A DNA stretch of 64,000 nt from Tanypteryx hageni. Its lineage: Eukaryota; Arthropoda; Insecta; Odonata; Petaluridae. The notes under the pieces were generated by a model. The model saw nothing but the letters and a program-made list of their open reading frames with translations. It made no database searches and was not told where the DNA came from. The DNA is taken from positions 57,596,057 to 57,660,056 of the forward strand of contig CM054120.1 in NCBI GenBank assembly GCA_028673005.1, written 5' to 3'. The translations under genes and the position numbers were made by a program. Below, one piece after another: positions 1-64,000 of this stretch (positions are counted from its first letter, which is position 1; the number at the start of each line of letters is the position of its first letter).

Positions 1-90
1 GATAGTAGCTCAATAACTTTGGCCAAAACTAACAAAAGTAGAATACTCCTTTAGCCATTTGGCTAAAGGAGTATTCTACTTTTGTTAGCT
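1..90. repeat. PLE terminal hairpin (inverted ends)
   Basis: Positions 29-56 and 61-88 are perfect reverse complements (28 bp) around a 4-bp loop. The first 56 bases are identical to 36775-36830, the left edge of another Penelope-like element. The same end sequence closes the right side of that element (about 38403-38430). The hairpin is therefore two PLE ends head to head, directly beside the minus-strand RT fragment that starts at 92. The 5' limit is cut by the window edge. Confidence 0.8.
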
Positions 91-91
91 T

Positions 92-1198
92 TCACCTAGT
101 TTGGCCTATGTACTGTTTGGGGCAATGCGAGCATTGAATTTTGTAAATTCCTGACTTGTTTAAAATTTCCGTTTTGTCTTTTGTGTTGCCCAGAGAATTT
201 TTCAAACTGTGTTGACTCTTGTAAGCTATTGTAAAATCCTTTTTCCTGAAAATTCTGTCCAAACCCCTATTAAGTGAAGGAAAATATGGCAATTTAATAT
301 ATTTGTTTTCCTTTTCATTATCTTTTGTGTGGGTTGTGGAGTCTAAAATTAATTTTTTGAAGGCATGTTTTTGAACCAGCTTGTTGATGAGATTCTGGTG
401 GTACCCTAATTTGGATGCTGTTTCCTTAATATATTTAAGTTCTTTCTCATATCTCATTTTTTTAGGTGGAACATTAACAAGTCTGTGGGTTAAAAACTGG
501 AAAACAGCTGTTTTATGGTTGGAAGGGAGAAAGGAGTTGTGGGGGATGAAGTTATCTGTGTGTGTTGTTTTCCTGTTGATGTCCAACTCTAATTGATGCT
601 GGTTGTTTATAATTAACAAGTCTAAAAACGGTAAAGTGTTATCTTGTTGTACTTCATAAGTAAATTTTATGGACGAATATATGTTGTTAAGTTGATGGAC
701 AAAGGCATCAAAGTTGTATAAATTTAAATCAAAAATAGCAAAAATGTCATCAACATATCTGAGCCATGTTTTAGGGAAGTAACTAAAGTTGTTTTTGCAT
801 GTATTTTCAAAGTGAGACATAAATGTATTGGCCACAAAGGGTGACAAGGGATTACCCATGGATGTACCTTGAGTTTGTTGGTAGTATTCATTATTAAATT
901 GAAAAAAGTTTTGATTCATGCACAAATTTGTGCGTAATAAATATTCTTTCACCATGTCTTCAGGAAAATTTTGGTTTTCTAGTAGTGTTTTTAAGATCTG
1001 AGAAGTTTCAGGCAAGGGAACACTAGGGAAGAGACTTTTTACATCAAAAGAGACCATAATTTCAGAATCTAATAAAGTTATTTTTTCTAATTTCTTTATC
1101 AAATCAAAAGAATTTTTGACCGAGTGGTCTTCTGGGAAAGGTATATATTTAAATTCATTGTTTAACCAATTGTTTTTGGCTGGAGTTTTAACTTTCTT
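92..1198 (-). pseudogene. Penelope-like reverse transcriptase, GIY-YIG domain truncated
   Basis: The minus-strand frame is open from 1198 to a TGA at 92-94 and encodes the RT core of a Penelope-like retroelement. Visible motifs in order are the SFDVKSLFPSVP block, QGTSMGNPLSPFVANTFM, the catalytic RYVDDIF (YVDD) and LPFLDLLI. The frame then enters the PLE linker (KLPYFPSLNRGLDRIF) and the start of the GIY-YIG endonuclease (SGIYKIQCSHCPKQYIGQTR), where it stops. The rest of the endonuclease is missing and the terminal hairpin follows at once. Upstream of 1198 there is an in-frame stop, and the usual N-terminal region is not on this strand. The RT is clearly diverged from the two other PLE copies in the window (13.7 kb and 37 kb), so it is a separate subfamily. 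It is a non-functional fragment, although its RT core has no internal stops. Confidence 0.93.
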
Positions 1199-1272
1199 TT
1201 AGTTTACGCCAAAAGTTTTTTGAGCCATCTTTGAGTATTACGAGATGTTCCGGCTCCTTGTCTTATGTGGTT

Positions 1273-1405
1273 TCTTAGCAGACGTGGGGGTCTGTCAATC
1301 TCTTGTTTCGTCAGGCAATTCCTTGAACCCTTGATCGACTTTGGAGGCCATTGTGGTATCTTGGCAGACGTGGGGATCTGTCAATCTCCTTTTGGTGTCC
1401 GTCAG
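1273..1405. repeat. Two direct copies of a ~40-bp motif
   Basis: A motif containing GCAGACGTGGGG followed by TCTGTCAATCTC occurs at about 1273-1313 and again at about 1358-1405, roughly 86 bp apart. It lies between the minus-strand PLE RT and the plus-strand PLE N-terminal fragment, so it may be PLE 5' untranslated or promoter sequence. That assignment is inferred from position only. Confidence 0.55.
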
Positions 1406-1637
1406 AGAGTTTTGTCCTCCTGCACGGCTCGCTCGATCCCACAGCAACGCTCGACTGTATCGATCATGCTTTGCGATCGTCCTTTTTATTTACGTTTTTA
1501 CCGTACACATTTGCGGCCACGCCTGCACTGTCAGTTTTATCTTTTAAATGTTTTATTATTTGCTCCTATAATTTTATTCTATTCTTGACTAAGTTTTTCA
1601 ACGTTGCCTACTTTTACATACTATTTTATCGAGAGAC

Positions 1638-2030
1638 ATGTCACAGATCAGTGATTATTCTTTTAATTTACAGACTAAAGAGCTAAATCGGTTCCACAAT
1701 TTACACACAAGGATTAATAATATAGGAGCTGATATCAAGTTTTTAAAACAATGCAAGGAACACCATATATCCCCTAAATTCATGGACATTTATAAGAAAA
1801 TAACAAAGAACCACATCACACAAAAAGTACAGCAAATAACCACTAACACATGGTTGCAATTGGAAATTAAAAATTGTTATGCCAAAAGGAGTTACCTCAA
1901 ATAGAGGCCTACAACTTACATTTTAAAATAACCAAACACTTAGACGAGGTCAGCTTTGAAGCCTGGAACAACTTTGAACACAGGATGCATGAGACCAATA
2001 ACCTTAAGTTTCACAGGAAAACATCAACAC
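1638..2030 (+). pseudogene. PLE N-terminal fragment
   Basis: The reading frame from ATG 1638 to a stop at 1902-1904 contains the helical N-terminal motif of Penelope-like elements (GADIKFLKQCKEHHISPKF). After a -1 frameshift near 1890 the frame continues as EAYNLHFKITKHLDEVSFEA to about 2030. It points away from the minus-strand RT at 92-1198, so the two halves are in inverted order, either one rearranged insertion or two truncated ones. Downstream (2030-2450) there are short open stretches that I do not recognise. Confidence 0.65.
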
Positions 2031-2795
2031 TAGACTGCACTGTCTCTTTATATTGGCCCTTAATTCTACAGGCCAACAGAAAAACAGGGTTTATAGTATT
2101 TCTTGTTTGCATAGAGAGCATAAAAAATTGTGTAATATTCTTTTGGATTGCCCTTCCCTCTCATTTGTTATTACCTACAAATTAAGTCAGAACCACTTAG
2201 AAACCTTTTTTCTGTACTCTGCAGCAGAGGTGGTCATAATAATAATCCTAGAGCCAACCAATGCAAATCAGTCTACAAAATATTACTAGTGTACCATAAC
2301 ATAAAATCATCCAACTGTGTAATTTTGGATGAGACAAATATCCTCTTTGTACCATCACATGAGAGCTTGATTCAATCTAATCCTCATGTGGATTCCATCA
2401 ATAACTTTGAGGAAATATCAGCCTTCCTGACTCCCTTTATGGTGATTTTTTTCTAAAAATATCACTCATGTATTTGGTTAGTCTGTCTGTCCATCTGTAT
2501 GTGGATCATAATAGTGTGATTTATTTTGTCTCAGTAATATTAATTTTGTTTTCATTCCCCCTTAAAATTTAGTTTTTATGACTGCCTATCCCTAGGATGT
2601 TGCCTATGTATTTGGCCTTATTGCATTTCATGTTATGTGGATGCTGTTGGGCTGTTGATAATTTATGGCAGAACATAAACTATATAAAATTGATAACACC
2701 ATAAAATTCCACGAACAACTTTACATATTAATGTACCATATTCCAATGTGTTAAAAAGAAAACCATTTTCGTTGCAATAACTTTTGGTCATATTG

Positions 2796-2803
2796 CTGCT
2801 CAT
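2796..2803. repeat. 8-bp target duplication (CTGCTCAT), left
   Basis: CTGCTCAT directly precedes the left hAT terminus and recurs at 8778-8785 directly after the right terminus. An 8-bp target duplication is diagnostic for hAT transposition. Confidence 0.92.
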
Positions 2804-2952
2804 CAGGGCCATGCAAATGGGGGGCACATTGAATGTGTTGCACCAGGGCTTCTGATCTAGGGTGCCCCAATCAAGGGAGCATAGAATTTGAATGTTTTAA
2901 AAAATTTAGTAGATAAAATAATACAATCTTTGTAAATATTTTGGAGCCTTAA

Positions 2953-4729
2953 CACCTCAAGCCTGGAGGAGATTTATTAAATCCCACCCATACGGCCGGA
3001 TGAGGTTTTTAAATTTTCACAATTGCGTTGCAAAAACTTTCGAAAATATTAAAATAATCATAACTTGGGAAGTTTTCTCTTGATTTTTTGATTTTTTTTT
3101 GTGGATATATGAAAAACATGAAATTTGTAAAAATCTATTTTGCGTATAATATTTTATATACAAAGATTGTTGGAGTAGAAGAGAATGTACACCAATCGCT
3201 AATTTTCTGGAGTGCATTTGCGCTTTATATATAACATTCAGCACCGGAAAATCTATAGAAGATATTGATGTGCAATCTTAATAAAAAAATAGCTTAAATT
3301 AGTAATTATTTCATTCTGCAAGTCTATCCATCTAAACCAATTAGGTGAAAAGTTTTACGTATCTCACCTTTTTCATGTCTTGACTGGAAACTTTTAAGTA
3401 AATGTAGGATTATTGATTTATTAAAACATGATTTATTTATAATATAAACGTTTTAGTTATAGAGTCATCATTTTTAGTCATTACAGAAGTCACATAGAGG
3501 AAATGGTTGCATTTCTTTCATTGGAAATGGAGATATGACGTTGTATAAAACACGGAAAACTTGAGCTTATAGATCCTTCCCAAATATTTTCATAAAATTT
3601 ATCATGTGTAATTGGATTCAGTAAGAAATGCCTAATAGCTTAGTAAACACTTCAAGTAACCTATTGTGTAAATATATAGAAGACCTTTTCGTGATTTTTG
3701 CTGGCGTGTCCTCTTCTTGCCTACTCGTTTCATCGCTGTTTGGTCCTGCTAGCACAGCAGCGAAGCACTTATCTGAAGAGGAAACTGACCTCGTCTTCTT
3801 TCAAATGTCAAAGAAAAGGAACCCAATTTTGTGGGCTCCCTTTCCTCAGGTATTTATGGGTCAACTTTAGAAACTAAAAATTCGTAAGTCCATGGTAAAA
3901 ATTAAATTCTATCACAAAACTAAATGTATATTATATGTAAACTAATACTTACAAATAGATATACTCAATTCCCCGCAATGTCGTCGAGATTAAAATAAAA
4001 TTCTAAAGGCCTTGAAAATTATATGACCGATGTTATCTTTCTCACAAAATGCCTCTCTTTGAGGCGTGGCACCTAAATTATCAGAAGAGTGTCGGCCTTG
4101 GATTTTGAAATCAGCTGTTTTGACGTTAATGCTCTCCTATGAAGCGATGAACGAAGGATCGCGTGGTAATGGAAGGGAATGTTTACCGAAATGTTTTTAC
4201 TCAACCTAATTCCATTCTTCATCAATTGCATTGTAAACATTTGTAATAAGCTGTGCATAGACAGACATAAGATGTTTTCCTTTCTTTCTTTACATACCAA
4301 TGAAGACCTTTGTCGCATGATATAAGCCAAATATCTCCACCAGGAAAAAAGAGGAGAAAAAACTTGATCTCCTTTGAAATGATGCACAGTTCCTACATTT
4401 CATTTCAAACACCAAGGAAAGGTTCCTTGCTGGATTGAAAAGCGATTTAATGCGTAGTAACACCATCATATCATAGTAGAATTGAAAATTCTATCACAAA
4501 ATTCAACGTTGATTATATATTTTTTAAAAGAGAAAAAAAATACAGGACAAACAGATAGGAAGTACAAAGCTTACTCTTTCAAAATATATATAGGTTATTT
4601 AAATTTAATGAAGTCTCTAGCATCAAAAGATAAAATATATTAAGGCTGCCGCGGGACGTAATAGTACGCGTGGCGGCCGATTATACAGTTTTTGCAGGAC
4701 GTAATAGTATGCCTGACGGCGCTGAGGGG
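2953..4729. mobile_element. Possible nested piggyBac-like element
   Basis: TTAA at 2949-2952 is followed by CACCTCAAGCC, and GGCGCTGAGGGG at 4718-4729 is followed by TTAA at 4730-4733. The reverse complement of the right end begins CCCCTCAGCGCC, so the ends match imperfectly and sit between TTAA duplications, as for piggyBac. Two short copies of a GGACGTAATAGTA motif lie just inside the right end (4650-4720). I cannot recognise a transposase between them; the open frames there are short and unlike anything I know. It would be a non-autonomous or very old copy. Confidence 0.4.
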
Positions 4730-5720
4730 TTAAAATAATAGTTGAAATGTTTCTATTTTTTAATATCAATTTAATTCATTAAAACTTTTGCAGATTAATA
4801 AATTAATTTTGGAAATATTCTGTTGCCTTTTTTTGTTATTAATTATTTTATTAACAATCGGTTGCCTATCATTAAGAATGCAAACTCCGGACCTGGGTCC
4901 TTCGGGACCAAATCATTTTAAGTTTCAAATATTTATAATTTAACAAAATAAAACAAATAACTGTTTAATGAACATTTTATTGTTTACCCTAAGGAATACA
5001 CTGTAGATACTGCATGTTATTCAAAATTCAAATAAATTTTTAATGTAAACAACATCATAAGTTCAAATTCAATCACTAAATATGGAAAGGAGTGCTAATG
5101 ATAGCATGGCTACATTGTGTACTGCACCAACAATGCAGCTGGATCTGCATTAACCCAGGCAGGAATAAAAATTAGACACAAAGTAAGTTTCCTACAGTGT
5201 TGCATGAAAATACGATAAAAACGCTTAAATTCATATGAAATCCAAATTAAACTTATACAAGATATAACATCATGAGGACGGGGTTCTTTTTGATCCGAGG
5301 TCTGGCAACAGAATGTTAATAACAATTTATTTGAAAGGAAATTCAACTGCAGATTTGATGGCTATTATGCAAAATAGTGTGTATATTAAAATAACAAATA
5401 ATTTGGAGAATATGTCAGTTCAGTGTACTGGTTCATCTGAAGGCCTGTAGGTCTCTATAGTCTGAGCTCCTCATCCATCCCTGCAGCCACATCCAACATG
5501 AGAAAGCTTGAGCACATACCCAGTAACTAGTTGGTGTAAAGTCCCTGTGAACGTGCATACAGTAGTGAATTTATATTTGTGTTTTGTTGTTGTCTTGTGA
5601 TTTGCAGTCTGAGTAATAATTATGTTTATTAAGGTTAACCACTGGGTATGTATAATATTATTTTTCAATATTTTCATTAACAAATAATTAAAATTTTATT
5701 ATATAGAGGTTAGTGAGAAA

Positions 5721-8285
5721 GTGTCTACCAAACGAGTGTATCTTTCTGGAGTGAAAAAGAGAGGAATAAAGAAAAACGTAGAAGAAAAACAAAAATACCG
5801 GGGTAGTATGTGACATTGGTTATGAAGGTCAATGACCATCCACATCATCATCAATGCTCGTTGACGAAGAGCAAAAGACTGAAGTATTTGAAGATGTGTC
5901 AAAAGTAAATAAAGAAAAACAGTGGGAAAAAATAACAAAAGAAAATGAAGAACAAGAGAGTGATTCACTAACATCTGTAACAAACATCATTGAAGAATAT
6001 CAACAGGTATCAAATAATTTTTGTAATAGTGACTTGATATAACTTTCAGAAGATAAAGATGTAATTAGTTTTGATGATCCAGCCACATAGCCAAAAATAA
6101 TTATGATTATTTTAGAGCTAAGTTTGTAAATCTAGCTCCCAAACAGGTAACTGATGTAATTTTTTCATGGAACTCAGTTGATAACAAAATTTGTAACTAG
6201 TTATTATAAAGTACCTTAAAAAATGGAGAAGTAATTATTTGCAGTTGGTAATGTATTCATTAAGTACTGACTCTGTGTATTGCTTTTGTTGTTTATTATT
6301 TCACAAATAAAATACACCAAATAAATTTGTAAAAGGTTACAATAATTGGAGGAAACTTAGTGTTTTGCTTACAGATCATGAAGTAGGAAAAATACATATA
6401 AATCGTTTTTGTCAATGGCAAGAATTATTCTTATGGCTAAATGCAGGTCAAACAATATATAAGTCAACACAAAAATTATTAAATGAGGAAAAAAGAATCT
6501 GAAAATGTTATGTGAAAGAATTGTTTCATTAATATAATTTTTATGTAGTAGAAATTTGCCACTAAGAGGGTCTAATGAATACATTGGTTCAAATGGAAAT
6601 GGAAATTTTTTGGGCTTGATAGATTTATTATCAAAATGTGATGTTTCTGGCAGAATATCTAAAATCCATTAAAAACAAAAACACAAGAATTAGTCATTAC
6701 CTGTCAAACAGATCTCAAAATAAATTTTTATGTGAATTCTGTGATGAAGTTTTAAAACAAATTTTAACAGGATTAAAAAAAGCTAAGCACTATAGCATTA
6801 AAATGGATTATACACCAGATATTTCACAGAAGAAGCAAACCTCAGCTATATTACGTTATGTGGGCAATGACAAGAATGAAATGAATTCAAAATAAGAAAA
6901 CATTTCATTGGATTTTTTGAAGCAACTGATCACAGTGGAGAAGGCTTAACAAATTGGTTATTTAAAATATTAGGAAAATTTCATATTGACATAAAAAATT
7001 GCAGAGGTCAGTGTTATGATAATTGCACAAACATGAAAGGCCAATATAAAGGCATTCAAGCAAGAATTTCAAGTATTGTGCCAAGTGCTGTGAATATTCC
7101 ATGTGCTGCATATTCATTAAATCTTATCGTTTGTGATGTAGCTTCAAACAATTTAGAATGTAAAATATTTTTTGGAATTATACAACGATTGTACACAATA
7201 TTTGCCTTCTCAACTATTCGCTGGAATATTTTGTGTGAGCATTTAAACACTAATTTAAAACTTCTTAGTGATATAAGAAGGGAAGCAAGAATTGAATCAG
7301 TGAAGGCAGATTTAAATTAAGAGAATTATTGGATGCCTTAGAAGAACTTAATCATACAGTCACTGATAATGCTGTTGCTTCAGAGGCTAGCAGTTTGCTG
7401 AAATGAATTCAAAAATTATCTTTCATTGTATTCATTATTGTATGGTATGATTTATTAAGTGAAGTCAGTAAAATAAGCAAATATATGCAGTCTGCTGATT
7501 GGACTATAGATTGTGCAGAATTGTTAATAAAAGCTCAAAAAGAAAGATTAAGTGAGAATAGAGAAAAATTTAAAGAAATATTACTAGTTGCCAAGGATGA
7601 GGCTAGAAAATTACAAATAAGTACAGATTTTCCTGAAAGTAGGAAAAGAAAAAAGAAAAGGTTTTATGATGAAAATTGTGAATATGAAATAATACCAGAT
7701 TTAGATGAAAATATGAAAATAACATTTTTATTTTAACTTTATTGACATTGCTATACAACAATTACATGACTGTTTTGATAGATTAGGACAAGTGACAAGA
7801 CAATTTGATTTTCTCATAAACATTAAAAAAGCATCAAAATCAGATTCGGGGGAGAGCCTCAAAGATTTTTATGCAGATTATTCAAATGACGTCTCAAATA
7901 GTATTTGATCAGAAATGACCTATTTTATGGACATGATACAAAACAAAGATAATATTAGGAATCCAAAAGATATTTTATTATTTATCTTAGAAAATAGTTA
8001 AGAATAAATATTTCCTAATAAATTTGTTGTTTTAAGAATATTTTTTACTCTCCCTGTAGCAGTAGCATCAGCTGAGAGATCTTTCAGTAAATTAAAGTTA
8101 ATAAAAACATATGGTCATCAATGCTTCAAGAAAGATTAAATGCTTTTGCAATATTATCAATTGAATGTGAAATAGCTATTGAATGTTCTTTTGAAGATGT
8201 AATTAATAACTGGGTGGAAAAGACTTCTAAAAAAATTAAAAATACAAAATATATTTGTGTGAATTCCCTCTTTGTATCAAATTGA
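5721..8285 (+). pseudogene. hAT transposase (ZMYM1-like), frameshifted
   Basis: Conceptual pieces line up in hAT order. A basic N-terminus with an SGVKKR motif lies at 5721-5810, then an acidic stretch and a FDDPAT segment at 6075-6090 where a TAG replaces the expected Trp. A zinc-finger-like YNNWRK segment is near 6335. The catalytic core spans 6600-7320 (LSKCDVFLAEYLKSIKN, the Asp-containing MDYTPDIS, GQCYDNCTNMKGQY, and the AHSLNL-like AAYSLNL). The C-terminal hAT dimerisation motif ASAERSFSKLKLIKTY is at 8060-8110, ending at TGA 8283-8285. At least six stops or frameshifts separate the blocks. The family encodes a cut-and-paste DDE transposase; this copy is dead. Confidence 0.88.
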
Positions 8286-8640
8286 TAATAACATCTAATA
8301 TCTTTTATAGGTGATTATTTTGTTTTGACTATTTAACTATAGGCGGTTGTTTTGTTTTGACCATTTAATAATACTGTAATAATCAATATATTGTGATACA
8401 TGAAACATTTGTGTAAATTCCCTTTTTGTGTCAAGTTGTTGATAACATTTAATATGTCTATTATAGGTGATTGTTTTGTTATGACTTTATCAAAATTTAA
8501 TAATATTAAAATATATAAGACATATTTGTGTAAATTCCCTCTATGTATAAAGTCGATCATAACATTTAATATGTCTATTATAGGTGGTTGTTTTGTTTTG
8601 TCTATTTATCAAAACAACAATATTGTAATAATTATATTTT
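8253..8640. repeat. Three subterminal tandem repeats (~120-150 bp)
   Basis: A unit starting TTTGTGTRAATTCCCT, with TAACATYTAATAT and TATAGGYGRTTRTTTTGTT further in, begins at about 8253, 8406 and 8523. The array fills the DNA between the transposase stop and the right hAT terminus. Subterminal repeats are common in hAT elements and can bind transposase; that role here is inferred. Confidence 0.75.
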
Positions 8641-8777
8641 AATAGTATTAAAATAATTATAATAAGTAATACTTAATAAATATATGCTCCATTTAATATT
8701 TTTTATCCCAAAATAAATAAACGAGGCCCCTTAACCCATTTTGCATCTGGACCCTCAAGTACCTTTGCATGGCCCTG

Positions 8778-8785
8778 CTGCTCAT
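8778..8785. repeat. 8-bp target duplication (CTGCTCAT), right
   Basis: Exact match to 2796-2803, immediately after the right hAT inverted repeat. Confidence 0.92.
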
Positions 8786-9249
8786 GGTTGTCCCAAGGCA
8801 GTTTTACTTGGGATAAAAACATCTACAAAGTAATTCATAATCAAATAAAATGCAGCAATCTTGAGTTTTGTGAGCATTATGTATTTACCATAATAAAAGC
8901 AAATAAAACGCACCCTGGTTTTTAGAAGATATTTCACGAAAAAATAATTGGATCACAAAGGCATTTAGGAAGGTCCACGTCATATATTATTTCCAGTCAT
9001 CTTTAAGCCTGTATCTGGCAACATTTACCAAAAATATTATGGCATGATAACAGTTAAATATAACATTTTATATAAACTTAATTCGTAAAATAAATGGGGA
9101 TGATCTAAAACATAAATAATTGCTTTGAGACTTGTATAGCTAAAAGTTTCCTGCGTGAACTTGGCAGTCTATTCAATAAAAGCAGTTGGAGTGACTGCAC
9201 ATGTCGCATGTATAGATAGGTACCCTTTACAGATAGTACTTATTTAAAC
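8786..9249. other. Non-coding spacer
   Basis: AT-rich DNA between the hAT and the piggyBac. I see no gene, repeat or motif that I can support. Confidence 0.6.
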
Positions 9250-12008
9250 TTAACTCTTAAGTAGTCATACCGGCGCACAATATGCGCCATAATGCAACAA
9301 AGTTGTGTTTTAGTTGGAAATCAAATTTTAAAAGTATCATTTGCCTCATATACCCTATTAGCCACTTTAAAACTATTTATAGGATAGGTGGTTACATTTT
9401 AATTCCAGTTTTTTGCATGTAGGGGTCTATATTTGCCTGCAGCGTTCACATTGTGGCACTTTGTGTGCCACGCGACCAGTTATGTAAGCATTTTTTCGTG
9501 TTTACTTTATCTCATTCCCCCTATTAGTCATTCTCAGACTAATAAAAGGAGATGTTGCTACACTTCAGTCCTAGTATTGTATGAGCTTTTCTCAGCTTTC
9601 TGCACCATTTATTCTAAATTAGTTTGTAAAGAAAGTGACATTTCAGTCCATGTGTTGTGAATGCATATTCTACATTTGTCCACAGCATTGGAACTACTTG
9701 GTGCACCATGTAAGTAAGAGTTTTTATACAATGTTTCTTTCTAAATATATATATAATAAATGTATATTGTGTGTTATGGATTATATATTGTGCTATATAT
9801 TCCTACTATATATTATATATCAGATATATTTCGCTATCATATTCTAAAAAAATATAACTTTTAGGGCCCAGAAAAATGTCAGATAATGATATAGCCGCTA
9901 CATTTAAAGAGCTACCGGAATCGGATATTGATGATAGTGATACGTGATCAGAAGAGGAGGTGATCTACTTTGAAGAGAACCACAACACAGATTCTGAGCA
10001 GATAGCTTCTTCAGAGGACAGTTCCATAACTGATGAAGATGAAGACAATACCTTTATTGGAAAAGACAGAACTACTGTTTGGAAGAAAAATCCCTGTAAA
10101 AGTAAATTTAGCAGAACACCTGCTTGTAATGTTTTGAGAAAAATTTTGCCTGGACCAAAAAGGAGAGTGCAAGTTGTGACAGACAAAATTACAGCCTTTA
10201 TGAAAATTATAGATCAAGAAATGATAAACATAATAGTATCTAGCACAAATCTAGTTATTGAAGAGAAATGTTCCGATCATACTTATACCAGAGATAGAGA
10301 TGTAAAACTGACAACAAAAACTGAAATATTAGCAGTTTTAGATCTTATCTACCTTTCTGGTGTCAAGAAACTAAATCATACTAGTTATCATGAACTATGG
10401 GTGGATGATGGTACTGGCATTGAAATATGTCATGCAACAATTACTTAGAGAAGATTTTTATTTTTATGTTGTATAAGTTTTGATGATAAAACAACTAGGA
10501 GTGAAAGGAAACAAACTGATAAGTTACCACCAATAAATGTATTTTTGGATAAATTTGTAAATAATTGCAAAGACATTCACCAGGTGAGTTTCTTATGGTA
10601 GATGAGAAATTAGAGCCATTTAGAGGATGCTGTAGTTTTATTCAATATATTCAAAGCAAGTCCGCAAAATATGGGTTGAAAATATTTGTACTTGCTGATT
10701 CTAAAACGTATTACATCTGTAATATGGAAGTTTATTGTGGAAAGCAGCCTAATGGATCATTTGCTGTTGATAACTCACCATCAGCAATTGTGTCTAGGTT
10801 AACTAATATTGTAAAAGGAACCAAAAGAAATGTAACTTGTGATAACTGGTATACTAGGTATCCTCTAGCTCTGTCACTACTAGAAGACAAACTAACATTC
10901 CTGGGTACTGTTAGGAAAAATAAAAAAGAATTGCCTATTGAGGTTTTACCAAACAAAATGCGAACGATTGGAACTTAATTATTCACATTTCAAGAGAAAA
11001 TAACATTAGTGTCGTACGTGCCAAAAAAAAAGAAGTCCGTTCTTTTATTTTCCACAATGCACCATGATGAATCTATCAACGAGGAAACTAAAAAACCAGA
11101 AATGATCATGGATTATAATATGATAAAAGGAGGTGTGGACACTGTGGACCAGATGAGTGGAACATATTCAGTATCCAAAAGAACATGAAGGTGGCCTATT
11201 GCATTGTTTTTTGGTCTACTAATTGTTGCAGAAATAAATGCACTTCTGCTCTATAATGCTTCCCACTGCGACTCTCCTTGCAGGTATAGAAGGGTTTTCT
11301 TAAAAAATCTTTCAATTAGTTTACTAAAAGAGCAGTTAAAGGAAAGAATGAAAATCAAAAGTATTCTGGCTAACATAAACTCAATCATTTCTAAACATGT
11401 TGAGAAGCCAAAACATGAAGACGAAGATGAGCCATCATTGAAAAGAAAATGCAAAGACAGTGAATGCCAGAAAAAGAGGGTAAGATGTGTTGCATGTGAA
11501 CATGCAAAAAATAGTAATACCACCCTTAAATGTGGAAAATGTAAACAATTTGTTTGCAAGATGCACATTGCAGAAATTACTTCTATTTGTGAAGCATGTC
11601 ATAATGACAATTTGAGTGAGTAGCATAATTAAAAATGTACATCCATATAATTAATTGTATTTTGGTAGATAGCAGCATAAAAGAATTTAATTATGTAAAA
11701 TGTTCATGTAAACAATAACATTAAGGTAATTCATATTGTGACTTATGACAAAATAAGCTTATGCCATCACTCTATTACAATTATTAATAACATAACCAGA
11801 TTAGTACATCTAAAATGCCATTTCAGCTTTTAAATGTTAAAATATTTCATGGCCTTAATCTAATAAACATTGGTAATACTGAAAATTAACTTGTTCATGT
11901 ATAGTATATTTCATGTGTCTTTAAGAGTACTAAAAATTTTAATGGTGCACAAAGTGTGCCATGCAACTAGTTATGTTATGGAAGTGGGTGTGACTACTTA
12001 AGGGTTAA
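9250..12008 (+). mobile_element. piggyBac transposon with TTAA duplications
   Basis: The element proper is 9254-12004 (2,751 bp), flanked by TTAA at 9250-9253 and 12005-12008. The right end reads CCCTTAAGTAGTCACACC on the reverse strand. The left end reads CTCTTAAGTAGTCATACC, so the left terminus has lost its second C. Subterminal sequences GGCGCACAATATGCGCC (left) and GGTGCACAAAGTGTGCC (right) are short palindromes. A single transposase gene runs left to right. Size, TTAA target and termini fit a nearly full-length autonomous piggyBac that has begun to decay. Confidence 0.93.
9876..11623 (+). pseudogene. piggyBac transposase, few disabling mutations
   Basis: ATG 9876 opens an acidic N-terminus (MSDNDIAATFKELPESDIDD) stopped by TGA at codon 24, after which the same frame resumes to TAG 10446-10448. 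The catalytic domain continues in other frames. The first Asp block is EFLMVDEKLEPFRG (about 10580-10627) and the second is NVTCDNWYTRYPLA (about 10830-10870). After TAA near 10976 the third Asp block GGVDTVDQMSG is at about 11130-11160. The C-terminal cysteine-rich domain (CVACEH...CGKCKQFVCKMH...CEAC) ends at 11623. All three catalytic aspartates and the zinc-binding cysteines are present. Only about four to five stops or shifts separate the pieces, which suggests fairly recent loss compared with the neighbouring hAT. Confidence 0.92.
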
Positions 12009-13673
12009 GCATTAGATGATATTTTAATATAATGGGATAAATAATAAATGGAATGCATAATGATAAATATGCTCAACAGGTCCTTTTTCTTATGCAACTC
12101 GTTACCACAAAACCAAATTTCCTCTGTTACGCTATTCATCACTTCCTACTCTAGTGATGGCCATTTAAGACCAACCTTACAAAGATTATGTTTCTCTTAT
12201 CCCATCAGCTTCGGTTTTTCCTCATTTTCTCTATTCACAGATCATTTTTTCTGTGAGAGGTGGACTGAAATGACATGCTGCTGCTCATTTTCTCCAGCTC
12301 ATGTATTAGTATCCTCCTATATATATGTTATACAAGTACTTGGTGCATGCATTCTGCAAGCATTTTATCTCACCATGAAAAAAACATTCATTTCAGAGAG
12401 ATATTCCATCATTAGAAATATTTTTATAATTTAAAAGATTTCACCTCTGCACCAATTTTTCTTTTCTTATGGAACAATAATGTACTAAACAATCCCAAAC
12501 ATTTGCAATTTTAGGAATATTATACTTTTACCCTTGTGGGGTACTAATGCCTTGCATTTCTGCCAAAATTTAAAGTTGTAGCACATCTAGAAGTGAAATA
12601 ACAATTATCTAATTGTTTAAATTTTGAAAATTTTTAATGGCTGCAATATATTCATCGAGATATTCAAATTTTTATTTGTGCATTTGTACTAAGCTCTAAA
12701 TACCTTTAAAATTTCAGCTCCTTAGCTCACCCCATGGTACCTAAATTAATGTTCCTACTAGCCATATTTAAAATTGATTTTCAATATACCTACATATAGC
12801 TATGAGCTGAGCTGTAAGTGTTGAGGGGGGGGGGGGAGAGTGAGGGGTGGGTACAAATATTGGCTTGCGCCGCTTAATTCAAATTTTTTAGCAGTATTTT
12901 TTCTTTGAAAACTTCCTTAAATGCTACATTATCAATTACTTATTTTTTGCCAGTCATTATTTTAACATTTTTTGAAACGCCAGTACTGGTCATCTTTACA
13001 TACAGCTGGCCATGTGAAAATACCCAATCATCCAAAATTGTCAACTTTTTTAAGTGTTTGTCCTTGAGCTTTATTGAAGGTTAAAGCAAATGCTAGTCGA
13101 AAAGATTCTAGGCAATGTTTAAAACTGCATGATACTTTACCAGCATAATTTATTAGTTATAATATTTGCTGTGGATAATGTAGATTTTTATTCTTACCCA
13201 TACACCTAGGCATTTAAAACATCGGAGGTGGATGTTGGGTCCCGGAAAAAAGGTCTTAATGTTGTGCAATTTGTACATTAGTTACAAGAATTTCAAAATA
13301 TACATTAGTTTTTTCACAAGGATTGCGGCAATGGCCTACAATGCTATTAAAAAAAATAATGATGGTTTTTCAATTATGATGGTTATGATAGGTATATTGG
13401 TTTATTCAATGTGCGACAAATTATTTCTAGTTAAATTTGAAAAAATACAAGTACACTAACCCTTGCCACTCATTTATGAAACACTGCTATAGACGATTAA
13501 ATGTTCTGGTTAAAAGCATTTTAAAGAGCATAAACCATTTCTGTAAAACCATGCTTTTATAGGAGAAGTGTTTATCTCCCGAGAAATATAAATATGAATC
13601 CCCAAATAAAATCAAATATATTCTAACCGAGCCTATAATTAATAAATATAATACATAAAGATGACTAAGCCAT
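12009..13673. other. Non-coding stretch with poly-G tract
   Basis: No coding signal that I trust; the longest frame (12048-12434) has no recognisable motif. A run of about 13 G lies near 12824. It follows a segment (about 12785-12860) that resembles 55275-55345: both have AGCTGAGCTGTAAGTG followed by a G-rich stretch and AAATATTG. Confidence 0.6.
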
Positions 13674-15080
13674 GAAACCGATTGCATCAGGAATAAATAG
13701 CCCAACCTATAACTTGGCCAAATGGCTTAATAGTGAATTTAAACAGGTGTCCTTTCCCGACAAACACTCTGTTAAAAATACCTATGACATGATAAATAAT
13801 CCAAAAAACATAATATTAAAAGAGTCTGGGATTTTGGTCTCCTTTGACGTTAAAAGCCTCTTCCCAAGTGTACCTCTGGAAGAAACATCCCAAATTTTAA
13901 AATGATTGTTACTAAAACAAAATTTTTCTGATGAAATTCTCCTCGAATATTTACAACTTACTAATTTATGCATGTCACAGAACGTTTTTCTAGTCAAAAA
14001 TGAAATTTACAAACAAACACAAGGCACTTCTATGGGAAACCCCCTATCTTCTTTTATAGCCAACATTTTCATGTCCTCTTTTGAAAACGATTGCAAAGAA
14101 AAATTTCATTACTTATGGTTGAGGTATGTGGATGACATATCCACAATCTTTGATTTAAAGAAACAAAATGTAGATGAATTTGTTAATCAGTTAAACAACA
14201 TATATCCTTCAATTAAGTTCTCTTATGAACTTCAAGAAAACAACACCTTGCCATTTTTGGACTTGCTTATCATAAATAATAGACAACACATTGAGTTTGA
14301 CATTTTTAGAAAACCTACACATACTGATAACTTCATTCCTAACAACTCCTTTCACCCTATGAACCAAAAAATAGCTGTGTTTCAATTTTTAACACACAGA
14401 TTATGTAACATCCCCTTCAATAAAATCAGATATGCAAAGGAACTCAAACACATAAAACAAATTGCCGCTAAACTTGGATACGATAATAATTTAGTTAATA
14501 AATTAGTGAGAAAACATAACTTTAGTAAAACCTTGTCCAATGCCACTTCCCTCAAATTAGACAACAAAAAAAGGACAAATATGTAAAATTGCCTTATTTT
14601 CCACTATTAAACAGAGGCTTGAACAAAATTTTTAAACATAAGAATTATACCATAACATATACAAATCCTTATAATTTGAAAAATTTACGGGGCAGTACAA
14701 AAGACAGAACAGAATCTTTGAACAAGTCCAGTATTTATAAAATATAATGCTCACACTGCGACAAAAAGTACATAGAACAAACAAGAAGGAAACTAATTAC
14801 ACGCTTCAAGGAACACATGGCTCACTATAAATATAATCATTTTGAAAAATCAAGCGTTGCCAACCACATCTTTGAAACAGGTCATAGTATACACGTAAAC
14901 GATCTAACATTAATAACTTCAGCCAATAACTCACTAAACTCGTTAGAAAACCTTCACATTTACAAAAACCGCGATACACTTATGAACACAGACAGATTTC
15001 AACAAGACCCTATACAAACTGACAGATTTAAACGACACACACGCCGAAAAATCTTTCCGCGCTTCACTTGTTTCTCAGTC
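13674..15080 (+). pseudogene. PLE RT and GIY-YIG endonuclease, interrupted
   Basis: The frame opens with SGILVSFDVKSLFPSVPLEE and is cut by TGA at 13903-13905. It resumes in phase with QGTSMGNPLSSFIANIFMSS, the catalytic RYVDDISTIF and LPFLDLLIINN up to 14586. A frameshift near 14575 separates the linker KLPYFPLLNRGLNKIFKHKN. The endonuclease follows with SSIYKI in place of SGIYKI, a TAA, and YIEQTRRKL in place of YIGQTRRKL, so both the GIY and YIG hallmarks are damaged. The end of the domain (HIFETGHSIHVNDLTLI) is intact. A later shift near 14995 scrambles the tail. It is the same subfamily as the copy at 36.8-38.4 kb. Confidence 0.92.
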
Positions 15081-15145
15081 GTCTTCTTAATACTTTCCGT
15101 TTCAAACCTTGCAGTTGGCTCCCAGTCACTTTTGAAACAGGATTT

Positions 15146-15186
15146 ACCCCTGACAATGCCCACTTTGTGGGTGAAATACATTGGGT
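15146..15186 (+). ncRNA. Hammerhead ribozyme motif, inactivated
   Basis: The layout matches the intact copy at 38344-38384: stem I ACCC/GGGT (15146-15149 with 15183-15186), core C3-U-G-A at 15150-15153, stem II GCCCAC/GTGGGT, GAAA at 15173-15176, a one-pair stem III and UU at the cleavage position. Here the core reads CTGACAA instead of CTGACGA, so the catalytic G8 is an A and cleavage should be lost. Hammerhead ribozymes in PLE ends are established; this assignment is by core motif and pairing. Confidence 0.6.
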
Positions 15187-15231
15187 GTTGTAACCCTCTA
15201 ATTGTTTGGCTAAAGGAATATTTCACCTTTA

Positions 15232-16137
15232 ATAATCCAAGAGGTTGACTAGCCAAAAATACACATACACTATGGTATTAGCGGTGTGTCAACGGTGGGT
15301 CAAGTTTTCTACGTGGTGAACCACATTGGTGTTTGCAAATTCCTCGACGGGCCGTACTAGACATAATACCGTGTGTTAACTAAAGGTTCTGACGTATCAA
15401 ATCAGTGAATTTAGTTTTTAAGGTTAACATTTCAATATCTAGTGTTTTGTTGTGGTAATTCGAGTGTATATAATTTGTGTTAAATCTCTTTTTAGCAATT
15501 ACTTCCCGGAACACAAAATGCTCTCGAGGGCCGCAGGTTTTTCCCTAGGCTTAGAAACAACGATAAGAGCAAGGGAGGTAAGATTTTCACGATAATTTAG
15601 GCTGTTGACAGACATGATTTTAGGATCCGTCCGTCTGACCGTTTGCCTTTATAGCAGGATTTTAGGAAGCCCAATAGGAACGTGCCCGTTATTATTGCAA
15701 AGTTTCGTTTTGTTTACGTTATTAAAGCAATGAAGATGAAATGGATAAATATCATATTACAACTGTTTATCTTCGATTAGGTATGTTTGAAACTACAAGC
15801 AAGGAGAGGAGGTCGAAGATTCCATAAATACTCGAGAACACTCTATAAAATGTGCTATGATATCTACATTTGCAGTTCTTTTTTTACTTGTTTAGCATTG
15901 TACTTCTTCTGCGCAAGTCACCTAGTCCATGGCTCAAGCCACCTGCTACCGATGCTACCTGTGGCAAACTGTACCACAACTTAAAAAACGTATAGCGCCC
16001 TACGCATAATCACTTATGTTTTGGAACGTAATTTTGCTTAAGCCTTTTTTACTGCTCCTTAGAAAATAGCCATATAATATTTTATTGTCTGTCTCATAAG
16101 TGACCCATTGGAAAACAACGAATACATTCTGCGGTCC
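15232..16137. other. Non-coding stretch
   Basis: No coding or repeat feature that I can support between the PLE end and the hAT MITE. Confidence 0.55.
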
Positions 16138-16145
16138 CTTTAGAG

Positions 16146-16416
16146 CAGTGGTTTTCAACCTTTTCTTGTTTGCGTCTACCCATTTCAGTTTTGCATCACC
16201 CTGTTTACAGTTCCCTTTCCTTCAAGTCAACTTTGAAGGTAAATTGGGCTGTATCTAACATATAAAGATAAAAACTTATGCATTTAAAGAAGCAGAGGAA
16301 GGTATTCGTCTGGTTTTAATTATTATTAGAAGCCAGAATATGATACACTGTGAATTTATAAAATACTTCCGTCACCCCTCAATAACACGCGCGTCACCCT
16401 GGGGTGAGAACCATTG
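16146..16416. mobile_element. hAT-type MITE (271 bp)
   Basis: The termini are CAGTGGTTTTCAACC and, on the reverse strand, CAATGGTTCTCACCC, imperfect inverted repeats of the common CAGTGGTTCTCAACC hAT class. The 8-bp target duplication CTTTAGAG flanks both sides (16138-16145 and 16417-16424). There is no coding capacity. Confidence 0.9.
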
Positions 16417-16424
16417 CTTTAGAG

Positions 16425-17159
16425 ACTGTTCGACTGTTATATTGTTAACCGTAATATTTTTCGGCGATTTTAACCATTATATTTTTCGGCAATTGTGCTT
16501 AAAAGTTCGGTCTCCAAAATGACCGATCGAACAAACACTTACGCAGAAAATCCGAGTGCCGATAGTCCTCAGAGTAAAAATCCTGTAAGAAAGCTTATGC
16601 CCGAGACTTTCAAACCCAATAACCATTAAAAAATAAACCGACCGCGAAACCCGACATTTCAAAATCTTACGCTAAAAATAGTAAGCTCATAAAAATTAAC
16701 GCCTTCCGAACGGTACCAGAGCCACGGTGAAAATACTTCACGCTCGCGACGTAGGCTATAAGACCACATTTGATTTGATGGTTGCATAAGATCGAGGATA
16801 CGACGCTTAATGGCCATTCAAAATAATTATTTTCCTGAGTAATTTACATGCCGTTTTCATAAATTGATAAATTGACGTTCCTGAAGAATGAAATTATTAT
16901 ATTAATATCAGGGTAAAATTTTAGAATTTATTTTGGGGGAATTTATTCTTTTGAAATTCTAAAAATCTCGATATCAAAATTCAAGAAAAATCGAGAACTT
17001 TTCATTTGTATTTTTGGATAATTATAGTGGAAAGTTCATGTTTTTCCTACAAAAACTTTCTGTCTCGAATCATGATTTGATGTAATGTAACGGGTAGTAT
17101 TGGGTATAAATTATGATTAAGCAAAAGCCATTTAACAGTTACAAAGGCTTCAGGATTCC
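16425..17159. other. Non-coding stretch
   Basis: AT-rich, no gene or repeat that I can support. Confidence 0.55.
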
Positions 17160-18270
17160 TCTTCTGTGGCGACATTTTTGTCGGATTTGGTTTTCCGCAG
17201 CCCAAAATTTTTGCTTAGTGGAGGCTATGAAAAAAGCACTCCTTCGTACATTCAATTCTCTTGTTTCCATAATGACTTTCTCTCTGATCGTGCTAAAAGC
17301 TGGAACCTGAGTCATTCCCCATTAACAGTTACAACTATATAGGTGAACAATGGGATATATAGTAAGTCCTAATCACGAAATTTTTTAATAGAAGTGCACC
17401 AGTGGTGTACCGAAAAACGTGTATGTCGCCCCGCCGGAACGAATATGAAGTCCCAGAAAAACTTAGCGGCATCGTAAAAAATGGGCCCCTTTAGGCCATG
17501 GGTCGCCCTACCCCCCACCACGCGAGTTTCCGGACCGCCAATGAACTGCGCCAAATCAAATGTTTCTTGACGACTTTAGTGTAGCCACAAAAATTAAAAC
17601 AGGTAGAAACTAATTTCGTTGTTATTACACCACGCCGCCATTTATTTTTTTCTTGCACCTTTTTCAAATCTATATTTTTTCTAAAATATTTCCTACCGAG
17701 GCAGATTTATGGTGCACACAATTCCTTCGCTATTCGTAAGGATGAAATGACACACGCTTTTGTTTACATTTAATTTATATAACTTTTGCTGAGCCGCGTT
17801 AGACAGTTGAGTTCCGAATATATGGTTTTCGTGACACATGAGTGCGTGTTGTCTCCCCTTAAGCGCCGTTCGACGATAAAATACGTTCGAGACTGATGCG
17901 CCATGTCAGGGAACGTTAATGAAGCCGTCTAGACGACAAGTCTCGACTCCGCTGAAAAACCACGCTTCATATGCCCTCGGCGCGGCTTAGAGGAAATTAC
18001 TTTTTTCTAGTCACTTCAGAAAGAAAGAAACAGGTACTCACGCAGTCATCCATGCGTAGGAAGACACACGAACAGCAATTCCTTGCCGCCAGAAATTGCC
18101 CTTCAACACCTGAGTGTGGTCCAAACCCTCGTCAGCGAAATTTCAAATGGAAGAACACGTCGGATAGAGGCGCAAATTGATAGTGTGACAAGTAAAGCTA
18201 AGCATTGCGGTTGTGTACTTCGACACAAACTAATTCGGATTATCGTCGCCGTGTTATTTAGTCGTTAGGA
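17160..18270 (+). repeat. Dispersed repeat D, copy 1
   Basis: About 1.1 kb that aligns in the same orientation with 47770-48870. Shared landmarks are TGAGTCATTCCCCATTAACA / TCAGTCATTCCCCATTAACA, CTATATAGGTGAACAATGGG, CCGCCGGAACGAATATGAAG, CAATTCCTTCGCTATTCGTA and CCCTCGTCRGMGAAAWTTCA. The copies differ by many substitutions and small indels. No coding potential is shared. The element class is unknown to me. Confidence 0.75.
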
Positions 18271-19294
18271 AAGGAGTCCAGAACCTTTTGCCAATCATGT
18301 GATACGTTTGTAGTACATTTAGAATATCAGTCGAACGACCTTTGGGAAAGTTGTGATATTAAAAATGCTTGTTTAATTTTAAAACGTTTGTTTTGAAATA
18401 ATTAGAAAACTGTTAGTAGTACAACAATAAAATTTTACATTAATTAAAAGTGAGCAAATGATTCGGCAAATACATATCGCAGGATATGATTGCAATCCAC
18501 TTAAAATTCGCATGTAGCTCGCATGCTACGCGTTCGATATTGTTGTTTTAAGATCTAAGTCAGAGGTCGGCGAAATTTACCACATGGGCAGAATTTTCGT
18601 ATGCTTGGCGGGTCAAATAAGAGGTTATAACTGAAGAAAAGATTAGCGAAAATCAAATCAAGATATTGTTCAGCGTTCACATAAAGTATTCATGTTTTTA
18701 GCATAATTTCGATAAACAAATATGGAATTGTTTTTCTTAAATTTTATCTATCTCCTTGTCATCATTGCTTCGCAGGCCACATAAATCATGAATGTATGTT
18801 TTGGGTAGGCGGCAGAGTTGTCTACAAATTATAATATTTTTCGATTTTGAGCTCGCATATCTTAATCTAGCTGTCGTAAAAACATTGATTGTCATCCATA
18901 CATTAGTATTCGCATGCTATTTTCCCGGTAATGTCTTTATATTGTGGAAATATCTAGGATTTAAGAATTCCCCGATTGCAATTGACTCCCGTTTGTCACT
19001 CACTCCTTTCACAGTTGGTGCACAACAACACTGATACCCTCTCTTTAGAAGCTTTACCGCCTTGGCAGGATTGTCCCTTTAGAATGAGAGTAAGGCTGTT
19101 GTAAACTAAGCCCGTTTCTTCAGCATTATACATGTCGCGAAGATAATATCCCTGTAGCAGCTTTGGTAGTTCTTCCATCCAAAGATGCGTCCATAGCAGC
19201 GGAAGTGCATGTGAAGGACTTATTTGAAACCAAGCTGCTCAACTGAATTTACGTTAATTTATCCCAAAAAAATATCGACAGCTGATTTAAACAT
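18271..19294. other. Non-coding stretch
   Basis: No gene or repeat that I can support. It lies between repeats D and E. Confidence 0.5.
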
Positions 19295-19745
19295 GAATGA
19301 AAAAACTCAGATTGTGCCGTTTTCATAATCCGAATTTAAAACGTTATTATGGACCATTTGCTTTAGGGACGACTGAAGTTAGATCATTTGAAGTCATCAT
19401 CTCTTTAATCATCACTATCCGTAAAATGGGAATGTAGGGAAAGAAAGAGAAGTGCAGGGTTGTGAGAAACGAAAAACAAAGGACGGCAGAAAAGGCGGAA
19501 AAAAGGATGAGGGAGGGTGGAAGACTGGACGAGTGAACGAAAGCCTTGAGTAGGGAAGAGGGTGTGAGGTGTAATGAAGTGAAAAACTAGGGGGAGGGAA
19601 AAGGGAAGACGAGAGTTGGAGAGTTCTCTGACGAAAGGAGTCGGAGGACCCATAAGGGGAAGGTGGGGTGAAAACAGAACCTTCGAGGCCGTGAAACACG
19701 ACGGCTCATCGCAGCGGTGTTGCCAAATGAAAATTGGACGAGGTC
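19295..19745 (+). repeat. Dispersed repeat E, copy 1 (purine-rich)
   Basis: It aligns with 50505-51055 in the same orientation. Both have TTCATAATCCGARYTTAAAACG, then a 250-bp purine-rich tract, then GGMARATTGGACGAGGTCT-like sequence. The purine strand is plus, and the long minus-strand open frames here are artefacts of that composition. D and E occur in the same order in both places, so they may be parts of one larger duplicated unit. Confidence 0.7.
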
Positions 19746-19929
19746 TTCTTTAGCGTGGAACACAATAAAAATTAAATATTTATTTCAAATTTTAAAACAA
19801 AATATTTTTAACTGCTGCATTCTTTTCTCTCTTTTTTCGCCCGTTTGTGCGCGAATAATGGTTACCGCAATGCCATTTCTGACTGGTAGGTTTATGGCGT
19901 CGGCTGTCACTGCATGCAATTATAAATGG

Positions 19930-20014
19930 GTAAATGCGATATAACGCGGATTCACTTATAACGCGGTCAAATATCTTGGACCCCAACGTCCGCGTTATAT
20001 CGGGTCTACAGTGT
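19930..20014. repeat. One end of a pogo/Tigger-like element
   Basis: The sequence CGTTATATCGGGTCTACAG ending near 20012, with earlier ATAACGCGG copies, resembles the terminal repeats of pogo/Tigger elements (reverse strand CTGTAGACCCGATATAACG). I did not find a matching opposite end. Confidence 0.4.
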
Positions 20015-20525
20015 ATGTGGAAAACGCGGCTGTAAATAGTAATAATGATAATAAGTTCATTCTAATTTTGTTTATTCAGTCTTATGATGTATAAAATGAT
20101 TTATAATTCTTATTCTTAAAATTATAGCTAGTAATTTCTAGATTGTTTACAAACTAAATTTTCATGATATATTTAGGAGAATTTGACATTAAAGTATTAA
20201 CAAGCGGAACTTATGATTCCTACTTTCCATAGAATTATTTTTAATTAAATGTGGTGCAGGTATTACTTATATTGGCTTTAATAGAATTATAATCTCCGCG
20301 GATGAGTTGCTCTTTGTGTTCCCAAATTTCATAATTTAGCGTTATAAAATATTACAAATACATTTGAACGGAAAACTACATTGATCACGCGTATTTGTTT
20401 GGCAATATTATCGCGTGCACGTACATACTAGGCTATGCCGAATCCGAGTCGTAATGAGTGATAAATACTGAATAAATATAATATAATTTATAATAAATAA
20501 ATCATTTGCATATAATAATAATTTA

Positions 20526-21183
20526 CAATAGACCCTTAATTCGCGATTTTGACATTCACGGGACCGACTATTCGCAAACGGCCCCCTTAGGTTCTTCTTT
20601 GGTAGGGGCGCCCTTGGCAAACTTATCTTTTGGCGCTCCTGTCCTAGTGCAATGTTTTCTTATAATCTCAATAAATTAAATATTATATTATCCACTATAA
20701 ATTATTACCCAAGTACGTAGCTACTTAATGGAAAAATTGTCATCGCAGTGCCGTATTTTCCCGTCACCGTATTTCGACTTGAAGATCACTGCTTTTAAAG
20801 GCACGAAAACGCTACTCAACAGTACCTTCTCAAATAAATTGTCTCCACTGAGTGATGGTAACGTCGTGCATTAGTATTTTCTCATGAAGAAAGTTTACGA
20901 CTCTGATTTTGAATGGTATAAACATTCATTTGAGAAAAATCATCGTAAAACATTCCCACGGTAACAAAGGTTCCAAGAATTTTGTCTGATAATAGGAGAA
21001 CAACAGCAAATGACACTGCATTAGTTTTTAGTCGATTCCCGAATCCTTACTTAGGTTTTTCAGCCATAGTTTTTATTTCATTAAATTTTATGGAGAAAAT
21101 TAGGTAGCAGAACCACTATTCGCGAATTCAGGCATTCGAGATGTTTGTGGAACGGAATCCTTGCGAATGTTAGGAGTCTACTG
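20526..21183. mobile_element. Tigger-like non-autonomous element (658 bp)
   Basis: The left end CAATAGACCCTTAATTCGCG and the reverse complement of the right end, CAGTAGACTCCTAACATTCG, are imperfect inverted repeats. Both ends abut TA dinucleotides (20524-20525 and 21184-21185), the pogo/Tigger target. I recognise no transposase inside. Confidence 0.55.
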
Positions 21184-21321
21184 TATTATCACACTTTGAA
21201 CCATATTTCATTGATATCATAATTCGGAATTACTTTATTTAAAGCCGATAGTCATAATAGGGCTTTTCCTTGCCCTATCTCAAAGCAATGGAAATACAGT
21301 ATTCAAAAGGAAGGGTCATTT

Positions 21322-21352
21322 AAGGGTATCTAATACAGGATTAGATACCCTT
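21322..21352. repeat. Perfect 13-bp hairpin
   Basis: AAGGGTATCTAAT at 21322-21334 is exactly complementary to 21340-21352 across the loop ACAGG. It lies in otherwise plain DNA with no associated gene. Confidence 0.8.
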
Positions 21353-21539
21353 TTCCTAGTCCCACATTTTTATTTTGTCACGGTTTCGTCCTTCTGCAGC
21401 TAATAATTCAAATTAATCATTAGCACGCAGACCTCTTCACCTTGCCTGCCAGGGCCATCCGTTCATTATTCTCGTATCGTGGAGTGTGAATCAGTACGCC
21501 GTCTGCTCACTGATTTCCCGGCGGAGATATGATATAGTA

Positions 21540-22815
21540 CTGTAGAAAGCTTATGCTTCATGCGCAGAAACGCACATTGGTCTGGAAGACTGCGCGGTGG
21601 AGAGGGTAAAATTCTGTCACTCTCAACTGAGAGTCCACGTACCTTCGTTACAAACCTTCCGCTGTGTTCTTACTGCAAACTTTTGTTATCGTAGTTTTTT
21701 ATTGCAGTTTGTTTATCATATGTTTCTTATTTCTTTGTTTTTTAGCTATTGTTTTCTTTGTTAATACTTATCGTTGATATCGTTATTTGTTATTGTAGTT
21801 TTGATTGATGTTTTAGTCTCGTGTATTTAGTTTTCGTTATGGCTTAATTTGTCTCCTTTTGATATTGCGTTTTTGTACTCGTTATTTTGTTTTTGGTTTT
21901 TATTTAATTTATTATTAACATGGATACCGATCCTACCACTTCTAAGTTAGGGAATATGATAATTCATTTTTAACTTTTACTAACGTTGTGTGATCAAATA
22001 TTCCTCATTAATTTTTCAAAACTTGATCAAAATCCTAGAAAATAAACAAAATATGTGGCCCTTATTTGTAAGGAAGGACAATCTGTCAGAGAATGAAAGT
22101 GGGCATGAAAAAAAACCGGTGGCTAAATATTTAGCTTCCAAGCGTTAGGGTTTAGTTGGCCAAACTGTCGAGCTGAATCCCCATGTGAATCATTTCTCTT
22201 TCACTTTATCTCCATTTAAACGTCCTACCCTACACTTGGCAGTTCGCGCATTTAGGGGCCGCAAGCTTTCATTACATTTATGCATGGCTCTAATTCGGAC
22301 ATCATAAGTTCCGTGTACTTATCTCGTTTATTCTCTACATCTCTCATTTGTTTTCATATAATTATAATCAGAGTGAATTAAATTTCATCTTACATCGAAC
22401 AAAGATTTAACAAAATGCATATTTGGCCAAATTACCAAGTACGTGCACTCCTTTCTCCAAATCATATTCCTAAAAGATAAATATAACATGACCGACACAA
22501 TAACACAAAATAAAATATTTAAATACATATTCCGCAATCTTTTACTTCTGAAAAAAAGGTAGATTCTATCCGAATAATCTAAAGAATTTGCCTTCTCGCT
22601 TTCAGTGGGCAATGCCAATATCAAGAGCCAGGAAAATATTTTTATAGGTGTCCTCATAAGGAACGTCGTGACAACTGTTCTAAACAAGGTTAAAAGTTTA
22701 CTGACAATGCGCAGAAACTCATTTTGGTCTGGAAGAGTATAATCTTCATATGCGGGTTGCATGGGGGAGAGGGTAAAAATTTACGTCATTCTCTGGTGAA
22801 ACTCCACGTAGAACT
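21540..22815. repeat. Pair of diverged ~120-bp direct repeats
   Basis: 21555-21650 and 22700-22815 share ATGCGCAGAAAC, TTGGTCTGGAAGA, GGAGAGGGTAAAA and CTCCACGTA-type blocks in the same order, about 1.15 kb apart. They could be remnants of LTRs or of a duplicated unit. No gag/pol signal lies between them. Confidence 0.5.
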
Positions 22816-23880
22816 GAATGCCAAGCGTTTGGTTTTCAATGTTAAGTTTTGTATGAAAATATCATCTGTTATATGTATTATAATAACGCAGTTAGATCTC
22901 TAGAACGGAAAATTCAAAATACTTTCTCCGTCACTTATAACTCTACAATTGAATAAGCATTTGTTACACAATTTTCATGGTTTTATATTATATTAGAGCT
23001 TGCATTTTTGCCCATAATTAACTTTACGTTTGAATGTCAAGATTATTATAAGTTATTATAATATTAAATATTTAATAATATTATAAGAAAACTAAAATAA
23101 TGACGATGGCATAATTAATGGTATTTAGATGAAGTACAGGTCACTTTTAGTGCAGAAGACCTTATCGTATGCAAAAAGTAGGTAGAAACTAAATTTGAAT
23201 ATGTGTATTGTGAGCACTCAGGACCGGCTCAAGGTGTATTGGCACCCCGAACACCAAATTTGATCGAGCGCCCCTCTTCATTGCTATTACCAAATTAGTT
23301 TTGTTATAAAATATAATTTTTATTAATTTTTAATTTATTATTTTATCTGTCCAGTCATAAAAAAACTTCAATTTTCTTTTTGTGCATTTTATGGCCTAAT
23401 TAATTATTACCTACTATCTAATTATTAATAGCTGCGGGCAGGCGCTGATTTGGAGGGTGCGAGACCCCTAGGTGATGTGGTTTTCAAGGCCTGTAGATGA
23501 CAGTGGTTTGTGAGCCCCTTAACCGACAGTGGCTTGCCCACTTGGCCCCTAAACGATAGGAAATTGCGGAATCTACGAATCCTAAATTCTAAAAACGCGG
23601 TGAAATTTTGAGGAGGAAAACGGGCAATCTAATTCTTAATAATTTATTTGCATATATATTTATCTCAGAGGTTAAAGTTAATCACAGCCCATATTATTCC
23701 AGTGGGATGCTTAGAAATAATAACTTTTTCAGTTATACCCATCATGACTATTCAAAGTCAATCTAAACACTTATTTTCTCTGTCTCTTTCTTAACCAAAG
23801 AAACATTATTTACAATTTATTTTCCCTTATATTGTACCTCAGATTATAAAGGTTACTACAAATTAAAGTTTAAGCTGCCT
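22816..23880. other. Non-coding stretch with one hAT-like terminus
   Basis: CAGGACCGGCTCAAGG near 23220 resembles a hAT MITE end, but no partner end or duplication is visible. Nothing else supportable. Confidence 0.4.
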
Positions 23881-24059
23881 CGCCGAAGAATTGGCAACTT
23901 CCAACATAGCCCGCCATGAAAAAATTAAAAGGTTGAGCAAAACGGGCCTAGATCACCAGACCCACTCCTGGTTGTGAGAGTACAATTTATTTTTTCTTTC
24001 TGGAAAAGAGTTCTAATGCTTTGTATCATAGTAAGACAAAATGAATAAAATCTTAGAAA

Positions 24060-24531
24060 TCTAATATAAAGTTTCCAAACGTTTACCTGGTGTAGATGGC
24101 TCTGTTGGCGTGTCTGGGGTTTGGAATTTTTCCTCATTTTTTCTTCCTCTGGGTGTCAGAATATTTTTCATTGCATAAGAATTTTGATAAAGTCCTTCAA
24201 AATATTATAAAACATCATCTTCAGTTGCTGTTATAGGTTTTGGTTCTTCATCATCATAATCATCAACTGTTGTTTTTAATAATGATTCTGAAATATCAAT
24301 GTTTAGTTTAACTGCAGGTACTAAACTTGTTATTAAATTTTGATTCTCTTCTGTGACTTTTTCTATTTTTGTTCCTAAATTTTCAGCAGCATCAATTAAA
24401 GGTTGATCTTCTTTTGTATGTTTCTTATATTCACTTACATTAGATTTCTTAATATCTTTTAATCTCTATATTAGTTCTTTTCTAAATTTGATTGCATCTT
24501 TCGCTTTCTCATCATCGTAAATTTGTTCCAT
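24060..24531 (-). pseudogene. Polinton-like charged protein fragment
   Basis: From ATG 24529-24531 on the minus strand the frame reads a charged, helix-rich protein (MEQIYDDEKAKDAIKFRKEL, later PLIDAAENLGTKIEKV) with an acidic middle and a PTEPSTPGKR tail ending near 24060. One or two stops interrupt it. It follows the A32-like ATPase fragment directly, a neighbour arrangement I associate with Polinton/adintovirus-type elements in invertebrates. The function of this gene is unknown to me. Its position next to the ATPase is the main evidence. Confidence 0.5.
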
Positions 24532-24614
24532 TCATTAGAAATTTATTTTTATGATGTTCATGTTTGATGTTTTATGTTTATGTTCATCATGATTTATGTT
24601 TATGTTTCTTGTTT

Positions 24615-25012
24615 ACGTTAATTTTATTTTTAAAAAATTCTTAATTTTATTCCTATATTTTCCATCATTTAATTTTCTAGTCATATCAATAGTAATAAAA
24701 CCAAATTCATCTTCATTCCAACAAATATTACGTTATTCTCTAAATGCATCTTATTTAATATCAGCATTAACAAACTCATCATAAATATGTTGTAAATTAG
24801 TATTATCTTGTCTAAATATACATACAAAATAGCATTATCTCTAATAAGTTGTTTAGGTATTTTTGAAAATATTTGAGCTAAATAAAAACATCCAATATTT
24901 TTTTGGCTGCCTCTTGTAAAATATTCTAATATACTACAATTTCATTTTCAACTTCATCTTCAATGTATCTAAATAATGCTTGTATATGTGTATATTTAGG
25001 TTGTTCTAAACT

Positions 25013-25080
<68 letters not shown>

Positions 25081-25235
25081 TTATTATTCAGCCAACCTTT
25101 ATATAAAATAAAATTATCAATCATTAAAGTTGTTTTTCCACATTCAGAAGGTCCAATTATCAAACATCTTATATTGTCAGGCAACATTTTCCATTTTTCT
25201 TTTTGATCTCATTTTTATCAGAAATTTTAACATTT
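24615..25235 (-). pseudogene. Polinton/adintovirus-like packaging ATPase, broken
   Basis: The frame from ATG 25185-25187 contains a Walker A motif, IIGPSECGKTTLM, typical of A32/FtsK-like genome-packaging ATPases of Polinton-like elements. Downstream blocks in other frames keep family order: YTHIQALFRYIEDEVENEIV (about 24955-25005), IGCFYLAQIFSKIPKQLIRD (about 24845-24905) and DEFGFITIDMTRKLNDGKYR (about 24655-24715). The gene is interrupted by a pure (AT)n tract at 25019-25075, by stops after 24955 and by several frameshifts. The Walker B region appears deleted. It is an old relic and cannot make a working ATPase. Confidence 0.7.
25019..25075. repeat. (AT)n microsatellite, ~57 bp
   Basis: An uninterrupted alternating AT run inside the ATPase relic. 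It encodes an alternating Tyr-Ile run on the minus strand that is not part of the protein family. Confidence 0.95.
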
Positions 25236-25379
25236 ATATCCCTATTCACTTTTTTAATTTAATTGTATTAATTTCTTATTAATTAAATGACTTATTTATT
25301 TAAATTGAATAATTATAAGTCAATTTTAGAAAAAAAACTTAACAAATCCAATCAAAGGAAATGATGTTAAATTTGGATT

Positions 25380-25530
25380 GATATTTTTTCATAATACATT
25401 TTTAACATCAAATATCACATATTATATTATATTACAACGACAATGATGTTTTAAAGATTCCAACTGGTCAATACAGTTTAGAAACATTACAAAGTAAAAT
25501 CGTCCATCTACTAAAAATTAATTTATACAA
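25380..25530 (+). pseudogene. Possible Polinton-like capsid-region remnant
   Basis: A short plus-strand frame reads YNDNDVLKIPTGQYSLETL, which resembles a segment of a structural protein of Polinton-like elements. It sits beside the ATPase relic on the opposite strand. The evidence is one short match from memory of the family, so confidence is low. Confidence 0.3.
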
Positions 25531-25532
25531 AA

Positions 25533-25684
25533 CTATGCTACTAAACTTTCTAGGTAATCTATTACAGATTTCAATACCACATCTTCTTCAGTCGGCTTAA
25601 TATATTCCTTCTCATTTTTCTCTTTATTGTCTCTTTCCTCAGGGTTTTGTGGAGCCTCTTGAGCCTCCTCTTTATTCTGATATT
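25533..25684 (-). CDS. Isolated 3'-terminal coding exon, unknown gene
   Basis: On the minus strand a strong acceptor (pyrimidine-rich tract ending GTTACAG, 25685-25691) precedes a 152-bp open exon. It begins AA-TAT-CAG and ends at TAG 25533-25535. It encodes about 49 residues of very acidic, helix-prone sequence (NKEEAQEAPQNPEERDNKE, later IKPTEEDVVLKSVIDYL). Acceptor quality, codon-like composition and a clean stop suggest a real terminal exon whose upstream exons I cannot locate. It does not overlap the Polinton relic. The family is unknown. Confidence 0.45.
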
Positions 25685-26345
25685 CTGTAACAAAAACAAA
25701 AAAGTTAAGTGCTGCTACAACCTCTCAAAAGCAGAAATCCAAAAACCAGTTACAGTAAAACCCCGGTTATAGAGATCTGCATGTAATGTTTTCCATATTT
25801 GGTGTTAATATTTTGCATTTTTGTCAAACACCCCGTTTGATCATTCCGCATTTCTTCAAATTACTCTTCCTCAATTTACTGTTTTCCTCGGATTTAGTGT
25901 AATGAATGTGTGACCACTTCATTAAAAACCTACCGCGATTTAATTACTACCGCAGTCCTTGGGCAACTACCACAGGAGCCTGGGGCGCGCCTACCCTAGG
26001 TGCAGTGGGTGCAACGCACGCACGCCTTCCCATTAAAGTATTTGTATCTATATATTGTTGCAATTCGAGTTGTGCATTCTTTTTGGGAATGTTTCATCCT
26101 TGGTCAGAGAGAAAAGGGAATGTGGGATATACTAAAAATGACACGAAATTTTACACGCAAAATTTTTCCGATCCCTTACGATACGCGGTCGCGTGACACA
26201 AGGACGCTGGAGCACGTATCAGTGGCGAACGAAAATGGGTTCACCGTATGAGGTGCCAGGAGGTGGCGGCGCTACTTTGTTAACTGCTATCCCGACCCTA
26301 GCGAGGAGCTTCAGCTAAGGCGGCAATCCTTTCGTAAAGTACCAT

Positions 26346-26633
26346 CAGGGCCGGCCAGAGGTAGGGGTGAGCCGGGGCGCCAAAGTATTGGGGGCACTAA
26401 ATCAATCATGCATGTATTTCTTACTTGCAAGTGAATCCATCTTGGAAACAAATATAAATCACATGATACGCGAAAATCTACATGGAATTTCTGTTTCCTT
26501 TCATTATCAATTATTTTACAGAACAATGGATAAATGAGCAAGTTCTTGTAAAAATATCTATTAAAACATTTAGGGGAGGGAGCGCTGGAGCACTTTATCG
26601 CTCGGGGCGTCAAAATATCTTGGTCCATCCCTG
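26346..26633. mobile_element. hAT-type MITE (288 bp)
   Basis: The ends are CAGGGCCGGCC and, on the reverse strand, CAGGGATGGACC. The 8-bp duplication AGTACCAT is exact on both sides (26338-26345 and 26634-26641). No coding capacity. Confidence 0.9.
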
Positions 26634-26641
26634 AGTACCAT

Positions 26642-27696
26642 TAATCCTTTCCCTGGAAGAATACCAGATGTCTACCATTTTTTAAATTCTCCCTCTTACC
26701 AAGTCTTGATTATCCCAAATCTGTTTAAAATTGGTTTAGATGAGCTTTTCCGAAAACTACCTTTCATTACTCCTTAACGATCCCCCTCCGACGTTAACGT
26801 TCATATTCATTTCGAAATGGTATATAGATCTTAAATCTCTTTTTTCTCAACGGTGTGTGAACAGAAGAGTGTGATACTTGAAAATAGGAAGATAGTATAC
26901 TTCGTTCAGCGAAAATAATTTCTTTTTGAGCTGAGGATATCATCGTTCATGCAGAGGAAAACTGCACATACGTAGTGTTTATTTTATTTATATAATCGAG
27001 GAGGTATATCAAGTAATATGTTTTATTTTCTACTCGAAAGTTTTTTTATTGCTTTCCGTTCATAACTCCTAAGTTGTTTTGAGTTTTTGATAAAATTGTT
27101 GTTAAGCAGTTATTAAAGATAATTTGAATACCGAGCTAAATCTTTCATAATTGTAACATCTTAACAATATTAACTATTGAACTATTAAATGTTCACTCAT
27201 TTTGGAAGAGTGAGTTTACCGTAATGTACTCTTGTATTCAGTCCTTTTATCGGGTATCCTTATATTTATCGATTTATATAAACAAGATAGCTTTTGAATA
27301 CGACAGGATTCCTTGATTTAGTAGAAGGAGGATCAGCGGAATTGCAGGGCGATCATTTGATCGTAAGCCCGGCGCCAGTGTTTTAGTATTTTCAAGATTC
27401 TTCCTTTGTTAATTATATCCTCATAGAAGATGATGTATACTAGTTTTACTAGTGGAAGTTATTTTTATCAGCAACATTCCAAATAAGTGTTTGTATATAT
27501 AGGGTTACGTTTGGTTTCGCACTTATTTGTACATCACATAGATCCGCGATGGTTTGCTAATACTCAGAAAGTTATAAAAGTTCTAGAGGTAGGTCGAAAA
27601 TATCTTAAAGTGTGGATTGCTAAATTAGATTTGATATATGTTCTGGCATGTAATACTAAAAGGTGGGGAAATATTATGGTATTTTGGTAGGAGAGA
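26642..27696. other. Non-coding stretch
   Basis: No gene or repeat that I can support, up to the left edge of the La-exon tandem array. Confidence 0.5.
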
Positions 27697-29653
27697 AAGT
27701 TTGAGGAATGTTCTCAACAGTTTTTAAAAATACTTGGATAAAATTCAATAAATAAAATTAAACGCGATGAATGTTTAACTTCTTTTCAATAATTAGCAAA
27801 TTAATCAAGATCTTTTATGACCAAAAACCAAATAAAGTACAATTACCATGAATTTCGATCGAAAAATCGACGAAATCTAGTAAATGGAATTTTTCAGATA
27901 TAATGCAAATCATTAGTTTTATTTTTTTGTCTTCTCAACCATCTTAGTGATACCATTATTTCGGCGATCGTTTGTAGATGTAGCGAATTCATATTCCATA
28001 ACGATTTCTCCAAATAATATTCGAATTATTACACTTACTAATTCATTGGATTTTTAAATATCTTATAATGAAAATACGAAGTCGGGAGTTGGACGTAGGA
28101 ATGCAGGAATAATTGAAGTTTTGTTTTCTTATAGTAAAAAAAATACTATATCTAATTGAGCTTGTATATTGACAAAATAACCCAAAAATATTGGAATTTT
28201 TGATTGTTCATTGAGGTAACGGGAGACAGTATTGACTTTAAACCAAATGTTTGACGAGTTTTATAAGTTTCGTTCAAGCAGATATTATATTACATGTTTA
28301 TCTTTATATTTATATATCGACAGTGTTTTCGTTTAAAATGGTTATAAAAAAGATGTAAATCGACACATAAACGGTCAGCATTGTTATTAGTGGGTAAAGA
28401 AGGAATACATGGGGATATGGATGAAATAAAAAAAAAACTATTGAAAAAATACAAAATATGCTTAGGGTAACTGAGTTAACCCGCTTGGCAGAGGAAAGTT
28501 TAATGAGATAATTTCCGTTTGACTCAGGTTAGGTTTGGTGAATATGATGTTAAATACCTATTGGAGGGCGAACATTACCTGCAGATGAGGTTGTTGCACA
28601 TTGGGGAAACATAGACTGAAATTCTTCCACATATTCATCTCTTTCTCTCATACACATTTTGGTGACGCAATCGTCTTGGCCGTTAATTTCGACAATGCCT
28701 ACGCAAGCATCTTCACCTGATCTAACCTTCTAGTGGATCTCTTCAGATAAATTCTCTTGTTAGTATGTTCTCTTTTCAATTAGATTTCGTTTGTTTCATG
28801 AACGGAAGATTATCCGGGCATAAATTAAATTGCCTGGATTACATTTTAGTCTCACTTACGTTCCCCTTGTTTTGCTCCTTGAGACTTAATTAAGTCAGTT
28901 TTTGAAGAGAACAGCTTCCTTCACCCAACTTGCATTCAAAATGTTATTCTATATCTAAGATTAATATGTTAAGCTGTATTTTCATAGATTATTTATATCT
29001 TACTAACATTTTTCTAAGAAGAGTTGCTAAGGCGTAGAACAGCATCTTTTTGGTGTGAATGTACCGGTTTCTGTTACTTTTATCCTTCAGCGCCCCAAAA
29101 ATTCTTCTAAAACGTTAAATAGTGATTATGGCAATAGAAAAAAAGGGTTGGCTATTTAAAATTTCTGTCATTAACAGTGTAAGCTTCAATCATTATTGTA
29201 TATCTTAAAAAAATAACAAAAACATTTTCTCCCTAAATTCTACTACAACATTACAGGAAATCCACCAAAATTTTCAAATACACTCACTTTGGTATAATGG
29301 TTATCTTGTTACCTTGGTAATATACCTCGCGTTCCGCGAATTTTTCTGCGTCGCCTCGCGTCTCAAGGGTTACGTACAAAGTACCTTTAAATTCTGGGTT
29401 GCTAGTGAATTCGTTCTTAACATATACTCTCTGCAATAGAAGATGACAATTAGCATTATATGCCTGAATTTTAATACAGAGAAAAAAATTCCATTGCAAA
29501 CTAATTTTCCACCATGAAAGTTATATTTTTCAATACTAAAGTCTACGTCAGTCACAGAAATATAAGAAGCGTTACTTTAGGATGCTTCACATTGAGTAGC
29601 ATGCTATAATACGTTCTTTTCAGATTTATTATTTAATTTTCGAAAAACTCGTC
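27697..29653. repeat. Tandem unit 1 of the La-exon array (deleted)
   Basis: It aligns with unit 2 from the phrase AAGTTTGAGG onward. About 1 kb is missing at 28720/28721, where CTTCACCTGA joins TCTAACCTTC; in unit 2 these lie at about 30675 and 31693. A 3-bp microhomology (TGA) at the joint fits end joining or replication slippage. The deletion removes exon A and the 5' part of exon B. Confidence 0.92.
28550..29430 (-). pseudogene. La-like 3' exons, unit 1: exon R kept, A lost, B truncated
   Basis: Exon R (29288-29430) has a good acceptor (CTATTGCAG) and donor (GTGAGT) and reads through with four substitutions relative to the other units (for example GTLYVTLETRG for GTLHVTFETRG). Exon A is absent. 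Exon B survives only as 28550-28720, from its internal GED region to TAA 28550-28552. The unit cannot supply a complete xRRM. Confidence 0.85.
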
Positions 29654-32628
29654 AAGTTTGAGGAAAGTTCTCAACCGTTTATAAAAATATTTGGAAAAAA
29701 TTCAATAAATAAAATTAAACGCGATGAATGTTTAACTGCTTTTCAATAATTAGCAAATTAATCAAGATCTTTTATGACCAAAAACCAAATAAAGTACAAT
29801 TACCATGAATTACGATCGAATAATCGACAAAATCTAGTAAATGGAATTTTTCAGATATAAGTTAAGTCATAAGTTTTATTTTTTTGTCTTCTTAACCATC
29901 TTAGTGATACCATTATTTCGGCGATCGTATGTAGATGTAGCGAATTCATATTACATAATGATTTCTCCAAATAATAATAGTATTATTACACTTACTTCTT
30001 CATTGGATTATTAAATATCTTATAATGAAAATACGAAGTCGGGAGTTGGACGTAGGAATGCAGAAATAATTGAAGTTTATTTTTCTTATATTCAAAATAA
30101 ATACTATATCTAATTGAGCTTGTATATCACAAAATAACGCAAATATATTGGAATTTTTGATTGTTCATTGAGGTAACCGGAGACAGTATTGACTTTAAAC
30201 CAAATGTGCGACGAGTTTTATAAGTTTCGTTCAAGCAGATATTATATTACATCTTTATCTTTATATTTATATATCGACAGTGTTTTCGTTTAAAATGGTT
30301 ATAAAAAAGATTTAAATCGACACATAAACGGTCAGCATTGTTCTTTGTGGGTAAAGAAGGAATACATGGGGATATGGATGAAATAAAAAAAACTATTAAA
30401 AAAATACAAAATATGGTTGGGGTAACTGAGTTAACCCGCTTGGTAGAGGAAAGATTAATGAGATAATTTCCGTTTGACTCAGGTTAGGTTTGGTGAATAT
30501 CATGTTATATACCTATTGGAGGGCGAACATTACCTGCAGATGAGGTTGCTGCGCATTGGGGAAACATAGACTGAAATTCTTGCACATATTCATCTCTTTC
30601 TCTCATACTCATTTTGGTGACGCAAGCGGCTTGGCCGTTAATTTCGACAATGGCTACGCAAGCATCTTCACCTGAGTTTGCCTCTGTTGCCAGACGCAAT
30701 GTTCTCTCCGCACTTTTTGCAAAGCGTATCAACTGGAAATAGCAGTAAGAGGCAATAATTAATTTGAATATCGTAGAAGTGCATATTTTCTTATTAAAAC
30801 TCGACTGTAAGGAATTATAATGAATACTGTTAATAATTATTTACATCATATTTATGAGAAATGGGAGATCAAAATTTTGACAGAGGAAAAGTTGAGATGT
30901 ACAGTACAAAGACAAACGCATAAATAAAATTTTACCAAGTTAGCATCTCCTATAAACAACACACGTCCTGTTTGATCTGAGTGATTATATTCCACGTAGA
31001 AAATGTTTAATCGGGTTAAACATTCCCTTCTTGCCGTTGTGTTCCACATGATCTCTAAAGACCGCTTTATGGACACTTTCGTTGCCAATGTAGACACACA
31101 TATGATTTTCACCACATTGCCCTTGATAAAAAGGAATTTATATTACAATGAAAATATCTTTTAGAATTTCATGAATTAAATTAATTGTAAAGTAATTTCT
31201 TGCTTTTTAACTAACATCATAGTTAATAAAACAATCTAAAGACTAACATGAATATAATTACTGTTTATTCTACACAAAAGTATGCTGTTACTCGAAAAGT
31301 AAATTTATATGGATTGTATTCGAAAAGTCACACTCTACTGGGTTTAGTAGGGGTGACATATTTTTCAGTCTTCTGTCTTGGCAAATTACAAGGCCGTTCT
31401 ATAGTGGAGATGAATTTATAAATTCATCTAGTGTTAACATAAGCTTTAGAAACTGAAAATTCTAATGTTTATCAACGCTATTTTATATACTTAATGCTAT
31501 TATGACGAAGTCTGTTGCAATGTAAATTGCTTAGTGATGAATGGATAGTAATTGTGAATTTCTGACATGTTCTAGATTCATACTGGAAACGACTCCTCCT
31601 ACGTCTCCTGTCTTCCGCTGCCTCCTTCATTTCCCAATCCTCGCTTATTCCAAGATCTCTATTTTTCTACATCTTCTTTTTCTTCCTTTGATCTAACCTT
31701 CTAGTGGATCTCTCCAGATAAATTCTCTTGTTAGTATGTTCTCTTTTCAATTAGATTTCGTTTGTTTCATGAACGGAAGATTATCCGGGCATAAATTAAA
31801 TTGCCTGGATTACATTTTAGTCTCACTTACGTTCCCCTTGTTTTGCTCCTTGAGACTTAATTAAGTAAGTTTTTGAAGAGAACAGTGCCCTTCACCCAAC
31901 TTGCATTCAAAATGTTATTCTATATCTAAGATTAATATGTTAAGCTGTATTTTCATAGATTATTCATATCTTACTAACCTTTTTTCTCAGAAGAGTTGCT
32001 AAGGTGTAAAACAGCATATCTTTGGTGTGAGTGAACCGGTTTCTGTTATTTGTATCCTTCAGTGCCCAAAAAATTCTTCTGAAACGTTAAATAGTGATTA
32101 TGGCAATATATCAAAAGTCTTGGCTATTTAAAATTTCTGTCATTAACAGTGTAAGCTTCAATCATTATTGTATATCTTAAAAAAATAACAAATACGTTTT
32201 CTCCTTAAATTCTACTACAACATTTCAGGAAATCCACCAAAATTTTCAAATACACTCACTTAGGTATAATGGTTATCTTGTTACCTTGGTAATATACCTC
32301 GTGTTCCGCGAATTTTTCTGCGTCGCCTCGCGTCTCAAAGGTTACGTGCAAAGTACCTTTGAATTCTGGGTTGCCAGTGAATTCGTTCTTAACATATACT
32401 CTCTTGCAATAGAAGATGACATTTACCATTATATGCCTGAATTTTAATACACAGAATAAAAAATTCCATTGCAAACTAATTTTCCACCATGAAAGTTATA
32501 TTTTTCAATACTAAAGTCTACGTCAGTCACAGAAATATAAGAAGCGTTACTTGAGGATGCTTCACATTGAGTAGCATGCTATAATACGTTCTTTACAGAT
32601 TTATTATTTAATTTTCGAAAAACTCGTC
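29654..32628. repeat. Tandem unit 2 of the La-exon array (~2.97 kb)
   Basis: It is very similar to units 3 and 4 over its whole length, including introns, and is spaced 2,975 bp from unit 3. The unit begins and ends inside what corresponds to intron 3 of the La-like gene, so each unit carries exons R, A and B plus flanking introns. Confidence 0.95.
30505..32402 (-). CDS. La-like 3' exons, unit 2: the only fully open set
   Basis: Three exons are intact. Exon R (32260-32402, 143 bp) encodes the second half of RRM1, with the RNP1-type FKGTLHVTF. Exon A (30936-31121, 186 bp, phase 0 at both ends) and exon B (30505-30732, stop TAA 30505-30507) together encode 137 residues resembling the C-terminal xRRM of La. 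The IFYVEYNHSDQTGRVLF block corresponds to xRRM strands beta2-beta3. The acceptors are GCAAG, ATCAAG and TTTCCAG; the donors are GTGAGT and GTAAAA. R ends in phase 2 and A begins in phase 0, so a small linker exon is needed between them. A charged stretch at about 31560-31715 is a candidate but contains a stop in the long frame in every unit. The upstream exons lie at 40.3-40.9 kb. Confidence 0.7.
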
Positions 32629-35601
32629 ATGTTTGAGGAAAGTTCTCAACAGTTTATAAAAATATTTGGAAAAAATTCAATAAATAAAATTAAACGCGAT
32701 GAATGTTTAACTGCTTTTCAATAATTAGCAAATTAATCAAGATCTTTTATGACCAAAAACCAAATAAAGTACAATTACCATGAATTACGATCGAATAATC
32801 GACAAAATCTAGTAAATGGAATTTTTCAGATATAAGTTAAGTCATAAGTTTTATTTTTTTGTCTTCTTAACCATCTTAGTGATACCATTATTTCGGCGAT
32901 CGTATGTAGATGTAGCGAATTCATATTACATAACGATTTCTCCAAATAATAATCGTATTATTACACTTACTTCTTCATTGGATTATTAAATATCTTATAA
33001 TGAAAATACGAAGTCGGGAGTTGGACGTAGGAATGCAAAGATAATTGTAGTTTTGTTTTCTTATAGTCAAAATAAATACTATATCTAATTGAGCTTGTAA
33101 ATTGACAAATCAACCCAAAAATATTGGAATTTTTGATTGTTCATTGAGGTAACGGGAGACAGTATTGACTTTAAACCAAATGTGCGACGAGTTTTATAAG
33201 TTTCGTTCAAGCAGATATTATATTACATGTTTATCCTTATATTTATATATCGACAGTGTTTTCGTTTAAAATGGTTATAAAAAAGATTTAAATCGACACA
33301 TAAACGGTCAGCATTGTTCTTAGTGGGTAAAGAAGGAATACATGGGGATATGGATGAAATAAAAAAAACTATTGAAAAAATACAAAATATGGTTGGGGTA
33401 ACTGAGTTAACCCGCTTGGCAGAGGAAAGTTTAATGAGATAATTTCCGTTTGACTCAGGTTAGGTTTGGTGAATATGATGTTAAATACCTATTGGAGGGC
33501 GAACATTACCTGCAGATGAGGTTGCTGCACATTGGGGAAACATAGACTGAAATTCTTGCACATATTCATCTCTTTCTCTCATACTCATTTTGGTGACGCA
33601 AGCGGCTTGGCCGTTAATTTCGACAATGGCTACGCAAGCATCTTCACCTGAGTTTGCCTCTGTTGCCAGACGCAATGTTCTCTCCGCACCTTTTGCAAAG
33701 CGTATCAACTGGAAATAGCAGTAAGAGGGCAATAATTAATTTGAATATCGTAGAAGTGCATATTTTCTTATTAAAACTCGACTGTAAGGAATTATAATGA
33801 ATACTGTAAATAATTATTTACATCATATTTATGAGAAATGGGAGATCAAAATTTTGACAGAGGAAAAGATGAGATGTACAGTACAAAGACAAACGCATAA
33901 AGAAAATTTTACCAAGTCAGCATCTCCTATAAACCACACATGTCCTGTTCGATCTCAGTGATTATATTCCACTTGGAAATTTTAATCGGGTTAAACATTC
34001 CCTTCTTGCCGTTGTGTTCCACATGATCTCTAAAGACCGCTTTATGGACACTTTCGTTGCCAATGTAGACATACATAGGATTTTCACCACATTGCCTTGA
34101 TAAAAAGGATTTTATATTACAATGAAAATATCTTTTAGCATTTCATGAATTAATTTAATTGTAAAGTTATTACTTGCTTTTTAACTAACATCATAGTTAA
34201 TAAAACAATCTAAAGACTAACATGAATATAATTACTGTTTATTCTACACAAAAGTATGCTGTTACTCGAAAAGTAAATTTATATGGATTGTATTCGAAAA
34301 GTCACACTCTACTGGGTTTAGTAGGGGTGACATATTTTTCAGTCTTCTGTCTTGGCAAATTACTAGGCCGTTCTATAGTGGAGATGAATTCATAAATTCA
34401 TCTAGTGTTAACAAAAGCTTTAGAAACTGAAAATTCTAATGTTTATCAATGCTATTTTATATTCTTAATACTATTATGACGAAGTCTGTTGCAATGTAAA
34501 TTGCTTAGTGATGAATGGATAGTAATTGTGAATTTCTGACATGTTCTAGATTCATACTGGAAACGACTCCTCCTACGTCTCCTGTCTTCCGCTGCCTCCT
34601 TCATTTCCCAATCCTCGCTTATTCCAAGATCTCTATTTTTCTACATCTTCTTTTTCTTCCTTTGATCTAACCTTCTAGTGGATCTCTTCAGATAAATTCT
34701 CTTGTTAGTATGTTCTCTTTTCAATTAGATTTCGTTTGTTTCATGAACGGAAGATTATCCGGGCATAAATTAAATTGCCTGGATTACATTTTAGTCTCAC
34801 TTACGTTCCCCTTGTTTTGCTCCTTGAGACTTAATTAAGTAAGTTTTTGAAGAGAACAGTGCCCTTCACCCAACTTGCATTCAAAATGTTATTCTATATC
34901 TAAGATTAATATGTTAAGCTGTATTTTCATAGATTATTCATATCTTACTAACCTTTTTTCTCAGAAGAGTTGTTAAGGCGTAGAACAGCATATCTTTGGT
35001 GTGAATGTACCGGTTTCTGTTTTTTGTATCCTTCAGTGCCCAAAAATTCTTCTAAAACGTTAAATAGTGATTATGGCAATATATCAAAAGGCTTGGCTAT
35101 TTAAAATTTCTGTCATTAACAGTGTAAGCTTCAATCATTATTGTATATCTTAAAAAAATAACAAATACGTTTTCTCCTTAAATTCTACTACAACATTACA
35201 GGAAATCCACCAAAATTTTCAAATACACTCACTTTGGTATAATGGTTATCTTGTTACCTTGGTAATATACCTCGCGTTCCGCGAATTTTTCTGCGTCGCC
35301 TCGCGTCTCAAAGGTTACGTGCAAAGTTCCTTTGAATTCTGGGTTGCCAGTGAATTCGTTCTTAACATATACTCTCTTGCAATAGAAGATGACAATTAGC
35401 ATTATATGCCTGAATTTTAATACACAGAAAAAAAAATTCCATTGCAAACTAAATTTCCACCATGAAAGTTATATTTTTCAATACAAAGGTCTACGTCAGT
35501 CACAGAAATATAAGAAGCGTTACTTGAGGATGCTTCACATTGAGTAGCATGCTATAATACGTTCTTTACAGATTTATTATTTAATTTTCGAAAAACTCGT
35601 C
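32629..35601. repeat. Tandem unit 3 of the La-exon array (2,973 bp)
   Basis: It aligns end to end with units 2 and 4, with few differences in exons or introns. High intron similarity shows recent duplication or ongoing homogenisation. Confidence 0.95.
33481..35375 (-). pseudogene. La-like 3' exons, unit 3: exon A frameshifted
   Basis: Exon R (35233-35375) is intact and closest to the consensus. Exon A (33913-34095) is 183 instead of 186 bp. One base is missing at the acceptor (ATCAAG then GCAATG instead of GGCAATG) and two in the middle, so the xRRM frame hits a stop within four codons. Exon B (33481-33708, TAA 33481-33483) is open. The unit cannot make the xRRM unless exon A of another unit is used. 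Confidence 0.85.
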
Positions 35602-36249
35602 AAGTTTGAGGAAAGTTCTCAACAGTTTATAAAAATATTTGGAAAAAATTCAATAAATAAAATTAAACGCGATGAATGTTTAACTGCTTTTCAATAATTA
35701 GCAAATTAATCAAGATCTTTTATGACCAAAAACCAAATAAAGTACAATTACCATGAATTACGAACGAATAATCGACAAAATCTAGTAAATGGAATTTTTC
35801 AGATATAATGCAAGTCATTAGTTTTATTTTTTTGTCTTCTTAACCATCTCAGTGATACCATTATTTGGGCGATCGTATGTAGATGTAGCGAATTCATATT
35901 ACATAACGATTTCTCCAAATAATAATCGTATTATTACACTTACTTCTTCATTGGATTATTAAATATCTTATAATGAAAATACGAAGTCGGGAGTTGGACG
36001 TAGGACGTAGGAATGCAGAAATAATTGAAGTTTATTTTTCTTATATTCAAAATAAATACTATATCTAATTGAGCTTGTATATTGACAAAATAACCCAAAT
36101 ATATTGGAATTTTTGATTGTTCATTGAGGTAACCGGAGACAGTATTGACTTTAAACCAAATGTGCGACGAGTTTTATAAATTTCGTTCAAGCAGATATTA
36201 TATTACATCTTTATCTTTATATTTATATATCGACAGTGTTTTCGTTTAA

Positions 36250-36421
36250 AATGGTTATAAAAAGATTTAAATCGACACATAAACGGTCAACATTTTTCTT
36301 AGTGGGTAAAGAAGGTATACATGGGGATATGGATGAAATAAAAAAAACTATTGAAAAAATACAAAATATGGTTGGGGTAACTGAGTTAACCCGCTTGGCA
36401 AAGGAAAGTTTAATGAGATAA
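36250..36421 (+). CDS. Small plus-strand ORF convergent to exon B, unknown
   Basis: A 56-codon frame starts at ATG 36250 and ends at TAA 36419-36421 (LVGKEGIHGDMDEIKKTIEK is its core). The same C-terminal 40-odd codons are kept at about 28380-28511, 30335-30466 and 33310-33442. In those units one extra A after ATGGTTATA breaks the ATG-proximal part. Few changes occur in the shared part, but the flanks are also well conserved, so conservation alone does not prove coding. It could be a terminal exon of another gene or a chance frame. Function unknown. Confidence 0.3.
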
Positions 36422-36756
36422 TTTCCGTTTGACTCAGGTTAGGTTTGGTGAATATGATGTTAAATACCTATTGGAGGGCGAACATTACCTGCAGATGAGG
36501 TTGCTGCACATTGGGGAAACATAGACTGAAATTCTTGCACATATTCATCTCGTTCTCTCATACTCATTTTGGTGACACAAGCGGCTTGGCCGTTAATTTC
36601 GACATTGCCTACGCAAGCATCTTCACCTCAGTTTGCATCTGTTGCCAGACGCAATGTTCTCTCCGCACTTTTTGCAAAGCGTATCAACTGGAAATAGCAG
36701 TAAGAGGGCAATAATTTATTTGAATATCGTAGAAGTGCATATTTTCTTATTTAAAG

Positions 36757-36770
36757 TCGACTGTAAGGAA
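36757..36770. repeat. 14-bp PLE target duplication, left
   Basis: TCGACTGTAAGGAA at 36757-36770 recurs at 38431-38444, just outside the PLE. Units 2 and 3 show the same site once and uninterrupted (for example near 30799), so the empty site is known. Confidence 0.92.
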
Positions 36771-36851
36771 AATTGATAGTAGCTCAATAACTTTGGCCAA
36801 AACTAACAAAAGTAGAATACTCCTTTAGCCAAAACAACTAGAGGGCTGCAA

Positions 36852-36892
36852 ACCCAATGAATTTCGCCCACAAGGTGGGCATCGTCAGGGGT
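36852..36892 (-). ncRNA. Hammerhead ribozyme motif (PLE left arm)
   Basis: On the minus strand: stem I ACCC/GGGT, core CTGACGA, stem II GCCCAC-CTT-GTGGGC, GAAA, a minimal stem III (A-U pair closing a four-base loop TTCA) and U at the cleavage site. One extra U lies between A9 and stem II. All invariant core bases are present. PLE ends are known to carry such minimal type I hammerheads. Confidence 0.65.
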
Positions 36893-36946
36893 AGAACCTG
36901 TTTCACCAGTGACTGGAAGCCAACTGCCAGGTTGAAACGGAAAGTA

Positions 36947-37457
36947 TTAAGAAGACGACCGAGAAACAAGCGAAACGCGGAAAGATTTTTCGGCGTGTGT
37001 GTCGTTTAAATCTGTCAATTTGTATAGGGTCTTGTTGAAATCTGTGTCTGTGTTCATAAGTGTATCGCGGTTTTTGTGAATGTGAAGGTTTTCTAACGAG
37101 TTTAGTGAGTTTTTGGCTGAAGTTATCAGTGTTAAATCGTTTACGTGTATACTATGACCTGTTTCAAAGATGTGGTTGGTAACGCTTGAAATTTCAAAAC
37201 GATTATATTTATTGTGAGCCATGTGTTCCTTGAAGCGTGTTATTAATTTCATTCTTGTTTGTCCTATGTACTTTTTGCCGCAGTGTGAGCATTGTATTTT
37301 ATAAATACCGGACTTGTTCAAAGATTCTGTTCTGTCTTTTGTACTGCCCAGTAAGTTTTTCAAATTTAAAGGATTTGTATATGTTACGGTATAGTTCTTA
37401 TGTTTAAAAATTTTGTTCAAGCCTCTGTTTAATGGTGGAAAATAAGGTAATTTTACA
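36947..37457 (-). pseudogene. PLE GIY-YIG endonuclease, left arm
   Basis: The frame from about 37457 to the stop at 36947 reads KLPYFPPLNRGLNKIFKHKN, then the endonuclease with SGIYKIQCSHCGKKYIGQTR, the catalytic-region RFKEHMAHNKYNRF and HIFETGHSIHVNDLTLI. The Cys-X2-Cys between GIY and YIG is the metal-binding feature of PLE endonucleases. The RT is absent because of truncation at the inversion junction; open sequence upstream of 37459 belongs to the other arm read backwards. Confidence 0.9.
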
Positions 37458-37574
37458 ACTTGCTTATCATAAAAAATAGATAACACATTGAGTTTGACAT
37501 TTTTAGAAAACCTACACATACTGTTAACTTTATTCCTAACAACTCCTTTCACCCTATGAAGCAAAAACAGCTGT

Positions 37575-38289
37575 GTTTCAATTTTTAACACACAGATTAT
37601 GTAACATCCCCCTCAATAAAATCAGATATGCAAAGGAACTTAAACACATAAAACAAATTGCCGCTAAACTTGGATACGATAATAATTTAATTAATAAATT
37701 AGTTAGAAAACATAACTTTAATAAAACTTTGTCCAATGCCACTTCCCTAAAATTAGACACCAAAAAAGAGGACAAATTTGTAAAATTACCTTATTTTCCA
37801 CCATTAAACAGAGGCTTGAACAAAATTTTTAAACATAAGAATTATACCGTAACATATACAAATCCTTTTAATTTGAAAAATTTACTGGGCAGTACAAAAG
37901 ACAGAACAGAATCTTTGAACAAGTCCGGTATTTATAAAATACAATGCTCACACTGCGACAAAAAGTACATAGGACAAACAAGAAGGAAACTAATAACACG
38001 CTTCAAGGAACACATGGCTCACTATAAATATAATCGTTTTGAAAATTCAAGCGTTGCCAACCACATCTTTGAAACAGGTCATAGTATACACGTAAACGAT
38101 TTAACACTGATAACTTCAGCCAATAACTCACTAAACTCGTTAGAAAACCTTCACATTCACAAAAACCGCGATACACTTATGAACACAGACACAGATTTCA
38201 ACAAGACCCTATACAAATTGACAGATTTAAACGACACACACGCCGAAAAATCTTTCCGCGTTTCGCTTGTTTCTCGGTCGTCTTCTTAA
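37575..38289 (+). pseudogene. PLE RT C-terminus and GIY-YIG endonuclease, right arm
   Basis: The frame (FQFLTHRLCNIPLNKIRYAK onward) covers the end of the RT, the linker (KLPYFPPLNRGLNKIFKHKN) and a complete, open GIY-YIG domain (SGIYKIQCSHCDKKYIGQTR, RRKLITRFKEHMAHYKY, NHIFETGHSIHVNDLTLI) to a TAA at 38287-38289. Sequence from 37460 continues the RT upstream in a shifted frame, lost by a small deletion near 37562. The catalytic YVDD part is missing, so there is no autonomous activity, but the endonuclease itself has no stop. Confidence 0.92.
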
Positions 38290-38343
38290 TACTTTCCGTT
38301 TCAACCTGGCAGTTGGCTTCCAGTCACTGGTGAAACAGGTTCT

Positions 38344-38384
38344 ACCCCTGACGATGCCCACCTTGTGGGCGAAATGCATTGGGT
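38344..38384 (+). ncRNA. Hammerhead ribozyme motif (PLE right arm)
   Basis: Stem I ACCC (38344-38347) pairs with GGGT (38381-38384). The core is CTGACGA (38348-38354) and stem II is GCCCAC (38356-38361) with GTGGGC (38365-38370). GAAA follows at 38371-38374, then an A-U closed TGCA loop and U38380 as the predicted cleavage nucleotide. All invariant core bases are intact. Confidence 0.65.
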
Positions 38385-38430
38385 TTGCAGCCCTCTAGTT
38401 GTTTTGGCTAAAGGAGTATTCTACTTTTGT

Positions 38431-38444
38431 TCGACTGTAAGGAA
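38431..38444. repeat. 14-bp PLE target duplication, right
   Basis: Exact repeat of 36757-36770. Confidence 0.92.
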
Positions 38445-40306
38445 TTATAATGAATACTGTAAATAATTATTTACATAATATTTATGAGAAATGGGAGATC
38501 AAAATTTTGACAGAGGAAAAGATGAGATGTACAGTACAAAGACAAACGCATAAAGAAAATTTTAACAAGTCAGCATCTCCTATAAACAACACACGTCCTG
38601 TTCGATCTGAGTGATTATATTCCACGTAGAAAATGTTTAATCGGGTTAAACATTCCCTTCTTGCCGTTGTGTTCCACATGATCTCTAAAGACCGCTTTAT
38701 GGACACTTTCGTTGCCAATGTAGACACACATATGATTTTCACCACATTGCCCTTGATAAAAAGGAATTTATATTACAATGAAAATATCTTTTATAATTTC
38801 ATGAATTAATTTAATTGTAAAGTAATTTCTTGCTTTTAACTAACATCATAGTTAATAAAACAATCTAAAGACTAACATGAATATAATTACTGTTTATTCT
38901 ACACAAAAGTATGCTGTTACTCGAAAAGTAAATTTATATGGATTGTATTCGAAAAGTCACACTCTACTGGGTTTAGTAGGGGTGACATATTTTTCAGTCT
39001 TCTGTTTTGGCAAATTACAAGGCCGTTCTATTGTGGAGATGAATTTATAAATTCATCTAGTGTTAACATAAGCTTTAGAAACTGAAAATTCTAATGTTTA
39101 TCAATGCTATTTTATATTCTTAATGCTATTATGACGAAGTCTGTTGCAATGTAAATTGCTTAGTGATGAATGGATAGTAATTGTGAATTTCTGACATGTT
39201 CTAGATTCATACTGGAAACGACTCCTCCTACGTCTCCTGTCTCCGCTGCCTCCTTCATTTCCCAATCCTCGCTTATTCCAAGATCTCTATTTTTCTACAT
39301 CTTCTTTTTCTTCCTTTGATCTAACCTTCTAGTGGATCTCTTCAGATAAATTCTCTTGTTAGTATGTTCTCTTTTCAATTAGATTTCGTTTGTTTCATGA
39401 ACGGAAGATTATCCGGGCATAAATTAAATTGCCTGGATTACATTTTAGTCTCACTTACGTTCCCCTTGTTTTGCTCCTTGAGCCTTAATTAAGTCAGATT
39501 TTGAGGAGAACGGCTGCCTTCACCCAACTTGCATTCAAAATGTTATTCTATATCTAAGATTAATATGTTAAGCTGCATTTTCATAGATTATTCATATCTT
39601 ACTAACCTTTTTTCTCAGAAGAGTTGCTAAGGCGTAGAACAGCATCTCTTTGGTGTGAATGTACCGGTTTCTGTTTTTTGTATCCTTCAGAGCCCCAAAA
39701 ATTCTTCTTAAACGTTAAATAGTGATTATGGCAATAGATCAAAAAGCTTGGCTATTTATAATCTCTGTCATTAACAGTTTAAGCTTCAATCATTATTGTA
39801 TATCTTAAAAAAATAACAAATACGTTTTCTCCTTAAATTCTACTACAACATTTCAGGAAATCCACCAAAATTTTCAAATACACTCACTTAGGTATAATGG
39901 TTATCTTGTTACCTTGGTAATATACCTCGCGTTCCGCCAATTTTTCTGCGTCGCCTCGCGTCTCAAAGGTTACGTGCAAAGTACCTTTGAATTCTGGGTT
40001 GCCAGTGAATTCGTTCTTAACATATACTCTCTGCAATAGAAGATGACAATTAGCATTATATGCCTGAATTTTAATACGGAGAAAAATAATTCCATTGCAA
40101 ACTAAATTTCCACCATGAAAGTTATATTTTTCAATACTAAAGTCTACGTCAGTCACAGAAATATAAGAAGCGTTACTTGAGGATGCTTCACATTGAGTAG
40201 CATGCTATAATACGTTCTTTACAGATTCATTATTTAATTTTAAAAAAACTCTTCATTTTACTTGTGTTTATTTTGCTATAGACATTATAAATTACTTCGT
40301 GCAAAC

Positions 40307-40906
40307 CTGATAATATGCATATCCTTTGAAGAAGGAAAGATATTTGGAAAGATGTATAAATTCTGTGTTAGCATCAAAACCAACACAGAAAACTGTTCTC
40401 TGGGTCAGGTAATATGCATTTCCCTTGTATTGATGCAGCATTCTACCTCCTGTCAATCTCACAAGCTTTTCTGTGACATCTTGCTAAAAATGAATACAAT
40501 TTTTGTTAAAATTTTATTGTAAATCAATTAAATCGATAATTATAACTTTTAAATATCTCTAAATCATGGCCATTATTTTCTCTCATTGTCTGAAAGACGG
40601 TTTCAGCATCTGCTCCAAGAGCCTTCATAGGATCATAGTTTATGACATCTTCTAAGTATACCCATCCACCATCATCGTCCCAGTTATACTCGAGATTTAC
40701 TCCCGGCTTCGTACAAGTGACGCTTAAGAACCCCTTTTAAATATTTTGCAAATATATAAGACGGAATGATGTTTCGAATCTACTTGCTTGATGTGATTGA
40801 GTAATGACGCAAGGATACGTTATGCGCGTAATGTTAATCATATCAAAATATTTACCTTGGTAAGGTATATTATTCTCCTTTCTAATACTCCGCCTGAGAT
40901 AGCCAT
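40307..40906 (-). CDS. La: La-family RNA-binding protein, 5' exons 1-3
   Basis: Three exons join in frame. Exon 1 (40856-40906, ATG 40904-40906, 17 codons, MAISGGVLERRIIYLTK) ends at donor AAG/GTAAAT. Exon 2 (40547-40733) encodes the C-terminal half of a La motif, NWDDDGGWVYLEDV then YDPMKALGADAETVFQTM, which aligns with the DDGWVPLE and LKAL blocks of La. Exon 3 (40307-40479) encodes the linker and the first half of RRM1 (RTVFCVGFDANTEFIHLSKY), ending CAG/GTTTGC in phase 0, which fits exon R. Intron 1 is about 122 bp and intron 2 is 67 bp. La proteins bind the UUU-OH ends of RNA polymerase III transcripts. The protein is very diverged, and the QxxYY...D.F signature of the La motif is not visible in exon 1 or 2. 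It could be a paralogue or a relic, but all three exons are stop-free. The acceptors of exons 2 and 3 are inferred from phase. Confidence 0.72.
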
Positions 40907-41640
40907 ATTTGAAGCAAATCCCGTTTTCTCAAAAAAGATGTATAGATTACTATTGGAATTACGCTGTGAATCGTTTCTTCTCGCGGTATTGTACACTAAT
41001 GCGCGCCATCTATAAATCCTTTATCACGTGATCATTTCATCGGATGATACGATACGATACGGCCGTTTCTTTGTCTTTAATTTGGTAAATGTTGATAACT
41101 TTGTGAAATGTAACAAAGGTATTACATAATAATTTCAACGAAAGTTGACTGGATGGAGCCACTAGTGCGGTTCTAGAACATTCTATTAAGAAAATGCAAA
41201 TTTGGTCTTTTTAAAAAGCGAGTAATTTATTTATTTATTCAAACCAGCTTTTATTCTAAGCTTTTTTTCCCACTGCAATAGTTTCCAAAATTTCAAGTCA
41301 GACTGCTATGCGCACTGCTGCACTCTGTGAATACTACTTAATTTTGACATTAATCAGAGTTGTAGCGCACACAAAAGAGATAGAAGTGACACCATTTTTA
41401 GAGTTATGTTTAGGGATTGTATTTCAGCTAACCCTTAGTGCTTTTTCATTTCCTGCGAGAGTTGTTGTAGCTAAAGCTGCTTAAAATTTTTCTTTCAACT
41501 ACGCCATTGATTCGTTGACTACTCCATGAATGGACTTCCAGTATTTAACTCCGCAAGCTAATATAGAATTTCTGCATTGTATAGTAAATAGCGACAAAAC
41601 TACACTAGCGGAAAAGCTAATAAAAAAATAATTCTGGACG
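40907..41640. other. 5' flank of the La-like gene
   Basis: This includes the inferred 5' UTR on the minus strand. A short GATAC repeat (about 41047-41061) is present. I see no certain promoter element and no gene. Confidence 0.4.
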
Positions 41641-41654
41641 ATATTACTTAGGGA

Positions 41655-41765
41655 TTGACTCTTCTGGCTAGAGGAGTGGGGGTGTGGTGGCCAATCACAG
41701 GTGGATGGGAGGGAAGCGAAGCTTTCACGCTTCCCTCCATTGGCTGTGAGATAGGAGAGTCTTTC
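41655..41765. repeat. Imperfect palindrome
   Basis: GGAGGGAAGCG (41708-41718) pairs exactly with CGCTTCCCTCC (41728-41738). Weaker complementarity extends outward (TCACAG with CTGTGA, GACTCT with AGAGTC). It sits just upstream of the hAT fragment and may be a collapsed MITE or an element end. Confidence 0.6.
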
Positions 41766-41899
41766 CCACCAACCTCTTTTCTAACCCGAAGTGCAAATTT
41801 CAAAGTAATTTTGTCCAGACTTTTTTTTAGTAGTCATTATTTATCTATATCTATCCTATGCGATGACAGCGTTGATCGTCCGCAAACTGATAAAATTTA

Positions 41900-42330
41900 A
41901 CTACTGCCTGAAGTTGTAAGCAAATCTGGTATAACCGAAGAATATTTTCTTGCGGCAAGTGAGCCAACCTGTTGCGGAGATAAGGCACTTGATAGTGCTA
42001 AGAAGTTTGTTGCAATCACAGATGAAGCTTCAGTAAACACTGGTGAAAAATCAGAATTGTGTGAGCTTTTTCAACCGAAATTTAGAAACAGTACCACTAA
42101 CATAGACCCTCCGCTTTTAAAAATCTGCTGTGCTGTGCACAAGTCTAATCTGGCATGGAAGTCGGCAAGTAAGTCCGTTGTTGACCTTAAGCACATATTT
42201 CAAGGACTCGTAGGATTCGGTTTAATATTATTCTTGTCATTTTTGAACTTGAAGACCTGAGGCACGTTGTGTGGAAGCATCTCAAGTGTTTTCAGTTTGG
42301 AGATTGCATTTCCTTCTAGTTGCTTATGCT
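41900..42330 (+). pseudogene. hAT-like transposase fragment
   Basis: A plus-strand frame reads SKSGITEEYFLAASEPTCCG, VAITDEASVNTGEKSELCEL, then PLLKICCAVHKSNLAWKSAS and DLKHIFQGLVGF. After a frameshift it continues with ELEDLRHVVWKHLKCF. The TDEASVNTG block and the CxxHxSNLAW block resemble the catalytic core of hAT transposases of the KIAA1586-like group. N- and C-termini are missing and no terminal repeats were found. Confidence 0.6.
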
Positions 42331-43025
42331 TTCAATATGAAAACGCGATATTTCGTGCATTTTTAAATCTCGTGATAAATGTACCTAATCAGTGTGACAA
42401 TTCACAGCATAATTATTACGATTAAAAAAATAAAATTCACACTAAACAAAACACGGCATCTTTTGATTTTGAATTAATCGACCGTTATAGAGGAAAGGAG
42501 AATGGTACCTTCCATTATTGTTTATCGTAAAATCACATTTTTAAAACTGTGCAGAACCTCTTCCAACCAAAAACTCGGTCAATTTGCCGGTAATACAAGG
42601 GTAAAGTAGCCAACTATTGAATGCTATTTACTTTTTTAGTGATATGGTGTTATTTATTACAATGAAAATACTTACGAATACTTGAATATATTTAAATCTG
42701 TTGCCCTTAACTTGACGACATTTAAAAACAACAAATAAAATCGCTAGAATAAGTAAGAAAATGCTAAATTAGAAAATGTAATTTTGAATGTGATCAAAAA
42801 GGCTTCCTAATATGGAATTCCCTTAACATGTATTTGCAATCAATTATTTACTTGCAAAAGTCGCAAACGTAAATGTCCTTCTCTGCCGCACTGCATACTT
42901 CATGGCGCCACCCTTGGCAAACAACACATGGCACTCACCTTTCACCTTTTATCTCTTCCTAAAACTTTTTACTGCAAAACAAGCACTGTGCCTCTTTGCT
43001 GCTTGGAGTTTTCGAATTCTCAAAG
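42331..43025. other. Non-coding stretch
   Basis: Nothing I can support. Confidence 0.5.
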
Positions 43026-43840
43026 TCAAAATATTCGGAAGATCGCTATGAAATCACTCTCGTTAAAGACGTTTCTGTTGGGATGGTAGATTTCTGTAAA
43101 TTCAAACCCCTTAACAGCAATCGCACCAGTTTGTTTTTTAAGATGGCCTCTCACGAAAAGTTCTGCAATGTCGAACTGAGTAGCTGGCTTCCCTGTACAT
43201 CTAATATGAGGTCTGACCTCCTCACTATAGTAGGCCTTTAAAGGGCTCATTAAAGTCTCATGAAGTGGTTGCATTTTTTATGTCAAGTGTGGAGGCAAAC
43301 AGAAAAGGCATACGTGGTTTCTAAGTGCTAATTGAATCACATCGAGATTTCGACTATGGGAGAAATATCCAGCAAGGATTAGCAGCAAAGATCTTCCTCA
43401 TTTTGTTGACGAACAATTCGGCCCATTTAATTAAGAGATGTGCCTGAATCCATCCCGAGGGAGGACAGACAGAAATATTTTCAGGCGGAGCACCTTTCAG
43501 GAGCAAATTTTACATTATTATCCGGGAGAAAATCATCAATGGTGCAACAAAGGTGCCTTCAGCGCTCATAAAAGAAGCGACAGTAGCCAATGACCCCCGT
43601 TCAGGCGAAGTTAGGATATCAATTTGTATCTTCCCTTTTAATACAATCACTTGCGGCACTTTTGACAGCACGATGGACAGACCTTTCTCGTCTACGTTAA
43701 AACTACTCTCTACTGGATATTTGTGCTTGTTGAACTCTCGTTCCAATAGAAAAAAAGTGTTATATGCCTTCCTTATTAAATCCTTTTGCGTTTGTAGAAG
43801 ACGATCCCGTTGGCTACTTGGCAAAATTTTTTCCTTATGA
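43026..43840 (-). pseudogene. pogo/Tigger transposase fragment (DDE_1)
   Basis: The minus-strand frame from about 43840 to 43513 contains FNVDEKGLSIVLSKVPQVIV and ERGSLATVASFMSAEGTFVA, the first catalytic Asp block of Tigger/jerky-type transposases. After frameshifts come GWIQAHLLIKWAELFV, a damaged second Asp block (about 43345-43385, LAGYFSHSRN where the family has LDGHYSHS) and LPPHLTHKMQPL. A final frame (43274-43026) covers the C-terminal part. The second catalytic Asp is lost, so the protein would be dead even without the frameshifts. Confidence 0.82.
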
Positions 43841-44457
43841 CGGGACAGAAATATTTTTTACTGCCTGCTGTTTCTTTTTCAATAATGTTCCTTTGTGGTA
43901 AAACATTGCATGATTATCATTATTCCTTTTGCAAACGATAATTGGGCATTGTTTTACATCAAATACCAATTATTGAAACCAATTTTGTGCCGAAATTCGA
44001 GAAGCAGTTAATGTAAATAATTAGCTATATTTTTTTATAACGAAGGTCTAAATATGTAATACTATTTCATATTATGAACGATAAATGGTCCATATTTGGA
44101 ATTTCGCCATATTGGATTTCGAAAACGTTTAACAAATAAACAAATGAAATACGCACAATATTTTCACCAACAGCTTAAAGAACACTTCAAATGTTTAATG
44201 TAAATGTTATGATTGAAAAATGATTCAATAAGTAAACCTAAAAATAAAGAAATGAATACACGCACTTCAAAATCTTTGAAATGCACTGAATAAACTTCAA
44301 TAAATAACGAAAAATACACTCTTAATGGCAGCATCCAAGCAACTGATCTCGATACCTGAATGACTTGGCCGACACTTTCCTTCAATAAATTCGGTGCTTC
44401 TACATACCAGACTTAATATATTGTGGTAGTCCACATTAGGAGAATATTCCCATTTTG

Positions 44458-44760
44458 CTACATTTTAAATTCAGGGCGATCGCTCTCAACATCGACAGTT
44501 GGGATATACATTTTATTCAGGGGCTTATATTCGTTAATGGCATCGGCTTTCCATTGATCTATTCTTTTATCAAAAACAATTGAAGTAGATTCAGAAGGAA
44601 TATTGTTCTTCGGACTGACAATGACAGTCGAAGATGATACAGGTACTGATTGCATGGCAAAAGAAGTTAATTCGGCACTTTGTTTTCGGAGTCTTATATC
44701 TCTTGCTTCTTTTTGTTTTTAAAACTCCCAACCAGATTTTTTAATTCTGTGCCCATTTTT
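44458..44760 (-). pseudogene. Possible hAT N-terminal fragment
   Basis: A minus-strand open stretch reads KKSGWEF, a stop, KQKEARDIRLRKQSAELTSF, then FDKRIDQWKADAINEYKPLN, and ends at TAA 44458-44460. The basic SG...KKQKEARD motif followed by a Ser-rich spacer resembles the N-terminus of ZMYM1-like hAT transposases. It is weak and may be unrelated. Confidence 0.35.
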
Positions 44761-46405
44761 GCCTTATTAAAAATGGAAGAAAAATAAGGAACAAAGGCCA
44801 AACTTTAGAAAAATATATGTACAAATATAATTGTTATTTCCAAAATATGTTAACTAAAAGGGTGAAGATAAGTATATTTTCATGGATAATTAAAGGAAAT
44901 AGGGACTGATAGAAAACACGAGGTCAGTTTGCAATTAGGACAGATTTGTTAAATGACCGGCGATAGTTTTATGTACACATTCTTTTATCAATCATACCCA
45001 AAATGTTTTTCCTAATCTCTACATCTAAAAGGTTACAAGAGTTCTCCATCCTTTGAGTCGGTCTGGGAATTTGCAAAGCAAATGTAGTACGTAGCCGAGC
45101 GTGAGCCAATTGTGAGGGATGCACGGAAATAGAAAGAAGAATGGTCAATGGGAAGGAGGTCTAGCGTTTCACTTAAGCTATTGGTTCGAACCGAATAAAA
45201 GTTTCGAGTTCCGAAGATCTTGATGGTTTGAAAAAATCCGAGCCCAAAAGCGCTTAAAAAATATGGCGCCTGGTGCGGTCGCTCCACCGCTTCATGCCAC
45301 CGCACGGCCCTGCTAACATGAAAACGCCCTCGCCGTTTGCAGTTCGAGTGATTAACTGAGCACGCTCGAGGATAAAAACAAACATAACCGCCATTCACGG
45401 AACTGAAAAAAATAAACATCCACTTCGGCAGGTACTAACGAGGAGATTGACTCACGAAAAGAACTTTCTAATTCTTCACCGAGATAAACCTGTAACGCGA
45501 AGCTTGGGTGTAGTCGAACTTTCAGTTGGCGTTATTTGAAAACGGCATGTTGAGGAACGCGTCCGTTTCAGAATAAAATGCAACTTCGAAAACAGACATT
45601 ACGACGAGCAAAACTCAGCACTATGGAAATTTACATTGACGCTCGCTAACCTATCTTAGCGTCGAACATTTATATAATCGTTAAAATGGAAGAACTTGTT
45701 TTCCTGACAGACGCATTTTTCCATCCGATTCTGCAACATAGGTAAATTTTGCCCTCTGGAAAATATATTAATTTATAAATTTCCGTATGTTAATTTTATA
45801 ACCGTATATTAGTAATTGTAACAATTTAGAGGGCAGACCAAAATTAGTAAGCTTTTGTTATTCAGCTAACATATTTATTGCTCTAATGGCGAACTATATA
45901 AATAATGTTCATTTATATGTAGGAGTCCTACATGTCTTTGTAATATTTCTCTATAAAATGATCTACTTATTTCTCCGTATTGCGAATTATTTTTTTAAAA
46001 GCACTAAGACACCTATGGCAATATCTTGCTTTTTTGGTACAAACCTGTACATTCAGTTCGAATAACTTCAAAACAATAGTCAGAAAATTTTATATAACAA
46101 TAATGAATTAAATCTTCATGTCACGCACAACTGTTTAGCGGCACAGGTAGCGTGGCTGAAAATGGCCCTATTACATATGTTCCATAAGAAACATTTTATG
46201 TTAAAAAACAACTTATTTTCTTTAGCAAATAAAAGGTATGAACTAAAGTAAAATTTTTCTATCGAATTGTTTAATTGATTGATTGATTAATAATGTACGT
46301 TATCAGGCTAGGTTGTCAGAAACCAGAGAAATTAGTAAGTCAATAATTTGAGCCGTACAAAGTTCACAATAGTAAATTATATTAGTTATCATTTAAAAAG
46401 TAATG
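44761..46405. other. Non-coding stretch
   Basis: The frame at 45033-45419 (minus, 128 aa) has no motif or splice support. Nothing else supportable. Confidence 0.45.
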
Positions 46406-46618
46406 TGACATAAAGTTGATGATAACATTGAGGAGACACCTGAAGAAGAAGAAGAGGATTGTCTATGGAAGGAACTCGAAGGCGAAGATCTAGATGAATT
46501 CAATAGAGTTTGGTTGAAAGGAGACACTACAATCGAAAATATCACCAACTCTGATCCAACCTTTTTTCTTTTTGTTTACCGGTCAACGATGACAAGATGT
46601 GGGCAACTTCGTTTATAA
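46406..46618 (+). pseudogene. Acidic ORF fragment, unknown
   Basis: A frame open between stops reads an acidic run (IEETPEEEEEDCLWKELEGE, then DLDEFNRVWLKGD) and continues to TAA 46616-46618. The composition looks like protein-coding sequence, for example the acidic tail of a transposase. There is no start codon and no homologue that I recognise. Confidence 0.35.
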
Positions 46619-47769
46619 TCTAATATTTTCTTAGGTCACAAAAAATTACTGTTAATAAAAAATCACGTGTATACCGTGCAGGCGTCCATAGTAAGGTTTA
46701 AACATTCTTGGACTAAGTGGATGAAAATCTGTTAAGTGCCTGGCGCGTTTTATAATACATCGATAAGCGTACTTGAATCGAGTTTCGCGCTCGTATGACG
46801 AGGTTTTTTCATACATATAAATACGTATTTACATAAATATGTATATTAGAAAAAACTGCTTATGGCCACTATAGAACCCTTTAGTTCACCTCTATCTTTT
46901 CTTTCCGTGTTATTACCACCATCACCCGACTTCATTATCTCTTCTACTACTGCGCCTATTGACTGATTGCAATTCCACAGCACCTATTTAAGAGGATAAG
47001 TTCTCTTTTTCAGCAATGAATACCGTGACAAACTTACCGTTATCTTGAACTTGAATTGATGAAACGGCAAAATATTGTTGCATGGCGGCACGTGATGAAT
47101 AATAAAGGTAATCTTTCCATATAATCATGTTCCGCCTGACAAATTTCATTCATTATCCTATGAGCTGCATTTAATATCCGTTTTAATTCATCTCGCCTTT
47201 TCTAATGAAAAGGTATTCTAGCCATGCTCCGTAAAATGTATCTTACGTATTGATGGTCAAAAGTAGTAAGTAGATGAAATAAGTATAGTTTCTGTAACCA
47301 GAAAAATTCGTTTAATTAGATTTTCGTTATTTTTACTTTAATTTCGAGAAGAACTATATGAGCTATAGTCAAGTGTGTGAGTTAATGTTGCGTCACCATT
47401 TGAAAGTTATTTTCGTAATTTTTTTGTGGATGCATAGCGAATATGGATGCACTTGGTATCGATCTGTAGATATTTTGAGGGAAATGAAAAACAACATCAG
47501 AATAAAATTTGAAAATGATTGGAGGAGTCAGTCTTGAGTAGTTTTTGACACATGTGAAAAATAACTTAGCTGGTGTTACGCACAGACTTAGCGTACTATT
47601 AGGTATAAATTAATTAAATTGAAAAATATTTCATGCAGAAACATTTTTCGAAATGCAAAAATGAATATCATTACGAGAAAAATATTTAATTATTTTCATT
47701 GTACCGAAACTGTAATTTAATTATACAAATATAATAATCCATTCAGCAATATCCGCTCAAATTTCAACA
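46619..47769. other. Non-coding stretch
   Basis: AT-rich, with a small palindrome around 46825 (AAATACGTATTT). No gene seen. Confidence 0.5.
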
Positions 47770-48870
47770 TCTGTGACGACATAATTATCGGATTTAGTTT
47801 TCTGCCGTCCAAAACCTTTTGCTTTGTGGAAGCTACATAAAAAGCAATTAATCCAATTCTCTTATTTTGTTAATGATTTTGATATCTGATCGTCCTCAGT
47901 CATTCCCCATTAACAATTATGACTATATAGGTGAACAATGGGATATAAAGTTAGCCATAAGCACGAAATCCTTGAATAAAAGTGCATCAGTGGCGTACAG
48001 AAATAGGTGTTCCCCCGCCGGAACGAATATGAAGTCCCGGAAAAAATTAAACAGCATCATAAAATAATTAGCCCCCTTTGGCCATGGATCGCCCCACCTT
48101 CCGCCGCGCTTGGGTGTTAGGTACGGCAATGAACTAACTGCACCTAATGAAAATTACCTTTCCAACTAATATCGCATCAAAAAATAAAACTGAAACATAC
48201 TAATTTCGTTATAAAACGGCGCCGTTACTTTTTTTACCTGAAACTTTTTCAAATATAAACTTTTTTCTAAAATATTTCCTGCGAAGGTAGATTTAACGTG
48301 TATGTGGCACAATTCCTTCGCTATTCGTAAGGATTAAATGACACCCGCTTTTGTTTAATTTGAAATTATATGTTATCCTGATGCGCGTTAGACAATTGAG
48401 TTCCGAACAAATGGTTCTCGAGGCGCCTGAGTGCGTGTTGTCCCCCCTTAAATGCCATTCGACGATAAAATACGCCCGAGACGGGCGCGCCATGTCACGG
48501 AACGTTAATGAAGCCGACTCCGTGTATACGTTAAGTCTCGACTCCACTGAAAAGTCACGTTTCACATACCATCGGCGCTGGTTACGGGTTATTTCTATTT
48601 TCTAGTAACAATTCAGAAAAAAACACGTACTCCCACAGTCACCCACGCGTAGTATGGCACACGAAAAGCAATTCCTCTCCGCCATAGCTTGCTTTGCAAA
48701 GCTCCACTTTTTTTGTGGTCCGAACCCTCGTCGGAGAAAATTCAAATGGAAGAATACGTTGGGTAGCGGTGCAAATTGATAATAAGACAAGCAAAGCTAA
48801 ATATTGCTTTACTTTACTTCGATACATGCTAATCCAGATTATCCTGGCTCTAGAATGGTCACTCATTTGT
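47770..48870 (+). repeat. Dispersed repeat D, copy 2
   Basis: Partner of 17160-18270 in the same orientation, with many substitutions. See copy 1 for landmarks. Confidence 0.75.
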
Positions 48871-50504
48871 AACGCTGCGTAAGTTTCACTCAGTTAAACT
48901 TCGAATAAGAATATATAATTAAAAACTGTTTTTAAATGGTTTTCATTATTCTCAAAATATAGTAAATATTAGAAATATGTAAATTAACAAATACGGAGCA
49001 ATTTTTCTTTGTCTAACATGGAGATGTTATCCCTAACGTAATCATTAATTGATCTGAAATCGATAGCATATTTATGAATAAATAATAATATCTCCGCGTA
49101 AAAATCCGCCGTTGTGATAACCGTTTCATCTATTAAATGAAGTCATTCTGTAGTTTCATATAATTTCTCCATCGTATTTCTTTGGAAAAATATTATTTTC
49201 CATCTATTGTGGCATAATGACTATACATTATATAAATATGTGCTCCAGACGCTGCCAGTTCCCCACCCATGTTTCCGAAGGATCTGGGGGCCACGAAGAT
49301 TCTGGGAGCCCGTTTACGAGTCATTATTTAAATTCTTATTTTTTCCACCCACTGAAAGCAGAGCCTAGCATGGCGCATGGACGAATGAAAATAAACACCA
49401 TTCCTAGAGATCTATCTGTATCCATCAGACCCACATATAAAAGACAAAAGATTCTTGTGCACTGCATTCATTAAGTATGGCGATAATATAGGTAAGAAGG
49501 ATGAACTCAGCACTGTAGATGTGAATACGAGTGCTCAAATCTAGTTAGAGTGGAACGCTTGAAGTACAAACACGATAATCCGTGAAACTTCGATTATTTT
49601 TAGGTGTCTTTCAGGAGAGAATCGTAAATGTAATTTGATAGGTATAAATATACAATAAAATCTTTATATTATTGCATTATAAATTATTTATTTATACATA
49701 TTATTCTATATTACATATTGCTAGATATGAAGGGCCGGAATTACGCACCTCTATTCAATGCATCTCGATTTTTACGTTTTCTGCAAAAAAGAAGAACTAA
49801 GTCATACATACTTAAATATTAGTCTTTTGCGAAAACTGAGATTTCTCACAGGTGACTAACAGAAACTTAATATAAATTATTTTTACTACATGATCATAGA
49901 CTCCCATCCCTTTGCAGGGTATCACAGTGATGTAGATGAACTAATCGCCTTCGGAAGAAAAAATGAGAGAAATACGTAATACAAATATATCCTTAGTTAA
50001 TGAGGGCGCATTAATCGAAACCCTATACTTAAATGATGTCATAACTAATAAAAGATTTATTATATCCGAATAACGGTCACGATTCAAATAACAATTTTAG
50101 ACGACGGTGTAAAATAAGACTTTAACACAATCTTTGTCCTAATAAGGCTCTTAAATCAACAAACCGATTTGCAATTTCATATTTAGCATTTTAAAGTTTC
50201 CTGATTCTTCCCCACTTAACACGAGTTCTTGCTGAGAGAAGTTTGCGTGAGTATGTGGTGTGCGTGGGCATCTGCGTGTTTGTGCACGTGCAGGGCCTTG
50301 GCGAGGAAGCCTACCGCCTGAGACATAAAAACAATATGCCGCCCAAGATCATGATCAGCAACGTTGCTATGTATAATGGCGCACTAGAAATTGCCGCCTG
50401 AGGCTCTCGGTTCTAAAACCCGCCTCATTCCGTGGCCCTTTTGTGTGTGTGTGGGTTGGTTCGTTTGAGCGTGATTTGCAAACTTTAGTCCTGTTATGGT
50501 ATAT
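48871..50504. other. Non-coding stretch
   Basis: A fragment resembling a LINE 3' end (GCAGGGTATCACAGTGATGTAGATGA-type, about 49914-49940) is present. No gene seen. Confidence 0.4.
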
Positions 50505-51055
50505 CAGCTGGTCATCAGATTCATAATCCGAGCTTAAAACGTGGTTCACGATAATTTGCTCTGCAGACCACTGAAGTAAGTTCATTAGAATTCTTCATCC
50601 CTCCCTTCGCCATTATGCCGTGTTGAGGCGTGCCAGACATTATATGTGGACGAAAGAGAACGGCCGTCTACACTACTTCGCTCGGAGTCGTAGGGAAAAT
50701 GTGATTTGGGAGAATGGAAGTGGGAGTGGAGGAATAGAAAGGAAAGTGAAGGGCGGGGTAGGGAGAGCAGAAAAGCAAAGGTCTGCAGAAAAGGAGAAGT
50801 AATGGGTGGAGTCTGGGAGAGGGAAGTTGGAAGACGACACGAGTGAACGAAAGTCTTGAGAAGTGAAAGATGGGAGGTGGAGGGTTCTCGAAGGAAACGA
50901 GTAGGGGAGGATTGCGCGGATGCGAGAAGAGAAAGGAGTGGGAGGGCCCAGAAAGGGGAGGTGGGGTGAAAACAAAGGCACCGAGGTCGTGAAACAAGAC
51001 GACGCGTCGCAGGGGCGTTGGCAAATGCAGATTGGACGAGGTCTGTAGTTCGCTT
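50505..51055 (+). repeat. Dispersed repeat E, copy 2 (purine-rich)
   Basis: Partner of 19295-19745. The middle (about 50690-50970) is almost pure purine on the plus strand. The 162-aa minus-strand frame across it is a by-product of that composition. Confidence 0.7.
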
Positions 51056-52792
51056 TTTAGAGTAAGCGTGCAAATGTTTGCACCATATCTCTCACTCGCT
51101 CCCTATTTCTCTATCTCGGACTATCAGATCGCTTTATATTAACTATGTCGTTTTCTTGTTTTTGATCTATTATCAAATTGTTTTTATCAACAAATAAGTA
51201 TTTGATGAATGCTCGCTAACGGAAGAGTTCTAAAATATTTCTAGAGTATACATAGGTTCTCCTATAGGGTGGTAAAACATTGAATACAAATAAGGAAAGA
51301 GCTCCTGAAGCTGAAAATAAATGGCGTTTAAAAATAATTTGATAATACCGTACGTTAAAATTTAAGTGTATTACAGAATTAGTCTGAAATAAGACTTCAA
51401 AAATGAAATGACATCGGTTTAATAAAAATAAACTGTGTTCGATTTAATTTAATTTAATTTGAAGCAATTTAGTTTTTGAATTTGTCAAAGAGGAATATAT
51501 ATATAAGTATATAAATGAATTTTAACCCCGTTCTGTTGCCCGCTAGAACCTCCACAAGACAACGTGTTCAACAAGACGAAATACTAAATCGATTGGCGTA
51601 AATACGAAGTCTGTCTTCCTTCGTTTAGGACGAGTTTGTGCGTCAGGCAGACAGAGAAACCGAACGAATTAGCATATAATCTAAAAAACAACTAAAAATT
51701 GGTTTGTCCACGTAATAATGAATTTTAGTAAGTTCCTCTAAAGTGGAAAGTCTAAAGTGGTGAGCAATTATTCATCCACTCCAATAATATCAGACTCTTT
51801 TATATGTTATATGTATGTTATATCCTCTTCTGTAAGGAACGTCTATATCTATTGATATCCTCCTCTGTAAGAAACGTCTATATATAATGATATCCTCGCA
51901 CACTCAGCTGGTCGCCTGCACGAAATAATGTCGCGAAATCACCGACAGAAACGCCTGTCACAACTCAAGCCGGAGTCGATCCCGATCTTTTAAGGGGTCG
52001 GAGAAAGAGGATCAGGAATAAAATTTGATTTTTTGACATTTATTTTTTTTATAAAAAATTATGGTGTTCAGGTACAAATAGTAGGTATTTTATAAAATGC
52101 ATACTTTATTTAAGATTTATCTACATTCAATTTAAACAAATTAAGTTTATATACACGCGTAGGTACACGGTTTATACGTAGTAGTTTTACCTTAGTATAT
52201 GCACTACAATAGTATTCTATAGAGGAACCCCCAACTTACGCGAACTCGCACTAACGCGGGGGCACCAGGAACCTATTCCTCGCGTACTACGTTTTTGTGG
52301 CCAACTTCTACTGAAACTATAAATATAGTAATTTAATTCTAAAGAAGATTGATAGCGAATAACAAAACTAACAACAACTAACAATGCAGTAATGACAATA
52401 TTTTTACAGCAGACGAAATATGCAAAACGATGAATATATGGTTAGTACAACGTTAGTAATACGTTTGTGTAAGTTGCAGGCGGAGTCATTAGTTGGACTG
52501 TTCCAAGAATTTCCGTGCGGAGCCTGGGTGAGGGAGTATAGGCAGCTGGGCGAGGAAGGGGGGGAGCAGGTGTGGTTTATATACTCGTGCGGAGACAGGA
52601 GAGGGGAGGAGCGGTTAAAATCAGCCTAGGAAAATGGCGGTTAGGAGCTAGGGCGTCGGGAACTTGTAAGTAAAGCCGCGTCCACATTTGGCAGAAGAGC
52701 ATGAACGAACACAAACGAGCAAACAAACGTTCGTTGACGAGTCAGGAAAAGCACGGGTAATGTGAGAGAATCCTGTTATTTATCGTTGGTTA
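51056..52792. other. Non-coding stretch with short repeats
   Basis: Two tandem 35-bp units (51821-51855 and 51856-51890, TATCCTCYTCTGTAAGRAAC...) have an inverted relative at 58199-58247. A pogo-like end (AACTTACGCGAACTCGC) lies near 52232. No gene seen. Confidence 0.5.
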
Positions 52793-53250
52793 GAACTCAA
52801 ATGGATAACGCAGCAGCGGTCTGGGATCCATATAAGAGGGTTTCATAAGGGATTTAGAAAAAATACAGCGGCGAGCAGCTAGATTCGTGAAAAAGTATTA
52901 CGATAAAAAACAGCGTTACGTTACTCATTGATGAGTTGAGTTGGCCATCGTTGAAAGATCGTGGATTACAGGCGAAACTTAAACTTCTAGATAAATATAG
53001 GTCGGAGATATTCGTAAATGAAATGAAGGATATTATTCGACAACCAACATATATCGGACGGAGGGATAATGAGGACAAGATTCGCGAAGTAGATAGTAGG
53101 ACGGAGAGGTATAAGGAGTCCTTTTCCCTAGGGCAATACGTGACCACAATAGATAACTGTGAATAATAATTAGTTAGAAACTTTGTGCGCGGCACCCCCT
53201 GCCATCCACCGTCAAGGTGACTTGCAGGGTAATATGTAGATGTAGATGAA
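52793..53250 (+). pseudogene. Non-LTR retrotransposon (LINE) ORF2 3' end
   Basis: The plus strand encodes the C-terminal end of a Jockey/CR1-type ORF2. It starts with AAAVWDPY and, after frameshifts, LEKIQRRAARFV-like and ELSWPSLKDRGLQAKLKLLD. It then has EIFVNEMKDIIRQP and REVDSRTERYKESFSLG, ending at TAA 53164-53166. The 3' UTR (53167-53250) ends in ATGTAGATGTAGATGAA, a terminal repeat common in arthropod LINEs. The element is 5'-truncated, as is usual for LINE insertions. Confidence 0.8.
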
Positions 53251-53872
53251 TGCAGTGTGGACGTGTCTTCGAACGCGAACGAACAACGTTCCGCCATCTG
53301 TCGATATATATACCACCTTCCATAAGCAAGACGGAAAAGTCCTTTCTCACCAAAACATACACTAGATCGTCTCTTAACTTTAATTCTGCTTTAAAAGCTA
53401 CACTTCATTTTGGCTCACCATAACCCGCATGAATATTCGATACTTTCTCCAATCCATACGAGTTCTGCTCTCCGATGTAATATCACCTTTACAAAATAGA
53501 AACAATCTCCAAAATAATAATGTAATACTTTGTCATATGTGGAAAATATTGTATGTATTACTACATGCTACAATTTATTCTTAATGGTTGTTGTTTCGGA
53601 GCGGAAGAAATGGCCGCCTTGCTGCTCTGTGCCGTTAAGCACGGCGCCTTGGACTCTCGCTCCGCTTTCCCACCCTTAGCACTTTGATCGTCACAATGCG
53701 TTCCTGCTGATGTCGTTATCCCGGATGAAAGCTTGTTTGTCATTTCGAACGATATTTGCTAATCTTGATGACTATCATCTTTACCAAAACTACCCCCCTA
53801 AAAACATAAACCCGTGCCCAAGTCCTGGCGACGCCAGTTAGTGGGCCTCTTCAGTGGCGTGGGCCCGGTTGC
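53251..53872. other. Non-coding stretch
   Basis: Contains a small palindrome CTGGCGACGCCAG near 53825. No gene seen. Confidence 0.45.
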
Positions 53873-53880
53873 ATTGCACC

Positions 53881-54047
53881 CAGGGCTGTAGTGGACGGTA
53901 TACTGTAGTACGCGCCGTATAACCGCTGCTTTTTTCTAATGAATAGGGTATACCCTCTGCTTTTTAAAATGAAATTGGTAAGACCCTGCTTCATGGTTTA
54001 ATTCCAGTATACGGTGTACCCTCTCTTTTTTTGCGACTACAGCACTG
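53881..54047. mobile_element. hAT-type MITE (167 bp)
   Basis: The left end is CAGGGCTGTAGT and the right end on the reverse strand is CAGTGCTGTAGT. GTATAC lies a few bases inside the left end, and again further in from the right end. Flanking 8-bp duplications are ATTGCACC (53873-53880) and ATTGCTCC (54048-54055), 7 of 8 identical. Confidence 0.8.
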
Positions 54048-54055
54048 ATTGCTCC

Positions 54056-55382
54056 CTCTTTACCCCGGTAGTTACGCCGCTGCTCACAACTCACGGGTGT
54101 TCATGACATCTTCCACGCGGTGCTCGTTCCACATTCCTCACTTCCACGCCTCCCATCCCCCAGAGTTAGTAACATTCGTTTCCTCCTCCCATCACGCCAT
54201 CTTATCTTGCACGAACCAACGGAGAGAAGAATCGGCGGCCAAGATGCAAGTTTTTCTACAGCCAGAAAGTTCGTACGTCATTAAAAAAATTCTACGAAAT
54301 ATGCTAGAATGTACAAACATTGCGAAATAGAATTCTTCTCTTTGGTTTATGGGATTCCTATTGAACTCCTGTGTTCCTATGACTCATTCCTTGAGTACCG
54401 TCGTTATAATTCACAATGGTATTGGCGTTTTGAAATATTCCAGAACATTCCAACTCTTTAAAACGCTTTAAAGAGGTTAATGCTTGTTTCGTTCAAATTG
54501 AAGCCTTCGAAATATGACAAAGCAATGGAAAGATACGATGTTGCTATGAAGAAATTTATATAAAAAACGTGTAATATTTGTCAGAAATAAAATTGCGAAT
54601 TCATGTTCTAAGTATAATAAAATCATGTCGTTTTATTTTAATAATAGGCTTGACTTCGCTTTATTTCCTTCAGCACAGATGCACAGTTTGGAAATCTACC
54701 GTCTGATACGAAAAGACAAAATGCAAAATTATAAATCACATATTATCACATTTATTTTTTCATGTACAAAATTTTTGTTTCGCCATTTTTCTGCACATAA
54801 CATAAGTTACAGTAGAGATGTTGTGTGTATGTGTGCGTGCGGGCGGTGCCGTGGCGCGGAAATCTACCGTATAAGGCAGGGGTTCCCAACGCGGGGCCCG
54901 AGGGCGCCATGGCTCCCGCAAAGGTTAGCTGTGGGCCCAGATGAGTTTTTTTCAGGTGTCCTTTCTAAAACATTTAGCTTTTATGACTTATAGTTTTGAG
55001 CGCCTACAGAATCTATAATCCAAAAATGAATAATATTTTAATACAATATTTTTATATCATTTACATATCTATGCACATATGTAAGTAATGATGTCAAAAC
55101 AAGTATCGCAGCTTATTTAATTTGTCTTAAATTAATCACATAATTTCATTTTGATTCATTGTTTAATGGAAATTTTGATATTTTCCATACATTGTATTTT
55201 TTAGTTGAATAAATATGGGGATTAAGAGTAAATCAATTTTCCTAGTAACAATATTTGAAATATATTATAAATATACAGACAGCTACCAGCTGAGCTGTAA
55301 GTGATTAGTGGGAAGGGAGAGGGGGAGGAGTGGGAGGATAAAAATATTGAATTTTTTACTTTATTTCATACATATTGAACAA
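54056..55382. other. Non-coding stretch with a single hAT-like terminus
   Basis: CAGGGGTTCCCAACGCGGGG near 54877 is a typical hAT MITE end, but no matching opposite end is seen, so the copy is truncated. Otherwise no gene. Confidence 0.45.
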
Positions 55383-55540
55383 ACATTGTTTTTCGGTCTT
55401 AATTTCAGATTTGAGCAGAGATTTATGATTCTTTCTGTAATCTCACAGCTTCTGTTAATTCGAAGGCACATATCCTGTAAATGTTTAATTAAAATATATT
55501 GACGATTCTTGTACTAAGTTATGTTAATTTTCTCCTACAG

Positions 55541-55620
55541 CTAATATACAGCAATCACTGATGCCTCGCAGCGTCGAAAACCTCTACCTGTTGATTCAGT
55601 GTCAACCGCTCTCACGTAAA
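55541..55620 (+). other. Satellite core (exon-like) 1, 80 bp
   Basis: Preceded by TTTTCTCCTACAG and followed by GTAAGT. One frame is open but the same frame has stops in other cores, so coding is not supported. Confidence 0.6.
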
Positions 55621-55671
55621 GTAAGTTCGTTTATTACACATATTTTCCTTCTTTTCTGTATTAATTTGACA

Positions 55672-55822
55672 GGAACGGAGGGGAGGTGGTTAGAAATGTC
55701 GTGCATCACGCGACCCGTATTTGTGCCATTCACGCGCTTTCAAGTTGACTCATATAAGGAGTAAACTCAAACGTCTCCTCCTATTCTTTGATTATCTTTC
55801 GAGACGTGCGTGTATGTAAGTT
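55672..55822 (+). promoter_or_regulatory. Promoter-like block P1
   Basis: A CpG-richer segment (GTCGTGCATCACG, CACGCGCTTTCAAGTTGACTC) leads to a TATA box (TATAAGG, 55753-55759) and then GTCTCCTCCTATT and GAGACGTGCG. It is one of three conserved copies. A TGTAAGTT donor-like site follows. Promoter function is inferred from motif and conservation. Confidence 0.45.
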
Positions 55823-55937
55823 CCTACTTCGTGGTTTATTTAAATTTATTTCTTACTTCATGTTGAAATATTGCATTTTGTTTTTAATTTCAGACTTTAC
55901 TGAGCTAAATATTTGTTTCAATAATTTTACCCTGCTG

Positions 55938-56018
55938 CTAATATACTGCAATCGCTGAGGCCTCACAGCGTTGAATTAATTTCTACATGTTGCTTCGGTG
56001 GCCACTACTCACGAGTAG
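55938..56018 (+). other. Satellite B-type core with weak splice sites
   Basis: The acceptor position reads CTGCTG instead of TACAG and the donor reads GGTACA. Confidence 0.5.
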
Positions 56019-56182
56019 GTACATTTATTAAGCATTTTTCCTTTTTAGCATTATTCATTTTAATAAATTAACAGTTTTTAAGGGCAATGTGCGTAGTATC
56101 CTTTTACATTGTTTTTCGGCATTAGTTTCAGATTTGAGCAGAGACGATTGTTTCACTAAATTAAGTCAATTTTCTCCTACAG

Positions 56183-56262
56183 CTAATATTCTTTAATCAC
56201 CGAGACCTAACAGCGTCGAAAACTTCTCCCTGTTGCTTCAGTGGCCACCGTTCTCAAGTAAA
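56183..56262 (+). other. Satellite core (exon-like) 2, 80 bp
   Basis: Acceptor TTTTCTCCTACAG, donor GTAGGT, exactly 80 bp between. The monomer has an internal deletion upstream of the acceptor. Confidence 0.6.
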
Positions 56263-56901
56263 GTAGGTAAATTTATTACGCATATTTTCCTTCTTAGCTT
56301 TATTCATTTGAATCTAATAACAATTCTTGAGTGCAATTTTCGTAGTATCCACTTACAGAGAATGAATTTGGTTAACATCTCGCCATATTCGATTGACGCA
56401 TATATTTTAACCGTTGACAGTTCATAGTACGCGGCAATTGTGAATTTATTATTATGCAGTGTTCTATTTACATTGAACTCATATACTGTAGTTCTAGTCC
56501 TGCACATGGAGGTTTTATGCAGTAGCTTCGCGAGAAACACATTCTAAGGCGTAACACTAACATTTTGTTACTTATGCAGAGAGATTTACTACATTTTTAT
56601 TCATATTTTAATCTGTATAATATTTTGCAAAAATTGGAATTTATAAATTCTTGATTTCTAGTAGTAACAATGAAATTTCTGTTTTAAGGTTAAATGGGTA
56701 TTAAGTTTTGAAACAGTTTCATTAATAATTTTTACGATGTTATTTCGTTCCTCGTCGTATTCGGAAATGTTAAGTTCTCTTATTATTTCATTGGCATATA
56801 GGTATATAGAGTACGTAATACTAATTTTCGATTACTTCCCCATTATAAATTTAAGTAATAAATTTTTTGGAATGTCTTTTAAATATTTTTCACTCTCATT
56901 C

Positions 56902-57865
56902 TGTTGCTCGGTGAATTACGATTTTTCCTCTTCGTTTATTAGTCATAATATATTTTTTAAATTGAAACGATAATTTGTTAATTTTTTTAATTTAATATAT
57001 TTTGCCGTGCTAGATCCTTACTCGTTATATTTCTTGAAAAGTATGAACATTTAAGGCGCAGCACTAACATTTTGTTATTTTCTGTGGATAAACATATTAC
57101 CTTTGTAAAGTGTTATGCAATAATTGGCATATATAATTTTTATTTCTGGTACTTTCAACGCATTCGCAGTTTAAAATATTTTAATTTTTACTTGTTATTT
57201 CGATCCACGTAATATTTAAAAATTTTAAGTTGTCTTATCCATTCATTGATACATATAAAAAATTCCTAATATGTAATATATATAACTCATTTGTAAATAT
57301 ATAATATTACATTTTAAATTCAAAAGGTATTTTATGTATGTATGAAAAGTTATATGTATTTTTTATAGTCTTATTTCGTGATTCTCTGTATAACGATTTC
57401 TAAGGAGTCTTCTTATTTTATTTTCCACTAGCAGAATAGCCCGTTTCTCGCCCGGAATAACTATAATTTATATCTTGTGAATTCCCGCTGTACACTTCCT
57501 CTTTTGAAATTTCTACACAAACTTATTCTGTTGCTCGGTCTATTACGATTTTTTTTCTGTTCGTTTATTAGTCATAATATAATTTTTAAATTGAAACGAT
57601 AATTTGTTTATTTTTTTAATTTAATATATTTTGCCGTGCTAGATCCTTACTCGTTATATTTCTTGAAAAGTATGAACATTTAAGACGCAGCACTAACATT
57701 TTGTTATTTTCTGTGGATAAACATATTACCTTTGTAAAATTTTATGCAATATTTGTCTTCTTTTTTATTGTCCACTAGCAGAATAGCCCGTTTCTCGCCC
57801 GGAATAATTACAATTCATATCTTGTGAATTCCCGTTGTACACTTCCTCTTTTGAAATTTCTACAC
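56902..57865 (+). repeat. Local duplication A-B-A'-B' inside the array
   Basis: 56902-57140 is repeated at 57528-57755 (shared TTGCCGTGCTAGATCCTTAC and AGCACTAACATTTTGTTATT). 57434-57525 is repeated at 57779-57865 (shared AGAATAGCCCGTTTCTCGCC). The A'-to-B' spacing is shorter, so the second copy carries a deletion. Confidence 0.85.
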
Positions 57866-59143
57866 AAACTTTTATTAGCGCCATCTAACGTAGAGAGACT
57901 GAATTAAAGTTACTATCGAGATTAAAAATTTTTTCTTACTTTAAACTAATAAAGAGGGAGTTTTCGAATTTTTTCCTTTAATGAATTGCGAAAAAGTACC
58001 CACATGCAAATTGTGCCCCAACCTTCAGCGGACGGACATGCAAACTATCTGCTTTATTAGTATGCATAAAATATTATTCAAAATTTTATTATCCTATTTT
58101 TATTTAATTTTCATTTTACATATATACTTTACGATGGTAAATACTTGGTCTTTATACGGCTTTTTCATTTTATTGTAGTTCATTCATTGATATGTAGATA
58201 TCATTGTATATAGACGTTTCTTACAGAGGAGGAAGAGGGAGATATAACATACATATAGGAGGATACTAATGTTTAGGCACTTCCAGATGAGCTGGAGATT
58301 TGAAATTTTTTTCCTGGATAGGATTTTTTATAAAACCGTATAGAAAGAACGAAAATCTTGAAAAAGTGCAACAATACGGCGGCTAAAAATTCGCAATTGT
58401 TTTAAAAAAATTTCGAGGTTTATGTATTTCAAAAATACTACGGATATAATTCTGGTAAACGCGAATGAATTAGCTTTTTGATTTGAGAAGACGGTAATAT
58501 ATTAGAAAGGGGCCGATAAATATTCGCTAATCTGGGAATAGAAAAAATATTTTGTACCCACCAAAAGATATCTTATCACTTACATGAATCTTTTTGCATG
58601 ATTTGGTGAAATTCTTCTCAAGGCATGACTAGTACGTATTTATGTGAAATTTTTAGGTTTATCTCCTACACTAGACAAGTTTCTAGATCTCACTTGTGCT
58701 GAAGGGAGAAATTTTATTTAATAGTAAGGTGTTGGGTGGAATGCTAAGCGGAGTTTAGTTGATCTCTTAGATATAGGCATTTCCTTGCATATTTCACCCC
58801 TGCCAAACTGGCGCTACCTTCTCCATTGTCACTGCCTATAATTTAGCATCTTCGGTAATTTATAAAGTGTCTGTACCAGCGTAAAAGTTACCACCATCGA
58901 TAAAGGGATAATACTGAAAAGGATATCTACATGTAAAAATTAAAAAAAATTTTGTATTGAAAGGACTCACCAAAGATTCTCTCGATAATCTAATAAATTT
59001 TCCTCATAGCCACGCGATATATAACGTTTTTTTCTACCTTGTCTAGTTGTTCCTAAAACTTAAAATTCCAATAAACTCAGTCATGTGATATTCGTCTCGG
59101 TCGCTTTTAATGGCGTCCATTGGTGACATTCTGCATATGACAA

Positions 59144-59280
59144 GTAGGGAGGCGATTAGAAACGTCGTGCATCACGTTGCCCGGCCTTGTGCAATTCACG
59201 CGCTTCCGAGATGACTCATATAAGGAGTCCACTCAAATGTCTCCTCTTCTTTCATTAGATTCAGAGACGTGCGGGTAAGA
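59144..59280 (+). promoter_or_regulatory. Promoter-like block P2
   Basis: Same layout as P1, with TATAAGG at 59219-59225. A TCATTAG initiator-like motif follows about 33 bp downstream, then GAGACGTGCGG and a GTAAGA donor-like site. Confidence 0.45.
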
Positions 59281-59319
59281 AAGCTCCGTCTTTGTGCTTC
59301 TTTTAAGTTTATTTCTTTC

Positions 59320-60995
59320 TTAACCCATCAGTGGTAACTTGAGATTTATTCCCGCCAGTGGTAACGTTGTGTCCAAGGGACCCAGGAAACACAACGGCTT
59401 GTAAAAAATGAAGCATTAGAGAATACAGCATGAAATTTGCTCTTTGTTATGCTTCAATATATCTAATATAAAATATTCTCTAAAAAAAAAAGAATGTTTT
59501 CAAGACAGATCTTAATTAAAAATTGCAAAAATTTGTAATGTGAATTAAAAAAAATTTGTTGTTATCAATGCAATCACTGCACATCATTGATGCATGTTTA
59601 AGGCAGATATACTTCAAACACTTTTGGCAGTAATACTTTGATTTAGAGTCTTTACAATGAATGCATAATCCTCTCTTATTTAGCTGCACTGGTGAATGTT
59701 GCTGAACTTGGTAGCCTGAATACTTTTGAGCAAGGAGCCTAACATCTTTAGATAAATACATGCTCATCGATCTATTCTTTAGTTATTCTTCAATTAAACC
59801 TTTTCCTTAAAAAATTCTGCCTAATGCCTTGACACGCACATTAACCACCGGAAATATCAATTAAAAAAAGAAAAATGAATTCTTACCAAGATTTTTTTAT
59901 AAAAATTCTTCGCTCTTCAACTGAATTGTTGTTTGCTTTGAATATTATGTGTTCATTTATGGCACCAATGTACAACAAAGTGAAAAAAATATTTAAAGGC
60001 CACCTTCTTGAATTTCTTGACAGATTTCAGCGCACTTGGCATCTATCACATCTGCGCCTCCTTTGGTATCACTGTAGAATGTGATAATCTCCGTTTTTTG
60101 TTGTCTCCCGTTTCTGTGACTAATTTTGCATCGTGTTGCATACTTGCAAACAGGTTAAAAACCTTAGTCTTTTTTGGAATTTAGGAATCTAAAGTCATGT
60201 CCTATTGAAACCCAAACAAACTTGTGCAAATTTTATGATTTTTAGGATTTGAGAATTCAGTAGGCAACTCGGCCTTATTACCGTTTGCAGTTCCTATAAC
60301 AGTTAAATTATAATCTTTCATCATTTTTTCACTATTGAATAACAGGTAAACAGGTTATCCATATTGACGTTTCTTCCTGTATTGTACACAGGCCTGCACA
60401 TTCGTTCTACTACATCGTCCGTTTTGTGGCTTACTTTTAAAACTTCCGACGGCTGGTTTCCGGAATATATTTCAAAATTCAAAGCAAAATTCATTCTAGC
60501 ATCAACCAAGGCATACATTTTTATTCCATATCGGCTTGGTTTATTCTGAATGTATACTTTATAGGGAAACCAATCGCGGAATGCAGGAAGGATTTCGTCA
60601 AGAATTAGGTACTCTCCAGCTTAGTACGACTTCGAACATTTTGCAACAAACGCATCAAATAATTGTCCTATACATGACATATTGTCCAGTCTACGTCTCT
60701 TATATCTTCCTATTTACTCAGATCAAAGAATTTCTTGGAAGACGTAGAAGTCATCACAAGAAAAAACTTTCACCAGTTGTAACGTAGGGTCTGTCAGACC
60801 CAAATATCATTTCATCCTTTGACAACTGTTTATAAACTAAAAGCTGGGGCACGTGCCGTCCCATGACCGCCACATGAGCTTTTGATAGGAAGATACTCTA
60901 ACGAAGAATGTTGCTACTCAAACAGATCTAGTTCAAAAATACAAAAACAGACGGCGGTAGGTCTGTCAGACGCATCTTTACCACTGCAGGGTTAA
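59320..60995 (-). mobile_element. piggyBac relic inserted in the satellite
   Basis: The element is 59324-60991 (1,668 bp) with TTAA at 59320-59323 and 60992-60995. The termini are CCCATCAGTGGTAA (left) and CCCTGCAGTGGTAA (right, reverse strand). Flanks join to a continuous satellite sequence: the corresponding site at about 62355-62375 lacks the insertion. The transposase reads right to left. Internal sequence is shortened compared with a full piggyBac. Confidence 0.92.
59516..60780 (-). pseudogene. piggyBac transposase relic, N-terminus missing
   Basis: On the minus strand the first Asp block is LILDEILPAFRDWFPYKVYI (about 60555-60610). A frame from 60518 then reads YALVDARMNFALNFEIYSGN to the second Asp block, NVNMDNLFT. 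After several stops the third Asp region is GGADVIDAKCAEICQ (about 60010-60060). The C-terminal cysteine-rich domain (CIHCKDSKSKYYCQKCLKYI, then CLKH and CSDC) runs to 59516. The catalytic Asp residues are recognisable, but frameshifts and stops are frequent. The family is clearly different from the copy at 9.3-12.0 kb. Confidence 0.88.
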
Positions 60996-61070
60996 TGTAG
61001 AAATATTGCTTTTTGATGTAAATTTCAGACTTTACTTTGATAAGTTTGTTTCAGTAATTTTGCCATGCAG

Positions 61071-61140
61071 CTAATATCACTCAGGCCTCACAGCGCCGAA
61101 ATTTCTACATCTTGCTTCGGTGGCCACCACTCTCGAGTAG
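61071..61140 (+). other. Satellite B-type core
   Basis: Acceptor-like ATGCAG is present; the donor position reads GTACAT. It has lost about 10 bp relative to other cores. Confidence 0.5.
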
Positions 61141-61385
61141 GTACATTTATCACGAAATTTTCCTTCTTATCTTTATTCATTAGAATCTAATAACAATTCT
61201 TAAGGGCAATGTACGTAGTATCATTTTATATTGTTTTCAAGTATTAATTTCAGGTTTGAGCACTGATTTATGATTCCTTCTGTAATTTCAAAGGCTCTGT
61301 TAATTTATATGCACATACCGTGTAAATTTTTCATTTAAACATATTGACTATTTTTGTACTAAATTATGTTAAATTTCTCCTATAG

Positions 61386-61463
61386 CTTATATACTGCAAT
61401 CACTGAGACTCCAGCGTGGAAAACGACTGCCTGTTGTTTCAGTGGCCACCGCTCTCACGTCAA
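61386..61463 (+). other. Satellite core (exon-like) 3, 78 bp
   Basis: Acceptor TTTCTCCTATAG, donor GTAAGT. Confidence 0.6.
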
Positions 61464-61708
61464 GTAAGTATATTTATTACGCATTTTTCCTTCTTATCAT
61501 TTTTCATTTGAATCGAATAACAATATTTAAGGGAATTGTACGTGGTATCCATTTACATTTTTTTCGATCATAATTTCAGATTTGACAACAGATTAATAAT
61601 TTCTTAACTAATCTCATTGGTTCTGTTAATTGGAGACATATAGTATAACATATTAGGCAATACAAATCGATGATTGTTGTACTAAAATATGTTAATATTC
61701 TCCTACAG

Positions 61709-61788
61709 CTAATATACTGCAATCACTGAGGCCTCGCAGCTTCGAAAATCTAAACGTGTTGATACAGTGGCCATCGTTTTCAAATTAA
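61709..61788 (+). other. Satellite core (exon-like) 4, 80 bp
   Basis: Acceptor TATTCTCCTACAG, donor GTATGT. Confidence 0.6.
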
Positions 61789-62037
61789 GTATGTACATTT
61801 ATTAAGCATTTTTTCCTCTTAGCTTTTTACATTTGAATCTAAAAACAATTTTTAAGGGTAATGTAGGTAGCATCTATTAACATTGTTGTTTGGTGTGAAT
61901 TTTAGATTTGAGCAGATATTTATGAGTCTTTCTGAAATCTCACAGGTTTAGTTAATTCGGAGGCGCATATCCTATAAATTTAAAATTAAAACGTATTGAC
62001 GATTGTTGTACTAATTTATGTTAATTTTCTCCTACAG

Positions 62038-62118
62038 CTAATATACTGCAATCACTGAGGCATCGCAGCGTCGAAAACCTCTTACTTGTTTGTTCAGTGT
62101 CAACCGCTCTCACGTAAA
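62038..62118 (+). other. Satellite core (exon-like) 5, 81 bp
   Basis: Acceptor TTTTCTCCTACAG, donor GTAAGT. Closest relative of core 1. Confidence 0.6.
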
Positions 62119-62171
62119 GTAAGTTTGGTTATTACGCATTTTTTTCTTCTTATCTGTATTCATATGATAGG

Positions 62172-62325
62172 AAAGGAGGGGAGGCGGTTAGATATGTCGT
62201 GCATCACGTGGCCCGGCTCTGCGCCTATCACGCGCTTTCAAGTTGACTCATATAAGGAGTAAACTCAAGCGTCTCCTCCTATTTTGTCATTAGTTTTTGA
62301 GACGTGCGTGTTAGTAATTTCCGTC
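62172..62325 (+). promoter_or_regulatory. Promoter-like block P3
   Basis: Same layout as P1 and P2, with TATAAGG at 62251-62257, GTCTCCTCC, TCATTAG and GAGACGTGCG. The donor-like site is degraded (TTAGTAAT). Confidence 0.45.
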
Positions 62326-62433
62326 TTTGTGCTTCATTTAAATTTTTTCTTACCTATGTAGAAATATTGCCGTTTGATCCTTATTTCAGATTTTACTGTG
62401 TTTAATATTTGATTGAGTAATTTCGTCCTGCAG

Positions 62434-62510
62434 CTAAAATACCACAATCGCTGAGGCCTCACAGCTTCGAAATTTCTAAATGTTGCTTCGGTGGCCACCA
62501 CTCATGAGTA
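62434..62510 (+). other. Satellite B-type core
   Basis: Acceptor CTGCAG is good, but the donor position reads GATACA. Confidence 0.5.
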
Positions 62511-62759
62511 GATACATTTATTACTAGGCATTTTTCGTTTTTAGCTTTATTCATTTGAATCAATTAACAATACTTATTGGCAATATACGTAGTATCCTTT
62601 TACATTGATTTTCGGTATTAATTTCAGATTTGAGCATAGATTTACGATTCTTTCAAAAATCTCACTGGTATTGTTAATTCGGAGGCGCATATATTGCAAA
62701 TTATTAATTAAAAAATATTGACGATTGTTTTAGTAAATTATGTTAATTTTCTCCTACAG

Positions 62760-62839
62760 ATTATATACCGCAATCACTGAGGCGTCGCATCATCGAAAAT
62801 TTCCATCTGTTATTTCAGTGTTCACTGCTCTCAAATAAA
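62760..62839 (+). other. Satellite core (exon-like) 6, 80 bp
   Basis: Acceptor TTTTCTCCTACAG, donor GTAAGT. Confidence 0.6.
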
Positions 62840-63003
62840 GTAAGTATACTTATCACGCACTTTTTCCATCTTTACTTTATTGATTTGAGTCTAATGAAAT
62901 TTTTTAAAATCATTGTACGTAGTATCAATTTACATATACAGTCACTTTTAATTAACACATATTGACGATTGATTTACTAAACTATGTTCATTTTCTCCAA
63001 CAG

Positions 63004-63083
63004 ATAATATACTGCAATCACTGACGCCTCGCAACATCGAAAATTTCTACCTATTAATTCGTGGTTCACCCCTCTCAAATAAA
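63004..63083 (+). other. Satellite core (exon-like) 7, 80 bp
   Basis: Acceptor TTTTCTCCAACAG, donor GTAAGT. The monomer before it is shortened to about 243 bp. Confidence 0.6.
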
Positions 63084-63619
63084 GTAAGTACATATATTAC
63101 GCCTTTTTTCACCTTAAATTTCTTCATTTGAATCTAATAACATTTCTGAAGTGCAAGGGCAAGGACATTTCTTTCGTGCTTAATTTCAGATTTGGATAGC
63201 GATTTATGATTTCTTTAGTAATCTCAGTGGTTCTGTTAATTCATTAAAGTATGGGATAATCTTCGAGTATTTGTATAATGTTAATTAAAGTTTTGAATTG
63301 AAATAAAAGACTACATTGAAATAATTTTGCAGATTTTTTTTATTTACTGCAGTATAGGAGATTTGCTGGGTGGATGGATTACTCATTTTTCCATGTTAAC
63401 TTGATTCATTTGAATCGAATAACATTTCATAAGGGCCAGGGCAATGTACGTAGTATATATTTAAATAGTTTTTTGTGCTATATTTTAGGTACGAGCAGAG
63501 ATTTATGATTCTCGCAGTATTCTCACAGGTTCTTTTAATTCGGAGGCGTATATCCTGCAACTTTTAATTAAGACATATTGACGATTTATGCACTAAATTA
63601 TGTTAATTTTCTCCTACAG

Positions 63620-63699
63620 ATGTTGTACTGGAATCACCGAGGCGTCGCATCGTCGAAAACTTCTACTCGTTAATTCAGTGTCCTCCGCTCTCAAATAAA
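63620..63699 (+). other. Satellite core (exon-like) 8, 80 bp
   Basis: Acceptor TTTTCTCCTACAG, donor GTAAGT. The preceding monomer (around 63310) has lost its core. Confidence 0.6.
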
Positions 63700-63957
63700 G
63701 TAAGTACAATTCTTACGTATTTTTTCCATCTTAACTTTATTCATTTGAGTGTAATGACATTATTTAAGAGCAATGTCGTAGTATCAATTTCCATTGTATT
63801 AGTTGTTATTTTTATATTTGAGCGGAGATTTATGAATCTTTCGCTAATCTCACAGGTTCAGTTAACACGGAGGCGCATATCCTATAACATTTTAATTAAA
63901 ACATATTGACGATTGTTTTACTAAACAACGTTAATTTTCTTTTACGGCTAACATACT

Positions 63958-64000
63958 GCAATCGCTGATGCTTCGCAGCTTCGAAACTTTCCTCCTGTTA
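63958..64000 (+). other. Satellite core 9, cut by window end
   Basis: The acceptor has become TTTACGG, so AG is lost. The array clearly continues beyond the window. Confidence 0.55.

What the first reader, a model, noticed from the sequence alone, without database searches (positions are those of the whole stretch)
27697..40906. La-like gene with a fourfold tandem array of its 3' exons, in decay
The 5' exons (La motif, RRM1 first half) are single copy, while exons R, A and B (RRM1 second half, xRRM) are repeated four times with a 2.97-kb period. Unit 4 lost its exon A donor, has a nonsense codon in B and a PLE in the intron. Unit 3 has frameshifts in A, and unit 1 has lost A. Only unit 2 is open. 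If the gene works, splicing must reach about 8 kb past the broken sets, or transcripts end early and encode La without xRRM.
Basis: partly seen in the sequence, partly recalled or inferred. Interest (0 to 1): 0.8.

Follow-up and report, generated by a model that had tools for sequence, protein, structure and literature searches.

The report
Dead La-gene copy, macrosatellite founder
A worn-out second copy of the gene for the RNA-binding protein La had its back half repeated four times here and about eighty times further along the same chromosome; it reads as a dead gene turned into repetitive DNA, while the ordinary La gene lies on another contig.

Summary
The array is real: on the minus strand, single-copy 5' exons are followed by four head-to-tail 2.97-kb units of a La-type gene's 3' exons. 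Over the 4 window units plus 21 units of a sister array, exon columns vary as often as intron columns (131/657 against 466/2320), evenly over codon positions (43/46/42), with neutral nonsynonymous:synonymous counts; an open unit 2 is chance survival. The same genome has an ordinary La gene on contig C5 (exons 1-5 read; 45-56% identical to five insect La proteins). The La-like copy is an old DNA-level duplicate (26% identity, same exon phases, La-motif core lost). Its 3' exons also form a second array of 76 located (about 80 expected) units over 232.5 kb, 1.36 Mb away on C9, with the same junction and homologous flanks; a third, inverted copy lies 0.33 Mb beyond. Best reading: a pseudogenised La paralogue that founded a macrosatellite. 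Transcription was not testable. New member of a known kind, moderately interesting because founder, four-unit and roughly eighty-unit stages survive on one chromosome.

The parts
40856..40906 (-). exon 1 of the La-like locus (51 nt), single copy
   Evidence: open, GT donor, same phase as exon 1 of the C5 La gene
40557..40733 (-). exon 2 (177 nt, same length as in true La); La-motif core lost; splice donor lost (GAG|ATATTT)
   Evidence: L014 has GAG|GTATTT and true La GAG|GTAAGT at this place
40307..40483 (-). exon 3 (177 nt), first half of RRM1
35603..40259 (-). unit 4: R 39888-40030, L 39607-39706, A 38566-38751 (donor lost), B 36460-36687 (TGA)
36771..38430 (-). Penelope-like insertion in the A-B intron of unit 4; two 657-nt inverted arms; flanked by the 14-bp duplication TTCCTTACAGTCGA
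   Evidence: GIY-YIG match E 0.0039, below Pfam's cut-off
32631..35602 (-). unit 3: R 35233-35375, L 34953-35051 (1-nt deletion), A 33913-34096 (deletions), B 33481-33708 (open)
29654..32630 (-). unit 2: R 32260-32402, L 31979-32078, A 30936-31121, B 30505-30732, all open
27697..29653 (-). unit 1: R 29288-29430, L 29008-29106 (1-nt deletion), A deleted, B remnant 28550-28720
40906..42334 (-). upstream flank shared (91.7%) with the 5' side of the large C9 array (L014)
26908..27696 (-). downstream flank shared (about 91%, measured together with the end of unit 1) with L029 and, from 27049, with the inverted copy L028

Best explanation
An old DNA-level duplicate of the La gene diverged, lost its La-motif core and became a pseudogene. 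Its 3' part (exons R, L, A, B and the sequence after them) was tandemly duplicated through one junction with little homology. The locus with its flanks exists in three places on the same chromosome; in one of them unequal exchange expanded the block to about 80 units (232.5 kb), while the window copy has four. All copies examined evolve without coding constraint, so this is non-coding macrosatellite DNA with its founder locus still attached. Shown: the arrays, the shared junction and flanks, neutral exon evolution, the broken exon 2 donor, the separate La gene. Inferred: order of events, unequal exchange as the mechanism, lack of any product.
For: Variable exon 131/657 against intron 466/2320 columns, p 0.96; codon positions 43/46/42 and N:S:stop 106:32:7 against neutral expectation 110.6:34.8:10.0; exons less alike than introns in 6 of 6 window unit pairs; 21 of 21 large-array units disabled in L, A or B; exon 2 donor lost and the three GTs in the next 83 nt give stops 69-75 codons into exon 2; five codon differences from L014 in exon 2, one of which is really the donor, four real ones all nonsynonymous; La gene on C5; second array with the same junction in 12 of its 21 held loci and shared flanks.
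Against: Unit 2 is fully open. Outside exon L the exons vary slightly less than introns (98/557 against 466/2320, p 0.19). Exon L is unusually variable (33/100, p 0.003) and an intron stretch unusually quiet, which simple neutrality does not predict. The 21 units are the best-scoring matches to the La-like protein, not a random sample. Cryptic donors inside exon 2 were not tested. No expression data.
Confidence: 0.88

Rival explanations
1. The window locus is still a working, fast-evolving La-like gene that uses unit 2, or makes a short protein from the 5' exons with R (and L).
For: Exons 1-3 are open; unit 2 is open with GT/AG sites; it is the one place found with exons 1, 2 and 3 together (114 of 391 and 40 of 103 candidates scored).
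Against: Exon 2 donor lost with early stops from the three tested GTs; no coding constraint in repeated exons, unit 2 included; La-motif core lost.
Confidence: 0.05
2. The array makes RNA with a role, for example as a source of small RNAs, as Su(Ste) repeats do against Stellate.
For: Gene-derived tandem repeats on one chromosome; quiet intron stretch at unit columns about 800-900 and 950-1050 in both arrays.
Against: Longest exact match to true La exons 1-5, either strand, over the window locus and 8 array loci, is 14 nt; 20 shuffles gave 11-15. No intact La-like gene to target was found. The quiet stretch is only moderately quiet towards L028 (2.9-6.3% against 7.1%) and fits gene conversion as well.
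Confidence: 0.05
3. The repeated units are an assembly artefact (haplotypes or reads laid end to end).
For: Read depth was not available.
Against: Units differ by 2.3-4.8% within the window and 0.5-5.3% among 21 large-array units; one holds a PLE and one a 1-kb deletion; the 5' exons and flanks are not repeated with the units; the same junction occurs in two places 1.36 Mb apart. Exact copy number remains untested.
Confidence: 0.02

Closest known systems
Macrosatellites such as D4Z4 and DXZ4 (passages of PMC8122249 seen)
   Same: Kilobase-sized units in a long head-to-tail array at a chromosomal locus (D4Z4 3.3 kb; DXZ4 3 kb, 12-100 copies)
   Different: Here the unit is the 3' exons and introns of a La paralogue, no open product survives in the 21 units examined, and a founder locus with unrepeated 5' exons remains
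Stellate / Su(Ste) tandem repeats of Drosophila (abstract of PMC7874207 seen)
   Same: Tandem repeats derived from a protein-coding gene
   Different: No matching target gene or complementary stretch found here; sex linkage and small RNAs unknown
La protein gene (true La of the same genome, C5)
   Same: Exon order, similar exon lengths (51/177/177/143/100 against 60/177/183/146/106 nt) and the same phases over exons 1-5; RRM1 recognisable
   Different: 26% identity over 195 aa, La-motif core residues lost, frame no longer under selection, exon 2 donor lost

Membership tests
La (genuine La protein) | La motif with its conserved core | tested here: not met
   16 of 46 residues invariant in nine La proteins are kept; the YYF..D.NL..D core is lost. 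No Pfam La match in the window (five matches, all elsewhere)
La (genuine La protein) | RRM1 after the La motif | tested here: met
   Lupus La protein is the best PDB sequence match, E 8.6e-4, covering the end of the La motif and RRM1; hhalign 95.8%. DAZ-like RRMs follow at E 0.18 or worse
La (genuine La protein) | C-terminal xRRM | tested here: inconclusive
   A+B alone: hhalign probability 1.6%; the whole-model alignment runs into exon A
La (genuine La protein) | reading frame kept by selection | tested here: not met
Macrosatellite | kilobase-sized unit in many head-to-tail copies | tested here: met
   76 units located, median spacing 2962 bp, over 232.5 kb; four in the window
Macrosatellite | copies exchange sequence (concerted evolution) | tested here: inconclusive
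   Mean divergence 3.6% within each array against 5.4% between, and shared disabling changes in groups of units, fit homogenisation; conversion was not tested directly
Macrosatellite | copy number varies between individuals | not testable with these tools
   one assembly, no reads
Stellate-like silencing system | closely matching target gene elsewhere | tested here: not met
   14-nt longest match to true La exons 1-5; no intact La-like copy found (candidates partly scored)
Stellate-like silencing system | small RNAs from the repeats | not testable with these tools
   no RNA data

The most novel reading that the evidence does not exclude
The La-like array is a gene-derived macrosatellite that still does something as RNA or chromatin (a small-RNA source, or a constrained block in the L-A intron), with its founder locus, a four-unit intermediate and a roughly eighty-unit array all surviving on one chromosome.
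Probability: 0.08. Interest if true: 0.65.

Novelty: new member of a known kind. Interest (0 to 1): 0.38.

Why it matters
It shows stages of a macrosatellite's birth from a dying gene side by side: a locus that still has its unrepeated 5' exons, a four-unit array, an array of about 80 units, and an inverted copy, linked by a shared founding junction or shared flanks. Loss of constraint, homogenisation and expansion can be measured on the same sequence. For annotation it warns that open exons in unit 2 are not evidence of a gene.

Tried and rejected
First protein search with an incomplete splice model (no exon L): no hit at E <= 0.001 among 1132 candidates. Pfam: only matches below cut-off for the model, none for five pieces. 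Rfam and tRNA scans: nothing. A TFIIE-alpha resemblance of exon B (E 0.0044, below cut-off) was dropped because exon order and the La profile explain the model better. A frameshift inside exon 2 was considered and rejected: with the acceptor before 40733 the exon is in frame and 177 nt long, as in true La. I first ended exon 2 at 40548; earlier calls that include exon 2 carry three extra residues from that, and one search counted a codon (ATA/GTA) that is really the lost donor. Exon L's high variability was checked for selection: N:S counts look neutral. Literature searches: only listings with abstract starts were seen; no claim is made that this is absent from print.

Full report
WHAT IS THERE. 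On the minus strand, window 40906 to 27697 holds three single-copy exons followed by four head-to-tail copies of a 2.97-kb block. Each block carries exons R, L, A and B, or what is left of them. Unit 4 has lost the A donor, has TGA in B and carries a Penelope-like insertion with a 14-bp target-site duplication. Unit 3 has deletions that break L and A. Unit 1 lacks A and the first 57 nt of B and has a one-base deletion in L. Unit 2 is open in all four exons.

IDENTITY. The spliced model matches La: 'Lupus La protein' is the best PDB match at E 8.6e-4, over the end of the La motif and RRM1 (a shorter piece gave E 0.033, with DAZ-like RRMs at 0.054 or worse). A profile comparison with 20 La proteins (those with names are flies and moths) gives 95.8% over residues 38-276. 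A+B alone do not score, so the xRRM half is the weaker part.

THE TRUE LA GENE. The genome that holds the window (G000, 1.678 Gb; window at C9:57596057-57660056) has five Pfam La-motif matches, none in the window. The one at C5:148.243-148.247 Mb is ordinary La: Drosophila La finds it best among 4 matches. A search with its exons 1-5 gave 357 proteins at E <= 0.001 among 570 candidates, of which 120 were listed; the best row naming an organism is Periplaneta La. In a ten-row alignment it is 56% identical to Periplaneta La and 45-53% to seven other La proteins (four insect, two crustacean, one mollusc), against 22% for the La-like model; pairwise BLAST gives 26% over 195 aa, E 1e-14. Only exons 1-5 of this gene were read, so 'intact' is not shown for its 3' end. 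Exon lengths are 60, 177, 183, 146 and 106 nt in true La and 51, 177, 177, 143 and 100 nt in the La-like copy, with the same phases, which speaks for duplication at DNA level and not a retrocopy (inference). The La-like copy keeps 16 of 46 residues invariant in nine La proteins and has lost the YYF..D.NL..D core.

IT READS AS DEAD. Exon 2 ends GAG|GTAAGT in true La, GAG|GTATTT in the sister copy L014, and GAG|ATATTT in the window. The three GTs in the next 83 nt each lead to a stop 69-75 codons into exon 2; cryptic sites inside exon 2 were not tested. Four window units and 21 units of the large array were compared; these 21 are the array units among the loci that cut out for its best matches, out of 76 located. 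131 of 657 exon columns and 466 of 2320 intron columns vary, p 0.96; without exon L it is 98 of 557, p 0.19. Variable exon sites fall 43/46/42 on codon positions, and nonsynonymous:synonymous:stop is 106:32:7 where the intron spectrum predicts 110.6:34.8:10.0. All 21 large-array units have at least one disabling change in L, A, B or their splice sites (exon R was not examined there). Within the window exons are less alike than introns in 6 of 6 unit pairs. Unit 2 is thus the one open unit of 25.

WHERE IT WENT. A search with the La-like protein gave 124 matches, all on C9 (114 of 391 candidates scored, so a lower bound). Eight are the window; the rest are one array, a 5' remnant at C9:56.2915 Mb (L014) and an inverted copy at C9:55.70 Mb (L028) (recount). 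With the DNA search (40 matches, 40 of 103 candidates scored) 76 units are located between C9:56032487 and 56265024, median spacing 2962 bp, three gaps, about 80 expected. The array is 1.36 Mb from the window locus, L028 another 0.33 Mb beyond. L014 shares the window's upstream flank at 91.7% but lacks exons 1 and 3 and the start of exon 2; L029 at the array's 3' end shares the downstream side at 91%, as does L028. The unit-to-unit junction TTCCTCAAACTTGACGAG is the same in the window and in 12 of the 21 large-array loci, with one variant; the other loci did not show the searched string. L028 has a 20-bp deletion in R, lacks the start of A and has no stop in B; its exons are as divergent from the units as its introns (7-10% against 7%). 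Mean divergence is 3.6% within each array and 5.4% between them; the flanks are 8-9% apart. The order of events (duplication, copying of the locus, expansion and homogenisation) is inferred from these distances.

OPEN POINTS. Exon L varies more than introns in both arrays (7.9 against 3.2% and 7.0 against 3.5%; 33 of 100 columns, p 0.003). Unit columns about 800-900 and 950-1050 vary little in both arrays, with ordinary values between; the longest unchanged run has permutation p 0.006 in four window units and 0.0135 in three. Conversion, mutation bias or a small constrained element could explain these. Transcription, small RNAs, copy number by depth and sex linkage were not testable.

COMPARISON. 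As a structure it is a macrosatellite, like D4Z4 or DXZ4 (passages of PMC8122249). It superficially resembles the Stellate and Su(Ste) repeats (abstract of PMC7874207), but no complementary target was found.

Noticed in passing
31979-32078 (unit 2) and its copies: Exon L is about twice as variable as the introns in both arrays, yet its nonsynonymous:synonymous counts look neutral.
   Followed up: partly
31580-31850 (unit 2) and copies: A stretch of the L-A intron is unusually unchanged in the window units and partly in the large array; cause unknown.
   Followed up: partly
92-1198 (-), 13906-15248 (+): Further Penelope-like pieces: reverse-transcriptase matches above Pfam's cut-off; 14253-15230 is 94% identical to the insertion in unit 4.
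   Followed up: partly
9948-10978 (+) and 60321-60620 (-): DDE_Tnp_1_7 transposase pieces, probably piggyBac-type (label recalled).
   Followed up: no
6880-7320 (+): DUF4371 match below cut-off (E 0.00012), a hAT-type transposase remnant by its look.
   Followed up: no
L037 (G000:C5:147.09 Mb): A La-motif protein in one open frame of 546 aa, 1.15 Mb from the true La gene; LARP6-like is a recalled guess.
   Followed up: no
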